DNA of 64,000 nucleotides, taken from assembly GCA_902623075.1 (NCBI GenBank), contig CACNSD010000003.1, positions 1 to 64,000 of the forward strand. Direction: 5' to 3'. This DNA comes from an uncultured Pelagibacteraceae bacterium (GTDB taxonomy: Bacteria; Pseudomonadota; Alphaproteobacteria; Pelagibacterales; Pelagibacteraceae). The notes under the pieces are model-generated. The model was not told the origin of the DNA, searched no databases, and saw only the letters and a program-made list of their open reading frames with translations. The position numbers were made by a program, and so were the translations under genes. This document shows positions 1-64,000 of this stretch, one piece after another. Each line of letters starts with the position of its first letter. Position 1 is the first letter of the stretch.

Positions 1-137
1 TAGACTCGGGGAGGATTATCTTGCAAAAGAAAGTTAAAATATCTAAAAATGAAACTGAGACTTCACTTGCTAAAAAAATTTTAGTCCAAGAACATAAGCT
101 ATACCCAAAAGCTATATTAAAAACTTTTAATCTTTAA
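1..137 (+). CDS. purN: Phosphoribosylglycinamide formyltransferase, C-terminal end
   Basis: Only the last 44 codons are in the window, read in the frame that begins at base 3 and stops with TAA at 135-137. The encoded tail has the PurN ending pattern: DSGRIILQ near the start, then a segment ending EHKLYP. In complete family members these parts lie in the C-terminal third of the formyltransferase that converts GAR to FGAR with 10-formyl-THF in purine synthesis. The stop lies inside the 3' end of ndk, so the two convergent genes overlap by 11 bases. The assignment rests on a short tail, so it is good but not certain. Confidence 0.8.
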   Translation, partial: DSGRIILQKKVKISKNETETSLAKKILVQEHKLYPKAILKTFNL

Positions 138-537
138 AGAAAAAATCTATTTCAATTTTAGCATTTTCAACACTATCTGATCCATGCACTGAGTTTTTAT
201 CTATTGAAATTCCATATTTTTTTCGAATAGTGCCTTCTGCTGCATCTTTTGGATTTGTGGCACCCATTAATTCTCTGTTTTCCAAAACAGCATTCTCTTT
301 TTCAAGAACCATAACTACAATTGGACCTGACGATAAATAATCACATAAATCATTATAAAATGGTTTTGTTTCATGAACTTTATAAAACTTTTCAGCTTCT
401 GACTTTTCGATTTGAATTTTTTTTTCTTTTAAAATTGAAAACCCTTTACTTTTAAACATTTCCTTAATGTTGTTTTCAAGATTTCTTTCAACAGCATCTG
501 GTTTAATAATTGACAAAGTTTGCTCTAAATTACTCAT
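127..537 (-). CDS. ndk: Nucleoside diphosphate kinase
   Basis: Cytosolic enzyme that transfers the gamma-phosphate of ATP to nucleoside diphosphates through a phosphohistidine. The 136-residue protein has the family opening TLSIIKPDAV and the active-site motif NSVHGSDS, with the catalytic histidine at about residue 118. An open frame extends four codons upstream, but that codon is TTG. The ATG at 537 gives MSNLEQTLSIIKP, which matches the usual N-terminus, so I start there. It lies 4 bases after the pepA stop on the same strand and was probably cotranscribed with it. Its 3' end overlaps purN convergently. Confidence 0.96.
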   Translation of the reverse strand: MSNLEQTLSIIKPDAVERNLENNIKEMFKSKGFSILKEKKIQIEKSEAEKFYKVHETKPFYNDLCDYLSSGPIVVMVLEKENAVLENRELMGATNPKDAAEGTIRKKYGISIDKNSVHGSDSVENAKIEIDFFFKD

Positions 538-1984
538 AATGATCTTCAATTAGCTTATTTAATAATCTCACTCCGTACCCTGTGGCTCCACCTGAATTTA
601 AAGCACCTCCGTACTTTGAAAAAGCCATACCAGCGATATCTAAATGAGCCCAAGGTGTTTTGTTTAGGATAAATCTTTGTAAAAACTGTGCAGCAGTTGT
701 AGATCCTGCACCACCAACATAATTAATGTTTTGCATATCAGCATTTTTTGAATCTATGAGTTTATCAAAATTTTTATTTAATGGCATTCTCCAAACTTTT
801 TCTTCTACATGCTCACCAACATTAATTAATTGTTTGGACAACTTATCATCGTTAGAAAACAATCCTGCATATTCTGATCCTAACGAAACAATTATTGCTC
901 CTGTTAAGGTTGCTAAATCTACAATGAACTCTGGTTTAAATTTTTTCTCAGTATAAGTAAGAGCATCAGCTAGTACCAATCGTCCCTCAGCATCTGTATT
1001 TAAAACCTCGACTGTTTGTCCGCTATAAGACTTCAAAATATCTCCTGGTCTTAATGCATTGCCTCCAGGCATATTTTCAACAAGTCCGACTACACCCACA
1101 GCATTTATTTTAGCTTTTCTTAAAGCTAAACTTTTCATCAAACCAACCACAACAGCTGAACCAGCCATGTCATAAGTCATATCTTCCATAAATTTCGCAG
1201 GTTTTAATGATATACCTCCAGTATCAAAACAAACTCCTTTTCCAACAAATGCTAAAGGTTTTGATTTATCTTTTAATCCTTTCCATTCAATAGTTACTAA
1301 ATAAGAACCTCTAACACTTCCTTGACCAACACTTAACAAAGTATTCATTCCCATTTTTTTTAATTTTTTTTCGTCATAAATATTTATTTTCAAACCATCT
1401 TTTTTAAGAGAATTTAATCTTCTAGCATACTCATCAGGATGCAAAACATTTCCAGGCTCAGAAACTAAATCTCTAGTATAAAAAGTTCCGTCTTCTATTG
1501 CTTTAAATCTTATTTGATTTTTTAAAGAAGGTATTTTTTTACCAACTACAATTAAGTTAACTATTTTTTTATTTTTTTTAGTTTTATATTTATCAAAACT
1601 ATATGATTTTAGCTTTATACCATGTAAAAAATATCCCACACAATTTTCAAGCTTATTAGTTATTGAGTCAGTATTAATCTTGAATTCATTTTGAATTGAG
1701 TTTTTAAAGTTTTCATAAAATTTAGCACCTAAATTTTCCGCTTCAGATGATGTAAGACTATTTTTTAACAAGACTAATATTATTTTTCTTTTTGAATTAA
1801 TATCAAAAGTCAAAATTTTCTTTTTAGAATCTTTTGCCTTAAATAGTTCGGAAATTATAGAGTATTCTCTGGTTGTGACATATTTTTTTAAACTCAAAAT
1901 ATTGAACTTTTCTTCAACAAATAAAACTAAATTAGGCAAGTTTTTTTTGAATTTACTATTCTTATAAATAACTTTTACTGACAT
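530..1984 (-). CDS. pepA: Leucyl aminopeptidase (M17 family)
   Basis: Two-metal cytosolic aminopeptidase that releases N-terminal residues from peptides. At 484 residues it has normal family length. The M17 signature NTDAEGRL is at about 329-336. The expected metal ligands are visible: Lys in VGKG (about 249), Asp in CFDTGG (254), Asp in YDMAG (272), and Asp331 and Glu333 in the signature. The first 150 residues form the more variable N-terminal domain and are Lys-rich. It is the first gene of a minus-strand pair with ndk and is divergent from lptF across 61 bases. Confidence 0.96.
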   Translation of the reverse strand: MSVKVIYKNSKFKKNLPNLVLFVEEKFNILSLKKYVTTREYSIISELFKAKDSKKKILTFDINSKRKIILVLLKNSLTSSEAENLGAKFYENFKNSIQNEFKINTDSITNKLENCVGYFLHGIKLKSYSFDKYKTKKNKKIVNLIVVGKKIPSLKNQIRFKAIEDGTFYTRDLVSEPGNVLHPDEYARRLNSLKKDGLKINIYDEKKLKKMGMNTLLSVGQGSVRGSYLVTIEWKGLKDKSKPLAFVGKGVCFDTGGISLKPAKFMEDMTYDMAGSAVVVGLMKSLALRKAKINAVGVVGLVENMPGGNALRPGDILKSYSGQTVEVLNTDAEGRLVLADALTYTEKKFKPEFIVDLATLTGAIIVSLGSEYAGLFSNDDKLSKQLINVGEHVEEKVWRMPLNKNFDKLIDSKNADMQNINYVGGAGSTTAAQFLQRFILNKTPWAHLDIAGMAFSKYGGALNSGGATGYGVRLLNKLIEDHYE

Positions 1985-2045
1985 AAATTTTAATTACACA
2001 CTATTATAGATGGATGCTATATATGAGTAAAAATACTATTTTTCA

Positions 2046-3182
2046 ATGAAAAAAATATTATTCAGAAAACTGCTAATAGATTGCTTAAAATTCTTTTTAA
2101 TAAGTCTTTTAAGTGCAAGTATAATTGTTTGGGTCTTTCAGGCGGTAAATTTTTTGGATATTATGATTGAAGATGGTCGTGATCATCTAGTCTACATACA
2201 ATATACACTTCTAAATTTTCCTAAAACAATGAATAAGATTGTGCCATTCGCACTTTTTTTTAGTTTTTCTTATGTATTGGCTAAATATGAGCTAAAAAAT
2301 GAACTACTTGTTTTTTGGACTTATGGTGTAAGTAAAGTTCAATTAATAAATTTTTTTTTAAAATTTTCATTTATTTTGGTAATTCTACAAATATCTTTAA
2401 CTTCAATAATAGTTCCAAAATCTCAAGAATTATCAAGAAATTTTCTCAAAAAATCAAATATAAATTTTTTTGATAACTTCATAAAACCAAGAAAATTTAA
2501 TGACACGATTAAAAACTTAACTATTTATGCAGAAAGTAAAACTCCTGAGGGAGATCTCAGAAACATTTATATGAAAAAAGGCTCATTTAAGGATTTTCAA
2601 ATTACTTATGCAAAAAAAGGAAAGTATAATTTAATTGATGGGGTAAATTTTTTAACTCTTTATGATGGAAATACAATTTATAATACAAATAATGGTATTT
2701 CTAATTTTTCTTTTTCTAAATCTGACTTCAATCTATCAGATTTAGATACAAATACTATTACTGTAATTAAAACACAAGAAACATCAACCTTGAAATTATT
2801 AAGCTGCATCAAAAGTTATCTCAATGGAAAACTTAGTATAGAAAATAATCCTGCTATTACTCTTAATTGTAATCTGAGGAATATAGATAATGTTTTTAAA
2901 GAACTATATAAACGACACATAATTCCTTTTTATATACCAATACTAATAATGATTTCTTTGATACATATTTTAAATCCAAAAGAAAAAATTAATTTTACAA
3001 AATATAGAACATTTATTTTTCTAACAGGTTTATTTTTAATCATATTTTCTGAAACAACATTAAGATTTATAAGTAACAATTTAGTGTTTAATTTAAACAT
3101 GATAATAATACCAATTGCTATTTTTATAATTTTATATCTCTCAATCTTAATCAAACTAAATATTAAAATGGGAAAAAGCTAA
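2046..3182 (+). CDS. lptF: LPS export permease LptF
   Basis: Inner-membrane permease of the LptB2FG transporter that extracts lipopolysaccharide and feeds it to the Lpt bridge. The 378-residue protein has the YjgP/YjgQ layout: three hydrophobic segments in the first 125 residues, a periplasmic domain of about 165 residues, and three more membrane segments from about 295. The motif VPFALFFSFSYVLAKYE after the second helix is typical. It is followed 2 bases later by a second family member (lptG) and then lptD, which supports the role. Which of the two paralogues is F and which is G is set mainly by gene order. Confidence 0.9.
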   Translation: MKKILFRKLLIDCLKFFLISLLSASIIVWVFQAVNFLDIMIEDGRDHLVYIQYTLLNFPKTMNKIVPFALFFSFSYVLAKYELKNELLVFWTYGVSKVQLINFFLKFSFILVILQISLTSIIVPKSQELSRNFLKKSNINFFDNFIKPRKFNDTIKNLTIYAESKTPEGDLRNIYMKKGSFKDFQITYAKKGKYNLIDGVNFLTLYDGNTIYNTNNGISNFSFSKSDFNLSDLDTNTITVIKTQETSTLKLLSCIKSYLNGKLSIENNPAITLNCNLRNIDNVFKELYKRHIIPFYIPILIMISLIHILNPKEKINFTKYRTFIFLTGLFLIIFSETTLRFISNNLVFNLNMIIIPIAIFIILYLSILIKLNIKMGKS

Positions 3183-3184
3183 AT

Positions 3185-4258
3185 ATGAAAACATATACAA
3201 AATTTTTAATTTTTAATTTCACTAAAAGCTTTCTGTATGTAACATTGATTCTGCTTGGTTTAATAATTATTTTAAATGTTTTAAGTGAATTGGAATTTTT
3301 TAAAAAGATTAATGTATCAAGTCTATTTCCTTTGTATCTTGCACTTTTAAATGCACCATCTTTTATTTTTGAAATGTTTCCATTTATATTTATCCTTTCT
3401 ACTCAATTATTTTTTGTTAACATATTTGAGGATAATCAAATTCAAATATTCAAATATTCTGGTCTAAAAAATTTTCAAATAGTAAAAATAATAAGTGTAA
3501 CTACATTTTTCTTAAGTATTTTAATAATATTTTTTTTTTACAACATGTCCTCTAATTTAAAAAGTTACTATCTTGAGCTAAAGTTCAAATATACAGCTGA
3601 TGGTAAGTATTTAGCTGTAGTTACAAATAATGGATTATGGATTAAAGATGTAGTGAACGAAAATATATATATTATAAATGCCTCAAAAATTAATGAAAAC
3701 TTTCTAATAGATGCATTTATAACACAATTTGACAATGAATATAATGTAATAAAAAATATCAAAACAAACAAAATAAACATACAAGAAAATAATTGGTTGA
3801 TTTATAATCCAATAATTTTTCAAGAAAATTCAAAAGAAAAAGTTGCTTCCTTGAACTTATATTCAAATTTTAATCATGAAAAAATAAAAAATTTATTTTC
3901 CAATTTATCTTCTCTTTCATTAACTGAATTAATTAAATTAAAAAAAAATTACGATACACTTAACTATTCCTCTACCGATGTAAGTGTTCAGATACAAAAG
4001 CTAATAAGTTATCCAATTTTCTTAACAATGATGACATTATTGTCTTCAATTGTAATGTTTAATTCAAAGACACTAAAAAGTAATACTCTTAAATTAGTCA
4101 TCGGTTTGTTTGTTTCAGTAATAATTTATTATATTAATAATTTTTTTAATGTTCTAGGAAATACAGAAAAAATATCAGTTTTAAGCTCAGTTTGGATACC
4201 GATGTCTTTACTTATACTCACAAATATTATTTATCTGAGAAAAATTAATGAAAAATAA
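3185..4258 (+). CDS. lptG: LPS export permease LptG
   Basis: Second permease half of the LptB2FG complex, 357 residues, with the same three-plus-three membrane arrangement around a periplasmic beta-jellyroll domain. The segment FEMFPFIFILSTQLF in the second helix region corresponds to the family motif. It starts 2 bases after lptF and its last codons overlap the lptD start by 11 bases, so the three genes are probably translationally coupled. No LptB ATPase is in the window, so it must lie elsewhere. Confidence 0.9.
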   Translation: MKTYTKFLIFNFTKSFLYVTLILLGLIIILNVLSELEFFKKINVSSLFPLYLALLNAPSFIFEMFPFIFILSTQLFFVNIFEDNQIQIFKYSGLKNFQIVKIISVTTFFLSILIIFFFYNMSSNLKSYYLELKFKYTADGKYLAVVTNNGLWIKDVVNENIYIINASKINENFLIDAFITQFDNEYNVIKNIKTNKINIQENNWLIYNPIIFQENSKEKVASLNLYSNFNHEKIKNLFSNLSSLSLTELIKLKKNYDTLNYSSTDVSVQIQKLISYPIFLTMMTLLSSIVMFNSKTLKSNTLKLVIGLFVSVIIYYINNFFNVLGNTEKISVLSSVWIPMSLLILTNIIYLRKINEK

Positions 4259-6938
4259 AACAAAATTTAAAAAAATAATTTATGTAATTTTTTTTCTCTT
4301 CTTTACTTGCTCTACCACCTATGGAAATGAGTCTTTTACATTTGATGTTACAGAAATTGAAATATTAGAGGAGGGAAACAAGTTTTTGGGTAAAAATGGT
4401 GGAACAGCTATTACAGAAAATGGCGTTATCATATATGCAGAAAACTTTGAATATAATAAATTAAAAAATACTTTATACGCTAATACTAATGTTAAAATTG
4501 AAGATAATTTAAATAATACAATCATTTATGCTGATAAAATAACTTATCTTAAAAATGACGAGATAGTATTTACTCAAGATAATTCTAAATTAATAAAAAA
4601 AGATATAACTATAAAAGCAATATCTTTTAAGTTAAACAGAAATTTAAATACTTTTGTTGCAGAAGGAAATATAGAAATTGATGATGCAAATAATAATTAT
4701 TTTGCTGAAAGTAAAAAAATAACTTATTTAATTAATGAGGAAAAAATTATTTCTGAAGGTAAAACAACTGCAATAATTGACTCGAATTATAAATTTATTG
4801 GTAGTGACATAACTATCTTAAGAAATAAACAAGAACTTTTCTCAAAAAAAAAATCAAAGATTATCGATAATAATTTTGCACAGTATGAATTTGATCAATA
4901 TATTTATTTTTTCAAAGATCAATTTTTAAAAGCTAAAAATATAAAAATAATATCAAATAGTAACGTTCCGTTAGGAGAAACTGATATAGCTGAATTTAAA
5001 GATGGATTTTTTGATTTGAGTAATAGAGGCTATAAAGCAAGTGATACTACAGTAAGAATTAAAAAAAATAGTTTTGATAATTCTAAAAATGACCCAAGAA
5101 TAAAAGGTGTTTCATCTGAGAGTAAAAATGGCATAACTAAAATTTCAAAAGCTATTTTCACAAGCTGCGAAATAAAAGATGATAATTGTCCTCCATGGAG
5201 CATAAAAGCAAAGAGAATTATACATGACAAAAATAAAAAACAGTTAATATATGATAAAGCAATATTACAAATTTATAATAAACCTGTTATGTATTTTCCT
5301 AAATTTTTTCATCCCGATCCAAGTGTAGAAAGACAAAGTGGTTTTTTAAGACCACAATTAAATAATTCTGAGATTTTGGGAAGTTCTCTTAATATTCCTT
5401 ATTTTCATGTAATTTCAGATAACAAAGATATAACACTTAAACCAACTGTTTATGATAGTAACATTCAAATGTATCAAACCGAATACAGACAAGAAAATAT
5501 AAATTCGTCTTTCATTGCAGATTTTAATTTTGTTAAAGGATATGAGTCAACTACTTTAAATAAAAAAAGTTCTTTAACTCACTTATTTTCAAAATATGAT
5601 TTAGACCTTAAATTAAAAAATTACTCAAATAGTCTTTTTAGTATTTTCGTCGAAAAATTGAACAATGATACATATTTAAAAGTATTTGATACTAACCTTT
5701 TCAACATTGATAAAAATATAAAACCAAAAAATAACTCTACTTTACATTCTGGAGTAAAACTTGAACTAGACAAGGATGAATTTAATTTTTCAGCAGGAAT
5801 TGATTTATTTGAAAATTTAAGTGTAGGTAATTCTAGTGATAAGTACGAATATATTCTTCCTTATTATAATTTTTCAAAAAATTTAATTACTAACCAAATA
5901 GGCCTATTAGATTTTTCTTCATCAGGCAGTAATAAATTATCAAACACCAATAATTTAAGATCACGTGTGATTAATGATTTTAAATTTAATAGTTATGATT
6001 ATTATTCTAAAAAAGGATTTAAAAATAATATAAATTTTTATTTTAAGAACCTAAATTCTGTTGGAAAAAATGATGTAAAATACAAAAATAGACCCTCGAT
6101 GGAAGTTGCAAGCATTTACGAGGCAAGTTCGTCCCTCCCCTTGAAAAAAACTAATCAAAATTCGATTGAATACTTAGAGCCAAAGATTTCATTAAGAGTT
6201 AATCCTGGAGATATGCAAGATAACAGCGATAATAAAAGAATAATAAATACAGATAATATTTTTGATATCAATCGTATAGGATCAAATGATACATTTGAAA
6301 CAGGTAAATCGATAACGCTGGGGATAGATTATAAAAAAGAGAGTAACAAAAATAATTTAACAACTAAAGATATAAATAATTTTTTCGAAGTTAGCATTGC
6401 TACAGTTTTAAGAGACTCAGGTGAAAACTTGATGCCATCAAGTAGTACCTTAAATAAGAAAAATTCAAATTTTTTTGGCTCTTTAAAAAATAATTATTAT
6501 AGTGATAATGAAAAAAATCTTTTTGACTCTTTAAAATTTGATTATTATTTTTCTATTGATGATAAATTGGAAAACTTAGAATACAGTTCCTTAAACGGTG
6601 AAATTTCATTTAATAAATTTACTACATCTTTTAATTTTATTGAGGAAAATGGGCCTATAGGTAACACTAACATATTAGAGAATTCGTTCATTTATCAATT
6701 TGATGAATTAAATTATTTATCTTTTAGTACTCGAAGAAATAGAAAGATAAGTTTAACAGAGTATTATGATCTTCTTTATGAATATAAAAATGATTGCTTA
6801 ACTGCAGGAATAAAATATAAAAAAACATATTATCAAGATAGAGATCTTAAACCAACTGAAGATTTAATGCTAACTTTTACTTTTTATCCTCTTACTACAT
6901 ATGAACAGGAAATTGATCAGGATTTATATAGAGATTAA
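4248..6938 (+). CDS. lptD: Outer-membrane LPS assembly protein LptD
   Basis: Large beta-barrel that, with LptE, inserts LPS into the outer leaflet. The 896-residue protein starts with a signal peptide (about 1-26, ending TTYG). An OstA-type beta-jellyroll with repeated short strands follows (about 45-240). The LptD domain then includes a Cys pair in SCEIKDDNCPPW (307 and 314) and a segment MYFPKFFHPDPSVERQSGFLRPQ. The rest is an Asn/Ser-rich barrel that ends near FTFYPLTTYEQ. It overlaps lptG and precedes surA, its folding chaperone. It is somewhat longer than E. coli LptD (784 residues); the extra length lies in the poorly conserved barrel. Confidence 0.93.
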   Translation: MKNKTKFKKIIYVIFFLFFTCSTTYGNESFTFDVTEIEILEEGNKFLGKNGGTAITENGVIIYAENFEYNKLKNTLYANTNVKIEDNLNNTIIYADKITYLKNDEIVFTQDNSKLIKKDITIKAISFKLNRNLNTFVAEGNIEIDDANNNYFAESKKITYLINEEKIISEGKTTAIIDSNYKFIGSDITILRNKQELFSKKKSKIIDNNFAQYEFDQYIYFFKDQFLKAKNIKIISNSNVPLGETDIAEFKDGFFDLSNRGYKASDTTVRIKKNSFDNSKNDPRIKGVSSESKNGITKISKAIFTSCEIKDDNCPPWSIKAKRIIHDKNKKQLIYDKAILQIYNKPVMYFPKFFHPDPSVERQSGFLRPQLNNSEILGSSLNIPYFHVISDNKDITLKPTVYDSNIQMYQTEYRQENINSSFIADFNFVKGYESTTLNKKSSLTHLFSKYDLDLKLKNYSNSLFSIFVEKLNNDTYLKVFDTNLFNIDKNIKPKNNSTLHSGVKLELDKDEFNFSAGIDLFENLSVGNSSDKYEYILPYYNFSKNLITNQIGLLDFSSSGSNKLSNTNNLRSRVINDFKFNSYDYYSKKGFKNNINFYFKNLNSVGKNDVKYKNRPSMEVASIYEASSSLPLKKTNQNSIEYLEPKISLRVNPGDMQDNSDNKRIINTDNIFDINRIGSNDTFETGKSITLGIDYKKESNKNNLTTKDINNFFEVSIATVLRDSGENLMPSSSTLNKKNSNFFGSLKNNYYSDNEKNLFDSLKFDYYFSIDDKLENLEYSSLNGEISFNKFTTSFNFIEENGPIGNTNILENSFIYQFDELNYLSFSTRRNRKISLTEYYDLLYEYKNDCLTAGIKYKKTYYQDRDLKPTEDLMLTFTFYPLTTYEQEIDQDLYRD

Positions 6939-6946
6939 AAAATTTA

Positions 6947-7870
6947 ATGAAAAAATTATTTATATTTTTACTTATAATATTGAATATAAGCATATTTAAT
7001 CTTAAAGCTTTAGAGAACAAAATACTTTTCAAGATAAATTATGAAATTATAACATCTATTGATTTAAAAAATGAAATAAATTATCTAGTAGCTACAAACC
7101 AAAATATTAAATCATTAGCAAAAAACGAAATTATAGAAATTGCTACAAATACTTTGATTAGAGAAAAAATTAAAAAAATCGAACTACTGAAATATATAAA
7201 AAAGATAGAATTAAATGAAAAATTCTTAGATACAATTGTTAAAGATTTTTATTTGAAATATAATTTTAATAATAAAGAAGAGTTAAAAAGTTATCTAAAT
7301 CAAAACGAAGTAAAATATTCTTATATGATTAACAAGTTAAGTTTAAATGCTTTATGGAATAAATTAATTTTTGAAAAATATTCATCAAAAGTAATAATAA
7401 ACAAACAAGAAATAGAAAATGAAATTTTAAGCAAAAAAAATTTTATAAAACAATTTAAATTATCTGAGATAGTTTTTGAAGTTGATCAAAAAAGCAATTT
7501 GGAAGAAAAGTTTTTAGAAATTAGAAAAAATATAGAAAAATTTGGTTTTGAAAATTCTGCAATTAAATTTAGTATTTCAAATTCAGCAAATCAAGGAGGA
7601 AAAGTTGGTTGGGTATCTGAAAACTCTCTTAATAAAAAAATTATTACAGAAATAAATAAATTAAGTCCAGGAGAAAATACAGATCCGATAATAATTCCAG
7701 GAGGATTTATAATTATTAAAGTAGAAGAAATAAAGAAGGATGAAAAAAAAATAGATATTAACAAAGAAATAAAAAGAGTAATAAAATTTAAGACCAATGA
7801 ACAATTAAATACCTTTTCAAATATTTATTTAAAAAAAATTATGAAAGATAATGAAGTTGAAAAAATCTAA
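6947..7870 (+). CDS. surA: Periplasmic chaperone / parvulin-type prolyl isomerase SurA
   Basis: Periplasmic chaperone for outer-membrane barrel proteins. The 307-residue protein begins with a signal peptide (about 1-21, ending NLKAL), then a helical SurA N-terminal domain. One parvulin domain follows (about 170-265) with the segments GGKVGWVSENSL and IIIPGGFIIIKVEE. E. coli SurA has two parvulin domains and 428 residues, so this is a short, one-domain form. It sits between lptD and pdxA, the same neighbours as in enterics, which supports orthology. Its last 20 bases overlap the pdxA start. Confidence 0.88.
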   Translation: MKKLFIFLLIILNISIFNLKALENKILFKINYEIITSIDLKNEINYLVATNQNIKSLAKNEIIEIATNTLIREKIKKIELLKYIKKIELNEKFLDTIVKDFYLKYNFNNKEELKSYLNQNEVKYSYMINKLSLNALWNKLIFEKYSSKVIINKQEIENEILSKKNFIKQFKLSEIVFEVDQKSNLEEKFLEIRKNIEKFGFENSAIKFSISNSANQGGKVGWVSENSLNKKIITEINKLSPGENTDPIIIPGGFIIIKVEEIKKDEKKIDINKEIKRVIKFKTNEQLNTFSNIYLKKIMKDNEVEKI

Positions 7871-8822
7871 TTTTATTTTACTAGTTCATGGAGAACCAAA
7901 TAGTGTTTTTTTAGAAATATTTTTTAAGGCGCTAAAAAAAAAGATTAAAACTCCAATAATACTTATTTCATCAAAAAAAATATTAAAACTCCAAATGAAA
8001 TATTTTAATTTTAAAAAAAAAATTAGAGTATTAGATTACAAAAAAATAAATCAATACAAAATTGATAATAAATCAATTAATTTAATTAACATTAATTATA
8101 ATCAAGCACGCCCATTTGAGAAAATTTCATCTAAATCAAACAATTTTATTTATCAATCATTAATGCTAGCTTTTAAAATTATCAGAAAACATAAATCTAT
8201 AAACCTAATAAATGGACCAATTGTAAAAAGAACATTTTTACAAAAAAAATACCTTGGTATTACAGAATTCATTTCAAAAAAATTCAAGATAAAAAATAAT
8301 GCAATGCTTATTTACAACAAAAATTTATCAGTATGTCCAATTACAACTCATTTACCTTTAAAATCTGTAACAAAAAAAATTACGAAAAAAGAAATTTATG
8401 AAAAAACAAAATTAATAAATGATTTTTACAAAATGAATTTAAAAAAAAAACCAAAAATAGCAATTTTAGGACTCAACCCGCATTGTGAAAGTACTCATAA
8501 ATATAATGAGGATGAAAAAATAATTAAACCAGCTACAAAATTTCTTTTTAAAAAAGGTTTTAATATTTACGGGCCTTATCCTTCTGATACTTTTTTTATT
8601 AAAAAAAATAGAGATGATTTTGATGTAGTTTTAGGAATGTACCATGATCAAGTATTAACCCCTGTAAAAACTTTATTTGAGTATGATGCTATTAATATTA
8701 CATTAGGTTTACCTTTTATTAGAATTTCACCAGACCATGGACCGAACGAACAAATGATAGGAAAAAATTTATCTAACCCTTTAAGCTTAATTAGAGCAAT
8801 TAGTTTCCTGGATAAAAATTGA
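7851..8822 (+). CDS. pdxA: 4-hydroxythreonine-4-phosphate dehydrogenase
   Basis: Oxidises 4-phosphohydroxy-L-threonine in the DXP-dependent route to pyridoxal phosphate. The 323-residue protein carries the C-terminal family block with metal-binding histidines, YHDQVLTPVK and ISPDHGPN. The N-terminal GEPNSV replaces the usual GEPAGIGPE and is a diverged version of it. It is very Lys/Asn/Ile-rich, which fits the local base bias. It overlaps surA (20 bases) and rsmA (4 bases), giving the conserved order lptD-surA-pdxA-rsmA. No other pyridoxine gene is visible in the window. Confidence 0.9.
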   Translation: MKLKKSNFILLVHGEPNSVFLEIFFKALKKKIKTPIILISSKKILKLQMKYFNFKKKIRVLDYKKINQYKIDNKSINLININYNQARPFEKISSKSNNFIYQSLMLAFKIIRKHKSINLINGPIVKRTFLQKKYLGITEFISKKFKIKNNAMLIYNKNLSVCPITTHLPLKSVTKKITKKEIYEKTKLINDFYKMNLKKKPKIAILGLNPHCESTHKYNEDEKIIKPATKFLFKKGFNIYGPYPSDTFFIKKNRDDFDVVLGMYHDQVLTPVKTLFEYDAINITLGLPFIRISPDHGPNEQMIGKNLSNPLSLIRAISFLDKN

Positions 8823-9604
8823 TAAAAGCAAAAAAAAGTTTAGGACAAAATTTTTTAATTGATAAAAACATACTAGAGATAATTACAAATTATACTGATA
8901 TCTCAAATAGAATAATTTTGGAAATTGGTCCAGGAACCGGCAATCTTACATCATATATTATAGAAAAAAATCCAAAAAAAATTGTTGTAATTGAAAAGGA
9001 TAATGAACTTGCAAATAGTCTTAAAAATAAATTCAATAATAAAATAAAAGTTGTTAATGACGATGTTCTAAAAATAGACGAAACTAAACTTTTTGATGAA
9101 AAGGTAATAGTTTTTGGTAATTTGCCATATAATATTTCAACAGAAATTTTAAGTAAATGGATAATTAATTTAAAAAATAACTTTTGGTTTGAATGTTTAG
9201 TTTTAATGTTTCAAAAAGAAGTTGCTGATAGAATAATAGCTAAATTTAATACTTCAAATTATGGAAGACTATCAATAATTTGTAACTGGAAACTTAATAT
9301 AAAAAAAATATGTGATATTAAACCCGAATCATTTTCTCCAAGACCTAAAATAGATAGTTCATTATTGTTTTTCTATCCAAAAAAAAACTACATTAAAATC
9401 GATAATCCAAATGATTTAGAAAAAGTTACAAGAATTTTTTTTAATCAAAGAAGAAAAATGTTAAAAAAACCTTATAATCAACTTTTCAATGGCGATCAAA
9501 AAGTTTTGGAGAAGCTTAAAATTAATTTAAATTTAAGACCACAAAATCTTAGTTTAGAGACTTATTACAAGTTAGCTTTTGAATATGGAAAGTTAAGAGG
9601 TTAG
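8819..9604 (+). CDS. rsmA: 16S rRNA dimethyladenosine transferase (KsgA)
   Basis: Dimethylates two adjacent adenosines near the 3' end of 16S rRNA using SAM. The 261-residue protein starts with the family N-terminus [12 protein letters not shown]. It shows motif [12 protein letters not shown] and catalytic motif IV NLPYNIS, and a C-terminal domain with FNQRRKML. The start is a TTG that overlaps the pdxA stop. No better in-frame start exists, because the LGQNFL motif lies only 8 residues in. Its stop overlaps the convergent gmk gene by 12 bases. Confidence 0.95.
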
Positions 9605-10225
9605 TTTTTCAACATGCCTTCTAATATAGTCAGAATCATAATCTTTAGACCCATTATTTAACACGGCATCTATTAAATTGTTTATTTTCGAATAACATTC
9701 ACTTAAGTCGTTATTTATAACAACATAATCATAATTTATCCAATGTAAGACATCTCTTTCAAATTGATTCATTCTTTCTTCAGCGATCAATTTATCATTT
9801 AAATGTCTTTTAGTTAATCTTTCAAAGAGAACCTCTTTGCTAGGAGGTAGAATAAAGAATGTAATAAGTTTGTAATCTAATTTTTTATTTTTTATTTGGT
9901 CGGCACCCTGCCAATCAATATCAAAAAGAACATTTTTGCTTTTGTTTAATTTATCTATAACTGGTGTTCTTGTTGTACCATAAAAATTATTAAAAACTTT
10001 TGCATATTCAAGGAATTCCTCATTTTGAATTAATCTTTTAAACTCTTTTTCATCAACAAAAAAATAATCTTCATTTTGATTTTCATTAGGTCTAGGTTGT
10101 CTTGTAGTATGTGATATAGAAATTTCAAAATTATCTTTTTCTGATAACTTTTTAACTAGCGTAGTTTTACCTGCTCCAGAAGGAGAAGACAATATTATCA
10201 TTACTCCATCTTTTTCTGATGGCAT
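9593..10225 (-). CDS. gmk: Guanylate kinase
   Basis: Phosphorylates GMP to GDP with ATP. The 210-residue protein has the P-loop [10 protein letters not shown] at residues 13-22, the GMP-binding stretch [11 protein letters not shown] followed by DYFFV, and FDIDWQGA in the core. It is last in the minus-strand series fabD-fabG-acpP-gmk, 8 bases after acpP. It is the enzyme that takes on the product of guaA, which is far away in the same window. Start and length agree with the family. Confidence 0.95.
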
Positions 10226-10233
10226 TAAAATTT

Positions 10234-10473
10234 CTAGTTAGCTTTACCTTCGATAAATTTAACCGCATCTCCTACAGTCAAAATTTTCTCTGCTTCACTG
10301 TCTGAAATTTCAGATCCAAATTCCTCTTCAAAAGCCATAACTAATTCAACAGTATCTAAACTATCAGCTCCTAAATCATCTATAAAACTTGATTCTTCCG
10401 TGACTTTTGCCTCATCGATACCTAAGTGATCAGCTACAATTTTTTTTACCTTGCTTGAAACGTCTTCTGACAT
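10234..10473 (-). CDS. acpP: Acyl carrier protein
   Basis: Small acidic carrier whose phosphopantetheine arm holds the growing fatty acid. From the ATG at 10473 it has 79 residues, with the modification motif [16 protein letters not shown] and Ser at position 38. A second ATG two codons upstream (10479) is possible. However, the AAGG at 10480-10483 would directly abut it, whereas it sits 6 bases before the ATG at 10473. The resulting [11 protein letters not shown] also fits the usual N-terminus. It lies between fabG and gmk, as in many alphaproteobacteria. Confidence 0.95.
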
Positions 10474-10521
10474 ATTCATCCTTTTCGTTATGAATTCTTA
10501 TTAGTTTAAAAACCTATTTTG

Positions 10522-11259
10522 TCAACCCATATACATGCCTCCATTAACATGCAAGGTTTCACCATTTATGTAACTTGATTGACTTGAACATAAAAATAGC
10601 ACTGCATTTGCAATGTCATCTGGCTCTCCTAGACGTCCAGAGGGGATTTTTGATATTATAGCCTCCCTAAATTTATCATCTAATTTATCTGTCATTGCTG
10701 TTTTAATAAATCCTGGTGAAATACAATTTATATTTATGTTTTTCTTAGCATACTCTAAGGCCAAACTTTTTGACATTGCAATAATTCCTGCCTTAGATGC
10801 AGTGTAATTAGCTTGCCCCAGGTTTCCTGTATGACCAACAACTGATGTTATATTTACAATTTTACCAGATTTTTTTTTTAACATTTTTTTAATTGCAAAT
10901 TTACTCATCAAAAAAGTAGATGTTAAGTTAACATCAATCACTTTTTGCCATTCTACCAAACTCATCCTAATTGCTAAATTGTCCTGCGTTATGCCAGCAT
11001 TGTTAACTATGCAGTCTAAACTACCCCCAAGTTCTTTGGTTGCGTTTTCAACAAATTCCTCAATTTTATTACTGAGAGAAATATCAAACTTTAATATTTT
11101 AATATTTCCATATTTAGTTTTTAGCTCTTCAAGTTTTTCTAATCTTGTTCCTGAAGCTAAAATATTTGCTCCAGACTGATTTAACTTTTCAATTATCGAA
11201 TTTCCAATCCCACCTGAAGCACCAGTAACAATAATATTTTTACCTTTTAAATCTATCAT
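10522..11259 (-). CDS. fabG: 3-oxoacyl-ACP reductase FabG
   Basis: NADPH-dependent reductase of the fatty-acid elongation cycle and a classical SDR fold. The 245-residue protein has the cofactor motif TGASGGIG near the N-terminus, NNAG (about 90), catalytic Ser in ITSVVG, and the YTASK active-site motif. The C-terminal FLCSSQSSYINGETLHVNGG is characteristic of FabG rather than a generic SDR. It overlaps fabD by 4 bases (ATGA) and is followed by acpP after 42 bases that hold nothing distinctive. Confidence 0.95.
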   Translation of the reverse strand: MIDLKGKNIIVTGASGGIGNSIIEKLNQSGANILASGTRLEKLEELKTKYGNIKILKFDISLSNKIEEFVENATKELGGSLDCIVNNAGITQDNLAIRMSLVEWQKVIDVNLTSTFLMSKFAIKKMLKKKSGKIVNITSVVGHTGNLGQANYTASKAGIIAMSKSLALEYAKKNININCISPGFIKTAMTDKLDDKFREAIISKIPSGRLGEPDDIANAVLFLCSSQSSYINGETLHVNGGMYMG

Positions 11260-12182
11260 ATTTTTAGCTTCTCAATATCGGTTTGATTATTAATACTATC
11301 AATTTTAACATCTTTATTTATTCTTTTTACCAGACCTGATAAAACTTTCCCAGGTCCAATTTCTATAAAATGGTTTACACCGTTTTCTATCATATTAATT
11401 ACGCTTTCTCTCCATCTAACTCTACTCTCTATTTGTTGAATCAAGAGTTTTTTAAGCTCATCTGGATCTTTTATTTCATTTGCTGTTACATTTGAGATTA
11501 ATTTGTTTTGTCCATTTCGAAAATGGAGTTTATTTAACGCTTTTGTCATAATTTTTGTTGCATTATTCATCAAATCGCAGTGAAAGGGTGCACTTACAGG
11601 AAGTTTAATATTTTTTATTAAATTATTTTTTAAAATTTGAATCAATTTTTCTAAATCCTCTGTTTTTCCGCTCAAAACGATTTGACCTTCAGAATTGTCA
11701 TTCGCAATTTGTACTTTTAAATTTTCTTTATGTTGTTTCAAAATATTTTCAATCACATCAACTGTTGAGCCTAATATCGCAACCATTCCTCCTTGTCCTT
11801 TAGGCACAGCATTTTGCATAGCATCCCCTCTGGTTCTTAATATTTTTAAAGTATCTGAAAAATCCAAATATCCTGCACATGATAAAGCTGAATATTCACC
11901 TAAAGAGTGTCCTGCAAAGTATTTTGCTTTATTTAAATCTAATTTGAATTCATTTTTTGCTACATTAAATATTGCGTAACTTATTAAAAATATTGCTGGT
12001 TGCGTGTTAGCCGTTAAATCTAATTCTTCCTTTGGCCCCTCTAAAATAAGCTTGGAGATAGAAAAATTTAATATATCATCTGCATGCTTGAATAGCTCTT
12101 TTACTATATTAAACTGCTCATAAAATTCTTTTCCCATTCCCACTATCTGAGATCCTTGACCAGGAAAAATTACTGAAAACAT
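11256..12182 (-). CDS. fabD: Malonyl-CoA:ACP transacylase FabD
   Basis: Loads malonyl units onto ACP. The 308-residue protein has FPGQGSQ at the N-terminus, the serine nucleophile elbow GHSLGEYSAL, the histidine region PVSAPFHCDLM, and the C-terminal EIGPGKVLSGL. It heads the fabD-fabG-acpP-gmk series and is divergent from rpsF, with 86 bases between the two starts. Length and motifs are standard. Confidence 0.96.
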   Translation of the reverse strand: MFSVIFPGQGSQIVGMGKEFYEQFNIVKELFKHADDILNFSISKLILEGPKEELDLTANTQPAIFLISYAIFNVAKNEFKLDLNKAKYFAGHSLGEYSALSCAGYLDFSDTLKILRTRGDAMQNAVPKGQGGMVAILGSTVDVIENILKQHKENLKVQIANDNSEGQIVLSGKTEDLEKLIQILKNNLIKNIKLPVSAPFHCDLMNNATKIMTKALNKLHFRNGQNKLISNVTANEIKDPDELKKLLIQQIESRVRWRESVINMIENGVNHFIEIGPGKVLSGLVKRINKDVKIDSINNQTDIEKLKI

Positions 12183-12207
12183 ATAAAAAAAACTATTATT
12201 TTGCCTT

Positions 12208-12236
12208 TTTAACTATTGTAATTGAACTTTTATAAT
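12208..12236 (+). promoter_or_regulatory. Candidate promoter for the rpsF-rpsR-rplI operon
   Basis: A perfect TATAAT hexamer lies at 12231-12236. A weak -35 match, TTTAAC, lies 17 bases upstream at 12208-12213. This would place the transcript start about 25 bases before the rpsF ATG at 12269. The -10 box is convincing, but in DNA this AT-rich chance matches are frequent and the -35 is poor. Confidence 0.4.
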
Positions 12237-12268
12237 AGTATATCCTCAATTTTTATTAAAGAACTTAA

Positions 12269-12622
12269 ATGAATTTATACGAACATACTATTATTGCTAG
12301 GCAAGATACTTCACCAAGTGAATTAAAGCAAATAACAGAAAAATATTCTAAAATTGTTGAAAAAAATGATGGTGAAATTGTGAAAACTGAAAATTGGGGA
12401 TTGCTAAACTTATCTTACCATATCAAAAAGAATAAAAAAGGAAGTTACATACACTTTAAAATAAAAGGTAAAGGAAATGTAATTGATGAATTGGAAAAAA
12501 ATGAAGCTATTGACAAAAAATTGCTAAGATATTTAACTGTTAGAGTAAAAAAATTTGACCTAGAAAAAAACTATTTTGGAAAAAAAGAAGAAAGTGAAAA
12601 AAAAGAAAGTGTAAAAAACTAA
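12269..12622 (+). CDS. rpsF: 30S ribosomal protein S6
   Basis: Small-subunit protein that pairs with S18 in the platform. The 117-residue protein shows [13 protein letters not shown] and the central [14 protein letters not shown] pattern, ending in a Lys/Glu-rich tail ([13 protein letters not shown]). It heads the classical S6-S18-L9 operon and its stop overlaps the rpsR ATG by one base. The leader before it does not contain the CCG box expected of the S6:S18-binding leader RNA seen in many bacteria. Confidence 0.97.
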
Positions 12623-12894
12623 TGCCAAAAAGACAAAGTGGAAACAAAAAAAGTAGACAAAGTAACTTTGCAAAACTAAGTATTTTCCAACCAAATAAAT
12701 ATAAATTCAAAAAAACATGTCCATTATCTGTTAAAGGTGCCCCAGAGGTAAATTATAAAAATATTAAACTTTTAAAAAAATATGTCTCTGAAAACGGCAA
12801 AATTTTACCCTCAAGAATTACTAATGTGTGTCAAAAAAAACAAAGAGAACTCGCTCTTTCTATCAAAAGAGCAAGAAACCTAGCATTAATATAA
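12622..12894 (+). CDS. rpsR: 30S ribosomal protein S18
   Basis: 90-residue basic protein with the S18 core [21 protein letters not shown], then [20 protein letters not shown]. It starts at the last base of rpsF and ends one base before rplI, so the three ribosomal genes form one tight unit. The N-terminal 25 residues are basic and longer than the minimal S18, as in other alphaproteobacteria. Confidence 0.97.
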
Positions 12895-12895
12895 A

Positions 12896-13354
12896 ATGAA
12901 AGTAATATTATTAGAAAACATAAAAAGAATAGGATCTATTGGTGAAGTGATAGATGTAAAAAGAGGTTTTGCCAGAAACTTTCTGATTGCTAACAAAAAG
13001 GCTTTGTATGCTTCAAAAGAAAACATAAAAGAAGTAGATAAAATAAAAGCGGAATTATCTAAAAAAGATAACGAAAAGAAAAAAGATGCTTCTCAAATTG
13101 CAGAACAAATTAATGGTAAAGAATATTCTGTTAAAAAACTAAGTACTGAAAACAATGAATTATATGGTTCAGTTAAACCAACTGAAATTTCAAAACTTAT
13201 TCAAGATGAAAACAAAATTGATATAAAACCATCAATGATACAACCAATTGATGAAATTAAAGCTTTAGGAAAATTTAGAGTAAAAATTTCTTTACACTCG
13301 GAAGTTGATGCTGAAATTACTATCAATGTTACTTCAGCCGATACAATTCAGTAA
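12896..13354 (+). CDS. rplI: 50S ribosomal protein L9
   Basis: Elongated large-subunit protein of 152 residues. The N-terminal RNA-binding domain is clear (MKVILLENIKRIGSIGEVID, then VKRGFARNFLI with the conserved Gly/Phe pattern). A connecting Lys-rich helix runs from about 45 to 80, and the C-terminal domain ends in the mixed strand DAEITINVTSA. It is last of the ribosomal trio, with 67 bases to dnaB. Confidence 0.97.
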   Translation: MKVILLENIKRIGSIGEVIDVKRGFARNFLIANKKALYASKENIKEVDKIKAELSKKDNEKKKDASQIAEQINGKEYSVKKLSTENNELYGSVKPTEISKLIQDENKIDIKPSMIQPIDEIKALGKFRVKISLHSEVDAEITINVTSADTIQ

Positions 13355-13393
13355 TTATACATCTTTTTCCCCAGTATAAATTTATAATTTGAT

Positions 13394-13420
13394 TTGACAA
13401 TTTTTTAGCTAAATTATCCT
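13394..13420 (+). promoter_or_regulatory. Candidate promoter before dnaB
   Basis: A perfect -35 hexamer TTGACA lies at 13394-13399 and TATCCT at 13415-13420, with a 15-base spacer (shorter than the usual 17). The -10 box ends one base before the dnaB ATG at 13422. If used as written, transcription would begin at or just inside the start codon. No Shine-Dalgarno sequence precedes the ATG. The box may instead be fortuitous, with dnaB transcribed from upstream. Confidence 0.3.
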
Positions 13421-13421
13421 T

Positions 13422-14840
13422 ATGGATAATAATTTGAGTTTAGTTAAAGATCAATTTAAAGAATTACCAAACAACGTTGAGGCTGAACAAGCTGTAATAG
13501 GATCTATACTTGTTAGTAATGATATTTTTGATGAAATAAATACAATAATTTCTAGTACTAACTTTTTTGACCCAATGCATCAAAAAATATTCGATGCGGT
13601 TGAAAGTCTTATCTACAAAGGAATGTTGGCTAATCCAATTACATTAAAAAATTATTTTGAAGATGAAAAAGATGATCTAAATGTACCAGAATATTTGGTT
13701 AAAATTACAAAGTTTTCTACGTCGGTTAGGCAAGCAATAGAATATTCAAAAATAATTTATGATATGTTTGTTAGAAGAGAATTAATAAAAATTTCTGAAC
13801 AAACAATTGATAGCGCAAAAGTAAATGATCTTGATACAAACGGACAATCTATAATAGAAAGCTCTGAAAGATTATTATTCGACTTAGCTGAAAAAGGTTC
13901 TTTCAATTCTTCTTTAATAAAATTTGATGAAGCAATGAAACAAACAATTGAGATGGCTTCAGCTGCTTATAAGAACGAGGAGGGAATCGTTGGTGTTCCA
14001 ACTGGTTTAAGAGATTTAGATGATAAGCTCGGTGGTTTACATCAATCAGATTTAATTATTATTGCTGGTCGTCCATCAATGGGTAAAACATCACTTGCAA
14101 CAAATATAGCTTTTAATGCTGCACAAAAATTACAACAAAGTGGTAAGAAATCTTCTATTGCTTTTTTTTCACTTGAAATGTCTTCAGAACAATTATCTAC
14201 AAGAATTATTTCTGAACAAGCCAGAATTAGTTCTAATGATATAAGAAGAGGAAGAATATCTGACGATCAATTTGATAAGTTTTTAGAAACTTCAAAAAAT
14301 ATTTCTGAACTACCACTTTATATTGATGAAACTCCAGCAATAAGTATTGCTGCTCTTAGTAATCGAGCAAGACGTATTAAAAGACTTTTTGGTCTCAATA
14401 TGATTGTGGTTGATTATATTCAATTAATGAGAGGAACTACATTTAACAAGGATGGAAGGGTTCAAGAAATATCGCAAATTACCCAAGGACTAAAAGCAAT
14501 AGCCAAAGAGCTTTCTGTCCCTGTAGTGGCTCTTTCGCAGTTGTCTCGACAGGTAGAACAGAGAGATGATCATAAGCCTCAATTGGCAGACTTAAGAGAG
14601 TCCGGTTCAATTGAACAAGATGCTGATGTTGTAATGTTTGTTTACAGAGAAGGATATTATTTACAGAGAAAAGAACCAAGAGAAGCAACTGTTGAACATG
14701 CAGAGTGGCAAGCAAAAATGAATGAAGTTGCACATTTAGCTCAAATTATAATTGGAAAACAAAGACACGGTCCTATTGGTAATGTAACTCTTGAATTTGA
14801 AGAAAGATTTACAAAATTTAAGGATACTCAATTAAGTTAA
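13422..14840 (+). CDS. dnaB: Replicative DNA helicase DnaB
   Basis: Hexameric helicase that unwinds the replication fork. The 472-residue protein has the N-terminal primase-interaction domain, beginning LPNNVEAEQAVIGSIL, and a RecA-like motor domain. In the motor domain are Walker A GRPSMGKTS (about 216), Walker B MIVVDYIQLM, and the DLRESGSIEQDADVV motif. Gene order rplI-dnaB is widespread. An 84-codon reverse-strand frame inside it (14479-14733) is a shadow with no protein-like features. Confidence 0.97.
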   Translation: MDNNLSLVKDQFKELPNNVEAEQAVIGSILVSNDIFDEINTIISSTNFFDPMHQKIFDAVESLIYKGMLANPITLKNYFEDEKDDLNVPEYLVKITKFSTSVRQAIEYSKIIYDMFVRRELIKISEQTIDSAKVNDLDTNGQSIIESSERLLFDLAEKGSFNSSLIKFDEAMKQTIEMASAAYKNEEGIVGVPTGLRDLDDKLGGLHQSDLIIIAGRPSMGKTSLATNIAFNAAQKLQQSGKKSSIAFFSLEMSSEQLSTRIISEQARISSNDIRRGRISDDQFDKFLETSKNISELPLYIDETPAISIAALSNRARRIKRLFGLNMIVVDYIQLMRGTTFNKDGRVQEISQITQGLKAIAKELSVPVVALSQLSRQVEQRDDHKPQLADLRESGSIEQDADVVMFVYREGYYLQRKEPREATVEHAEWQAKMNEVAHLAQIIIGKQRHGPIGNVTLEFEERFTKFKDTQLS

Positions 14841-14861
14841 TTTCCAATATAAAGAGCTTGA

Positions 14862-17258
14862 ATGATAGCTCATTTTTATCAAAACGTTATCCTAAAAAAT
14901 CCTAAAGCAATATTTGTATTATTAATTATTGCTATTTTAAGTTTTGGATACTATTCAAAAAATTTTAGGCTAGATGCTTCATCAGAAACCTTGTTAATAG
15001 AAGGTGATCCAGATTTAGCATACTTGAAAGAAGTCTCTAAAAGATATGGATCTAAAGAATTTTTAATTCTTACTTATACACCAAATGAGGGAATGGCAAC
15101 TGACTCATCAATTAATAATTTATTAAGTTTAAAATATAAAATTCAGAGTCTCAATTGGGTCCATAGTGTGATTACATTATTAGATATTCCACTTTTAAAT
15201 AATTCAGAAGCTCCTCTTCAAGAGAGACTAGAAAGCTTCAAAACATTAAAAGATGAAGATGTTGATAGAGATCGAGGTTTTAAAGAAATTTTAAATAGTC
15301 CTGTTTTTAGAAATTTTGTAATTAGCGAAGATGGTAAAACCAGTGGTATTATTGTTAATATAAAACAGTCTCAAGAATTAGAAGATATAGAAAATAAATC
15401 AAAAAAAGAAATTGAACTAATTAAAGATCAAATCAAAAAACAAAACCACCAGAATATTTTAGAAATTAGACAAGTTATACAAAGTTATGGTGATGTTGGA
15501 AAAATATATCTTGGAGGAATACCAATGATTGCTGATGATATGATGACTTTTATCAAAAGCGATATAATTGTTTTTGGTTTAGGAGTTCTATTATTTATAA
15601 TTGCTACTTTATGGTTTGTTTTTAGAAATCTTCTTTGGATTGTGGTTCCTATAAGCAGTTGTCTTTTTTCTGTAATAATAATGATGGGATTACTTGGATT
15701 GCTAGGATGGAAAGTTACAGTCATCTCATCAAATTTTATCGCACTGATGTTGATTTTAACAATGGCAATGAATATTCATATGAGTACAAGGTTTCTACAG
15801 ATTAAAAAAGATTTTCCATCAAAAAATAATTTTGAAATTATTTCCTTAACCACTTCAAAAATGTTTTGGCCAATCCTTTATACTGTTCTAACAACAATTT
15901 TTGCATTCTTATCTTTAATTTTTAGTGAAATAAAACCTATTATTGATTTTGGTTGGATGATGACTTTTGGTTTGATTACATCATTTATCATTACATTTAC
16001 TTTGCTACCTACCCTTTTAAACTTTGCTCCCACAAATAATATCTCAGTGAAGAAAGAACAAAAATCTAAAATTACAAATTTACTTAGTTTAATTTCTATA
16101 AATTATAAAAACTCTATCTTCTTAGTAACTGGAATAGTTATAATATTCAGCATTACTGGAATAAGTAAGCTTGAAGTTGAAAATAGTTTTATAAATTACT
16201 TTGATAAGAATACTGAAATTTATAAAGGCATGAAACTTATAGATGAGGAGCTAGGTGGAACCACTCCTTTAGAGGTTATTATAAAATTTCCGAAGAAAGA
16301 AAAAGTAAAAAAATCTGGGGAAGACGATGAATTTGACGATTGGGGTGATGAAGAAGATACTAATGATGAAAAATATTGGTTTACCAAAGATAAAATTGAT
16401 CTAATTACATCTATTCATAATTACTTAGATAGCTTACCTGAAATTGGAAAAGTTCTATCTTTTTCATCAATTATAGAAGTAGCTACTCAATTAAACAACA
16501 ACAAGCCTTTAGGCACTTTAGAAATGGGAGTGCTTTACTCTAAAATTCCTGAGAGCATTAAAACTGAAATCATTGATCCCTATCTTTCAATTAAAGATAA
16601 TGAAGCTAGAATTAGTTTAAGAATTATAGACTCTAAAGAAGATTTAAGAAGAAATGATTTAATTAACAAAATCAATTTTGATCTAAAAAATAAATTTGGT
16701 TTAGAAGAAAAAGATTATAAACTAGCAGGTGTATTAATATTATTTAATAATTTATTACAAAGTTTATTTAAATCTCAAATTTTAACATTGGGATTGGTTA
16801 TGATTGGAATATTTTCAATGTTCATAGTCTTATTTAGAAATGTTAAGCTTTCGTTGATTGGTGTTGTTCCAAATTTTATTGCTGCTTTTTTTATATTAGG
16901 AATAATTGGATTGTTAAAAATACCTTTAGATATGATGACCATAACTATTGCAGCAATTACAATAGGAATTGCAGTAGATAACAGCATTCACTATATTTAC
17001 CGATTTAAAGAAGAGTTTAGCAAAATTAAGGATTATAATAAGACGTTAAAAACTTGTCATTCAACTGTCGGTGTTGCTATACTCAACACTTCAATTACTA
17101 TAGTTTTTGGATTTTCAATTTTAGTTTTATCAAAGTTTATCCCAACAATTTATTTTGGTGTGTTTACAGGACTAGCTATGTTATTAGCTATGATATCGGT
17201 ATTAACACTACTTCCTGCATTGATTTTAATTATTAAACCTTTTGGCAAATCATCTTAA
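14862..17258 (+). CDS. MMPL/RND-superfamily membrane transporter
   Basis: The 798-residue protein has two repeated halves. Each half has one membrane helix, a large periplasmic domain, then a bundle of five helices, the layout of MMPL/HpnN-type exporters. Both bundles carry the RND-like stretch with a small-residue/charged pattern (MTITIAAITIGIAVDNSIH in the second). Members move lipids or hydrophobic compounds out of the inner membrane; the substrate here is unknown. A strongly acidic tract, GEDDEFDDWGDEED, sits at about 486-499 in the second periplasmic domain. It follows dnaB by 21 bases and overlaps cvpA by one base. Confidence 0.85.
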   Translation: MIAHFYQNVILKNPKAIFVLLIIAILSFGYYSKNFRLDASSETLLIEGDPDLAYLKEVSKRYGSKEFLILTYTPNEGMATDSSINNLLSLKYKIQSLNWVHSVITLLDIPLLNNSEAPLQERLESFKTLKDEDVDRDRGFKEILNSPVFRNFVISEDGKTSGIIVNIKQSQELEDIENKSKKEIELIKDQIKKQNHQNILEIRQVIQSYGDVGKIYLGGIPMIADDMMTFIKSDIIVFGLGVLLFIIATLWFVFRNLLWIVVPISSCLFSVIIMMGLLGLLGWKVTVISSNFIALMLILTMAMNIHMSTRFLQIKKDFPSKNNFEIISLTTSKMFWPILYTVLTTIFAFLSLIFSEIKPIIDFGWMMTFGLITSFIITFTLLPTLLNFAPTNNISVKKEQKSKITNLLSLISINYKNSIFLVTGIVIIFSITGISKLEVENSFINYFDKNTEIYKGMKLIDEELGGTTPLEVIIKFPKKEKVKKSGEDDEFDDWGDEEDTNDEKYWFTKDKIDLITSIHNYLDSLPEIGKVLSFSSIIEVATQLNNNKPLGTLEMGVLYSKIPESIKTEIIDPYLSIKDNEARISLRIIDSKEDLRRNDLINKINFDLKNKFGLEEKDYKLAGVLILFNNLLQSLFKSQILTLGLVMIGIFSMFIVLFRNVKLSLIGVVPNFIAAFFILGIIGLLKIPLDMMTITIAAITIGIAVDNSIHYIYRFKEEFSKIKDYNKTLKTCHSTVGVAILNTSITIVFGFSILVLSKFIPTIYFGVFTGLAMLLAMISVLTLLPALILIIKPFGKSS

Positions 17259-17803
17259 TGTTAGAAATCATAGAAGATTTTTATAAAGCAACATCAATAA
17301 TTGATTTAATTTATTTAATTTTAACAATCCTTTCTTTGATAAATTGTTACAAAAAGGGCTTCATTTTAAGTATTCTCTCAATGGCTAAATGGTTGCTTGC
17401 ATACATAATTACATTAATTCTATTTCCAAAAATTAAACCATATGTAAAAGACATAATTGATAACGAATATGTGCTCGATGTTAGTTTAGGAATAATAATA
17501 TTTGTCGTTGTTATTTTTTTAGTTTTATTAATTAATAAAGGAATCAGTAAAGCAGTTAGATATACAGGAATCGGTGGCTTAGATACAACATTTGGATTCT
17601 TTTTTGGTTTTATAAGAGCTTACATTATTTCTGTATGTATCTTTTCAGGTGTTCATATCGTTTATAATTATGATAAATGGCCAATAAATTTTGATAAATC
17701 ATACGTCTTTCCATATTTAGAAAAAGGTAGTAGTTATCTGATAAAAGAATTTCCAAATGAAAAAACATATCAAGATTCTAAAGAAAAAATTACAGAACTA
17801 TAA
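17258..17803 (+). CDS. cvpA: CvpA family inner-membrane protein
   Basis: 181 residues with four hydrophobic segments in the first 135 residues and a charged C-terminal tail. CvpA was first linked to colicin V production in E. coli and lies next to purF in many proteobacteria, as it does here. The biochemical role is unsettled. The start overlaps the stop of the MMPL gene. The purF frame opens inside the last 16 codons of this gene, so the true purF start decides whether they overlap. Confidence 0.85.
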   Translation: MLEIIEDFYKATSIIDLIYLILTILSLINCYKKGFILSILSMAKWLLAYIITLILFPKIKPYVKDIIDNEYVLDVSLGIIIFVVVIFLVLLINKGISKAVRYTGIGGLDTTFGFFFGFIRAYIISVCIFSGVHIVYNYDKWPINFDKSYVFPYLEKGSSYLIKEFPNEKTYQDSKEKITEL

Positions 17804-17810
17804 TCCAAGA

Positions 17811-19238
17811 TTGAAGGAAGAGTGTGGAGTTTTTGGTATTAGCAATACAAAGGATGCTTCAGCTCTAACTGCGCTAGGGCTTCATGCCCTACAACATAGA
17901 GGTCAAGAAGGCTGTGGAATAGTTACTTTTGATGGTAAAAAGTATTATTCTGAAAAAAGATTTGGTTTAGTTGGTGATAATTTCAACAAAGAAAAAGTAC
18001 TTAACAATCTTAAGGGAAATTATGCGATTGGCCATAACAGATACAGCACAACTGGAAACAATATATTAAGAAATATACAGCCTTTTTTTGCTGACACCAA
18101 TGCAGGAGGTATTGGTGTTGCGCATAATGGAAATCTTACTAATTCAATTGCTTTGAGAAATAAATTAGTTGAAGATGGAGCTATATTTTACACTACTTCA
18201 GACACTGAAACGATTGTTCAGTTAATTGCTAAATCGAAAAGACCTAAAAAAATTGACAAAGTAATTGATGCAATTTTTCAAATTCAAGGCGGCTATGCAT
18301 TAGTGATGTTAACTCAAAACTCATTAATTGGGGTAAGGGATCCCTGCGGAATTAGGCCTTTAGTAATTGGTAAGCTTGGCAAAAGTTATGTTTTAGCATC
18401 AGAGACGTGTGCATTTGATATAATTGGTGCAAAATTTTTAAGAGAAGTTGAAAATGGCGAAATAGTTTTAATTGAAAATAACGAGCTGAAAAGTATTAAG
18501 CCCTTCCCTGCTAAAAAAGAAAGACCATGTGTATTTGAATATATTTATTTTTCAAGACCAGATAGTCTAATTGGAGGCAAAACAGCATACGAACATAGAA
18601 AAAACATCGGTAGAGAACTAGCAAAAGAAAATGATACTGATGCCGATATAGTAGTTCCAGTTCCAGATTCTGGGAATGCAGCTGCTATGGGATTTGCTCA
18701 AGAAATAAAAATGAATTTTGAACATGGATTAATTCGAAACCATTATGTTGGAAGAACTTTTATTGAACCCAGTCAAAAAATTAGGAGCTTGGGTGTAAAA
18801 TTAAAATTAAATGCTAATCAAACAACAATTAAAAATAAAAAAATTATTCTAATTGATGACTCTCTTGTTCGGGGAACAACGTCTTATAAAATAGTTAAAA
18901 TGCTTTACGATGCTGGTGCAAAAGAAGTTCATGTTAAAATTGCATGCCCTGAAATAAGATATCCAGATTTTTATGGTGTAGACACACCTACTAAAAAAGA
19001 ATTGTTAGCAGCAAATAAAACAAATGATGAAATTTGTAAATATATTGGAGCTAAATCCTTAAGATTTTTATCTTTAGATGGATTGTATAAAGCTATTGGT
19101 TTTGAAAAAAGAAACGAAACATTTCCGCAATTAACAGATCATTATTTTACTGGTGATTATCCTGTTGAATTAGTGGATGAATTAGGAGATAATAAAATAA
19201 CTCAATTATCTTTATTAAGTACTGGATTAAACAATTAA
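17811..19238 (+). CDS. purF: Amidophosphoribosyltransferase
   Basis: First committed step of purine synthesis: PRPP plus glutamine gives phosphoribosylamine. The protein has the N-terminal glutamine amidotransferase with nucleophile Cys in KEECGVFGI and a PRPP-binding type I phosphoribosyltransferase motif (KIILIDDSLVRGTTS). I start at TTG 17811, seven bases after the cvpA stop. This leaves a 4-residue leader before the Cys. An ATG at 17757 would add 18 residues and overlap cvpA by 47 bases. A short propeptide is normal for this family, so both are possible. The C-terminal metal-cluster-type cysteines of B. subtilis PurF were not checked residue by residue. Confidence 0.93.
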   Translation: MKEECGVFGISNTKDASALTALGLHALQHRGQEGCGIVTFDGKKYYSEKRFGLVGDNFNKEKVLNNLKGNYAIGHNRYSTTGNNILRNIQPFFADTNAGGIGVAHNGNLTNSIALRNKLVEDGAIFYTTSDTETIVQLIAKSKRPKKIDKVIDAIFQIQGGYALVMLTQNSLIGVRDPCGIRPLVIGKLGKSYVLASETCAFDIIGAKFLREVENGEIVLIENNELKSIKPFPAKKERPCVFEYIYFSRPDSLIGGKTAYEHRKNIGRELAKENDTDADIVVPVPDSGNAAAMGFAQEIKMNFEHGLIRNHYVGRTFIEPSQKIRSLGVKLKLNANQTTIKNKKIILIDDSLVRGTTSYKIVKMLYDAGAKEVHVKIACPEIRYPDFYGVDTPTKKELLAANKTNDEICKYIGAKSLRFLSLDGLYKAIGFEKRNETFPQLTDHYFTGDYPVELVDELGDNKITQLSLLSTGLNN

Positions 19239-19241
19239 GTT

Positions 19242-19799
19242 ATGAAAACAGTAAATTTTACTGAAATGAAAAATGGAACTAAGGAAGATTATGAGCTTCT
19301 TGAAAAATTAGAGAAAAATTTTGAGAGACAAACAGCTGATAGAATTTTAAATTATTTATCTAAACAAACTTCAACTTTAGAAGGTTATAAAATCACTAGA
19401 TTAGAACACTCTTTACAAGCTGCAACAAGAGCTTTTAAAAATAAGGAAAGTGATGAAATGGTTGTTGCAACTTTATTGCATGATATTGGAGATGATCTTG
19501 CTCCAATGAATCATTCTCAATACGCTGCATCCATATTAAGACCTTATGTTTCCGAGAGAACTTATTGGATTATTCTTCATCATGGTCTTTTTCAAACTTT
19601 CTACAGTGCTGATCATTTAGGTGGTGATAAAAATGCAAGAGATCAGTTTAAAAACCATAAATATTATAAAGACACAATAGATTTTTGTGAAAAATATGAT
19701 CAGTGCTCGTTTGATCCTGATTATAAAAGTATGACTTTGGATGATTTTAGGCCATTAGTTAAAAAAATATTTTCCAGAGAGCCTTATTATCATCTTTAA
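19242..19799 (+). CDS. HD-domain protein of the COG4341 type
   Basis: 185-residue soluble protein with an HD-domain metal pattern: His56 (LEHSLQAAT), His80-Asp81 (LLHDIGDD), His91 (NHSQ), His113/114 (LHHG) and Asp153 (KYDQCSFD). The spacing resembles the PhnZ/MIOX-like oxygenase branch as well as predicted HD phosphohydrolases. The Tyr and Glu I recall from PhnZ before the first His are not in the same places here. Function is therefore open: hydrolase or di-iron oxygenase. It sits 3 bases after purF and before gshA, all on one strand. Confidence 0.75.
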   Translation: MKTVNFTEMKNGTKEDYELLEKLEKNFERQTADRILNYLSKQTSTLEGYKITRLEHSLQAATRAFKNKESDEMVVATLLHDIGDDLAPMNHSQYAASILRPYVSERTYWIILHHGLFQTFYSADHLGGDKNARDQFKNHKYYKDTIDFCEKYDQCSFDPDYKSMTLDDFRPLVKKIFSREPYYHL

Positions 19800-19828
19800 A
19801 TTTACATATAAATCAGTACTTAAAGCTC

Positions 19829-21124
19829 ATGATCGATACAAAAGATAAAATTATAGAATATTTGTCGTCAGGTATCAAAGATACAAAAAATTTTAGAATT
19901 GGAATTGAACATGAAAAGTTTCTTTTTAATAAAAACAATAATAAGAGAGTAGATTATTCAAAAATAAAAGAAATGTTCCAAGCTCTTCAAGAGTTTGGTT
20001 GGAAGCCAATATTTGAAAAAAAAAATATTATCGGATTAAATAAGGGAGGAAAAAATATTACCCTTGAGCCAGGTAATCAAATTGAACTTTCTGGAGATAA
20101 ATTAAATCATATGCACGAGGCATGTGCTGAATCACAAGATTATCTTTTCGAACTTGAGCAAGTAACAAAAAAACTAGATATTAAAATTGTTAGCTCAGGT
20201 TTTGACCCTTTCTCCAAATTAGAAGAAATTCCAAATAATCCTAAGGAAAGATATGAATTAATGACTAAAAGTATGCCCTTGGGTGGTGAATTAAGTTTGG
20301 ATATGATGTATAGGACATGCGGAACTCAATTGAACATAGATTATAAATCTGAGGATGATTTCAAAAAAAAATTTTTAGTAACAAATTCAATAGTTCCAAT
20401 TACAATTGCTCTATTTGCTAACTCATCTATAGTCGAAAAAAAAAATAGTAATTATTTATCTTATAGATCAAAAGTATGGCAAAGCACTTCCAGAGGTGGG
20501 CTTCCGAAATTATTCTTTGAGGATTTAAATTTTGAAAAATATGCTGAATTTGTAATGGACTTTCCAATTCTATTTATTCAACATAAAGACAAATATATAT
20601 CTGGATCCAAATATAAATTTAGTGATTTTATGAGTGGTAAAATCAATGAAATAGAAAATAGATTGCCGACAGAAAATGACTTAACGATCCATTTGAGCAC
20701 TATATTTACAGAGAATAGATTAAAAAAATATATAGAATTAAGGTCTATGGATACTTGTGGGTGGGATTGTCTTTGTTCTGGACCTGCTTTTTTTATTGGA
20801 ATGCTTTATGGTAATTTAGAGGAAGTACATGAATTAATAAAAAAATGGGATAAAAATAAAATTATTAATGCCTACCTAGAATCTCCAAAAAAAGGTTTTA
20901 ATACAGAACTTATGGGAAAAGATTTGCATTATTGGAGTTCAACGCTGTTAGATCTTTCGCGAAAAGGTCTTAATAATAGAGATATCTTAAGCAAAAAAGG
21001 GAAAAACGAAACTTTATTTTTAAATCATTTAAGAAAAGTAGTTTTTAACAAGTCAACAAATGCAGATTATATGATTGATAAATTTTCAAATAATGAAAAT
21101 TTAGAAGAATTATATGACCAGTAA
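19829..21124 (+). CDS. gshA: Glutamate-cysteine ligase
   Basis: ATP-dependent first step of glutathione synthesis. The 431-residue protein belongs to the plant/alphaproteobacterial type of the family. It has GIEHEKFLF near the N-terminus, the segment TLEPGNQIELSG (about 77-88), MYRTCGTQLNIDY (about 158), and a C-terminal ELRSMDTCGWDC block. It is followed by gshB, which overlaps its last 11 bases, so the two-step pathway is encoded as one unit. Confidence 0.92.
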   Translation: MIDTKDKIIEYLSSGIKDTKNFRIGIEHEKFLFNKNNNKRVDYSKIKEMFQALQEFGWKPIFEKKNIIGLNKGGKNITLEPGNQIELSGDKLNHMHEACAESQDYLFELEQVTKKLDIKIVSSGFDPFSKLEEIPNNPKERYELMTKSMPLGGELSLDMMYRTCGTQLNIDYKSEDDFKKKFLVTNSIVPITIALFANSSIVEKKNSNYLSYRSKVWQSTSRGGLPKLFFEDLNFEKYAEFVMDFPILFIQHKDKYISGSKYKFSDFMSGKINEIENRLPTENDLTIHLSTIFTENRLKKYIELRSMDTCGWDCLCSGPAFFIGMLYGNLEEVHELIKKWDKNKIINAYLESPKKGFNTELMGKDLHYWSSTLLDLSRKGLNNRDILSKKGKNETLFLNHLRKVVFNKSTNADYMIDKFSNNENLEELYDQ

Positions 21125-22040
21125 AATTATTGCGATACAAGGAAACCATCCTTCAAAATTAAACCCGATAACTGATACTAGTATTTTTTTAGCAAACGAA
21201 ATACAGAATAAGAAATATAAGATTTTCTATTATGATCCAAAAAATCTTTCGATTATAAATTCAAAAGTTATAGCTAGAGGTTTTTTTATTAAATTTAACT
21301 ATAAAAATAAAAATTTTTTCAAAATATTAAAAAGACAAGCTCTAGATCTCACAAAATGTAAGATTATTTTAATTCGGCAGGATCCACCTTTTAATCTTGA
21401 ATATATTTCTACTACTTACATTTTGGATAGAATTAAAAATAAAGTTAAAATAGTAAATAATCCAACTTCTATAAGAAATATATCCGAAAAATTATACTCG
21501 GCAAAATATCAAAGATTTATGCCTAGCACGATTTTTACTCAAGATTTAAGTGAAATTAAAAGTTTTATTAAGAAACATAAAAAAATAATATTAAAACCTA
21601 TTCATAGTTATAGTGGTAACGATATTCACTTACTAAAAAGCTTTAATAGAAAATTAATAAATAAATTTATTAACAAACATGATCATGTAATGTGTCAAAA
21701 ATTTCTTCCTAAAATAATTAATGGCGATAAAAGGGTTTTTATTATTAATGGAATAGTATGCGGAGCAATCTCAAGGGTTCCAAAAAAAGGTTCATTTTTA
21801 AGTAACATGAGTAAAGGAGCTAAACCAACTAGTATTGAATTAACAAATATGGAAAATAAAATATCAAAATTAATTGCAAAAGATTTAAAAAAAGAAAATA
21901 TTTTTTTTGCGGGAATTGATTTTATCGATCAGAAACTCAACGGAGATATAAATGTTACATCTCCAACTGGACTTAAAACATACTTTGATCTAACAGGAAG
22001 AAATCTAGCTAAAACTTTTTGGAAAGAACTCAGAGCGTGA
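21114..22040 (+). CDS. gshB: Glutathione synthetase
   Basis: Joins gamma-glutamylcysteine and glycine using an ATP-grasp fold. The 308-residue protein shows IILIRQDPPFNLEYISTTY in the N-terminal domain, the ATP-grasp segments KIILKPIHSYSGNDIHL and CQKFLPKIINGDKRVFIING, and a terminal NVTSPTGLKTYFDLTG. The last corresponds to the NVTSPTG motif of bacterial GshB. The stop overlaps the next gene's GTG start (GTGA). Confidence 0.95.
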   Translation: MTSKIIAIQGNHPSKLNPITDTSIFLANEIQNKKYKIFYYDPKNLSIINSKVIARGFFIKFNYKNKNFFKILKRQALDLTKCKIILIRQDPPFNLEYISTTYILDRIKNKVKIVNNPTSIRNISEKLYSAKYQRFMPSTIFTQDLSEIKSFIKKHKKIILKPIHSYSGNDIHLLKSFNRKLINKFINKHDHVMCQKFLPKIINGDKRVFIINGIVCGAISRVPKKGSFLSNMSKGAKPTSIELTNMENKISKLIAKDLKKENIFFAGIDFIDQKLNGDINVTSPTGLKTYFDLTGRNLAKTFWKELRA

Positions 22041-22912
22041 ATAATTTAACTAATCAACAAAAAGGGTCTTTAATGGCATTTGTTGCAATTATGTTTATAA
22101 CGCCTGACTCTCTACTTATTAGATTATCAAATATCGAAACTTGGGGAATGCTTTTCTACAGAGGCGCAATACCATTTGTTGTTGTTCTTATTGGTCTTAT
22201 TTTTTTTTATAAAAATAAATTTTTTACAGCTTTGTTTAAAATTGGTTATCCTGGTGTTTTTTATGTAATTAGTTTCTCTATTTGTAATATTACTTTTATT
22301 ATATCAATACAAAATACTAATGTAGCAAACACATTGTTAATGGTAGCACTTGCTCCAATGCTTTCAGCTATATTGGGTGCTATTTTCTTAAAAGAAAAAC
22401 CAGATAACAACACTTGGATTGCTATAATAATTACCTTTATTTCTTGTGTTTATATTTTTTATGACTCTTTAAGTCTTGGTAATTTTTATGGAGATATGTT
22501 TGGTTTGATCACCTCTTTTGGATTAGCCTGTAATGCTAACATAGCAAGATATGCAAAATCAACTGATCTAGTTCCGTCTGCTGTAATAGGAAAATTATGT
22601 GTTGCAATATTTGCTTTTTTCTTTGTGAAGGACTTCTCTTTAGTGGATAATGATCTTTTCTATGTACCCTTAATGTGTGTGATGTGTGTAGCTATACCAT
22701 TTGTTTTAGTGACTATAGCGCCTAGATTTATAACAGCAGCCGAAGTAAATCTTTTTTTCCTTCTAGAAACAATTCTTGGACCTTTATGGGTTTGGATGGT
22801 CATAAAAGAACAGCCTTCTAACGAGACAATTTATGGGGGTGTGGTTATCATTATTACGATAGCAATTCATTCTTTACTAGCCATAAAAAAAACACAAACC
22901 AAAACTACCTAG
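22037..22912 (+). CDS. EamA/DMT-family permease (paralogue 1)
   Basis: Ten-helix drug/metabolite transporter-type protein built from two EamA repeats. The reading frame extends to a TTG at 22019, but the GTG at 22037 overlaps the gshB TGA by 4 bases, a classic coupled start, so I begin there (291 residues). The first repeat ends near YIFYDSLSLG and the second near the terminal ITIAIHSLLAIKK. The position directly after gshB suggests export or import of a thiol, peptide or amino acid, but this is inference from location only. Two further EamA proteins occur at 33450 and 50616. Confidence 0.88.
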   Translation: MNNLTNQQKGSLMAFVAIMFITPDSLLIRLSNIETWGMLFYRGAIPFVVVLIGLIFFYKNKFFTALFKIGYPGVFYVISFSICNITFIISIQNTNVANTLLMVALAPMLSAILGAIFLKEKPDNNTWIAIIITFISCVYIFYDSLSLGNFYGDMFGLITSFGLACNANIARYAKSTDLVPSAVIGKLCVAIFAFFFVKDFSLVDNDLFYVPLMCVMCVAIPFVLVTIAPRFITAAEVNLFFLLETILGPLWVWMVIKEQPSNETIYGGVVIIITIAIHSLLAIKKTQTKTT

Positions 22913-22941
22913 CCAACAATTATTAAAATTTTAAATTATAA

Positions 22942-24246
22942 ATGCAAAAAGAAGTAAAACGATCTTGGGCTCTATTTATCGGAATAGGTGTAATGATGAT
23001 TGCTCATGGATTGCAAATGCAATTAATGGGCATAAGAGCTGTTCTGGAGGATTTTAGTGTTTTTACAACAGGTGTATTTATGTCAGGATACTTTATTGGT
23101 TATTTCGTTGGTTCAAGAACTACTCCAAATTTTGTATCAAAAGTTGGACATATAAGAGTGTTTGCTGCATTTGCGTCGCTTGCATCTTTAAGTGCATTAG
23201 TAGCAGTAGTTTATGTTAATCCATTTATGTGGACAATAAGTAGATTTATTACAGGTATAAGTTTAGTCAGTTGTTATGTTGTCACTGAAAGTTGGTTAAA
23301 TGACAGGGCTACAAATAAAAATAGAGGACAATTACTATCTACTTATATGATGGTTATCTATTTTGGATTAGCTCTTGGAATGCTATTGCTTAATATAAAT
23401 AAACCAGAAGACTATGAACCATTTATATTAGTTTCAGTATTACTTTCTATTGCGCTTGTTCCTATTTTATTAACAAAAAGACCAGCTCCTAAATTCAAAA
23501 AGATAGAGACAATTAGTATTAGTGAATTATTTAAAATTTCACCTTTAGGTTCACTGAGTTCATTCTTCACTGGTATTATTCACGCAGCTTTCTTTTCTTT
23601 AATATCTGTTTATGCAACACTTGCAAAATTTACATTATTTGAAACATCTATACTTTTATTCATTTCAACAATAGCAGGTGTAATCGGTCAGGGACCAATT
23701 GGGTATTTTTCAGATACTTTTGATAGAAGAAAAGTAATCGTAATAACAACTTTTGGTAGTTCAATTTTAGCATTTATTTCAATTTTAGCTTCCAATGATC
23801 CTATTCAAAATATTTATTACTTACATGGATTTAGTTTAAAAAAAATTATATTTTTTATTTCTGTAGGACTTTATTCAAGTTTATGTCTTCCTTTATTTTC
23901 ATTAAACCTCGCACATACAAATGATTTTGTTCCAAAATCAAAATTTGTTGCAGCCGGAGGTGGTTTGCAATTTATCTTTGGTATTGGAGCAATTAGTGGT
24001 CCTATTTTATGTTCTATATTTATGGAATGGTTTGGTTTAAATGGTTTATTTATTTTTTTGATTATTGCTCATGCAATAATTGGGGGATTTGGTTTGTATA
24101 GAATGAAAGTTAGAGAAACTGTTGAAAATCCTGACTCAACTTTTACACCTATTCCAGCAACAATTACCCCCGCTGGATTAGAGCTAGATCCAGATACACC
24201 TGCAACTCTTGATGAAAATACAGTGAATGAAACTGAAAAAACTTAA
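22942..24246 (+). CDS. MFS transporter (YcaD-like)
   Basis: 434 residues with twelve hydrophobic segments. The loop after helix 2 (GSRTTPNFVSKVGHIRVFA) and the loop motif GYFSDTFDRRKVIV in the second half match the YcaD-type branch of the major facilitator family. The C-terminal 45 residues form a Thr/Pro/Glu-rich hydrophilic tail (from about ENPDSTFTPIPA) that is absent from typical members. The substrate cannot be read. Its stop overlaps the convergent MOSC gene by 4 bases. Confidence 0.85.
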   Translation: MQKEVKRSWALFIGIGVMMIAHGLQMQLMGIRAVLEDFSVFTTGVFMSGYFIGYFVGSRTTPNFVSKVGHIRVFAAFASLASLSALVAVVYVNPFMWTISRFITGISLVSCYVVTESWLNDRATNKNRGQLLSTYMMVIYFGLALGMLLLNINKPEDYEPFILVSVLLSIALVPILLTKRPAPKFKKIETISISELFKISPLGSLSSFFTGIIHAAFFSLISVYATLAKFTLFETSILLFISTIAGVIGQGPIGYFSDTFDRRKVIVITTFGSSILAFISILASNDPIQNIYYLHGFSLKKIIFFISVGLYSSLCLPLFSLNLAHTNDFVPKSKFVAAGGGLQFIFGIGAISGPILCSIFMEWFGLNGLFIFLIIAHAIIGGFGLYRMKVRETVENPDSTFTPIPATITPAGLELDPDTPATLDENTVNETEKT

Positions 24247-24692
24247 GTATTAATTATTTCAATTTTATCACCGATATTAATTTTAGACGAAGAGAGAATT
24301 TGACACCTAAGTCCACCTTTTCTCATAAATTCTTTTAGAATATTTTTTTGCTGAAGCACTTCAGTCAAATGTCGACATGGACGACATAATTCAATCCCCT
24401 CTAATTCAACATTTCCTACTTTTAATTTTTTTCCAATTAAATCATTTAATTTAATACCTTTTGTAACAACATTTCGTCTAAAATCGATATAAGGGATATT
24501 AAACCCAAATCTAATATTGTATTCATCAATATTCTCAGACTCTATTAATGATAGTTGATTATAAGGATCATTAAAATCATGGAAATGTCGATCACCCAAT
24601 ATTCCTTTATTTGCCAAAACCTCAATCGAATTTACTTCCATGATTGGTTGATTATTGTTCGCGGCAATTCCTAATTTAAACACCTCAGCCAT
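24243..24692 (-). CDS. MOSC-domain protein
   Basis: 149-residue single-domain protein. MOSC domains bind the molybdenum cofactor through a conserved Cys and occur in Moco sulfurases, mARC-type reductases and YiiM-like proteins. Here GILGDRHF is the N-terminal signature, RRNVVTKGIKLNDLIGK is the middle, and IELCRPCRHL holds the candidate sulfur-carrying Cys. It shares the window with moeA, another Moco gene, about 10 kb away. It is divergent from the PhyH gene and convergent with the MFS gene. Confidence 0.87.
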   Translation of the reverse strand: MAEVFKLGIAANNNQPIMEVNSIEVLANKGILGDRHFHDFNDPYNQLSLIESENIDEYNIRFGFNIPYIDFRRNVVTKGIKLNDLIGKKLKVGNVELEGIELCRPCRHLTEVLQQKNILKEFMRKGGLRCQILSSSKINIGDKIEIINT

Positions 24693-24698
24693 AAATTA

Positions 24699-24725
24699 TT
24701 GAAGAAATAGTAGAGCTCATATAAT
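24699..24725 (+). promoter_or_regulatory. Candidate promoter for the PhyH-to-GT2 gene block
   Basis: TTGAAG at 24699-24704 and a perfect TATAAT at 24720-24725 are separated by 15 bases in the 46-base gap between the divergent MOSC and PhyH genes. The start would leave a leader of only some 7 bases before the ATG at 24739. The position is right and the -10 is perfect, but the spacer is short. Confidence 0.35.
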
Positions 24726-24738
24726 CTTTTAAAATAAT

Positions 24739-25563
24739 ATGGCTTATTTATCATCAAATCAACTTAAACAATATGAGAATCATGGTTACGTTTCTCCTAT
24801 TGAAGTTTTATCTAGAAATGAGGCATTAGAGGCAAGAAATGAAATAGAGTTAATTGAAAAAAAATTGCCTAATGAAATAGATAAATCAGGAAGATATAAT
24901 GTTCATTTAATTTCACCAAAACTTGATTCGATTGTTCATAATTCAAAAATTTTAGATGCTGTAGAAAGTATTATAGGAAAAAATATCTTAGTTTGTAGCA
25001 CTACTTTATTTATTAAAAATCCTAAAGAACAAGGTTTTGTAAGTTATCACCAAGATGCAAAGTACATAGGATTAGAACCTCACAATTGGGTTACAGCATG
25101 GGTAGCATTGACAGACTCAAATGAAAATAATGGCTGTATGAAAATGTGGCCTAAATCACATTTAAATATTAAAGATCACAATGAGAAATTTAATGAGGGA
25201 AATTTACTTACTCGAGGTCAAACAGTAGAAAATGTGCCTGAAAATGAAGTTAAATCTGTAGAATTAAAAGCTGGTCAAATGTCTTTGCATCACCCAAGAG
25301 TAGTACATGGATCAGGCATAAATAAGAGCAATGATAGAAGAATAGGATTTGTTATCCAAAGTTATATAGGGACAAACGTAAAACAAACCTTAGGTAAAAA
25401 TAGTGTTCAAATTGCAAGAGGAGAGGATAAATATCATTATCATGAAATTATAAATAGAACTAATTCTTTAATGAATGAAGAAAGTATTTTACTTCGAAAA
25501 AAAGAAAATGATTACTTGCAAGAAATTTTTTACAGGAATTCAAAAAAAAAAGGAATTTATTAA
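24739..25563 (+). CDS. Phytanoyl-CoA dioxygenase (PhyH) family protein
   Basis: Non-haem Fe(II)/2-oxoglutarate oxygenase of 274 residues. The iron triad is visible as His104-x-Asp106 in SYHQDAKY and His190 in VVHGSG, with Arg200 in SNDRRIGF as the likely 2-oxoglutarate anchor. The run EPHNWVTAWVALTDSNENNG and the GNLLTRGQ-KAGQMSLHHPR pattern are typical of the bacterial small-molecule hydroxylases in this family. PhnY-type enzymes belong to the same family, but substrate cannot be assigned. It is first of five consecutive plus-strand genes, and the next begins 2 bases after its stop. Confidence 0.9.
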   Translation: MAYLSSNQLKQYENHGYVSPIEVLSRNEALEARNEIELIEKKLPNEIDKSGRYNVHLISPKLDSIVHNSKILDAVESIIGKNILVCSTTLFIKNPKEQGFVSYHQDAKYIGLEPHNWVTAWVALTDSNENNGCMKMWPKSHLNIKDHNEKFNEGNLLTRGQTVENVPENEVKSVELKAGQMSLHHPRVVHGSGINKSNDRRIGFVIQSYIGTNVKQTLGKNSVQIARGEDKYHYHEIINRTNSLMNEESILLRKKENDYLQEIFYRNSKKKGIY

Positions 25564-25565
25564 TT

Positions 25566-27371
25566 ATGGATAATTCTGAATTAAATTTAATCTTAGAAAA
25601 TGGAATTAAATATCATCAACAAAATAAACTTATCAAAGCATCAAATTGTTATGAAGAAGTACTTAAATTAGATGGCAAAAATTTAAAGGCAAATCTTTTT
25701 TTGGGTATAATTTTTGCACAACAAAAAAAATTTTTAGAAGCTGAAAGGCAATTTAATAAATCGCTTAAAATAGATCCAGGAAACTCGGATGTATTCAATA
25801 ATCTTGGTTTAATTTATAAAGAAACTGATCAAATAAAAAAAAGTATTAACAGCTTTAATAAAGCAATAGAGTTAAATCCAAACTTTATACCTGCATATAA
25901 TAATCTTGGATTAATTTATCATTATTCCAAAAAATTTATTAAAGCAGAGGAAGTTTTTTTAAAAGTTTTAGAATTAGATAAAAATAATATAGATGCAAAA
26001 ATTAATCTTGCAATTTTATATAAAGATACATTTAAGCTGGATAAAGCACAAAATTTATTTATTAAAGTAATAAATCAAAATCCAACAAATCTAGTTGCTT
26101 TAATCAATTATGGTAATTTATTAAAAGTTATTGGTGATAAAAAAAAAAGTGAAGAATGTTTTAAAAAAGCTATAGAAATAAATTCAAAGTATTTTCCAGC
26201 ATATAACAATCTAATAGTTCTATATGAGAGAACAAACCAAAATCAGAAACTTAAAGAATTAATTGATAAAGCTTATTTATACTTTCCAGAAAATATGGTT
26301 CTCAAACTTTTCTTGGGGCAATATTTTTATAAAATTGAAGATTATAAAAAGTCCATTGATATCCTGAATAATATAAAATTTCACAAAAATGAGATCCAGC
26401 AAGAAAAATTAAGATGTCTGCTATTGGCAAAAAATTACGACAAAATTGGAAATACGGATCTAGCTTTTAAGTTTTTTCTAAATTCAAATAAAATTTCTTT
26501 AGACATGAAAGAGAAAAATATAGATAAAGATAAAGCTTTAAAAAATATTATTAATAGAATTCAACATTTTAAAAATAAACGAAACTATACCTTTTCTAAT
26601 TTAAATGACAAAAAAGCTCCTGTTTTTTTAATTGGTTTTCCAAGATCAGGAACGACATTGTTAGATACTATTTTAAGAAGTCATCCTGAAATAGATGTTT
26701 TGGAGGAAAAACCAATTACCACAGATATGCTGAATCATTTACAAAAAATTATAAACGGAGATTTAAATAATTTAGATAAAATTAATGATGAACAAATTAT
26801 TAATTTAAAAAATGAATACTTTAAAAACTTGGAAGATAATAAAGATAAAAATAAAAATTCAAGATTAGTTATAGACAAAATGCCTCTAAACATTGTTCAT
26901 GTAGGTGAAATTATAAGAGTATTCCCAGACGCGAAATTTATTGTTGCATTAAGACATCCTTCAGACTCTGTTTTGAGTTGTTTCATGCAGAACTTTAGAC
27001 TGAATGATTCAATGGCCAATTTTTTAAATATTGATGATACCGCAAAGATGTACAATTTAGTTATGACTCTTTGGAAACAGTACATCAATTCATTCTCAAT
27101 TAATTATCATTTAATTAAATACGAAGATGTGGTGACTAATTTTAAAGAAACAATGGAGCCTCTTTTAAAATTTTTAGATATTCCTTGGTCTGAAAATATT
27201 TTAAAATTTTATGAAACAGCACAATCAAGAAATTTAATTAATACCCCAAGTTATGACCAGGTATATAAACCTCTATACTCAGAATCTACAAATAGATGGA
27301 AGAAATATGAAAATAAAATTAAGCATGTTTTACCAATACTCAAGCCTTGGGTAAAAGAATTTAATTATTAA
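25566..27371 (+). CDS. TPR-repeat protein fused to a sulfotransferase domain
   Basis: 601 residues. The first 250 or so form at least six tetratricopeptide repeats (NNLGLIYKETDQIKKSINSF is one, recurring about every 34 residues). A helical linker follows, then a sulfotransferase domain from about 350. The PAPS 5'-phosphosulfate loop is GFPRSGTTLLDT (357-368). The 3'-phosphate motif is in ALRHPSDSVLSCF. Family members move sulfate from PAPS to protein, sugar or lipid hydroxyls, and the TPR part probably binds a protein or peptide. It follows the PhyH gene by 2 bases and abuts the next oxidoreductase. No signal peptide is seen, so a cytosolic role is likely. Confidence 0.88.
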   Translation: MDNSELNLILENGIKYHQQNKLIKASNCYEEVLKLDGKNLKANLFLGIIFAQQKKFLEAERQFNKSLKIDPGNSDVFNNLGLIYKETDQIKKSINSFNKAIELNPNFIPAYNNLGLIYHYSKKFIKAEEVFLKVLELDKNNIDAKINLAILYKDTFKLDKAQNLFIKVINQNPTNLVALINYGNLLKVIGDKKKSEECFKKAIEINSKYFPAYNNLIVLYERTNQNQKLKELIDKAYLYFPENMVLKLFLGQYFYKIEDYKKSIDILNNIKFHKNEIQQEKLRCLLLAKNYDKIGNTDLAFKFFLNSNKISLDMKEKNIDKDKALKNIINRIQHFKNKRNYTFSNLNDKKAPVFLIGFPRSGTTLLDTILRSHPEIDVLEEKPITTDMLNHLQKIINGDLNNLDKINDEQIINLKNEYFKNLEDNKDKNKNSRLVIDKMPLNIVHVGEIIRVFPDAKFIVALRHPSDSVLSCFMQNFRLNDSMANFLNIDDTAKMYNLVMTLWKQYINSFSINYHLIKYEDVVTNFKETMEPLLKFLDIPWSENILKFYETAQSRNLINTPSYDQVYKPLYSESTNRWKKYENKIKHVLPILKPWVKEFNY

Positions 27372-28382
27372 ATGAAAAAAAAAATAAATCTTGGAGTTAT
27401 TGGCATAGATCATGGACATATATTTGACATGCTGGACGAAATGTTAAAAGAAGGGTGTACTTGTAATTGTTTTTGGACAGAGGGTAATCCTATAACTCTT
27501 AAAGAATTTAATAAAAAATATCCAAATATTAAAAGAAAAGAAGATAAGAAGGATATATTAATTGATCCATCAATAGATATGATATTAATATCCTCAATCC
27601 CTGTAGATAGAGCCGGTCATTCAATTGATTCTTTAATAGCTGGGAAAGATGTTATGGTGGATAAACCAGGCTGTACTACCTTAAGTCAATTAAAAAATTT
27701 AAAACAAACTGTTAAAGAAACTGGTAAAATTTGGTCTATAAATTTTTCTGAAAGATTTCATGTCGCTGCAGTCACAAAAGCAGAAGAATTAGTAAATCAA
27801 GGCAAAATAGGGAAAGTAAAACAAACTATTGGTATAGGTCCGCATAGACAAGGAAACTATGAAAGACCTGATTGGTTTTACAATCGTCAAAGTTATGGAG
27901 GAATTATCACTGATATTGGTTCACACCAAATTCATCAATTTTTAGTTTTTACCAATTCAAACCAAGTTAGTATCAATCATTCATTGGTGGAAAATACGAC
28001 AAAAAAGGAAATGCCTGGTTTCCAAGATTTTGGTGAAGTAAATCTGACTGGAAATGGTGGGTATGGTTATGTTCGCCTAGATTGGTTTACTCCAGATGCC
28101 CTTCCAACCTGGGGAGATGGAAGGTTATTAATACTAGGAGACAAAGGTTTTATTGAAATTAGAAAATATACAGATTTAGCAAAATCAGAAAAAGGAAATC
28201 ATTTATTTTTAGCAAATAATGAAGAAGTTAAACATATTGATTGTTCTAATGTTAAGCTGCCCTACTTTAATAATTTAATTAATGATGTTTTAAACAGGAC
28301 AGAGTCTGCTTGTCCACAGGAACTAACTTTTCTTTCGATGGAACTTGCTATTAAAGCTCAAGAGCAAGCTGAAAAAAAATGA
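27372..28382 (+). CDS. Gfo/Idh/MocA-family oxidoreductase (first of pair)
   Basis: 336-residue NAD(P)-dependent sugar- or inositol-type dehydrogenase. The Rossmann start is GVIGIDHGHIFDM, where the usual Gly-rich loop is partly replaced by Asp-His-Gly-His. The family Lys appears in the motif DKPG (about 97-100) instead of EKP. The C-terminal alpha/beta domain contains GGIITDIGSHQIHQF, with the Asp and His expected near the substrate. It starts immediately after the sulfotransferase stop and overlaps the next gene by 4 bases. The substrate is unknown. Confidence 0.87.
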   Translation: MKKKINLGVIGIDHGHIFDMLDEMLKEGCTCNCFWTEGNPITLKEFNKKYPNIKRKEDKKDILIDPSIDMILISSIPVDRAGHSIDSLIAGKDVMVDKPGCTTLSQLKNLKQTVKETGKIWSINFSERFHVAAVTKAEELVNQGKIGKVKQTIGIGPHRQGNYERPDWFYNRQSYGGIITDIGSHQIHQFLVFTNSNQVSINHSLVENTTKKEMPGFQDFGEVNLTGNGGYGYVRLDWFTPDALPTWGDGRLLILGDKGFIEIRKYTDLAKSEKGNHLFLANNEEVKHIDCSNVKLPYFNNLINDVLNRTESACPQELTFLSMELAIKAQEQAEKK

Positions 28383-29455
28383 AAAAATATCAAGTTGCTA
28401 TAATTGGAACTAACATAGGAGCAAAACACTTTGAAGATTTTAAGAAAGTATCAGATAGATTTAATGTTCATACTATATGTGGTTTGACTAGAGATTCTAT
28501 TGATAAAATATTGCACTCAAATACTGAGACGGAGGTTTCTCTTAATTTTGATGATGTATTAAAAGTAAAAGAAATTGATATAATTGATATTTGTCTTCCA
28601 CCTCATTTACATTTTTCTGCTTGTAAAAAAGCTCTGGAAGCTGGTAAACATGTGATTTGTGAAAAACCTTTAGTCTCAAGTCTTAAAGAAATAGATGAAT
28701 TAGAAAGAATAAGTAAAAAAACAGGTAAGATTATTTTCCCAGTCTTTCAATATCGATATGGATTGGGTTTTTCTAAATTAAAAGCATTAATTAAATCAGG
28801 GCTTGCAGGTAAACCTCTCGTTGCTTCTTTAGAAACACATTGGAACAGAAGTAAAGATTATTACTCGAAACCATGGAGGGGCACATGGGAAGGTGAGCAA
28901 GGTGGAGCTATTTTAAGTCACTCTATTCATATTCATGATTTAGTTAGTATGATTTTAGGTCCTGTTTCAAATATTTTCGCAAAGTTAACAACTAGAGTAA
29001 ATGATATTGAGGTTGAGGATTGTGCTGCGCTTTCGATTGAAATGGAAAATGGGACCTTGGTAACAAGTTCTATCACATTAGGTGCTGCAAACGATACTAG
29101 TAGACTTAGATTTTGCTTTGAAGGATTAACAGCTGAGTCAGGTGCTTCACCTGAAAAACCTTATAATCCAGCTGATGATAATTGGACTTTTTTGGCAAGA
29201 GCTCCATATACTCAACATAATATTAATAATATTTTGTCTGAAGTAAAACACTCTAAATCATGGTACGCAGGAATGTTTAATGAGATAGCAAATAAATTAG
29301 ATGGATTAGATAGTGACGAAGTTACTTTAATAGATGCCAGAAAATCTTTAGAATTTGTGACTGCTGTTTATAATTCCTCAAGAAATAATACTGTTGTTAG
29401 TTTACCAATAAAAAAAAATAATCCATTATATAATTCATGGTTATTAAATAATTAA
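28379..29455 (+). CDS. Gfo/Idh/MocA-family oxidoreductase (second of pair)
   Basis: 358 residues with a canonical layout: Rossmann start VAIIGTNIGAKHF, DICLPPHLHF, catalytic Lys in CEKPLVSS, and the substrate-domain motif GGAILSHSIHIHDLV. It differs from its upstream neighbour in both loops, so the pair probably act on different carbons or substrates, or in sequence (oxidation then re-reduction). The ATG overlaps the preceding stop by 4 bases. Neighbouring GT2 and sulfotransferase genes suggest a modified sugar as the substrate class. Confidence 0.89.
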   Translation: MKKYQVAIIGTNIGAKHFEDFKKVSDRFNVHTICGLTRDSIDKILHSNTETEVSLNFDDVLKVKEIDIIDICLPPHLHFSACKKALEAGKHVICEKPLVSSLKEIDELERISKKTGKIIFPVFQYRYGLGFSKLKALIKSGLAGKPLVASLETHWNRSKDYYSKPWRGTWEGEQGGAILSHSIHIHDLVSMILGPVSNIFAKLTTRVNDIEVEDCAALSIEMENGTLVTSSITLGAANDTSRLRFCFEGLTAESGASPEKPYNPADDNWTFLARAPYTQHNINNILSEVKHSKSWYAGMFNEIANKLDGLDSDEVTLIDARKSLEFVTAVYNSSRNNTVVSLPIKKNNPLYNSWLLNN

Positions 29456-29475
29456 CTGCTATATAAATAAATAGA

Positions 29476-30162
29476 ATGATAAAAATTACTTTTCTGATAA
29501 CAGTATTTAATGAAGTAAAGACAGTTAGAAAAGCAATTAATGATATTATCAATCTTGATTTTCCTGAAAAAGAAATAATAATTATTGATAATGGATCTAG
29601 TGACGGAAGTCAGGAGATTATTAAAGAATTTAAAAATATAAAAACTATTTTAAGAACAAAAAACTTGGGATATGGCTCAACTGTTATTGAAGGATTAAAT
29701 TTAGCTAAAGGGAAATATATTTATATTCATAATTCTGATCTAGAATATGATTTTACAAAAAGTATTGAAATGATGAATGTTGCAGATACTAATAACCTAG
29801 ACATCGTTTTAGGATCAAGACTCAAAAATAAAAAAAATATTATTAAAAACCTTAAATCTAATCCTGCTTTTTTAGCTACTTATGTTACTACATTTTTAAT
29901 TAATATATTATATAAAAAAAAATTTACAGATATAATAGGTTCAAAATTTTATAAAGTTGAAAAGTTAAAAAATATAAAAGTTGACTTTTACCATGAGGGT
30001 TTTGATTTTGGATTTATTAGTAGAGTATGTAAAGAAAAATATAATATTGATGAAATAGCTGTAGATTACACTCCTAGAGAAAATTTTTACGAAAAAAAAA
30101 TTAAATGGTACCATATGTTTGCAGCTTTATATGCAATTTTTAGAGTAAAATTTTTTAATTAA
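29476..30162 (+). CDS. Family 2 glycosyltransferase
   Basis: 228-residue GT-A-fold enzyme without C-terminal membrane helices. It has TFLITVFNE at the N-terminus, the nucleotide-sugar site IIIIDNGSSDGS, and YIYIHNSDLEYD where most relatives have the DxD-type ADLQ motif. The length and lack of membrane helices resemble the catalytic part of dolichyl- or undecaprenyl-phosphate mannosyltransferase-like proteins. It is last in the plus-strand PhyH-to-GT2 block and ends 16 bases before the convergent ThDP enzyme. Confidence 0.88.
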   Translation: MIKITFLITVFNEVKTVRKAINDIINLDFPEKEIIIIDNGSSDGSQEIIKEFKNIKTILRTKNLGYGSTVIEGLNLAKGKYIYIHNSDLEYDFTKSIEMMNVADTNNLDIVLGSRLKNKKNIIKNLKSNPAFLATYVTTFLINILYKKKFTDIIGSKFYKVEKLKNIKVDFYHEGFDFGFISRVCKEKYNIDEIAVDYTPRENFYEKKIKWYHMFAALYAIFRVKFFN

Positions 30163-30178
30163 TCTTAAAGCTACTAAA

Positions 30179-31984
30179 CTATTTATTTTCAGAGATCATA
30201 ATTTTTTTCAGAACGTCTCTATCAATAAAAGGAAATAAATCCTCAAGAGGTGAAGTTGTCATTTTACCATTTGATCCAATTTGAGAAGTTAATTTAGGGT
30301 ATAAATGTTTTTTTGGATCAATCTTAACCTCTATTACCTCGGCAAAATCATTATTTAGTATTTTTCTTAATTTAAAGTCTAGCTCTTTATTATTTGATAT
30401 TAAGCTATATTTTAAACCATAAGCTTTGACTACTTTTTTAATACTAGGTATTTCGACACCACTTACTGCTGAAGATCCAACATAATTTTTTCTAAAATAT
30501 GTATCCTGTGTGACCCTGATTGCATGATAACCTTTATTTTGAAAAATAAAAATTTTAACTTTAATTTTATTTGTAACAATCGTTTGTAATTCTTGAACAT
30601 TTAATTGGAAACCACCATCACCTATAATTGTTATAGATCTTTTATTATTCTTAGATAATGAAGAGCCTATAGAACTAGGTAAACCAAATCCCATCGATGC
30701 CATACCTTTTGCTGTAAAAACTCTTTGATTTTTTTTTGATTTAAAAGTTTGCCCTGAAACCGTAAAACAAGTACCAGATGCACCTAATGGGACTAATTCA
30801 TCATCTCTCAATTTATCGCTTAATTTGTCAACAAAAAAGTAAGGATCTACAAATTTTTTATTTTTAATTTCTTCAAAGTTAGGTATTACTGGATATTCTC
30901 TTTTAATATTATTGCAATATTCTAACCATTCAGAAAAATTTTTTTTATATTTTTGTTTTTTTAATTTCTTAGTTAATTTTTCAATAAATTTTTTAGCATC
31001 ACTTTTGATAAATTTGTCAATTTTTAATTTAGGCTTTTTGGATTCATTTACATCAAGATCAACCATATGAAGAATTGCGTTTCTTGCAAAAGCTTTAACA
31101 TTATAACCTGTATGCTGAACGCCCAATCTTGCTCCTATTGAAAGTATATAGTCAGCATTTTGTATAATAAAGTTAGGGTACCTTGGCCCATAGGAATTTG
31201 CCCTTCCAAAATAATATTTATTTTTTTCTGGAATTAAATCAATTGAATTCCATGTAGTTTGACATGGTAAATTTAAAGTATCCAGAAGTTTTCTAGCATC
31301 CTTTTTAGCATTTGATAAAAAAACACCATGTCCAAATAAAATCAATGGTCTTTTTGAATTTTTTAAGTTCTTTATTACTAAATTTAATGAATTGTCTTTT
31401 GGATTAGGATTTGAATTAATAATTTGTGAATTTTTATAAAAAAAGCTCTTATTTTTTTTTATCTCAATTTTTGAATTTTGAATATCAAGAGGAATATCTA
31501 TCCAAACAGGTCCCGGCCTACCACTTTTTGCTAAAAAACAAGCTTTTTCTAATTCATATTGAACTTTATCTTTATTATCTAAATGGACGGCATATTTTGT
31601 TGTTGATTTAACTGAACTTATAATATCAAATTCTTGGAAACCTAATTGCCTTATATTCATTTTCTTTTTTGAGAACAATGTAGAAACCTGCCCTGAAACA
31701 ACTACCATTGGTACACTATCCATAAATGCCGCTGTAACTCCTGTTAACGCATTGGTGGCTCCTGGTCCTGATGTTACAAGACATATTCCTAATGAATTAA
31801 TAGTTCTACCGTATGCGTTTGCAGCTATGGAGGCTGCTTGTTCATGGTGCATCGAAATTGTTTTAAATTTACTTTTTCCTACGGAATCAAGTAAATGCAT
31901 CATTCCTCCACCTGACAGTAGAAAAACATGTTTGGACCCACTTACCTTATATAAATACTGCCAAATATAATCAGAGATTTTCAT
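30179..31984 (-). CDS. Thiamine-diphosphate-dependent enzyme, acetolactate-synthase-like
   Basis: 601 residues with the three-domain POX/ALS fold. The catalytic Glu48 is in MHHEQAAS, the Pyr domain has TSGPGATNA, and the central domain has IGARLGVQHTG. The PP domain has the metal/ThDP motif GDGG (455-458) that ends at QNKG (482-485). It resembles the IlvB-like proteins often found in surface-polysaccharide or secondary-metabolite loci. No small regulatory subunit is adjacent, so branched-chain synthesis is unlikely. The reaction, a 2-oxoacid decarboxylation or ligation, is unknown. It faces the GT2 gene. Confidence 0.85.
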   Translation of the reverse strand: MKISDYIWQYLYKVSGSKHVFLLSGGGMMHLLDSVGKSKFKTISMHHEQAASIAANAYGRTINSLGICLVTSGPGATNALTGVTAAFMDSVPMVVVSGQVSTLFSKKKMNIRQLGFQEFDIISSVKSTTKYAVHLDNKDKVQYELEKACFLAKSGRPGPVWIDIPLDIQNSKIEIKKNKSFFYKNSQIINSNPNPKDNSLNLVIKNLKNSKRPLILFGHGVFLSNAKKDARKLLDTLNLPCQTTWNSIDLIPEKNKYYFGRANSYGPRYPNFIIQNADYILSIGARLGVQHTGYNVKAFARNAILHMVDLDVNESKKPKLKIDKFIKSDAKKFIEKLTKKLKKQKYKKNFSEWLEYCNNIKREYPVIPNFEEIKNKKFVDPYFFVDKLSDKLRDDELVPLGASGTCFTVSGQTFKSKKNQRVFTAKGMASMGFGLPSSIGSSLSKNNKRSITIIGDGGFQLNVQELQTIVTNKIKVKIFIFQNKGYHAIRVTQDTYFRKNYVGSSAVSGVEIPSIKKVVKAYGLKYSLISNNKELDFKLRKILNNDFAEVIEVKIDPKKHLYPKLTSQIGSNGKMTTSPLEDLFPFIDRDVLKKIMISENK

Positions 31985-32086
31985 GTGTACTGTTAAGATT
32001 GGTATGATTAATATATTAAATTAATTAGTTCTCAATAGTAATTTTTTAATTTAAAAAAGATTATAACTTTAAAATTCTAATTTATT

Positions 32087-32314
32087 ATGAACAAAGAAAA
32101 CGCAAGTAAACTCTGGGAAATTATTCAGGAAGCTGGCGATTATTTGGTAGGACAACTACCCGATCATTCAAATCATCCAAAAGGAAGGAACCCCTATGCC
32201 CATATTGCTATATGCGTAAAAAATAAATTTAAAGCAAGTTACAAGGATATTCCAGATGAACATTATGAAGAGGTACTGAAATATATTGAGTTTTTAAAAA
32301 AAAATCCAAATTAA
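32087..32314 (+). CDS. Small conserved-looking protein of unknown function
   Basis: 75 residues from a clear ATG, with 102 bases upstream and its own orientation. It has no membrane segment or signal. The middle carries DHSNHPKGRNPYAHIAICVK, rich in His and aromatic residues, and the C-terminus is a predicted helix (EHYEEVLKYIEFLKK). It is too long and too amphipathic in the right places to be a chance frame, and it fills an otherwise empty interval. I do not recognise the family. Confidence 0.7.
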   Translation: MNKENASKLWEIIQEAGDYLVGQLPDHSNHPKGRNPYAHIAICVKNKFKASYKDIPDEHYEEVLKYIEFLKKNPN

Positions 32315-32331
32315 TTGTATAACTAATCAAA

Positions 32332-33447
32332 CTATTGTTTTGGAAAATAATCTTTTAAATCACCTTCTCGATACACATCTGCTGTACAACAATGAAGTCC
32401 ACCTCCAAATGCATAAGCATCTCTAAGCTCTACCAGTAAAACTTCCATACCTAATCTATCTAATTGCTCAGCTTGATATATTTCACTTTTTTCAACACAT
32501 ACAGTTTTTGGATCTAATACTAAAACGTTCATTGATAACCAAGTCGATGAATAACATAGTGGTGGAGGCTCGTTATGAGCAGGTTGAGCACTGTCTACTA
32601 TTTCCCAACCATTATCTTCAAATAATTTTCTTTGTTCTTTTGGTAGTCTTCTCTGAGGATTATTAATAATTAAACCTTCTTTTATTGGTGTAAAAGTTGC
32701 ATCAATGTGAATTGGGTAAGGATCACCAGGAAAATTAACTGCATGAACTCTATGAGATTTATAGTGTCGTTTTAACCAATCAATTCCTTTCAAGTTTGTT
32801 GTAAAACCATGCTGAACAACTAAATCTTTACCAAATCTTAATACATCAGCCGCATCAAATAATGGTTCCTCCTCAGTAGTCACAAAATATTTTTTTTCTG
32901 TCCATTCTAATCTTTTTTGAACACCTATTTTATCTGAAAGATAGTCTTTTCTATAATCTAAATCAGTTAGTCTCGGTTTAGGAGCAGACTCATGCCTCAT
33001 ATTATGGTCTTTAATGTAATATTCTTTTAAAAGAGGTCGATAGCATAAATATTCGAACCAACGACATCGATAGCTCATTGTTGCCTCTAAAATTTCATTA
33101 CCTACCGTTAATAAAACATCTCTTGGAGGCATACAGCCAAACATTGTTTCTGCTTCCCAATCAGGTGTGGATGTTTTTTGATTAAAATCTATTGGTGTGG
33201 GTCGATCAACTTTAATTCCTCTTTTCTGAAGCATATTTGAAAAATCATCTAAAAGTTGATTTGCCTTATCTACTGTATCTTTTGTTCTTGGTCCAAACTG
33301 ACCTCGCATATCACTATCCTCTGGAACTTTTGCATCTAATGCTGGTTCAGGGGCAGGTATACATGTGCCATCTGCTCGACCCACAATAACATGTTTTAAT
33401 GGGTCCCATTCATTCCAGCTATTTACAATTATTTTATTATCACTCAT
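32332..33447 (-). CDS. Glycine/arginine amidinotransferase-like protein
   Basis: 371 residues of the pentein-fold amidinotransferase family (human GATM type), which moves an amidino group from arginine to an amine. The catalytic triad is readable: Asp in FDAADVLRF, His in PIHIDATF, and the nucleophile Cys in GGGLHCCTADVYR near the C-terminus. Likely products are ornithine plus a guanidino compound, such as guanidinoacetate if glycine is the acceptor; the acceptor is not provable here. It begins 2 bases after the stop of an upstream EamA permease on the same strand. Confidence 0.85.
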   Translation of the reverse strand: MSDNKIIVNSWNEWDPLKHVIVGRADGTCIPAPEPALDAKVPEDSDMRGQFGPRTKDTVDKANQLLDDFSNMLQKRGIKVDRPTPIDFNQKTSTPDWEAETMFGCMPPRDVLLTVGNEILEATMSYRCRWFEYLCYRPLLKEYYIKDHNMRHESAPKPRLTDLDYRKDYLSDKIGVQKRLEWTEKKYFVTTEEEPLFDAADVLRFGKDLVVQHGFTTNLKGIDWLKRHYKSHRVHAVNFPGDPYPIHIDATFTPIKEGLIINNPQRRLPKEQRKLFEDNGWEIVDSAQPAHNEPPPLCYSSTWLSMNVLVLDPKTVCVEKSEIYQAEQLDRLGMEVLLVELRDAYAFGGGLHCCTADVYREGDLKDYFPKQ

Positions 33448-33449
33448 AA

Positions 33450-34355
33450 TTAATTTAACGCTATATATCTTTTATTCCATCTCATAATTAAACTGTAATA
33501 AAATATAGATACAAAAAGAAAAAAACCACCAATGATAGTATTAGTGGTTGGTACCTCATTTATACCAAGTATTGGCAACCATACCCAAAAAATCCCACCC
33601 ACAACTTCAGTTAAAGACAGTAAAGTCAATTCTGCTGCTGGTATTGCCTTAGATCCAATTGAATATAAAATCAAACCGAAACAAACTAAAGTTCCATGCA
33701 AAGAAAATAAAGCACCATTATAACTAGATGAAAAGAATACTAATTTATTTGTTAAAATCATAATAGTGGCAAACACAACACAGAAGAAACCTGCAAAAGC
33801 TACTGTTGTAAATTTAGGTGTTTCATTTCTCCATCTTAAAGTTACAGAAAAAATTGAAAAACCAATTGAAGAGGTTAAACCAAACACAAAACCTATTAAT
33901 GATTTTTCACCTGTATTATCAAGAGCCATTATAATTATACCAACTGTCGCAATTATTATTGATACCCAGACATTAAGAGAAATTTTTTCTCTTAAGAATA
34001 AAAAAGCCAATAATGCGGTAAAGAATGGCATTGCAGCTAAACAAAGCAAAGTAACTGCCGCACTCGTATTAGTAATTGAATAAATAAATGTAATCATAGC
34101 AATCCCTAAACCAGACCCACCAATTACTCCAGATAAACCTATTTTATAATAATTTTTATAGAAATTTTTTCCTTCTTCAAAAAATAGGTAAAGATTCAAT
34201 AAAATAAAAATTGTTAAGCCTCTACCAAAAATATATTGCCAAGGTGATAATTGTGGATTATCCATATATCTAACAACTAGTGGACCAAAAGACCATAATA
34301 GTCCTGCAAAAAGAACAACCGGAATAGCAATTCTAGGATTTCTAAGCTCTAACAT
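33450..34355 (-). CDS. EamA/DMT-family permease (paralogue 2)
   Basis: 301 residues with ten hydrophobic segments in two EamA repeats. The N-terminal region WSFGPLVVRYMDNPQLSPWQ and the mid-protein ITNTSAAVTLLCLAAMPFF match paralogue 1 in style. It is directly upstream of the amidinotransferase with only 2 bases between them, so a shared transcript and a shared substrate (a guanidino compound or its precursor) are plausible. The functional link is inference. Confidence 0.88.
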   Translation of the reverse strand: MLELRNPRIAIPVVLFAGLLWSFGPLVVRYMDNPQLSPWQYIFGRGLTIFILLNLYLFFEEGKNFYKNYYKIGLSGVIGGSGLGIAMITFIYSITNTSAAVTLLCLAAMPFFTALLAFLFLREKISLNVWVSIIIATVGIIIMALDNTGEKSLIGFVFGLTSSIGFSIFSVTLRWRNETPKFTTVAFAGFFCVVFATIMILTNKLVFFSSSYNGALFSLHGTLVCFGLILYSIGSKAIPAAELTLLSLTEVVGGIFWVWLPILGINEVPTTNTIIGGFFLFVSIFYYSLIMRWNKRYIALN

Positions 34356-34403
34356 ATCAGAAATCTAATTGTAAAAAGATTTTTCTACAACAAAAATTCT
34401 TTT

Positions 34404-35654
34404 CTAAATAAATGTTTGATTAAAATGATTTTGAGAAAAACAATCAACTGTATCTCCTTTTTTAAATTGAGATTTACCAGCTGGTAATAAAGCCCAAATA
34501 TTTGACTTTATAAAAGATTTAACTCTAAAAGATTCTTGCCCTTTTAATATCTCAACCAATATTTTTCCATTTTTAGTTGTGCTTAATTTACTTTTGGCAA
34601 AACGCGTAAATTTCTTTTTTTTAATAAAACTGTTTATTAAAACACCACGAATTGGTTTCTCTCTTATTTTACCTAATACATTAATTATATAAGGTATTAC
34701 AAAGAATCTGAAACAAGCAGCTGATGACATTGGGTTACCAGGTAGACCAAATATTACTTTTTCTTTATTCTTAATTTTTGCAAATAAAATTGGTTTTCCT
34801 GGTCTCAAAGCTACATCTTTGAAAAAATATGATAATTTAAATTTTTGAATGATCAATGGAATAAAATCAAATTTTCCTTTTGAAACACCCCCAGAAGTTA
34901 AAATTATATTTGTATTTGATTTTAAAATTTTATTTAGTTTATTATAAAATTTTTTTTCATCTTTATCTTTTAATATACCTAAGTTTTTGAAGTTAAATAA
35001 AAAATTATTTTTCAGACTCTTAATATAATGATGGTTTGAATTTCTAATTTTCCAACTAGGTATATTATTATCCTCTGATATCTCATTACCTGACGAGAAA
35101 AATGTTATATTTATTTTCTTTTTTACTTTTATATTGCCTACACCTAATGTTTTAAAAGCCATGATATGATTAGAATTGATTAATGTATTTTTTTTAATCA
35201 ATAAATCTTTTTTTTTGAAGTCTGAACCTTTAAATCTTACATTCTCAAATTTTTTAAACTTTTGTTTAATTAACATATACCTATTTATTTTGTCTTTTAT
35301 TAAAAAAGATTTTTCAACTGGTATTATACTATTAGTGCCTTTAGGCAAAATACCTCCGGTCATTATTTCTACAGCTTGATTTCTTTTTAGAAATTTTTTA
35401 AAAGGTTTCGATCCAGCAGAAATAGAACCTATAATTTTGAATCTTTTAAATTTTTTTTTTGAAATACCACTGGTATCTCTTGCATTAATTGCAAAACCAT
35501 CAACTGATGAATTATCAGCAGATGGATAATTATGTTTTGAATAAATATTTTCAGAACAAATTCTATTTAAACTATCAGTACTTTTTATATATTGATCAGT
35601 AATTTTGATACTTGATTTTTTTAAAATTTTTAGTGCGTCGTTATAAGATTTCAT
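34404..35654 (-). CDS. moeA: Molybdopterin molybdotransferase MoeA
   Basis: Inserts molybdate into adenylylated molybdopterin. The 416-residue protein has all the family blocks: SADNSSVDGFAI, EIMTGGILPKGTNSIIPVE, TSGGVSKGKFDF, LRPGKPILFA and GLPGNPMS. It is strikingly Lys-rich (KKKKFTRFAKSK in the C-terminal third). No other Moco biosynthesis gene is adjacent, although a MOSC protein occurs at 24243. It is divergent from the SufU-like gene with 42 bases between starts. Confidence 0.93.
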   Translation of the reverse strand: MKSYNDALKILKKSSIKITDQYIKSTDSLNRICSENIYSKHNYPSADNSSVDGFAINARDTSGISKKKFKRFKIIGSISAGSKPFKKFLKRNQAVEIMTGGILPKGTNSIIPVEKSFLIKDKINRYMLIKQKFKKFENVRFKGSDFKKKDLLIKKNTLINSNHIMAFKTLGVGNIKVKKKINITFFSSGNEISEDNNIPSWKIRNSNHHYIKSLKNNFLFNFKNLGILKDKDEKKFYNKLNKILKSNTNIILTSGGVSKGKFDFIPLIIQKFKLSYFFKDVALRPGKPILFAKIKNKEKVIFGLPGNPMSSAACFRFFVIPYIINVLGKIREKPIRGVLINSFIKKKKFTRFAKSKLSTTKNGKILVEILKGQESFRVKSFIKSNIWALLPAGKSQFKKGDTVDCFSQNHFNQTFI

Positions 35655-35696
35655 TTTATATAAATATATATACTATATTTAACATAAAAAACTTTT

Positions 35697-36098
35697 ATGG
35701 ATTTAGAAATAATTAAAATAGCTTCAGATACAAAAAATTTTAAAAATATAGAAAATTATACAAATCAATCGTCGTTTAAAAATCCCCTTTGCGGTGATGA
35801 AATTCATATTAAATTGATAATCAAAAATCAAAAAATAGTTGATTTTGGATATCAGGGTAATTCATGTGTTTACTGCCAGGCAACATCAAGTTTGTTATCT
35901 AAGAAATTAATTAATTGGACAACATCTAAAATTAATGAGTTGTGTGATTATGCAAAAAATTATTTTGATCAAAAAGAGGATTATTTAGATGAAAAATGGA
36001 AATTTTTAGAAAAATTACTGTGTAAAAAAAACTTTTCTAAGAAAGAATGTATTCTTTTACCTTTCAATGCACTAAAAAAAATAGTAGTCAAATTATAA
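35697..36098 (+). CDS. SufU/IscU-like Fe-S scaffold or sulfur-transfer protein
   Basis: 133 residues with the NifU N-terminal domain. The SufU-type ligands are Cys32 and Asp34 in NPLCGDEI, Cys57 in GNSCVYC, and Cys118 in KECILLPFNALK. An additional Cys60 replaces the Ser of the usual GCxIS motif, and Cys109 is extra. In SufU these residues bind zinc and accept sulfur from SufS. No other suf genes are adjacent; neighbours are moeA (divergent) and an HPP membrane protein one base away. It could be a specialised scaffold. Confidence 0.8.
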   Translation: MDLEIIKIASDTKNFKNIENYTNQSSFKNPLCGDEIHIKLIIKNQKIVDFGYQGNSCVYCQATSSLLSKKLINWTTSKINELCDYAKNYFDQKEDYLDEKWKFLEKLLCKKNFSKKECILLPFNALKKIVVKL

Positions 36099-36557
36099 AT
36101 GGGAAATTTAAAACAATCATTTTTTGCTGGAATATTCTCAATATTTACTATTGGGGTTTTAACAGCATTAACTTATAAAACTGAGCTTGGAATTTTTATA
36201 ATAGCATCTTTTGGGTCTTCTATGGTACTGCTTTTTGGTTACCCAGAAAGTCCTTTCGCTCAACCTAAAAATGTTTTTTTTGGTCATCTTTTAACTGCTT
36301 TAGTTGGAATGTTTTTTTTATACTTAATACCGTTGCCACTATTTCTTTTGATTCCTCTTGCTGTTGGTTTTGGTGTTGGTTTAATGATACTGTTGAATGT
36401 TACCCACCCTCCTGCGGGTGGAAACCCAATAATTGTTATTATAGGTAGTGTTTCAATCGATTACTTGTTAAGTCCCGTAATATCAGGTTCAATAATTATA
36501 ATAATTTTTGCTATTGTTTTAAATCGTCTGATCTTGAAAAAAAAATATCCAATTTAA
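36099..36557 (+). CDS. HPP-family membrane protein
   Basis: 152 residues, nearly all hydrophobic, with about five membrane segments and the defining motif THPPAGGNP at about 102-110. Some HPP proteins have been implicated in nitrite transport in plastids and cyanobacteria; whether that holds here is unknown. The ATG follows the SufU-like stop without a gap, so the two are likely coexpressed. The 78 bases that follow, up to the formate dehydrogenase, hold that gene's ribosome site. Confidence 0.82.
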   Translation: MGNLKQSFFAGIFSIFTIGVLTALTYKTELGIFIIASFGSSMVLLFGYPESPFAQPKNVFFGHLLTALVGMFFLYLIPLPLFLLIPLAVGFGVGLMILLNVTHPPAGGNPIIVIIGSVSIDYLLSPVISGSIIIIIFAIVLNRLILKKKYPI

Positions 36558-36635
36558 ATTATTCATTTGCTAGCTACTCTATTAGTGTGTTAGATATTCA
36601 AGATTTTATTAAAATAGTCAATTATAGGAGTATTA

Positions 36636-37835
36636 ATGAAAATACTATGTGTATTATACGACGATCCTAAAGGTGGTATGCCTGAAACTTACCCACTTTC
36701 GGATCTTCCGAAACTAGATAAATATCCTGATGGAATGACACTTCCGTCTCCAAAAGGAAGAGATTTTACACCTGGAGAATTATTGGGATGCGTGTCTGGA
36801 GAGCTGGGTTTAAGAAAGTTTTTAGAAAGCAATGGACATGAGTTAATTGTTACAAATAGTAAAGATGGTGATGGCTGTGAAGCAGATAAACACATTGTCG
36901 ATGCAGATATTGTAATCTCACAACCTTTTTTCCCTTATTATTTAACTAAGGAAAGAATTGCTAAAGCAAAAAATCTTAAAATGGCAATAACTGCTGGTAT
37001 AGGATCAGACCATGTAGATTTACAAGCAGCAATGGACAATAAAATAGATGTTGTTGAAGTAACTTTTTGTAATTCAAGATCTGTTGCCGAACATATTGTT
37101 ATGATGATTGTGTCGATGGTTAGAGATTATCATACTCAACATAGAATTGTGAACGAAGGTGGCTGGAATATCGCAGATGCAGTTCAAAGATCTTATGACG
37201 TAGAAGGTATGCATATTGGAACTGTTGCTGCCGGAAGAATAGGTTTGGATGCTTTAAGAAAAATGAAGCCATTTGATGTACATTTGCACTATTTCGATAG
37301 ACATAGACTGCCTGAAAGTGTTGAAAAGGAATTAAATCTTACCTTTCATGATTCCGTTGAGTCAATGGTAAAAGTTTGTGATGTTGTAACTATCAACTGT
37401 CCTCTTCATCCTGAAACAGAAAACTTGTTTGATGATGCAATGATAAGTAAAATGAAAAAAGGTGCTTATATAGTCAATACTGCTAGAGGTAAAATTTGTA
37501 ATCGTGAAGCAATTGCAAAAGCATTAGAAAGTGGTCAATTAAGTGGATATGCTGGAGATGTATGGTTTCCACAACCAGCACCAAATGATCATATATGGAG
37601 AAGTATGCCCCATCATGGTATGACGCCTCATACATCTGGAACTTCTTTGTCAGCTCAAGCGAGATATGCTGATGGAGTAAGAGAAATTCTTGAGTGCTTC
37701 TTTGAGGGTAGAGAAATAAGAAATCAATATTTGATTGTTCAAAATGGACAATTAGCAGGTATGGGTGCCCACTCTTACAGTAAAGGATCTGCTACTAGTG
37801 GCTCTGAAGAAGCTGCAAAATATAAGAAAAAATAA
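36636..37835 (+). CDS. fdh: NAD-dependent formate dehydrogenase
   Basis: Metal-free D-2-hydroxyacid-dehydrogenase-fold enzyme oxidising formate to CO2 with NAD. The length, 399 residues, matches the Pseudomonas sp. 101 enzyme (about 400). Formate-binding Asn is in VTFCNSRSVAEH, the NAD fold is GTVAAGRIGL, and Asp-Arg after YF (YFDRHR) indicates NAD over NADP. Catalytic Arg is in NTARGKICNREA, and Gln and His are in FPQPAPNDH and TPHTSGTS. A good ribosome site, GGAG, lies 7 bases before the ATG. It is a monocistronic gene ended by a strong hairpin. It completes C1 oxidation of glycine- or methyl-derived formate. Confidence 0.95.
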   Translation: MKILCVLYDDPKGGMPETYPLSDLPKLDKYPDGMTLPSPKGRDFTPGELLGCVSGELGLRKFLESNGHELIVTNSKDGDGCEADKHIVDADIVISQPFFPYYLTKERIAKAKNLKMAITAGIGSDHVDLQAAMDNKIDVVEVTFCNSRSVAEHIVMMIVSMVRDYHTQHRIVNEGGWNIADAVQRSYDVEGMHIGTVAAGRIGLDALRKMKPFDVHLHYFDRHRLPESVEKELNLTFHDSVESMVKVCDVVTINCPLHPETENLFDDAMISKMKKGAYIVNTARGKICNREAIAKALESGQLSGYAGDVWFPQPAPNDHIWRSMPHHGMTPHTSGTSLSAQARYADGVREILECFFEGREIRNQYLIVQNGQLAGMGAHSYSKGSATSGSEEAAKYKKK

Positions 37836-37845
37836 ATTAATTTTT

Positions 37846-37883
37846 AAAAAAAGCGGTTTATATTCATATAAATCGCTTTTTTT
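37846..37883 (+). terminator. Intrinsic terminator after formate dehydrogenase
   Basis: A 17-base-pair inverted repeat with a TTCA loop: seven A, then GCGGTTTATA, pairing with TATAAATCGC and then seven T, with one G-T wobble. It starts 10 bases after the fdh stop. The final T run ends at 37883 and the next gene's ATG is at 37884. The A/T symmetry would allow function in either direction. Confidence 0.88.
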
Positions 37884-39332
37884 ATGAATAAAGTTAACTG
37901 GAAATTTGATAATACTTATTTAAAACTTTCTAAGCCATTTAGAGAGTTAATAAAACCTACGCCAGTTCATAACCCAGAAATAATAATATTTAATGATAAA
38001 CTTGCTGAAGAACTAAATTTAGATTTTTCAAAGTTAAACAATAAAGAATTATCAAATATTTTTTCTGGAAACGATTTACCAAAAGAAACCAAAACTTTAG
38101 CACAAGCTTATGCAGGTCATCAGTTTGGTCACTTTACCATGCTAGGGGATGGTAGAGCAGTTTTGTTAGGGGAACATTTAGATAATAAAAAAAATCGATA
38201 TGATATCCAATTTAAAGGATCTGGAAGAACCTCTTTTTCCAGGGGAGGTGATGGACGTGCAGCTTTAGGACCAATGTTGCGTGAATATATAATTAGTGAG
38301 GCTATACATTCATTAAATATACCAACAACAAGAAGTCTTGCTGTAGTTAAAACTGGAGAAAAGGTTGTGAGAGAAAATCTCCTTGATGGTGCTATATTAA
38401 CTAGAATTGCATCTAGTCACATAAGAGTAGGAACATTTCAATTTATTGCATCAACACAAAATATTGAAAATTTGAATATATTAGTAGACTATACAATTAA
38501 CAGACATTATCCTGAATTAAGTTCATCTAAGTTTAAAGCTTACGATTTATTAAAAATTTTAATAGATAAACAATGTAGTCTAGTAATAAACTGGATGAGA
38601 GTTGGATTTATTCATGGAGTGATGAATACAGATAATATGTCAGTATCTGGTGAAACTATTGATTATGGTCCTTGTGCTTTTATGGATCATTATGATCCAA
38701 AAACTGTATTTAGTTCAATCGATAAATTTGGCAGATACTCTTTTTCAAATCAACCTCCGATAACAAAATGGAATTTGGCAAGATTTGCAGAGTGTCTTAT
38801 CCCAATAATTGATAAAAACGAGGATTACTCAATTAAATTAGCATCAGATTTAATAGATAATTTCCAAAACATTTATGAGGATAAATGGTTGAAAATGATG
38901 AAAAATAAACTTGGTCTATTTGGTGAGGATAAAAATGATAAAAAATTAATTGATGACTTACTTGATTGGATGAAAAAAAATAAAGCGGACTATACAAATA
39001 CTTTTTGTAATTTAATGGGCATCAATTCTGACGAATTTTTTAAGAATGATGACTTTAATGATTGGAAAAATAAATGGAAAAAAAGATCTAAATTAAATAA
39101 CTTAAGTAAAGAAAAACAAATTAAATTAATGAGAAAAAATAATCCAATTGTAATTCCAAGAAATCATAAAGTTGAAGAGGCTTTAGCTGCGGCTGAAAAA
39201 GGTAATATAGATAAAATGAAAAAGTTATTAATGATTTTAAATAATCCTTATCACAATCATAAAGAAAATAAGGAATATGTAATGTCTGCTCCAAAGAGCA
39301 ATGAAACATATCAAACTTTTTGTGGAACCTAG
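37884..39332 (+). CDS. selO: Protein adenylyltransferase SelO
   Basis: Pseudokinase-fold enzyme that transfers AMP to protein hydroxyls (YdiU/SelO family). The 482-residue protein has GDGRAVLLGE, the nucleotide-site segment FKGSGRTSFSRGGDG, and the metal-binding MNTDNMSVSGETIDYGPC. It ends in TFCGT, with a Cys close to the C-terminus where many relatives have a redox Cys or selenocysteine. The N-terminus aligns with the family start, so the ATG at 37884 is right. No Shine-Dalgarno sequence is possible outside the terminator hairpin that abuts it. Confidence 0.93.
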   Translation: MNKVNWKFDNTYLKLSKPFRELIKPTPVHNPEIIIFNDKLAEELNLDFSKLNNKELSNIFSGNDLPKETKTLAQAYAGHQFGHFTMLGDGRAVLLGEHLDNKKNRYDIQFKGSGRTSFSRGGDGRAALGPMLREYIISEAIHSLNIPTTRSLAVVKTGEKVVRENLLDGAILTRIASSHIRVGTFQFIASTQNIENLNILVDYTINRHYPELSSSKFKAYDLLKILIDKQCSLVINWMRVGFIHGVMNTDNMSVSGETIDYGPCAFMDHYDPKTVFSSIDKFGRYSFSNQPPITKWNLARFAECLIPIIDKNEDYSIKLASDLIDNFQNIYEDKWLKMMKNKLGLFGEDKNDKKLIDDLLDWMKKNKADYTNTFCNLMGINSDEFFKNDDFNDWKNKWKKRSKLNNLSKEKQIKLMRKNNPIVIPRNHKVEEALAAAEKGNIDKMKKLLMILNNPYHNHKENKEYVMSAPKSNETYQTFCGT

Positions 39333-39450
39333 CAACTTATAAAATTAAAAATTCTAAACAATTATTAATTATCTATTTTAGTTTTTAATATTTCTGAAAA
39401 AATTTTATATATCAATGCCATGTTAATGAAATTATTTAATTAGACAATTA

Positions 39451-39960
39451 TTACTTATGAGCAATTACATTTAAACTAATTAAAGGTCCATAAGGTGCTA
39501 AACTACTTGTATCATTAAAAATATCAAAAGTTTTTACTCTCTCATTTTTTTTAAAACCTGCTTCTAATAAATATGAGTTTAAAAATTCAAAGTTCCAACC
39601 AAAATAATGATAGTCAAATTCATCTATTTGACCACCAAACATCATTCTCATAACGTGAAATTTTACTTTTGGTGGTGCGGTTTTTTCTATAAAAATTCTG
39701 CACAAAATATCTAAGTCAGGGACCGAAACATAGAATTTTCCACCATTTTGCAAAACTCTATAAATACCCTTTAGTGTTTTTTTAATATTTTTTTGATCAA
39801 CATGCTCTACAACGTGGCTTGCATAAATTTCTTCAATAGATTCATCTTTAAATTGAGATAAATCAGAAATATTACCAACGTAATCGACTCCATCATTCTT
39901 TTGTATATCTAATATTTTCCATCCTTCTTTTATTTCTTGTCCACCAATATGTAATTTCAT
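39451..39960 (-). CDS. SAM-dependent methyltransferase, small
   Basis: 169-residue class I methyltransferase. The N-terminal half is shortened: the usual Gly-rich loop is represented by LHIGGQEIKEGW. The motif YASHVVEHVD, then the post-motif LKGIYRVLQNGGKFYVSVPD, is typical of the Methyltransf_11 type that often acts on sugars or small molecules. It is last in a minus-strand run tspO-DAO-methyltransferase. The 118 bases between it and selO contain no gene or clear hairpin. Confidence 0.82.
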   Translation of the reverse strand: MKLHIGGQEIKEGWKILDIQKNDGVDYVGNISDLSQFKDESIEEIYASHVVEHVDQKNIKKTLKGIYRVLQNGGKFYVSVPDLDILCRIFIEKTAPPKVKFHVMRMMFGGQIDEFDYHYFGWNFEFLNSYLLEAGFKKNERVKTFDIFNDTSSLAPYGPLISLNVIAHK

Positions 39961-39967
39961 AATTTAT

Positions 39968-41071
39968 CTATAGCACATAAGGTTCTGGTCTTGCATTTTT
40001 ATCTAAAACTCTTTCAACTGCAAAATCACTGATATCAATTGTTTGATATGATCCAGTTGTAATTAATTCGGTTAATGCTCTACCAATACCTGGTGCTTGC
40101 ATTAATCCTCGACCTGTAAATCCAGACGCCATATAAACATTTTCATATTTTGGATGTTTACCAACTACCGCGTTATTGTCGAGTCTATTACAATCGTAAT
40201 AACCTGCCCATCCACCTGTTAACTTTAATTCTTGAAAAGCAGGTATTCTCTTTGCAAGAGCAGGCCATACCAATTCCTCAAAATCGTTCCATGCTGGCTC
40301 TAAATCTTCTGCATCGAATACAGAAATAGGCGAACCTGCTAAATATTCTCCTCCTTCTGGTCTCCAATATACTCCTGTTGTTAAGTCTCCACTTAATGGC
40401 ATCTCCTTAATATAGGTTGGGCATTTAACTCTAAAAACGGTATGTTTTTGTGGAACAACTGGAATATCTTCTAACAATTCTTTTGTCCAGCAACCAGCAG
40501 CAGAAACAATTGTTTTTGCATTTATTTCAGAAATACTTTTTATTTCACCTTTAATAAATTCGGCTCCAAGCTCTATTGCTTTACTCTTTAGGGCACTATG
40601 AAACATGAATGGATCAATCCATCCCTCGCTTTGATTATCTGTATAAGTTGCTGTCTCAATTCCTTCACTGTTAACATAAGGAAACACATTTGATAATTCT
40701 GAGCCTTTAATATTTTTTGTTTCCGCATCACATAGTTTATGGTTTTCTAGTGCTCTATATTGTTCATCTGCATGTTCAGGACCAAACATTAATAAATAAC
40801 CATTTGTTACCATACTTGCTGTTGGATTAGGATTTTTTTCAGTTTTTAATAACTCTGGTATTTGAAAAATGAATTCTCTTGCAAATTTTCCTAACAATAT
40901 ATTTTCTCTTTGATAAAACTGTCTCCTAAAACCGCCAAGTGATAATGGAAAAGAAGCCGTTTTGTAAGTAGGATCCCTTTCAATAACTTTTACTCTTCTA
41001 CCTTCTTTAGATAAAAAATAGGCTGTTGATGCACCTATTATTCCACCACCGATTACTACAACATCATCCAT
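39968..41071 (-). CDS. FAD-dependent amine/amino-acid oxidase (DAO family)
   Basis: 367-residue flavoenzyme with the dinucleotide motif VVVIGGGIIGASTAYFLSKEG at the N-terminus (19 core residues), IVSAAGCWTKEL in the middle, and the C-terminal FTGRGLMQAPGIGRALTELI that closes the FAD site. This is the layout of sarcosine oxidase and FOXRED1-like dehydrogenases. Substrates are probably N-methyl or secondary amino acids; the exact one is unknown. It starts one base after the tspO stop and is followed by the methyltransferase after 7 bases. Confidence 0.88.
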   Translation of the reverse strand: MDDVVVIGGGIIGASTAYFLSKEGRRVKVIERDPTYKTASFPLSLGGFRRQFYQRENILLGKFAREFIFQIPELLKTEKNPNPTASMVTNGYLLMFGPEHADEQYRALENHKLCDAETKNIKGSELSNVFPYVNSEGIETATYTDNQSEGWIDPFMFHSALKSKAIELGAEFIKGEIKSISEINAKTIVSAAGCWTKELLEDIPVVPQKHTVFRVKCPTYIKEMPLSGDLTTGVYWRPEGGEYLAGSPISVFDAEDLEPAWNDFEELVWPALAKRIPAFQELKLTGGWAGYYDCNRLDNNAVVGKHPKYENVYMASGFTGRGLMQAPGIGRALTELITTGSYQTIDISDFAVERVLDKNARPEPYVL

Positions 41072-41072
41072 T

Positions 41073-41540
41073 TTAATTTAACACTATCAAGCTTATATTT
41101 AGGATTAATGCAAAGCTACACCAAAGTAAATATGGAATCATTAAGTAAGCACTTAATATCTTGACGCGTTTGAACCTAAAAATAAGATTTATTATCAATG
41201 CTATCAGTATGATTAATACTAAAAGCGCTAATACCATATTGTGAAAAACAAAAAAAATTACACTCCAAGTTGTATTAAAAACTAAATGAATAAAATAAAT
41301 GTAGACAGTATTCATATCTCTATTTTTGGTATGCCAATAAAACCAGATTGATAAAGTCATCATTATATAAAGAAAGGTCCAAACTGGACCAAAAACCCAA
41401 TCTGGTGGATTAAATGTCGGTTTATTTAGTAATGAGTACCATGGTTCTTTGAATGCCATAGTTGCAAAACCACCAATTAGTGAAGCAGAGAATGTAATGG
41501 TAAGAAAAAATATAAATGTTAAAAACTTATTTTTAAACAT
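41073..41540 (-). CDS. tspO: TspO/MBR family membrane protein
   Basis: 155 residues with five membrane helices. The signature region WYSLLNKPTFNPPDWVFGPVW (20 central residues) followed by LY, and the later NTTWSVIFF, identify the tryptophan-rich sensory protein family, which binds porphyrins. The open frame reaches an ATG at 41555, but family members begin close to MFKNKFLTF, so I choose 41540. In Rhodobacter, TspO modulates pigment gene expression in response to oxygen. It is divergent from an SDR with extremely little space between starts. Confidence 0.9.
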   Translation of the reverse strand: MFKNKFLTFIFFLTITFSASLIGGFATMAFKEPWYSLLNKPTFNPPDWVFGPVWTFLYIMMTLSIWFYWHTKNRDMNTVYIYFIHLVFNTTWSVIFFVFHNMVLALLVLIILIALIINLIFRFKRVKILSAYLMIPYLLWCSFALILNISLIVLN

Positions 41541-41563
41541 GTTAATTATATACATAACAAAAA

Positions 41564-42322
41564 ATGACTAAAAAAACTATTTGGATTACTGGTGGTAGTA
41601 CTGGAATTGGTAAAGCTTTAGCAATTAAATTTGCTAGTAAAGGATGGAATGTTGCTGTGTCTGCAAGAAGAACTGAATTATTAAATGAGCTTTCTAAATC
41701 TTATGAAAATATTTCAAGTTTTTCTTTAGATGTAACAGATAAAGAAAAATGCAAAGAGGTATTTAATGAGATTAAAAATAAATATCAAAATATTGATATA
41801 TGTTTTTTTTCAACAGGAACATGGGATCCAAAAAAAGAAAAAGATATAGATGTAGAACAAATGGAAAATGTATTTAAAGTTAATTTTTTTGGAACCGTTA
41901 ATAGTATTAAAGCAGTAGAGCAATATTTCAGAGATAAAAAAAATGGAATCATAACAATAGTTTCATCAATTGCAGGATACAGAGGATTGCCTAATTCGAC
42001 TGGTTATGGACCATCTAAATCAGCATTAAATAACTTAGCTGAAAGTTTGTACTTTGACTTTAAAAGGTACAATGTTCGTGTTTGCTTAGTTTCTCCTGGA
42101 TTTATTAAAACACCAATGACAGATAAAAATGACTTTAAAATGCCATTTCTTAAAACTCCTGAATACGCTGCAGATCAAATTTATGAAGGTTTAGTCAATA
42201 AAAACATATTCGAAATACACTTTCCAAAATCACTCACTATTACTCTTAAGCTCCTAAGTTTTTTACCAAGCAAGATATATTTCGGTTTAATTGGAAAGCT
42301 TACAAAATATCAAAAAAAATAA
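41564..42322 (+). CDS. Short-chain dehydrogenase/reductase
   Basis: 252 residues, classical SDR: GGSTGIGKAL cofactor loop, Ser in VSSIAGYRG, YGPSK active site (Tyr and Lys), and SPGFIKTPMTD. The last 40 residues contain a hydrophobic stretch (LTITLKLLSFLPSKIYFGLIG) of the kind seen in membrane-associated SDRs. Its stop abuts the DUF3833 stop with no intervening base. Similar SDRs occur next to FAD/DUF1365/CFA gene sets in other proteobacteria, so it may belong functionally to that lipid cluster. Confidence 0.9.
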   Translation: MTKKTIWITGGSTGIGKALAIKFASKGWNVAVSARRTELLNELSKSYENISSFSLDVTDKEKCKEVFNEIKNKYQNIDICFFSTGTWDPKKEKDIDVEQMENVFKVNFFGTVNSIKAVEQYFRDKKNGIITIVSSIAGYRGLPNSTGYGPSKSALNNLAESLYFDFKRYNVRVCLVSPGFIKTPMTDKNDFKMPFLKTPEYAADQIYEGLVNKNIFEIHFPKSLTITLKLLSFLPSKIYFGLIGKLTKYQKK

Positions 42323-42871
42323 CTAATCTTTTACAAATACAACAGTTAACTCTGCTACTTTGAAACCAAATTTGGTCATTGTCGCTCTATTAATCGCAAC
42401 TCTATCATCTTGTTTGAAAATCCAATCATCAAAAGTAATTTTCATTTCTTTACCTTTAACTGGCACTAATAAAATATATTCAAATTTGAAAGCTGGTCCA
42501 TACGAGTAACCTTTTGCCTTTCCAACAACATCTCCTGCAGTACCTTCATAATTATTTTCATCAATTTTATTAATTGTCCACTCTCTATTTTGAACTTCAC
42601 CATCATCCCAATTAAATTTTTCTTTGAGAACTAATGTTTGCCCATCCCATGTTCCATTGAGGTCTGCAGAAAATTGTCTAGTAACTTTTCCAGATCTATT
42701 TTGCAAAACACCCCAAGCCTTAACATTACCACTCAAATATTCCTCAATAATTAATCTTGGTTCTTTATTTTTAAAGTCCTCTGGTTTCATAGCACTATTA
42801 TTTGAGCAACTTGTAATTAAGAATAATGAAATTATCAATGAAATTGACTTAATTATTTTTATATGTCGCAT
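42323..42871 (-). CDS. DUF3833 family lipoprotein
   Basis: From the ATG at 42871 it has 182 residues. A GGAGGT sequence 5-6 bases upstream decides this start over the ATG at 42883. The N-terminus is a lipoprotein signal with lipobox LITSC (Cys at about 22). The mature part is a small beta-rich domain with LNGTWDGQTLVLKEKFNWDDGE and a repeated strand pattern ending in FGFKVAELTVVFVKD. DUF3833 proteins usually lie beside CFA-type methyltransferases, and this one follows the CFA gene by 17 bases. Its role in lipid modification is inferred from that pairing. Confidence 0.87.
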   Translation of the reverse strand: MRHIKIIKSISLIISLFLITSCSNNSAMKPEDFKNKEPRLIIEEYLSGNVKAWGVLQNRSGKVTRQFSADLNGTWDGQTLVLKEKFNWDDGEVQNREWTINKIDENNYEGTAGDVVGKAKGYSYGPAFKFEYILLVPVKGKEMKITFDDWIFKQDDRVAINRATMTKFGFKVAELTVVFVKD

Positions 42872-42888
42872 AAATACCTCCATTATTT

Positions 42889-44067
42889 TTATTTGTTTTG
42901 CATTGAAAATTGAATCAGATCAATATTTTTTGACTTAAATCCTGCTTCACAGTAAGAAAGGTAAAATTCCCACATTCTTTTAAATGTTAAGTCAAAACCT
43001 TGATTTTTTATTAAATCCCATTTTTTTAAAAACTCATTTCTCCATATAGCTAATGTATTCGCATAATGGTCAGCATAAGAGATATATGAATTAATGGTTA
43101 AACCGTTGTCAGAAACATAACGATTAATACTATTTTTATTTGGTAAAAAACCACCTGGAAAAATATATTTTTGAATAAAATCTTGTTTGTTTTTATATCT
43201 ATCAAACAACCTATCATCGATGGTAATTGCTTGAATAGCTGCTTTACCACCATCAGATAAGTTAGTTTTAATGGTTTTAAAATAACCCTCTAGGTAATTT
43301 TGACCAACAGCCTCTATCATCTCTATAGACGCAATTGAATTATATTTGCCTTTAAGATCTCTGTAATCCTTTATTTCAATATTTACTTTTTCGTTTAAAC
43401 CACAATTAAAAATTCTTTCTTTTGCATATTCAAATTGTTTTTTTGATATTGTAATACAATCTAGTTTAACATCGTATTTTTTACCTAGGTACTCAGCAAA
43501 ACCTCCCCAACCACATCCTATTTCTAAAACTTTGTCACCATTATTTGGTTTAATAAGATCAATTAATTTTTGATACTTGTTATTTTGGGCATCAGAAAGA
43601 TTTTTCGATTTATCGTCAAAAATAGCACTAGAGTAAGTGAGTGTGTCATCTAACCAAAGAGAAAAAAAATCATTCCCTAGATCATAATGTTTAGCAATAT
43701 TTTCTTTGCTTCTACTTTTTGTATTTTTTATTATTTTATTTTTAACAAAATTAATTATTGGAAAATCGAGAAGTCCTGAAAATTTATGTATTACGTCTAT
43801 ATTCCTTGCAGTTAATTCAATTAAATTTGATAAATTATCAGTTTTAAATTCACCTCTCATGTAGCTCTCAGCAAAGCCAATACTACCACCTCTAATTAAA
43901 TTATAATTAAAATCTGGTTTTTTGATTAAAATATTTGCATGCAATTTTTCATTTGAATTTCCAAACTTTAAAACTTTTCCGTCATATGTTGTTAACTCAA
44001 GGTAACCGTGGCTTACTTTGTTTAAAAATTTAAAAACTAATTTATCTGCTGCATTATTTAAGAACAT
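42889..44067 (-). CDS. cfa: Cyclopropane-fatty-acid-synthase-type methyltransferase
   Basis: 392-residue SAM-dependent enzyme acting on unsaturated acyl chains of membrane phospholipids. It has the N-terminal lipid-binding domain, the segment IAKHYDLGNDFFSLWLD, the SAM motif VLEIGCGWGGFAEYL, IEMIEAVGQNYLEGY, and the C-terminal YCEAGF with the Cys equivalent to the bicarbonate-site region. Because DUF1365, an FAD enzyme and DUF3833 surround it, the product may be a modified (methylated or furan-type) fatty acid rather than simple cyclopropane. Its ATG overlaps the DUF1365 stop. Confidence 0.9.
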   Translation of the reverse strand: MFLNNAADKLVFKFLNKVSHGYLELTTYDGKVLKFGNSNEKLHANILIKKPDFNYNLIRGGSIGFAESYMRGEFKTDNLSNLIELTARNIDVIHKFSGLLDFPIINFVKNKIIKNTKSRSKENIAKHYDLGNDFFSLWLDDTLTYSSAIFDDKSKNLSDAQNNKYQKLIDLIKPNNGDKVLEIGCGWGGFAEYLGKKYDVKLDCITISKKQFEYAKERIFNCGLNEKVNIEIKDYRDLKGKYNSIASIEMIEAVGQNYLEGYFKTIKTNLSDGGKAAIQAITIDDRLFDRYKNKQDFIQKYIFPGGFLPNKNSINRYVSDNGLTINSYISYADHYANTLAIWRNEFLKKWDLIKNQGFDLTFKRMWEFYLSYCEAGFKSKNIDLIQFSMQNK

Positions 44068-44831
44068 TAATTCTCTACTGTTAAGTTATTTTTAATTTTA
44101 AATTTTTTCTTAATAAACTTAATTCCTTTAATCCACAATTTAAACGCTTCAAAATGTATCGCAGAGATTATTTTAAATGTCATTAAGGGGTGTTTTAGAT
44201 AAGAATTCATTAAGTTTTTACTTGTCAAATCAGATCTTTCACCATCTTGTGATGCAAAAAGAATTTTTCCTTCTTGATCGTATTGATCTATTACAACTGA
44301 TAATTTCTGCTCTGGATTTAATATCCTAAAAAAATAATTACAATCCATATCAATAAATGGCGAAACATGAAATTTCTTTGAGCAATTGTTTTGAATTAAT
44401 TTATTTTGTCCCTCTACTTTAAATACATATGTGTGTTGCTCACCAAATGTATTTTTAACCTCGTATAAAATACAAATTAAATTGTCATTTTTATCATATA
44501 CAAAAAAAATACTTAGTGGATTGAAAACATAACCAAATATTCTTGGATAGCATAAAAGTTTAACTTTTATATCATCTGTCCTGATTTCGTTACTAATTAG
44601 ATTTTTTTTTACCCAATTAAAAAGAGATGAACCATCACGATCACCATGATCTTTCTCATAAAAACTAATAAGATTAAATTTATTAAAAGAAAAAAATTTT
44701 AATTTATCATTAAGCTCATTTAACTCTGATAGATCAATAAAAAGTGAAAATACCTTATATTTAAAAAAATGTTCTTTTGGTTTGAATCTCTTATGGATTA
44801 CATTTCCATTATATATACAAGAACTAATCAT
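44067..44831 (-). CDS. DUF1365 domain protein
   Basis: 254 residues. It opens with SCIYNGNVIHKRFKPKEHFFKY and has LFSLFIDLSELNE and YPRIFGYVFNPLSIFFVYD, the hallmarks of DUF1365. The family has no firm activity but almost always accompanies a CFA-type methyltransferase and an FAD amine-oxidase-like protein, as here. It overlaps the FAD gene by 8 bases and cfa by one base. It has no signal peptide; weakly hydrophobic segments could make it membrane-associated. Confidence 0.9.
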   Translation of the reverse strand: MISSCIYNGNVIHKRFKPKEHFFKYKVFSLFIDLSELNELNDKLKFFSFNKFNLISFYEKDHGDRDGSSLFNWVKKNLISNEIRTDDIKVKLLCYPRIFGYVFNPLSIFFVYDKNDNLICILYEVKNTFGEQHTYVFKVEGQNKLIQNNCSKKFHVSPFIDMDCNYFFRILNPEQKLSVVIDQYDQEGKILFASQDGERSDLTSKNLMNSYLKHPLMTFKIISAIHFEAFKLWIKGIKFIKKKFKIKNNLTVEN

Positions 44832-46062
44832 TAAGGTTTTTCAGCATTTCAATAGATGATTTTATTCCATCTTCATGAAATCCGTAACCAAAATAACTGC
44901 CACAAAAAAGTAAATCTTTTTGATTTTGTATTTTAATAAGCTCTGATTGAGCATCTAGTGCTTTTTGATCGTAATATGGATGTGTAAATTTTACTTTTCT
45001 CAATATTTTTTTTTCATCAATATTAAAGTAAGGATTTAGTGTTAAGAAAATATTTTCATTAAATTTTAAATTTTGTAATAAATTTAACCAGTAGGTAATT
45101 GAATTTTTCTCTAAATTCTTGTTATCTATTGATGAATTCCAAGAAGACCAAGCTTTTTCATTTTTTGGCATGGCCCGCTGATCTGTATGTATGTAAGCTA
45201 TATTTTCTTTGTAGCTAAAATTCGAAAGAATATTTTTTTCATCCTCAGTTGGATTTTCAATTAACTTTAAAGCTTCATCAGCATGTGTCGCCAAAACTAC
45301 TTTATTATAGTCAAAAAATTCGTTTTCACCACCATAGTATAGGTCTAATCCTGATGATTTTCTTTTAACTCTTGTAACTTTATAATTTTTGTAGTGTTCA
45401 CCACTTATTTGAGAAAGTATTTTACTAACATAAGTTCTGCTTCTATTAGTAACTGTGTACCACTGCGGTCTATTTTTTAATTTAAACAAACCATGATTTT
45501 GGAAAAATCTAAGAAAGAAACTAATTGGCATCTTGCTTGCTTCATAGGGAGGCATAGACCATATTGCAGATACCATTGGTATTATATGATAATCAACAAA
45601 TGTTTTTGATAATTTATTAATTTTTAAATATTCACCTAAAGTAATTTTTTCATTTGATACATTTACTTGATCACTTTTTTTATAAAATTTAATTATATCA
45701 AAAAACATTTTTAAGAACTCAATGTTAAATAGATTTGATTTATTAGAGAAAATTCCACTCAACCCATTTCCACAATATTCAAATTTTGTATTATCTACTG
45801 AAACTGAAAAAGACATATTACTTTTTTCAATTTGAATATCATTTTCCTTAAAAAAATTTATTAAATTCGGATAAGTTTGAAAATTAAAAACAATAAAACC
45901 AATATCTACTGAAACTTTTTTTTCACCAAAAAACAAATCTATTGTATGAGAGTGCCCACCAAAATGATCTTCTCGCTCGAAAAGATCTACATGATGTTTT
46001 TTAGATAAATAATAAGCAGCACTTAATCCGGAAATACCTGAGCCAACAACAGCAATTTTCAT
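44824..46062 (-). CDS. NAD(P)/FAD-dependent oxidoreductase of lipid-modification cluster
   Basis: 412-residue amine-oxidase-fold flavoprotein. It has the dinucleotide motif AVVGSGISGLSAAYYLS, then HFGGHSHTIDL and a C-terminal LLFCGSYFGYGFHEDGIKSS that binds FAD. The same three-gene set (FAD protein, DUF1365, CFA-like) occurs in many proteobacteria, in some under singlet-oxygen control and tied to furan fatty acids. That functional link is recalled knowledge, not seen here. It begins 6 bases after gcvP ends, on the same strand. Confidence 0.88.
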   Translation of the reverse strand: MKIAVVGSGISGLSAAYYLSKKHHVDLFEREDHFGGHSHTIDLFFGEKKVSVDIGFIVFNFQTYPNLINFFKENDIQIEKSNMSFSVSVDNTKFEYCGNGLSGIFSNKSNLFNIEFLKMFFDIIKFYKKSDQVNVSNEKITLGEYLKINKLSKTFVDYHIIPMVSAIWSMPPYEASKMPISFFLRFFQNHGLFKLKNRPQWYTVTNRSRTYVSKILSQISGEHYKNYKVTRVKRKSSGLDLYYGGENEFFDYNKVVLATHADEALKLIENPTEDEKNILSNFSYKENIAYIHTDQRAMPKNEKAWSSWNSSIDNKNLEKNSITYWLNLLQNLKFNENIFLTLNPYFNIDEKKILRKVKFTHPYYDQKALDAQSELIKIQNQKDLLFCGSYFGYGFHEDGIKSSIEMLKNLND

Positions 46063-46068
46063 TAACTA

Positions 46069-48939
46069 TTATGCTGCATCTTCTTTAAACTCATCCATAC
46101 TTGGACAAGTACAAAAAATATTTTTATCTCCATAAACGTTATCTACTCTTGCAACTGGAGGCCAAAATTTATTTGCTTTTAAGAATTTTGCTGGATATGC
46201 AGCTTGCTCTCTCGAATATTTATGACTCCATTCATCTGAGGCTAATTCAATATCGGTATGAGGTGCATTTTTAATTGGGTTATCTACTTTATCAAATTTT
46301 CCTGATTTGATCATGTCTATTTCTGATTTAATACTTATCAAAGTATCACAAAATCTATCCAGTTCGGACAAGCTTTCACTTTCAGTTGGTTCAATCATCA
46401 TTGTACCTGCTACTGGCCATGACATTGTTGGTGCATGAAAACCATAATCGATCAATCTTTTAGCTATGTCTTCTTCGGTAATCCCTGTTTCAGTTTTAAT
46501 AGATCGAATATCAATGATACATTCATGAGCTACATTACCGTTTGAACCTTTATAAAGAATTGGGTAATGATCTTTAAGCCTATGAGCTATATAATTTGCA
46601 TTTAGTATTGCAATTTGAGTAGCTAATTTTAAACCTTCAGAACCCATCATTTTAATATACATCCAGGAAATTGATAAAATACTTGAGCTTCCCCAAGGTG
46701 CTGCTGAAACTGCTCCTATTCCTGTGGCAGGTCCACAGTCCTTAACAACTGGATGATTGGGCAAATAAACTTGTAAATGTCTTTTACATGCAATTGGCCC
46801 CATTCCTGGTCCTCCACCACCATGTGGAATACAGAATGTTTTGTGTAAATTTATGTGACAAACATCTGGACCAAAATTTCCAGGTCTTGCTATACCAACA
46901 AGTGCATTTAAATTTGCACCATCCATATAAACTTGACCACCATGTTTATGAATTAACTCACATATATCTGTAATTTTTTCCTCAAATACTCCATGAGTAG
47001 ACGGATAAGTGACCATTAATGCTCCAAGATTTTCAGAGTGCATTTCTGCTTTTTTCTTTAAATCCTCAAAGTCGACATTTCCTTCTTTATCACAATCAAC
47101 AACCACTACTTTCATTCCAACCATTTGTGCACTAGCAGGATTGGTTCCATGTGCCGAGCTTGGTATTAAACATATATTTCTATTTTCCTCACCACGGTCT
47201 AAATGATACTTTCTAATAACCATTAATCCTGCATATTCCCCTTGAGCGCCTGCATTTGGTTGAAGTGAAACACCAGAAAAACCAGTAATTGATCTTAACC
47301 AATTTTTAAGATCGGTGAATAAGTCTCTATATCCTTCCATCTGCTCGATAGGCACAAATGGATGGGGCTCTGCTAATTCTCTCCATGAAATAGGTATCAT
47401 TTCAGCAGTAGCATTTAATTTCATTGTACATGAACCGAGTGCAATCATAGTTCTGTTAAGAGCTATATCTTTATCTTCTAATTTTTTAAGATATCTAAGC
47501 ATCTCAGTTTCTGAATGATACGAATTAAAAACAGGATGTTCTAAATATTTTGATGTTCTTAATAAACTTTTTGGTAAATTAGGTAAACTTACTGTTGGAT
47601 CCTCTTTTTTAATTGATTCTGCTGCGTTAAAAATTTTTAATAATTGATTTACTCTGTAAACATTTTTCTTTTCATCAAAAGAAACTGCTAACATTTCAGA
47701 GTTTACTTTTCTTATATTTACTTTTTGATCTAAAGCATTTTTATAAATTTGATTAGTCTTGTCTTTTGTAACAATTGTAACCGTATCAAAGAAATAATCT
47801 GAATAAATTTCATATCCTGATTGTTTTAATTTATCTGCAAAGTTTTTAGCTAATTGAGAAACTCTCTCAGAAATAGTTCGAATACCCTCTGGACCATGAT
47901 AAATAGCGTATGCTGCTGACACAATTGCCAATAAGGCTTGAGCAGTACAAATATTACTTGTGGCCTTATCTCTTCTTATATGTTGTTCCCTAGTTTGTAA
48001 TGATAATCTGTATGCTTTGTTTCCGTGTCTATCAACAGAGACACCGACGATTCTTCCTGGCATAGATCTTTTGTATTCGTCTTTAGTTGCAAAGAAGGCT
48101 GCATGAGGTCCGCCATAACCCATTGGAATTCCAAATCTTTGAGAGCTTCCTACAGCGATATCTGCTCCAAGTTCTCTTGGTGTTTTTAACTTAGCAAGTG
48201 CCAATAAATCACAGGCTAATATTGCTTTACCATTTTTTTTATGAATTTTACTAATTGCTTCACTTGGATCTTTTATGTCCCCTAATGTTCCTGGATATTG
48301 CAATATACCACAAACTAAATCATCTTTTAATTTATCTAATACTTTATCTTCATCACCAACAAGAACTTTTAATCCCATTGGTTCTGCTCTTGTTTGAACT
48401 ACATCTATAGTTTGAGGATGACAATTTTCTGAGACAAAAACTAAATTACTATCTTTTTTGTTTAATCTAAGACTTAATCCCATTGCTTCTGCGGCTGCTG
48501 TACCCTCATCTAATAAAGATGCATTTGCTATATCCATACCCGTAAAATCAACAATCATTTGTTGGAAATTAAGTAGCATTTCTAATCTTCCTTGAGCTAC
48601 CTCAGGCTGATAAGGTGTATAAGAAGTGTACCAACCTGGATTTTCCAAAATATTTCTTAAAATTACATAAGGCGTATAAGTACCGTAGTAACCCATACCT
48701 ATAAAGTTAGAATAAATTTGATTTTTTTTTGAAATTGCTTTTAGTTTTCTTAAGGCTTCATACTCTGAATTTGACTCACCAATATTTAATTCATCTTTTA
48801 ATTGGATTTTTTCTGGAACTGTACTTTTAATTAAATCATCTAATGATTTGTAATTAAGCTCCTTAAGCATTTTATTTTGATCTTCATCAGAAGGTCCAAT
48901 GTGTCTTTTTAAAAAGTCTTTTTGAGAATTATGTAACAT
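46069..48939 (-). CDS. gcvP: Glycine dehydrogenase (decarboxylating), GcvP
   Basis: PLP-dependent P-protein of the glycine cleavage system, which releases CO2 from glycine and passes the aminomethyl group to lipoyl-GcvH. The 956 residues equal the fused (homodimeric) type. It opens DFLKRHIGPSDEDQ. The PLP lysine is in HINLHKTFCIPHGGGGPGMGP (central 20 residues), and the SSAHGTNPASA segment is standard. It follows gcvH with a one-base overlap and runs 6 bases before the lipid-cluster FAD gene. Confidence 0.97.
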   Translation of the reverse strand: MLHNSQKDFLKRHIGPSDEDQNKMLKELNYKSLDDLIKSTVPEKIQLKDELNIGESNSEYEALRKLKAISKKNQIYSNFIGMGYYGTYTPYVILRNILENPGWYTSYTPYQPEVAQGRLEMLLNFQQMIVDFTGMDIANASLLDEGTAAAEAMGLSLRLNKKDSNLVFVSENCHPQTIDVVQTRAEPMGLKVLVGDEDKVLDKLKDDLVCGILQYPGTLGDIKDPSEAISKIHKKNGKAILACDLLALAKLKTPRELGADIAVGSSQRFGIPMGYGGPHAAFFATKDEYKRSMPGRIVGVSVDRHGNKAYRLSLQTREQHIRRDKATSNICTAQALLAIVSAAYAIYHGPEGIRTISERVSQLAKNFADKLKQSGYEIYSDYFFDTVTIVTKDKTNQIYKNALDQKVNIRKVNSEMLAVSFDEKKNVYRVNQLLKIFNAAESIKKEDPTVSLPNLPKSLLRTSKYLEHPVFNSYHSETEMLRYLKKLEDKDIALNRTMIALGSCTMKLNATAEMIPISWRELAEPHPFVPIEQMEGYRDLFTDLKNWLRSITGFSGVSLQPNAGAQGEYAGLMVIRKYHLDRGEENRNICLIPSSAHGTNPASAQMVGMKVVVVDCDKEGNVDFEDLKKKAEMHSENLGALMVTYPSTHGVFEEKITDICELIHKHGGQVYMDGANLNALVGIARPGNFGPDVCHINLHKTFCIPHGGGGPGMGPIACKRHLQVYLPNHPVVKDCGPATGIGAVSAAPWGSSSILSISWMYIKMMGSEGLKLATQIAILNANYIAHRLKDHYPILYKGSNGNVAHECIIDIRSIKTETGITEEDIAKRLIDYGFHAPTMSWPVAGTMMIEPTESESLSELDRFCDTLISIKSEIDMIKSGKFDKVDNPIKNAPHTDIELASDEWSHKYSREQAAYPAKFLKANKFWPPVARVDNVYGDKNIFCTCPSMDEFKEDAA

Positions 48940-49319
48940 TAGCTAGCACTCTCCTTTGCAAATTTATCGTATTCTTCTTTGTTCATAAGACCATCCATTT
49001 CGGATTGATCTTTCATTTTAAGTTTAAAAAACCAAGCTGAGCCCTCTGGATCCTCATTAATTTTAGAGGGATCATCTACTATAGCTTGGTTAGTATCTAC
49101 TACTTCACCACTAACTGGAGTATAAACATCACTAGCAGCTTTTGTAGACTCTACCACTCCTGCAGTACCATCTTTTTCAACATTTGAACCTTTTTCAGGA
49201 AGTTCTGCAAAAACTATGTCTCCAAGCATTTCTGTTGCATGTTTTGTAATTCCAATCGTTGCTACATCACCTTCCAAAGTAATCCACTCGTGTTCTTTTG
49301 AAAACTTTACCTCGCTCAT
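48939..49319 (-). CDS. gcvH: Glycine cleavage system H protein
   Basis: Lipoyl carrier that shuttles the aminomethyl group between GcvP, GcvT and the dihydrolipoyl dehydrogenase. The 126-residue protein has [18 protein letters not shown] at the start and the lipoylated Lys60 in [13 protein letters not shown]. It is the middle gene of gcvT-gcvH-gcvP with one-base overlaps on both sides, so stoichiometric synthesis by coupled translation is likely. Confidence 0.97.
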
Positions 49320-50422
49320 TAATTTACTCCTTTCACATAATTTTTTTTATAAAATGGTAATGGACAAACATTTGCTTGATGTTTTTTTCCTCTAACCTCA
49401 AGAAAAATTTTAGTATCAACTTTTGAAAACTCTTTATCAACGTAACCCATTGCTATTGGTCCATTTACACTTGGTCCAAAAGTTCCACTGGTTATCTCAC
49501 CAATTTGTTTTTCTGTATCATCAAATATTTTAGTTTTTTCTCTAGCAATTAATCTTCCCTCAGGCTTAATCCCTACTCTTATTTGGCTTGCTCCTTCTTG
49601 AATTTGTTTCATAATATTTTTTGATCCAATAAAATCTCCATTTGATAATCTATTTTTTGAGATTGCCCATTTAAGATTTGCCTCAACCGGTGTTTTGTTA
49701 ATATCTAGTTCGTGACCATATAAACATAATCCAGCCTCTAATCTCAAGGTATCTCTTGCCCCAAGTCCTATAAGTTGTGCTCCTTTTTCTATTAAATTTT
49801 GTACAAATTTTTCAGCATTTTCGTTAGAAATTGATATTTCAAATCCATCTTCCCCTGTATAACCTGATCTAGTGACAAATAATTTTTGATTATAAGAATC
49901 AAACCAATTTCCCGACATAAAGTTTAGTTGATCGACCCCGTTTATAATTGAATTTAAAATTTCAACAGACTTCGGTCCCTGCACTGCTATCAATGATCTA
50001 TTGTTATCTAAATTCATTTTAAATTTCGTACCAAGTAAATTAGATAAAATCTGATAATCTTTATCTTTGCATGCAGCATTAAGAATAACTAAATATCCTT
50101 CTTCAATTTTAGTAATAATTAGATCGTCGTAAATTCCAGCATCTTCATTCATTAAAAAACTATACTTGGAGCTGTTTTGTTTTAGATTTTTTAAATCTAA
50201 AGGAAAAATCTTTTCTAATTCCTCTGTCAAGTTTTCATCGCCATATATAAATAACTGTCCCATATGAGAAACATCAAATATTCCAGAATGTGATCTTGTG
50301 AATTTATGTTCTTCAATGATGCCTTTGCTATACTGTATAGGCATTTCATAGCCTGCGAATTCAACAAACTTAGCATTGTTACTTTGATGAAGTTTATTCA
50401 GTGATGTTTTTTTTATTTCCAT
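49319..50422 (-). CDS. gcvT: Glycine cleavage system aminomethyltransferase GcvT
   Basis: Transfers the methylene group from GcvH to tetrahydrofolate, releasing ammonia. The 367-residue protein has [11 protein letters not shown] at the N-terminus, FDVSHMGQL, the folate-site Asp in [11 protein letters not shown], and [18 protein letters not shown]. The ATG at 50422-50420 is the 3' end of a 12-base sequence that is complementary to the riboswitch linker. It is the first gene of the glycine-controlled train. Confidence 0.97.
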
Positions 50423-50431
50423 ATTAACTCT
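50420..50431 (-). repeat. gcvT start-codon arm of the inverted repeat
   Basis: On the RNA this reads AGAGUUAAUAUG, and its last three bases are the gcvT initiation codon. It pairs completely with the linker arm at 50507-50496. The AGAG part lies where a ribosome site would be, so pairing would hide both the ribosome site and the start. Confidence 0.85.
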
Positions 50432-50579
50432 TCAATGCCCCCTCTGTCTTGGTGCCTGAGAGATTTGCTCCGTCGGCGAGAATAATTCTCTTTCCAGAGT
50501 TAATATGTACGGTCCTTTTGCCTGAGAGTTTCCGGGGTGGTTGCTCCTTCGGCGCTACAAAAGTAGTCTCTCCCGTATC
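50432..50579 (-). promoter_or_regulatory. Tandem glycine riboswitch in the gcvT leader
   Basis: Two glycine-aptamer copies lie head to tail on the minus strand. Aptamer 1 runs from about 50579 to 50508, with P1 formed by UACGG and CCGUA. Its conserved core shows GGGAGAG, GCGCCGAAGGAGCAA and CUCUCAGGCAAAAGGAC. Aptamer 2 runs from 50499 to 50442, with P1 formed by CUCUG and CAGAG and the core GCCGACGGAGCAA and CUCUCAGGCACCAAGAC. The linker between them is 8 bases. Known family: glycine riboswitch, reported before in SAR11. A weak promoter-like TATAGT lies at 50589-50584. Confidence 0.95.
50496..50507 (-). repeat. Anti-start arm in riboswitch linker
   Basis: On the RNA this reads CAUAUUAACUCU. 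It is a perfect 12-base complement of the gcvT start region at 50431-50420. Bases 50499-50496 also belong to the 5' strand of the aptamer 2 P1 helix (CUCUG, 50499-50495), so the two pairings exclude each other. It sits immediately after the 3' strand of the aptamer 1 P1. Confidence 0.85.
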
Positions 50580-50615
50580 AAAAACTATAGCACATTTATA
50601 ATAATAATGTGTAAT

Positions 50616-51488
50616 TTATTTAGCTAACTTTTTAACAATAAATGGAGATAAAAACTGTGTAACTACAGCGGTTATAACTACAGCACCCCCTAATAAAACT
50701 GGTAATGGCGGGTTCTCATTTGCAAACATCCACGCCCAAAAAGGCCCTAAAACTGCCTCTGTTAGCATAATTATTCCAACAAATGCTGAGGGAGTTGATC
50801 TTGCTCCAATTGTTATAAGAATAAAGCCAAGTCCAACTTGAAAAAATCCTGCAATAAAACCTAAAAAAATATCATTTACTGAAACGACAATAGTTGGTGA
50901 CATGAACAGCCCTATTAGTGTTGCAAAGATTCCAGCAACGAGTTGTAAAGGTATCATGTCAACTTTAGGATATTTTCTTACAATTAAAATTAGTATCGCA
51001 AATGATATTGGCATAATAAAAGCAACTAAGTTTCCAGTCATTTGACCTGGTGTAATTGAACTTCCTAACATTAAAATGATACCGATTACTGCAGTAATAA
51101 TGCAAGTAAGTGTAAGTTTAGAAATTTTTTCTTTTAAAAATAAATAACCAAAGATTGCTAAAAACAAAGCTTGGGTTTGTATTATAAAATTTGCATTTGC
51201 TACTGTTGTTTCATACATAGCAAAGACGTAGCTAGCAAATCCAATAGATAAAATTATTCCTCCTATAAATCCTGGTATTCCAGATTCATAAATAGCACTG
51301 AAAATTTTTTTTTTATAAGTGAATATTAAAAAAATTGTAATTACACTAATGAAAAAAAGTGACCTCCAAAATAAAATTTGCCAAAGTGTGGATCCATCAA
51401 AAGATTTTACAATTAACCCACCAAAACTTAGAGCACATGCTCCAAAAAAAACTAAAAAGGGTCCTGGTATTTTTGATATAAAATTCAT
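50616..51488 (-). CDS. EamA/DMT-family permease (paralogue 3)
   Basis: 290 residues, ten hydrophobic segments, two EamA repeats. WQILFWRSLFFISVI in the first repeat and TPSAFVGIIMLTEAVLGPFWAWMF in the second match the other two paralogues. It starts at the last base of pxpC and is followed by the gcv leader. Cotranscription with pxpB-pxpC suggests transport of 5-oxoproline or a glutamate derivative; this is inference from position. Confidence 0.89.
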   Translation of the reverse strand: MNFISKIPGPFLVFFGACALSFGGLIVKSFDGSTLWQILFWRSLFFISVITIFLIFTYKKKIFSAIYESGIPGFIGGIILSIGFASYVFAMYETTVANANFIIQTQALFLAIFGYLFLKEKISKLTLTCIITAVIGIILMLGSSITPGQMTGNLVAFIMPISFAILILIVRKYPKVDMIPLQLVAGIFATLIGLFMSPTIVVSVNDIFLGFIAGFFQVGLGFILITIGARSTPSAFVGIIMLTEAVLGPFWAWMFANENPPLPVLLGGAVVITAVVTQFLSPFIVKKLAK

Positions 51489-52432
51489 TAAATTTGTGAA
51501 AGTAAATTTTGAGTTTCCATTTCATATAACTTAAATAATGTTTCAGCATCAGATAAATTTATTTCTTTAAATTTAATTTTTGATCCTGGTGACATTTGCA
51601 CTAATCGATCATAATCGACACTGGCAACAACACCTATTTTAGGATACCCACCAACAGTTCCATGATCTGAAAGCATGATAATTGGGTTACCATCAGCAGG
51701 AACCTGAATAACACCTTTGATTAAACCCTCAGACTTAATATTTGTATTAACAATATTTTCAATTTTTGATCCTTCTAGCCTCATACCCATTCTGTCCGAA
51801 AGTTTTGATACGGTAAATTCACTTTCATAAAATAGCTTTTTTCCCTCTTCAGAGAAATAATCAAAATTAGTTCCTTTGATTACTCTTATATTTTCTATTT
51901 TTGTATTAATGTAATTAATTTTTTTTACATCATGACTTAAATTTATTTTTTTCAAATCTATTCTCATACCCTTATCAAATTTTTTTCCATAATTAGCTCC
52001 TATGTTAGCTTTTGTATTTATAGAGCAGCTGTTCCATTGATAATTTATATCTAGCTCACCACCTATAGCTAAATATCCATAAACTGATTTATTTGTGGAA
52101 ATAATGTTTATTTCATCATTATTTTCAATTTCATAACTTCGGTAACAATTACAATTTATTTCCATATCTTTTTTTTTTATTGAAAAAACTACATCACCAG
52201 TAACAGCAATCTTGATTTTTTCTCCCGAGTATTTTATATGGGGACCTTGATAAGCAAACTCTATTACTGCAGAGTTTAAATCATTATTTACTAATTTATT
52301 AGAAATAAGAAAATTTCTATTGTCCATTGCTCCACTAAACGGGATACCTATATGATAAAGATGACCCCTTCCTTTATCTTGATAAGTTGTGTTTACTCCA
52401 GGCCTAATTACTTCAAAATAGTTTTTACTCAT
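51488..52432 (-). CDS. pxpC: 5-oxoprolinase subunit C (biotin-dependent carboxyltransferase-like)
   Basis: 314 residues of the KipA/PxpC family, the C-terminal partner of the ATP-dependent 5-oxoprolinase PxpABC. It has FEVIRPGVNTTYQDKGRGHLY at the N-terminus (20-residue core), GIPFSGAMD, and SDRMGMRLEG and DGNPIIMLSDHGTVGGYPKIG in the second half (core motif of the family). It overlaps pxpB by 8 bases and the EamA gene by one base. Related families (urea amidolyase subunit) exist, but pairing with PxpA/B favours 5-oxoprolinase. Confidence 0.9.
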   Translation of the reverse strand: MSKNYFEVIRPGVNTTYQDKGRGHLYHIGIPFSGAMDNRNFLISNKLVNNDLNSAVIEFAYQGPHIKYSGEKIKIAVTGDVVFSIKKKDMEINCNCYRSYEIENNDEINIISTNKSVYGYLAIGGELDINYQWNSCSINTKANIGANYGKKFDKGMRIDLKKINLSHDVKKINYINTKIENIRVIKGTNFDYFSEEGKKLFYESEFTVSKLSDRMGMRLEGSKIENIVNTNIKSEGLIKGVIQVPADGNPIIMLSDHGTVGGYPKIGVVASVDYDRLVQMSPGSKIKFKEINLSDAETLFKLYEMETQNLLSQI

Positions 52433-53099
52433 TATAATCTTTGTATTGATCTAAAGAAATTTCTCTAAAGGTAACTGTATCTCCAGCGTTGATTAGATTT
52501 GGTTTATCTTCTTTTAAGCTATCGAATACATTAATTGGAGTGTTCCCTAAAATATTCCACCCACCTGGACTTTCAAAAGTATAAATATTTGCAAACTGCT
52601 CTGTTAAACCAACTGAGCCTTTGGGTACTTTTACTCTTGGCGTTTCCAAACGTTGTGCTCTCATATTTTCGTCTAAATCTCCAAGAAAAGGCATGCCAGC
52701 AATAAAGCCTGTCATGTAACAAAAATATTCTTTATTAAAAAAATTATTTAAGATTGTTTCTATGCCTAGGTTTAGTTTTTGCTCTAATCGTTTTATGTCT
52801 AATGAAAAACTTTCGTGACAACAAACTGGTATTTCGATTTTTTTTGAGTTTATATTTTGTGAATCTTGAACATCAAGATTTTCAATATATTTTTTAATTT
52901 CTTTAAAATTAACTTTCTTAAGATCAAACGAAACTATTAATTTATTGTACGATGGAGTAAGATTATTAATCCCCTCAATTTTTTTTTCTTTAATAGCTTT
53001 AAAATATTTTATTACTTGTGAATTAGTTGATTTATTTACCTCATTTCCAAAATCACAATACAGAGCTGCATCACCAAGATTTGATATATTTTTTATCAT
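52425..53099 (-). CDS. pxpB: 5-oxoprolinase subunit B
   Basis: 224 residues of the KipI/allophanate-hydrolase subunit 1 family. It has LGDAALYCDFG at the N-terminus, EIPVCCHESF, the middle motif YFCYMTGFIAGMPFLGDLDE, the block RLETPRVKVPKGSVGL, and TFESPGGWNILGNTP. It starts directly opposite pxpA, with the true starts only 27 bases apart, so the divergent promoters must overlap coding ends. Confidence 0.92.
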   Translation of the reverse strand: MIKNISNLGDAALYCDFGNEVNKSTNSQVIKYFKAIKEKKIEGINNLTPSYNKLIVSFDLKKVNFKEIKKYIENLDVQDSQNINSKKIEIPVCCHESFSLDIKRLEQKLNLGIETILNNFFNKEYFCYMTGFIAGMPFLGDLDENMRAQRLETPRVKVPKGSVGLTEQFANIYTFESPGGWNILGNTPINVFDSLKEDKPNLINAGDTVTFREISLDQYKDYNE

Positions 53100-53126
53100 G
53101 ACATGTTATACTCAACATTATTGACT

Positions 53127-53906
53127 ATGGAAATTAATATAAATTGTGATTTAGGTGAAAAATCAAAACACCATTCAAATAAGTATGACCCAGATTTACT
53201 AGAAATAGTAAATTCTGCAAATGTAGCATGCGGTTACCATGCGGGCGATAATGAGTCGATGAATCAAATTGTTCAAATTTCAAAAAAAAATGGTGTTAGT
53301 ATTGGAGCACATCCATCTTTTAATGATCCTGAAAATTTTGGAAGACAAAGAATAAACCTTCCACCAAATGATATAAGACAATTAATAATTGACCAATATG
53401 AAATCCTCCAAAAAATTGCTCAAGATCATGGGGAAAATGTTACTCACATAAAACCTCACGGGGCTTTAAATAACATGGCTTGTGAAGATATAGATTTAGC
53501 AACAACTTTGGCAAAAGCTATTAATGATTTGAGTAAAGATCTGATTTATTTAGTTCCCACTGGTTCAAAAATGGAAGAAGCAGCGAAAAAACTTAATATG
53601 CGCATAGCATGTGAAATTTTTGCTGACAGAAATTACGAGGATAACGGTAATTTAGTCTCTAGAAAAAAACCTCATGCTCTTATTACTGATCCAGAAATGG
53701 CTAAAAAACACGTTTTAAGCATGGTAAAAAATCAGTCACTTAATTGTCACAGTGGAAAGCAAATACCTTGTGAAATTGATTCCGTGTGCATACATGGAGA
53801 TAACGAGAGTTCATTATCTACAGCAAAATCAATAAGAGAAAACTTGATAGAAAATGGACTAAAATTAAAACCTTTAAATAAAATGGAGAAATTTTTAAAT
53901 GATTAA
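53127..53906 (+). CDS. pxpA: 5-oxoprolinase subunit A (LamB/YcsF family)
   Basis: Member of the LamB/YcsF family that with PxpB and PxpC cleaves 5-oxoproline to glutamate at the cost of ATP. I start at ATG 53127, giving MEININCDLGEKS, which is the family N-terminus; an ATG at 53103 would add 8 unmatched residues. Visible blocks are SANVACGYHAGD, IGAHPSFNDPENFGR, HIKPHGALNN, and CIHGDNES near the end. It is about 259 residues, standard length. Confidence 0.94.
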   Translation: MEININCDLGEKSKHHSNKYDPDLLEIVNSANVACGYHAGDNESMNQIVQISKKNGVSIGAHPSFNDPENFGRQRINLPPNDIRQLIIDQYEILQKIAQDHGENVTHIKPHGALNNMACEDIDLATTLAKAINDLSKDLIYLVPTGSKMEEAAKKLNMRIACEIFADRNYEDNGNLVSRKKPHALITDPEMAKKHVLSMVKNQSLNCHSGKQIPCEIDSVCIHGDNESSLSTAKSIRENLIENGLKLKPLNKMEKFLND

Positions 53907-54387
53907 AAGATTATTAGTAATTATGTTTATAACATTATTTACAACAAACTCTTTTTCTGCAGGATCTGATTCTTCTTCTTCCTCTAAAGTTAAGTCAAAT
54001 TATGACAAAGCAGTTGAGGCAATAAAATTTGCAAAGAAATATGAAGAAAAAGGTAAACTTGAAAAAGCAAAAAAAAGATACGCGAAAGCACAAAAGTTAC
54101 TTTTAAAATCCAACAAAGAAAAACCAAACAAACCAGATACTTTAAATTACTTAGGTTTTACTACGAGAAAACTTGGTGACTATGAAAATGGTGAAAAGTA
54201 CTATTTACTTGGATTAGACATAAAACCAGATCACATTGGAATAAATGAATATTTAGGTGAATTGTATGTTGCTACTAATAGATTAGATTTAGCTAAAGAA
54301 AGATTAAAAATTTTAGAAAGCTGTGATTGTAAAGAATATAAACAATTAAAAGATATCATTGAGGGTACTAAAAAATCTAAATATTAA
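53899..54387 (+). CDS. Exported TPR-repeat protein
   Basis: 162 residues with a signal peptide (about 1-21, ending FSA), a Ser-rich linker (GSDSSSSSKV) and three TPR-like helix pairs (DTLNYLGFTTRKLGDYENGEK is one). A terminal Cys pair CDC lies at about 148. It overlaps pxpA by 8 bases and ends 5 bases before the DUF1445 gene. Function unknown; periplasmic protein-protein contact is likely from the repeats. Confidence 0.8.
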   Translation: MIKRLLVIMFITLFTTNSFSAGSDSSSSSKVKSNYDKAVEAIKFAKKYEEKGKLEKAKKRYAKAQKLLLKSNKEKPNKPDTLNYLGFTTRKLGDYENGEKYYLLGLDIKPDHIGINEYLGELYVATNRLDLAKERLKILESCDCKEYKQLKDIIEGTKKSKY

Positions 54388-54392
54388 ACTAA

Positions 54393-55178
54393 ATGCTTGA
54401 TATCCAAGATCCAGTTGAAGCAAGAAAAATTATTAGAGAAAATAAATATACGGAACAAACAGCTGGATCTGCAAACAAGTACGTACAAGGAAATCTTTGT
54501 ATTTTACCAAGTAAATATTCAATAGATTTTGCAGCCTTTTGCCAAAAAAACCCAAAACCCTGTCCACTTATTGGGTTTGGAACTAAAGGGGACCCAACAT
54601 TAAAAGATTTAGGTGATATAGACATTAGAACAGATGTCCCACAGTATAGAGTTTGGGAAAAAGGAAAATTGGTTGATGAGCCCCATGATATTAAAAAATA
54701 TTGGAATGAGGACCTAACAACATTTGTTTTAGGCTGCTCTATGTCCTTTGAGCTACCTTTAATTGAGGCTGGAATTCCAATTCAACATATAGAAAATAAC
54801 ACAATTGTACCAATGTATAGAACTTCTATAGATTGTGAACCTGCAGGACAATTTTCTGGAAAACTTGTTGTATCTATGAGACCATTAAATGCCAAAGATA
54901 CAATTAGATCAATTCAAATTAGCTCCAGGTTTCCTGCTGTGCATGGTGCACCAATTCATATAGGTGATCCAGATGAAATAGGTATTAAAGATATAATGAA
55001 ACCAGAATATGGCGACCCACCAAGAGCTATAAAGAATAATGAACTTCCAGTATTCTGGGCATGTGGTGTAACACCTCAATCTGTTTTAGAGATTTCTAAA
55101 CCTGATTTTTGTATCACTCATAGTCCAGGAAAAATGTTAATCACTGACAAGTTAAACAACGATTTAGCAGCTTTATAA
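54393..55178 (+). CDS. DUF1445 / D-glutamate cyclase-like protein
   Basis: 261 residues of the YcsI family. It has [54 protein letters not shown], and a C-terminal [12 protein letters not shown] with [10 protein letters not shown]. Mitochondrial DGLUCY has a DUF1445 domain with D-glutamate cyclase activity, making 5-oxo-D-proline. That fits the pxpABC genes next door. Activity in this bacterial branch is inferred. The stop abuts the livF stop on the other strand. Confidence 0.88.
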
Positions 55179-55886
55179 TTAATTTCCTAAAAAAATTTTT
55201 GTTACTTTTTCATTATCAATCAGGTCTTCAGATTTTCCATCAATAACTAATCTTCCACTTTCAAGAACATAACCTCGATCAGCCATGCTTAATGCAAGTC
55301 TTACATTTTGTTCTACAAAAAGAATTGAAATTCCCTCTTTAACAATATTCTTAAAAATCTGAATTAAATCTTTCATTACCATTGGTGATAATCCTAAAAA
55401 TGGTTCATCAACCATTAATAATTTAGGTAATCCCATCATTCCTCTTGCAATCGCGAGCATTTGTTGTTCACCACCAGACATTGTTTTTGCTAGTTGGCTT
55501 GATCTGGTCTCTAATTTTGGAAAAATATTATAGATTTTTTCTAAAGAACTAGTCAATTCATCCTTTGCTTTTGGATGCCATGCACCAAGTAGTAAATTCT
55601 GCTTTACTGTTAAATGGGGGAATACTCTTCTTCTTTCTAATACATGGGATATACCTAATTCAGTCCTTTTGAATGTTGGAATATTTGAAATTAAGTTATT
55701 TTCAAATTTAATTGTTCCATTACTATGTTCAACTAGGTTACTTATTGTATTTAAAATAGTACTTTTGCCAGAACCATTAGGTCCTAAAAGTGCAACCATT
55801 TCTGCTTTACCTACATATATTGAAACATCCCAAATAACTTGGAAGTCGTCATATAATACATCAATATTTTTTATATCAAGCAGCAT
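55179..55886 (-). CDS. livF: Branched-chain amino-acid-type ABC transporter ATPase LivF
   Basis: 235-residue ATPase. Walker A GPNGSGKST, signature MSGGEQQMLAIARGMM, Walker B LLMVDEPFLGLSP, and the H-region FVEQNVRLAL are all present. It is the short-loop LivF type. It is last of the operon livH-livM-livG-livF, overlapping livG by 11 bases. Substrate specificity is set by the binding protein, not by this subunit. Confidence 0.95.
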   Translation of the reverse strand: MLLDIKNIDVLYDDFQVIWDVSIYVGKAEMVALLGPNGSGKSTILNTISNLVEHSNGTIKFENNLISNIPTFKRTELGISHVLERRRVFPHLTVKQNLLLGAWHPKAKDELTSSLEKIYNIFPKLETRSSQLAKTMSGGEQQMLAIARGMMGLPKLLMVDEPFLGLSPMVMKDLIQIFKNIVKEGISILFVEQNVRLALSMADRGYVLESGRLVIDGKSEDLIDNEKVTKIFLGN

Positions 55887-56598
55887 TAAAAGTTCCTAAA
55901 TATGAGTCTATTACTAGTTTATTTTTTTGAATCTCTTTTGGGGGTCCAAATGCAATACTTTTTCCTTGATCTAATGCCAAAACATTATCTGATATTTCCA
56001 TTATAATATTAATGTTATGTTCAATAGTAATAATAGTTACCCCAGTTTTTTTAAGTTTTTTTATAAGCTCAACTAGACCAGGGATTGTTTTTTGATCAAC
56101 CCCACCTGTAACTTCATCCATTAAAAGTAATTTTGGTTCAATTGCCATAGCTCTTGCCATTTCTAATCTTTTTCTTTGTCCGGTGGATAATTCTTTTGCA
56201 AAATGATGTCTTTTTTCTATCAAATCCACAAAATCAATTATCTCGAGAGCTTTATCTCTTGCTTCCTTAATATTCTGTTCTTTTACAAAGGCACCTATCA
56301 TTACATTTTCAAGTAAAGTTTGATCCGCGAAAGGTTTAAGTTTTTGAAAAGTTCTACCTATACCTAAATTGCTTATTTTGTCAGGGCTCAATCCAAATAT
56401 GTTTTTTTCAAAATATTTTACCTTTCCATTATCTGCTTTTGTGTAACCAGTAATTAAATCAAATAAGGTTGACTTTCCTGCACCATTAGGTCCTATTATT
56501 CCAAGTATACTGCCTTGCTCAACTTCAAATGAAATATTATCATTAGCTTTAATCCCTCCAAAAGACCTACTTAAATTTTCAACTGATAATATTTTCAT
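55876..56598 (-). CDS. livG: Branched-chain amino-acid-type ABC transporter ATPase LivG
   Basis: 240-residue ATPase with Walker A GPNGAGKST, Walker B LLLMDEVTGGVDQ and the LivG-typical inserted region with GRTFQKLKPF. The signature LSTGQRKRLEMARAMA has Thr-Gly where LSGG is most common. It overlaps livM by 4 bases and livF by 11. Confidence 0.95.
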   Translation of the reverse strand: MKILSVENLSRSFGGIKANDNISFEVEQGSILGIIGPNGAGKSTLFDLITGYTKADNGKVKYFEKNIFGLSPDKISNLGIGRTFQKLKPFADQTLLENVMIGAFVKEQNIKEARDKALEIIDFVDLIEKRHHFAKELSTGQRKRLEMARAMAIEPKLLLMDEVTGGVDQKTIPGLVELIKKLKKTGVTIITIEHNINIIMEISDNVLALDQGKSIAFGPPKEIQKNKLVIDSYLGTFNAA

Positions 56599-57608
56599 CT
56601 TTGTTTTTTTCTTTCTAAGATATCCTTAGGAATTAAAGAAATCAGTCCATTGGGTCTAAAAATACATATAATCATTAAAATTAAACCATAAAATATTAAG
56701 TCAACTGCGCCACCTGTTCCGCCTAAATAAATCCTAGAATATTCTGAAATAGGAATAAGTATAGAGGCTCCAATAATTGGGCCCCAAACATTTCCTATTC
56801 CCCCAAGCACCGTGATTAGTAAAACTATTATTGATATCTCAATATTGAAAACTCTATCCGGATCAATAATTAAAATATATTGTGCAAATAAACTACCCAT
56901 TGGCGCCATGATCATTGCTGAAATTACATATGCAATAATTTTATAATTTGAAACATTAATGCATAAACTTAACGCAGCCTGTGGATCATCTCTTACAGCT
57001 CTAAGTCTATAGCCTAATTTAGATCTACTTAAGAGCCAAACTACAAAAAAAGTAATTAGAAAAAAAATTAAAAAAACATAATAATAGGGAACTTTACTGC
57101 TGTGAAATTGAAGGGCGATCCAAGAATCTTCTGGAGTCATTGTAACCCATAATCCTGACGCTGCTCCAACTAGATCCCATCTTTGAAAAACTACTTGAAA
57201 ACTTATTCCTATTAATAATGTTGCAATTGCAAAATAATGACCACTTAAACGTAGCATTGGTATGCCAATTAAAACCGCAAATATCGCTGAAATAAACATT
57301 CCAAAAAATATACTTATCCATGGTGTGATCCCAAATTGCATATAAAAAAATGAAGTGGCGTATGCACCGATTCCAAAAAAAGCACCATGTCCTAAGCTTA
57401 TTTGTCCTGAGAAGCCAGCTATTACATTCCATGATTGTGCCATTACTGCGTGCATAAAGATCATTATGAATAAATGAAGGTAAAAAGAATTTAATCCAAA
57501 TAATGGAATTGTAAACAGAAGTACCACTAAAGCACCTACAATAGATATTACCTTGTTGTTTGTATTCCAAAGCGGTTCTGATTTTGCAGCTATTAATTTG
57601 CTTTCCAT
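56595..57608 (-). CDS. livM: Branched-chain amino-acid-type ABC permease LivM
   Basis: 337 residues, about nine membrane segments, with AQSWNVIAGFSGQISLGHGAF (20 core) typical of LivM and the coupling segment RAVRDDPQAALSLCINV facing LivG/F. An overlapping 175-codon frame in the same direction (57094-57621) is Cys/Trp-rich with odd composition and is a shadow. Its start overlaps the livH stop by one base. Confidence 0.93.
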   Translation of the reverse strand: MESKLIAAKSEPLWNTNNKVISIVGALVVLLFTIPLFGLNSFYLHLFIMIFMHAVMAQSWNVIAGFSGQISLGHGAFFGIGAYATSFFYMQFGITPWISIFFGMFISAIFAVLIGIPMLRLSGHYFAIATLLIGISFQVVFQRWDLVGAASGLWVTMTPEDSWIALQFHSSKVPYYYVFLIFFLITFFVVWLLSRSKLGYRLRAVRDDPQAALSLCINVSNYKIIAYVISAMIMAPMGSLFAQYILIIDPDRVFNIEISIIVLLITVLGGIGNVWGPIIGASILIPISEYSRIYLGGTGGAVDLIFYGLILMIICIFRPNGLISLIPKDILERKKQR

Positions 57609-58474
57609 TAGTACCTACCAAAAAGTCCTTGTGGTTTATAAATTACAACTAATAAATAAATCACAAAAACATATAAAAGTTTAAAGGACGGATCTATTAG
57701 AAGACCGCCCAAAGACTCAACTAATCCAATTATTACTCCAGCATATAAGCAGCCGATAATACTTCCAAATCCTCCTAGAGCTACAGCAACAAAAGCAAAC
57801 AGAGCAAAATTAATACCAACATCAGTAAATATGAAAAAATAGTTTGCCATCATTCCACCTGCTACACCTACGCATCCAAGGCCTATTGCCCAGCCAATAG
57901 CAAACATTTTGTTAGATGGAATTCCTAATACTTCTGCAGCATGTCTATCTTGAGCCGTTGCTTGTAAGGCAAGGCCAGTTTCGGTTTTAGTAACAAATAA
58001 ATATAGACCAATAAAAGCTAATAAACATACAAGACTTGCATAAAGTTGGGGTTGTCCAATAAATACCGATCCAACCTCTATTCGACCCTCCAATAAAGGT
58101 TTATCGACATTTCTAAAATCAGGAGTCCATAGTAATTGCGCGATTGATCTTATAAATATAGATAATCCAAAAGTAGCACAAATTTGGATCAACATTTTAG
58201 CTTTTAAAATATATCGAATTAAAAAATAATGAGTGAGGACTCCACAAAAGGCTAATAGTAATATTGTTATTGGTATTGAGAAAAGTGGATCTAAACCAAA
58301 TAAAGACCAAAGCCAAAAAGAAGAGAACATAGAAAGCATTAAGTGCTCTCCATGTGCAAAATTTACAATTTCCATTAATCCAAAAATTAAACTTAATCCA
58401 GCTGCAATTAATGCATATATTAAGCCCATCATTAATCCAGTAACTATTGCTTGAAGAATAATTTCAGATGTCAT
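57608..58474 (-). CDS. livH: Branched-chain amino-acid-type ABC permease LivH
   Basis: 288 residues with about eight membrane segments. GLMMGLIYALIAAGLSLIFG at the N-terminus and NFAHGEHLML are LivH signatures, and RHAAEVLGIPSNKMFAIGW is the cytoplasmic coupling loop. It starts the minus-strand permease/ATPase operon. The 116-base gap to the divergent binding protein must hold both promoters. Confidence 0.94.
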   Translation of the reverse strand: MTSEIILQAIVTGLMMGLIYALIAAGLSLIFGLMEIVNFAHGEHLMLSMFSSFWLWSLFGLDPLFSIPITILLLAFCGVLTHYFLIRYILKAKMLIQICATFGLSIFIRSIAQLLWTPDFRNVDKPLLEGRIEVGSVFIGQPQLYASLVCLLAFIGLYLFVTKTETGLALQATAQDRHAAEVLGIPSNKMFAIGWAIGLGCVGVAGGMMANYFFIFTDVGINFALFAFVAVALGGFGSIIGCLYAGVIIGLVESLGGLLIDPSFKLLYVFVIYLLVVIYKPQGLFGRY

Positions 58475-58590
58475 TAAAATAAATTAATTAACTAAATATA
58501 GACAATTATATATATAAAAGTAAATCATTGAATTGATTTCTCATATGGTATTAAAATGTTGTTTTAAAAAACAAATACGAGGGGAAATAA

Positions 58591-59847
58591 ATGAAAAAAT
58601 TAATTCTTACGGTATTCGCGTTTTTATCATTAGTTTGTGCACCTGTAATTAGTTACGCAAAGGATGTTAAAATCGGGGTACTATATCCACTAACTGGCCC
58701 TGTGGCACAAGTTGGTAAAGATGCAGTTGCTGCTGTAAAAACTGCCTTAGATATAATTAACAATAGTCATAACATTCCTGGAATGCCACTGGCAAAAGAT
58801 GCTGGTTTAAAAGGCTTAGGCGGTGGAAAAATATCTATTGTTGTAGGTGATCATGGTGGAAAACCTGACGTCGGTGTTGGTGAAACAGAGAAAATGCTAA
58901 ATTCTGATAAAGTTCATGCGATGTTTGGAGCTTACTATTCATCAGTGACGGGTGCAGCTAGTCAAGTTTCTGAAAGAGCTGGAATTCCATGGGTAAATGG
59001 TGAGTCTACATCTCCAAAGCTAACTACAAGAGGTTTTAAATATTTCTTCAGAGTTACTCCACACGACGGTGAGTTCACTCAGTTAATGTTTGAGTTTATG
59101 AATGACTTTAACAAAAAAAATAGCAACAAATTAAATACTGTTGGTATTATTCATGAAGATACTCTTTGGGGATCAGATAGTGGAGGCACTCAAGATAAAA
59201 TGGCTAAAGACCAAGGATATAAAGTTATAGAAAAAATTAGCTATAAAGCAAAAACAACAACTTTAAGTTCTGAGGTTCAAAGACTAAAAGCAAAAAATCC
59301 TGATGTTCTTTTGCCTTCTTCGTATACAGCAGATGCGTATTTATTTTTAAATACTGCAAAAGAGCTCGACTATAATCCTAAGCTTTTAGTTGCTCAAAAC
59401 GCTGGTTACACAGATCCTAAATTTATTGATACAATGGGAAGTAAAGCTGAGGGTGTGATTACAAGATCTCCTTTCAATACTGACTTAGCTAAAACTATTC
59501 CTATGATCGGAACTGTAAATGATCTTTTCAAAACACATTCTGGTGGGAGAGATCTTTCAGATGTGCCTGCGAGAGCATTTACTGGTTTCATGGCTTTAGC
59601 AAATGCAATAAATAATGCAGGATCTACTGATCCAGAAAAAATCAGACAAGCTTTAGTAAATTTAGACATGTCATCAGAGTCCTTAATCGTTCCTTACAGA
59701 GGAATTAAATTTGGAGCTGATGGTCAAAATGAAAAAACTAGAGGTATTTTAATGCAAGTTCAAAATGGAAAATACTGTACAGTATATCCATTTGAATTAG
59801 CGGCTTGTGAATTAAAATATCCTATGCCTAAATGGTCTGAAAGATAA
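58591..59847 (+). CDS. Periplasmic substrate-binding protein of the Liv-type importer
   Basis: 418 residues with a signal peptide (about 1-23, ending SYA). The mature part has the two-lobed Peripla_BP_6 fold: VKIGVLYPLTGPVAQVGKDA at the start, GAYYSSVTGAASQVSERAGIPW in the hinge region, and a C-terminal segment with a Cys pair. A strong ribosome site GAGGGG lies 6 bases before the ATG, fitting the high output usual for binding proteins. It is divergent from livHMGF. Amino acids, amides and urea are all known ligands of the family, so the ligand is undecided. A strong terminator follows. Confidence 0.92.
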   Translation: MKKLILTVFAFLSLVCAPVISYAKDVKIGVLYPLTGPVAQVGKDAVAAVKTALDIINNSHNIPGMPLAKDAGLKGLGGGKISIVVGDHGGKPDVGVGETEKMLNSDKVHAMFGAYYSSVTGAASQVSERAGIPWVNGESTSPKLTTRGFKYFFRVTPHDGEFTQLMFEFMNDFNKKNSNKLNTVGIIHEDTLWGSDSGGTQDKMAKDQGYKVIEKISYKAKTTTLSSEVQRLKAKNPDVLLPSSYTADAYLFLNTAKELDYNPKLLVAQNAGYTDPKFIDTMGSKAEGVITRSPFNTDLAKTIPMIGTVNDLFKTHSGGRDLSDVPARAFTGFMALANAINNAGSTDPEKIRQALVNLDMSSESLIVPYRGIKFGADGQNEKTRGILMQVQNGKYCTVYPFELAACELKYPMPKWSER

Positions 59848-59862
59848 AAAAGATTTGATTTT

Positions 59863-59898
59863 AAAAAGGCGGTCAGAAATTGACCGCCTTTTTTTTTT
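59863..59898 (+). terminator. Intrinsic terminator after the binding-protein gene
   Basis: Eight-base-pair GC-rich stem GGCGGTCA / TGACCGCC with a GAAAT loop, extended by five A-T pairs and followed by a T run of ten in total. It lies 15 bases after the stop. It isolates the highly expressed binding protein from the TerC gene downstream. Confidence 0.93.
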
Positions 59899-59950
59899 AA
59901 ATGCAGTATTTATTGAAATATAAAAGAACTTGAAATATTATTAATTTATC

Positions 59951-60562
59951 TTGATTGAAGAGCTCATAATTTTAACCAATATTATTTTTATCACTATGAT
60001 ATTAACAGCTGATAATGCTGTAATTGTTGGATCAATAGCTTCAAACTTTGTTCCAAAAAATAGAAAACAAATCATTCTTTGGGGCGTAATAGGAGCTTTT
60101 GTTTTTAAAATTTTTTTTGCAATTTTTGCAACATTTTTATTTGAATTTTATTTTGTAAAAATTTTAGGTGGACTTTTATTAATCTGGATTGTTAATGATT
60201 TACGAAAAGATTTGTTAGATATTAAGCAAATAAAAACAACATCAAAAAAGGGAAAGGAACCCTCTTACATCAGTAGTGTTGGTAAAGTATTGTTTGCTGA
60301 TATCATGATAAGTTTTGACAATGTAATTGGAGTAGTAGCTGCTTCAAAGGGATATTTTGGATATATGATTTTTGGTTTACTGCTATCTGTAGTTTTAACC
60401 GGCGCATTAGCTACTGTTATGGCTAATTATATTCAAAAACATATATGGATAGCATATGTTGGTTTGGTATTTATATTGTTTGTTGGTCTTCAGTTAGTAA
60501 TAGGTGGTTTAGTAGATTTAGAAATCCTTAAAATTAACGAAGAATTTAAAAAATATTTTTAG
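59951..60562 (+). CDS. TerC-family integral membrane protein
   Basis: 203 residues with six or so membrane segments and the family Asp-Asn motif TADNAVIV (about 19-26), repeated as SFDNVIGVVAA in the second half. TerC/YjbE-type proteins are implicated in metal (Mn, tellurite) homeostasis. The start is a TTG; there is no in-frame ATG before the first helix, and starting at a later Met would cut that helix. The stop abuts the convergent panB stop. Confidence 0.85.
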   Translation: MIEELIILTNIIFITMILTADNAVIVGSIASNFVPKNRKQIILWGVIGAFVFKIFFAIFATFLFEFYFVKILGGLLLIWIVNDLRKDLLDIKQIKTTSKKGKEPSYISSVGKVLFADIMISFDNVIGVVAASKGYFGYMIFGLLLSVVLTGALATVMANYIQKHIWIAYVGLVFILFVGLQLVIGGLVDLEILKINEEFKKYF

Positions 60563-61336
60563 TTAATAAGAATTTTTTTTACTTGGAAATTTTCTCTTTT
60601 TTACGTCTTTTGAGTAATTCGAAACAGCTTTAGATATTTCTTTTATAATATTTGAATATTTTTTAACAAATCTGAAATTTGTTGGATTTAATCCAATTAA
60701 ATCATCAAAAACTAATATCTGGCCATCACAATAATTAGATGCGCCAATTCCAATAGTTGGAACTTTTATATTTTGAGTTATTGACTTTGCTAAGGAAGTC
60801 TCAATACATTCTAAAACAATTGAGAAAACACCTGCTTTCTCTAATAGCTTAGAGTCTTTTATAATTTTATCTCTTTCTAATGCTTTTTTACCTTTAAATC
60901 TGAAAGACTTATCTGATTGAGGGAGTAAACCTAAATGCCCCATAACAGGAATATTATTTTTTATTAAAGTTTTAATAGTTTTGTAAACTTTTTTACCACC
61001 TTCTAATTTAACTGCATCACATTTTGTTTTAGACATTATTTTTTTTGCATTCTTTAATGCTTCTTGAGAATTTCGATAAGTATTGTAAGGCATGTCAACA
61101 ACCATTAGAGATTTTTTTATTCCCTTTCTTACACTTTTTGAATGCTCAATCATCATATCCAAAGAGACTTCTCTGGTCGATTTATAATTATATAAAACTG
61201 ACCCTAAAGAGTCACCCACAAGAATGATGTCACAATAATTATCTAAAACGGATGCAATATTTTTTGAGTAAGCAGTTAAACTTACAATTTTTTCTTTATT
61301 TTTTTTTTTTAAAATATTTAAAAATTTTTTTTTCAT
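60563..61336 (-). CDS. panB: Ketopantoate hydroxymethyltransferase
   Basis: Adds the methylene group of 5,10-methylene-THF to 2-oxoisovalerate, first step to pantothenate. The 257-residue protein has the Mg/substrate motif ILVGDSLGSVLY, VDMPYNTYRNS, VKLEGGKKVYKTI, VMGHLGLLPQS, and the C-terminal IGIGASNYCDGQILVFDDLIG (20 core). No panC is adjacent. It uses the same one-carbon donor that gcvT produces. The start lies 4 bases after the preceding glyoxalase stop. Confidence 0.93.
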   Translation of the reverse strand: MKKKFLNILKKKNKEKIVSLTAYSKNIASVLDNYCDIILVGDSLGSVLYNYKSTREVSLDMMIEHSKSVRKGIKKSLMVVDMPYNTYRNSQEALKNAKKIMSKTKCDAVKLEGGKKVYKTIKTLIKNNIPVMGHLGLLPQSDKSFRFKGKKALERDKIIKDSKLLEKAGVFSIVLECIETSLAKSITQNIKVPTIGIGASNYCDGQILVFDDLIGLNPTNFRFVKKYSNIIKEISKAVSNYSKDVKKRKFPSKKNSY

Positions 61337-61340
61337 CGGC

Positions 61341-61760
61341 CTACCAGGAGCCGGTATTTTCCATTGAGGCCCAAGGTTCTAAAGGTTCTAAATTTCCTTC
61401 TTGAAGTATTTCAATTGAGATTTTGTCTGGTGATTTAACAAAAGCCATGTGACCATCTCTTGGTGGTCTATTAATAGTGTAGCCCATATCCTTTAATCTT
61501 TGGCAAGTTTCGTAAATATTGTCTACCCTATAGGCAAGATGACCAAAATTTCTTGAACCATTACCTAGCTCATCACCATCCCAATTATAAGTTAATTCTA
61601 TTTCTGCTTTTTCATCATTTGGAGCTGATAGAAAAATTAGAGTATATCTACCTTTTTCATTTTCCATTCTTCTTGTTTCTTTTAATCCAAGTCCTTTACA
61701 AAAAAATCTCAAAGACTCATCTATGTTTTTAATTCTAATCATTGTATGTAAATATTTCAT
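61341..61760 (-). CDS. Glyoxalase I-like protein (lactoylglutathione lyase)
   Basis: 139-residue VOC-fold metalloenzyme. Metal ligands are visible as His5 in KYLHTMIRI, Glu in EIELTYNW (about 54), His in FGHLAYRV (about 74), and Glu in ISIEILQEG (about 118). The layout matches glutathione-dependent GloA, and gshA/gshB are present in this window, so detoxification of methylglyoxal is a sound guess. It stands between guaA and panB on the same strand. Confidence 0.88.
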   Translation of the reverse strand: MKYLHTMIRIKNIDESLRFFCKGLGLKETRRMENEKGRYTLIFLSAPNDEKAEIELTYNWDGDELGNGSRNFGHLAYRVDNIYETCQRLKDMGYTINRPPRDGHMAFVKSPDKISIEILQEGNLEPLEPWASMENTGSW

Positions 61761-61782
61761 AATCCTTCTTTATAATTAAAAA

Positions 61783-63345
61783 CTACTCTAATTCAATAGT
61801 GCTCGGTGGTTTGGAAGTAACATCATATACCACTCTATTAATACCTCTTATACTGTTAACTATCTTATTTGATATAGATTGCATAAAAGACTTTTTAAAT
61901 TCGTAATAATCTGCTGTCATACCATCCTCAGAGGTAATTGCTCTTAATAAGCAAAGATATTCATAAGTACGATTATCGCCCATTACTCCAACTGTTTTAA
62001 CAGGTAGTAAAGCTGCATATGCTTGCCAGATTTTATGGTAAAGACCGTGATCTTTTAAAGCTTGAATAAAATAATAATCTGCTTCTTTCAAAATTTTAAT
62101 TTTTTTAGTGGTAATTATGCCTGGCATTCGAATAGCCAAACCTGGTCCAGGAAATGGATGTCTTGAAATTATTTCTTTACTTAAATTTAGTTCTAATCCT
62201 AATTTTCTTACTTCATCTTTAAATAAAAATTTCAAGGGTTCTACTAATTTTAAATTCATTTTTTTTGGTAAACCACCAACATTATGATGGGATTTTATTT
62301 TAGAAGTCTGACTGCCAGTAACAGATTTACTTTCAATTAAATCTGGATAGAGAGTTCCTTGTGCTAGAAATTTGACGTTTTTAATTTTTTTAGCATATCT
62401 TTCAAAAATTTTTATAAATAGATTACCGATTATTTTTCTTTTTTTCTCTGGATCGGAAATATTTTTCAAACTATTTAAAAACTCGTTTTTAGCATTTACG
62501 TAAATTAAATTAATTTTTAAACGTTTCTTGAATGTCTGAACTACTTGAACCTCCTCATTTTTTCTTAAAAGACCTGTGTTTACAAAAATACAATAAAGTT
62601 TTTTTCCAATAGCTTTATTAAGTAATTGAGCGACTACACTGCTATCTACACCCCCTGATAATGCGCAAATAACTTTATTATTTCCAACTTGTTTTCTAAC
62701 TTCCTTAATGAGCTGATTTTTTTGATCTTTAGGAGACCAATTTCTTTTAATTTTACAAATTAAAAAAATAAAATTGCTTATTAATTTTTTTCCATTCTGT
62801 GTGTGTGTCACCTCTGGATGAAATTGTACCCCATAATATTTTTTTATTTTATTTTCAACAATAGCAAATTTTGAATTAATACTTGATGCAACAACTTTGA
62901 AATTATTTGGGAGCTTTGAAACTTGATCCGCATGACTCATCCAAACTTTGTTGGATTTTTTATTTCCAAAAAAATTTTTTGTTAAAAGACTTTTGTTTTT
63001 TTTAAAGACATTAGCCAAACCAAATTCCCGATGCTTTGATTGTTTTACTCTTCCACCATTCAATTTTGATAGTATTTGATGTCCGAAACATATTCCAAGA
63101 ACTGGAATATTAAGTTGTAGAATTTTTTTATCAAAAGAATACTTATTTATTTGATAAACATTTAATGGACCACCAGATAATACTATTCCTTTAATACTAT
63201 AATTTATATCTTTTGGTTTAATTTTTTTGTGACTAACTATTTCTGAAAAAACACCTAATTCTCTGATCCTTCTAGCTATTAATTGGGTAAATTGAGAACC
63301 AAAATCTATTATTAATATTTTATCAAGATTTTGATCAAGACTCAT
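61783..63345 (-). CDS. guaA: GMP synthase (glutamine-hydrolysing)
   Basis: Converts XMP to GMP. The protein has an N-terminal class I amidotransferase with Cys in GICFGHQ and His/Glu in FHPEVTHT, then the ATP-PPase domain with P-loop [10 protein letters not shown]. The C-terminal dimer domain ends in [14 protein letters not shown]. The frame begins with a TTG at 63360, but the ATG at 63345 gives [17 protein letters not shown], which fits the family, so I use it (520 residues). It overlaps the TPR gene by 11 bases. Confidence 0.95.
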
Positions 63346-63775
63346 TATTATCTGGTTCAATATTTTTTAATGACTCTTGAATATCTTTGTTTTCATCACA
63401 TAAATTTTTACAAACTTTCACAAAACTATCTGAAAGATCTTTAACTTTTATGTAATTAGATTTTTTTAAAGCAATTTTTATTAACATTAATAAGGCTTCC
63501 TCATTATCAGGCTCAATTAAAAGTGCTGATTCTAAATTGTATTCTTCTTTTCTTTGATTGTCTTCTTGATTATAAATTTTGGCTAAATATAAATATGAAA
63601 TAGCGTCTTTTGGATTGAAAACTATATTTCTTTCAAATAAAAAACGTGCATCATCATATTTTTCTTTTTTAAACAACTCTAAAGCTTCATTAAAAAAATT
63701 TTCTTTACTAAAAGATGTACTATTAAAAGAAGTTACAAAAAGTATTAATCCAATTAATTTTAAAAATTTAATCAT
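63335..63775 (-). CDS. Exported TPR protein between guaB and guaA
   Basis: 146 residues with a signal peptide (about 1-23) and three TPR-like units ([20 protein letters not shown], then [20 protein letters not shown]). A Cys pair separated by three residues lies near the C-terminus (CKNLC). It starts on the last base of guaB (TAATG) and ends inside the guaA start, so it is translated with the two GMP-pathway genes though it is probably periplasmic. Role unknown. Confidence 0.8.
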
Positions 63776-64000
63776 TAATATTTAATATCGTTTTTTACCA
63801 CATCTACATTATGAACCATACTCTCATAAAATCCAGCTTTTGTAATTTTCACAAATTGTGGTTTATTTCTTAATTTAACAATTGTTTTTGATCCAAGATA
63901 TCCCATAGAAGATCTCAATCCACCTATTAATTTATAAATAACACTCCCGACATCTCCTTTATATTTTACAAAGCCTTCCACACCTTCTGGTACATATTTT
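63775..64000 (-). CDS. guaB: IMP dehydrogenase, C-terminal end
   Basis: The last 74 codons before the window edge. KYVPEGVEG followed by KGDVGSVIYKLIGGLRSSMGY (20 core) is the C-terminal mobile-flap and tail region of IMP dehydrogenase, which oxidises IMP to XMP. The protein ends HNVDVVKNDIKY. With guaA downstream, the two-step IMP-to-GMP branch is complete. The start lies beyond the window. Confidence 0.93.
   Translation of the reverse strand, partial: KYVPEGVEGFVKYKGDVGSVIYKLIGGLRSSMGYLGSKTIVKLRNKPQFVKITKAGFYESMVHNVDVVKNDIKY

Follow-up and report, generated by a model that had tools for sequence, protein, structure and literature searches.

Do six closely spaced genes of an uncultured Pelagibacteraceae bacterium form one pathway, or do they mark a place at which SAR11 genomes carry changing accessory genes? 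The genes lie in a 64,000-nucleotide stretch of DNA, here called the window, which belongs to contig 3 of a 1.2 Mb genome (31 contigs, 92% complete). Five of them are on the plus strand and encode a PhyH-family Fe(II)/2-oxoglutarate dioxygenase (PhyH; 24739-25563; Pfam PhyH, 101 bits), a TPR-sulfotransferase (25566-27371; Sulfotransfer_3, 128 bits, with TPRs and a PRSGTT motif), two Gfo/Idh/MocA oxidoreductases, GFO1 (Gfo/Idh-1; 27372-28382; GFO_IDH_MocA, 37 bits) and GFO2 (Gfo/Idh-2; 28379-29455; GFO_IDH_MocA, 82 bits), whose genes overlap by 4 bp, and a short family-2 glycosyltransferase (GT2; 29476-30162; Glycos_transf_2, 98 bits). The sixth, on the minus strand, encodes a ThDP enzyme (30179-31984; TPP_enzyme N/M/C, 105/85/100 bits). 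All six family assignments are above the Pfam cut-offs, and the successive gaps are 2, 0, -4, 20 and 16 bp. Positions, strands, lengths, gaps and families agree with the original prediction, as does the lack of a flanking tRNA, since ARAGORN found none in the whole window. That prediction treated the genes as one pathway, either for a sulfated, modified sugar or glycolipid or for the tailoring of an imported compound. Close spacing alone does not establish a common pathway, and the direct comparisons described here show that genes packed closely in one direction in a streamlined genome do not have to belong to one.

Orthologues of GFO1 (E<=1e-30, 74-100% identity) were present in 64 of 399 genus genomes, and a family-level search matched 71 of 147 genomes, only 3 of which, own included, exceeded 33% identity; these and all later genome-search counts refer to a sample drawn from each group. 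We examined the loci of 62 of the 64 GFO1 genomes (G354 and G439 were left out) and of G088, together with the best 80 of 131 GFO1 relatives, all Pelagibacter-type. Once 37 loci in which the last 700 bases of GFO1 duplicated those of an earlier locus had been dropped from the 143 pooled (3 + 60 + 80), 106 distinct loci remained, some of them cut by contig ends. GFO2 directly follows GFO1 in 104 of these, its place being taken by a contig end in one of the others and by another gene in the second. PhyH precedes GFO1 in 78 loci, directly in 69, and an MFS gene stands directly before GFO1, with no PhyH, in 23. A MOSC-domain gene, which in the window diverges from PhyH (24243-24692, minus strand; MOSC, 51.5 bits), immediately precedes PhyH in 75 of these 78 loci and belongs to the window's family in 51 and to a second MOSC-domain family in 24. 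We conclude that the fixed unit is GFO1-GFO2 and that PhyH is its usual partner, mostly with a divergent MOSC gene. The left boundary had been placed at the MFS and MOSC genes; the side of insertion was right, but the MOSC gene is a member of the cassette rather than an outer landmark. One locus (L287, 3747-8730) has MOSC and PhyH followed by a gene for a 1033-aa Eco57I-type restriction-modification protein, without GFO1-GFO2.

The outer landmarks of the variable interval are an MFS transporter gene on the left (22942-24246, plus strand; MFS_1, 98 bits) and an amidinotransferase gene on the right (32332-33447, minus strand), for whose product the nearest PDB entry is L-arginine:glycine amidinotransferase (1jdx, 290.5 bits); this gene is present in 80 of 101 genus genomes. 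Among 20 genus genomes without GFO1, hand-picked for long contigs, 17 had these landmarks 252-5782 bp apart with other cargo or none, and in three (L287, L300 and L301) the interval was not seen. Together with the patchy occurrence of GFO1, this bears out the view that the genes are accessory and inserted with the MFS/MOSC side on their left and the amidinotransferase on their right. We conclude that the MFS-amidinotransferase interval is a flexible-island hotspot, which in this genome houses MOSC / PhyH-GFO1-GFO2 as its resident cassette. The block also sits at a second genomic place, since five distinct loci (L148-L151 and L153) show Ehu-type ABC transporter, MOSC, PhyH, GFO1 and GFO2 with neither MFS nor amidinotransferase gene in the stretch; this second place is near a bacteriorhodopsin-like gene (Pfam on the L153 copy, 182 bits).

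SAR11 hypervariable regions, or flexible islands, are described as occupying a fixed place between conserved genes while their cargo varies, and sulfotransferases are listed among their non-syntenic genes (PMC2217521, PMC7318151). The locus resembles them in that conserved anchors enclose accessory genes at one fixed place, with cargo that differs from genome to genome; the passages of the two papers on these regions do not mention the MFS-amidinotransferase site, and the words 'amidinotransferase' and 'phytanoyl' occur 0 times in PMC2217521. As far as those passages describe the type, the locus is a flexible genomic island of a known SAR11 kind; its dehydrogenase pair is conserved and its insertion slot unusual. 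The hotspot itself being of a known kind, the modest novelty is the slot inside the operon. Literature searches did not find Gfo/Idh/MocA together with phytanoyl-CoA dioxygenase, a SAR11 sulfotransferase with tetratricopeptide, or glucuronide-3-dehydrogenase.

Among the 106 loci, three of the six genes are particular to the window in their position. The sulfotransferase stands at the PhyH/GFO1 junction in 1 of the 106 loci, that of the window, and GT2 and the ThDP gene occur in 0 of the other 105. A direct comparison is with L121, which aligns with the window in the same order at 86-91% identity yet lacks all three: window positions 19001-25565, 27372-29376 and 32095-33449 align with 2513-9070, 9072-11076 and 11236-12588 of L121, and the piece missing with the sulfotransferase begins just past the stop codon of PhyH and ends where GFO1 starts. 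Sulfotransferase homologues (42-51% identity) occur elsewhere in three other distinct loci, at the MFS/MOSC junction in L229 and at the junction of the amidinotransferase and M24 genes in L107 and L223. GT2 is rare (3 of 250 genus genomes at E<=1e-35, own included), and matches to the ThDP enzyme at E<=1e-105 were found in 20 of 297 family genomes, own included, one relative being 76% identical (G640, at a contig end) and the others 36-43%. The GC contents of the sulfotransferase, GT2 and ThDP genes are 0.24, 0.22 and 0.285, and that of the window is 0.284. A phage origin of the inserts was considered and set aside, as no relative was found in viral contigs with the ThDP enzyme, GT2 and a GFO1 alignment as queries (a single-protein query reaches close relatives only). 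We conclude that the sulfotransferase, GT2 and ThDP genes are most likely later private inserts. Homologues scattered separately in other genomes, which the original prediction had named as evidence that would count against it, are what we observed for these three genes and not for PhyH-GFO1-GFO2, which move together; the one-pathway reading thus fails on its own terms for three of the six genes.

The sulfotransferase is not alone in its position. In nine of the 78 loci with PhyH, other genes separate it from GFO1, and in eight of the nine these encode TPR-fused proteins: family d34 in six loci, the sulfotransferase in one and d77, a TPR-methyltransferase, in one. The ninth (G063) holds a gene pair, one with an FGE-sulfatase domain and one of the pectinacetylesterase family. 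A TPR model recognises each of the six d34 proteins, and the L127 protein also passes Glyco_transf_9 (29.1 bits, cut-off 22), with three others just under. The inserts fit closely: they start 1 to 4 bp beyond PhyH and end with a gap of -4 to 11 bp to GFO1, and the PhyH-GFO1 gap of insert-free loci is -1 to 5 bp. Across lineages d34 is 52-63% identical and the adjoining GFO1 82-94%, and the greater divergence of d34 points to either repeated exchange or fast evolution. The junction appears to be a site of exchange of single modifying enzymes within an operon. A tentative explanation, possible but not the one we would expect to prevail, is that it is a one-gene exchange slot in a working catabolic operon, in which TPR-fused modifying enzymes (sulfotransferase, methyltransferase, glycosyltransferase-9-like) might be swapped from stop to start with no visible mobile element, and surface or protein modification would ride on expression of the operon.

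HxD is present in 75 of 75 distinct PhyH orthologues and the distal His-Arg motif in 73 of 75, as in PhyH-type Fe(II)/2-oxoglutarate hydroxylases, which have an HxD...H triad and a distal Arg. Non-haem iron halogenases have HxA or HxG in place of HxD, and the presence here of HxD with the distal His-Arg makes a hydroxylase more likely than a halogenase. Two specific identities were rejected, namely non-haem iron halogenase (TIGR01762, 72.9 bits against a cut-off of 226.3) and ectoine hydroxylase ThpD (TIGR02408, 26.7 bits against 336.5), and a structure model built from 16 close orthologues was unusable (mean pLDDT 38.5). GFO1 and GFO2 both have the Gfo/Idh/MocA domains, the EKP-type Lys and the GG...D...H motif, the last only partly kept in GFO2. 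In GFO1, VDKPG is found in 104 of 105 and GGI..DIGSHQI in 101 of 105 distinct sequences, and its two nearest solved relatives are named simply as oxidoreductases. GFO2 has CEKP in 98 of 98 sequences and GGAILSHSIH, with Ser at the usual place of Asp, in 83 of 98.

The ThDP enzyme is nearest in the PDB, over its whole length, to 8rph (367.7 bits), and a biosynthetic acetolactate synthase was rejected (TIGR00118, 367.3 bits, cut-off 538.35). 8rph is JanthE, described as a YerE-like ThDP carboligase with an uncommon CDG ThDP motif (PMC12188165); the window enzyme, in contrast to JanthE as described there, has GDG. By its sequence it is a candidate YerE-like carboligase, the likeness to YerE running by way of JanthE. 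Eight further Pelagibacteraceae neighbourhoods of ThDP genes were reached by ORF listing, and in seven of them an epimerase- or DegT-family sugar enzyme (Pfam) is near. A ninth, G313, was reached through its GT2 and has a 39% ThDP relative beside thyX and a GT2 of the window's subfamily two genes away, a proximity which suggests that GT2 and the ThDP enzyme may share a job.

The GFO1-GFO2 pair extends beyond SAR11. Among 289 class genomes searched at E<=1e-60, GFO1 was found in 15 and GFO2 in 9, own included. Every one of the eight other genomes with GFO2 also has GFO1. The two genes directly adjoin in the same order in six; in G773 they are separated by about 1.2 kb, and in G774 they fall on separate contigs. 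In a further six genomes GFO1 passed this threshold but GFO2 did not. The pair is also adjacent on plasmids of Phyllobacterium, Sinorhizobium and Rhizobium. Twelve of the 18 outgroup loci examined have an adjacent pair, and in 11 of these 12 the same stretch holds homologues of both CUT1-type sugar permeases (Pfam on a sample), from which it follows that the pair most likely oxidises an imported sugar-like compound. A third Gfo/Idh gene directly precedes or follows GFO1 in several outgroup loci. Compared with rhizobial CUT1 sugar ABC operons, which have two or three Gfo/Idh genes, the window has GFO1 and GFO2 as orthologues (45-54% identical) in the same order, but its cassette has PhyH and MOSC in place of a CUT1 transporter and a third Gfo/Idh. 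GFO1-GFO2 is a small, testable pair common to abundant ocean bacteria and rhizobial sugar-importer operons.

We favour, with a probability of about 0.6, a joint reading in which the locus is an island hotspot that holds a PhyH-GFO1-GFO2 cassette acting on an imported sugar-like compound, together with three private inserts. The unit is conserved, its distribution is patchy, its motifs are kept and its neighbours outside SAR11 are sugar importers. GFO1 and GFO2 would most likely work together as oxidoreductases, oxidising a hydroxyl group of the compound and perhaps reducing it again, and PhyH would hydroxylate or oxidatively de-alkylate this compound; use of NAD(P), a catabolic direction, the order of the steps and the substrate are what we infer for such a scheme. 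By analogy with YerE-type enzymes, the ThDP enzyme would probably add a two-carbon unit to a keto-sugar. The sulfotransferase, judging from its position, would probably share a transcript with the cassette rather than a pathway. The earlier idea of tailoring an imported compound is a fair guess for PhyH-GFO1-GFO2, but is not supported for all six genes. Several observations count against this reading: in 22 of the 106 loci the cassette has an ABC transporter of the Ehu (ectoine/hydroxyectoine) type as neighbour, in 23 the pair comes directly after MFS with no PhyH, L287 has PhyH without the pair, GFO2 has Ser in place of the usual motif Asp, and GT2 and the ThDP enzyme may share a job, as the G313 genes suggest. 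In addition, no sugar lyase or hydrolase was seen in the window's cassette.

The Ehu-type transporter would suit an amino-acid-like solute instead, and PhyH-GFO1-GFO2 might then degrade an ectoine-like or other amino-acid-like osmolyte. The order of the block is unchanged at the second genomic place, which accounts for five of the 22 transporter loci, and in G063 EhuA, C and D are over the curated cut-offs, EhuB falling short (3 of 4 subunits). However, the examined stretch of the other 84 loci, some of them cut by contig ends, holds no such transporter, PhyH scores far below the cut-off of the ectoine hydroxylase model, and the pair outside SAR11 goes with CUT1-type transporters; we consider an osmolyte unlikely. 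Still less likely, in our judgement, is that GFO1-GFO2 take part in degrading a uronic-acid sugar or glucuronide via C3 oxidation. In G669 GFO1 has UxuA and UxaC nearby, and in G807 UxuA (all over curated cut-offs), but UxuA was matched in only 2 of the 18 outgroup loci and in 0 of 11 Pelagibacter genomes tested, six of which have GFO1, and hexuronate catabolism in SAR11 was rejected on this count. WlbA, a UDP-GlcNAcA dehydrogenase (3q2i), appears to be the closest match of GFO2 by both sequence and predicted fold, with glucuronide-3-dehydrogenase (8tdi) a weaker one; identity to WlbA is 24%, however, the GFO2 model (mean pLDDT 68.6) served one fold search only, and no nucleotide-sugar pathway was seen beside GFO2 in the window.

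Least likely of all is that the six genes make up one pathway to a sulfated, modified sugar or glycolipid, of which other genomes would carry reduced versions. Their close packing, for the most part on the same strand, the plausibility of the activities, the likeness of the ThDP enzyme to YerE-type carboligases and the GT2 and ThDP genes of G313 would all fit such a pathway. Against it, the sulfotransferase, GT2 and ThDP genes stand together in none of the other 105 loci, L121 keeps PhyH-GFO1-GFO2 without them, sulfotransferase homologues occupy other junctions, and the GFO pair accompanies sugar importers outside SAR11. Of the two models searched for sulfate activation, ATP-sulfurylase (PF01747) had no match in the window's own genome and was present in 1 of 41 genomes searched, and APS kinase (PF01583) gave one partial match there, to a short ORF (38.8 bits). 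Synthesis of a sulfated glycolipid is not supported.

In relatives, Beta_elim_lyase-family and M24 peptidase/creatinase-family genes adjoin the amidinotransferase gene (L038, 15085-18475), and neither is beside it in the window (32332-34355). With an arginine:glycine-type amidinotransferase, these neighbours may form a guanidino-compound locus; the M24 gene was also considered as ectoine hydrolase DoeA and rejected (73 bits, cut-off 613). Elsewhere in the window's own genome, the sole APS-kinase-family match, a short kinase-like ORF (L304, contig 1 near 130248), lies between M24-type and nucleotidyltransferase-like genes, the neighbours being named from sequence. Just upstream of the window's amidinotransferase gene is a 75-aa ORF (32087-32314, plus strand), whose DNA is kept in L121 at 86% over the aligned stretch.
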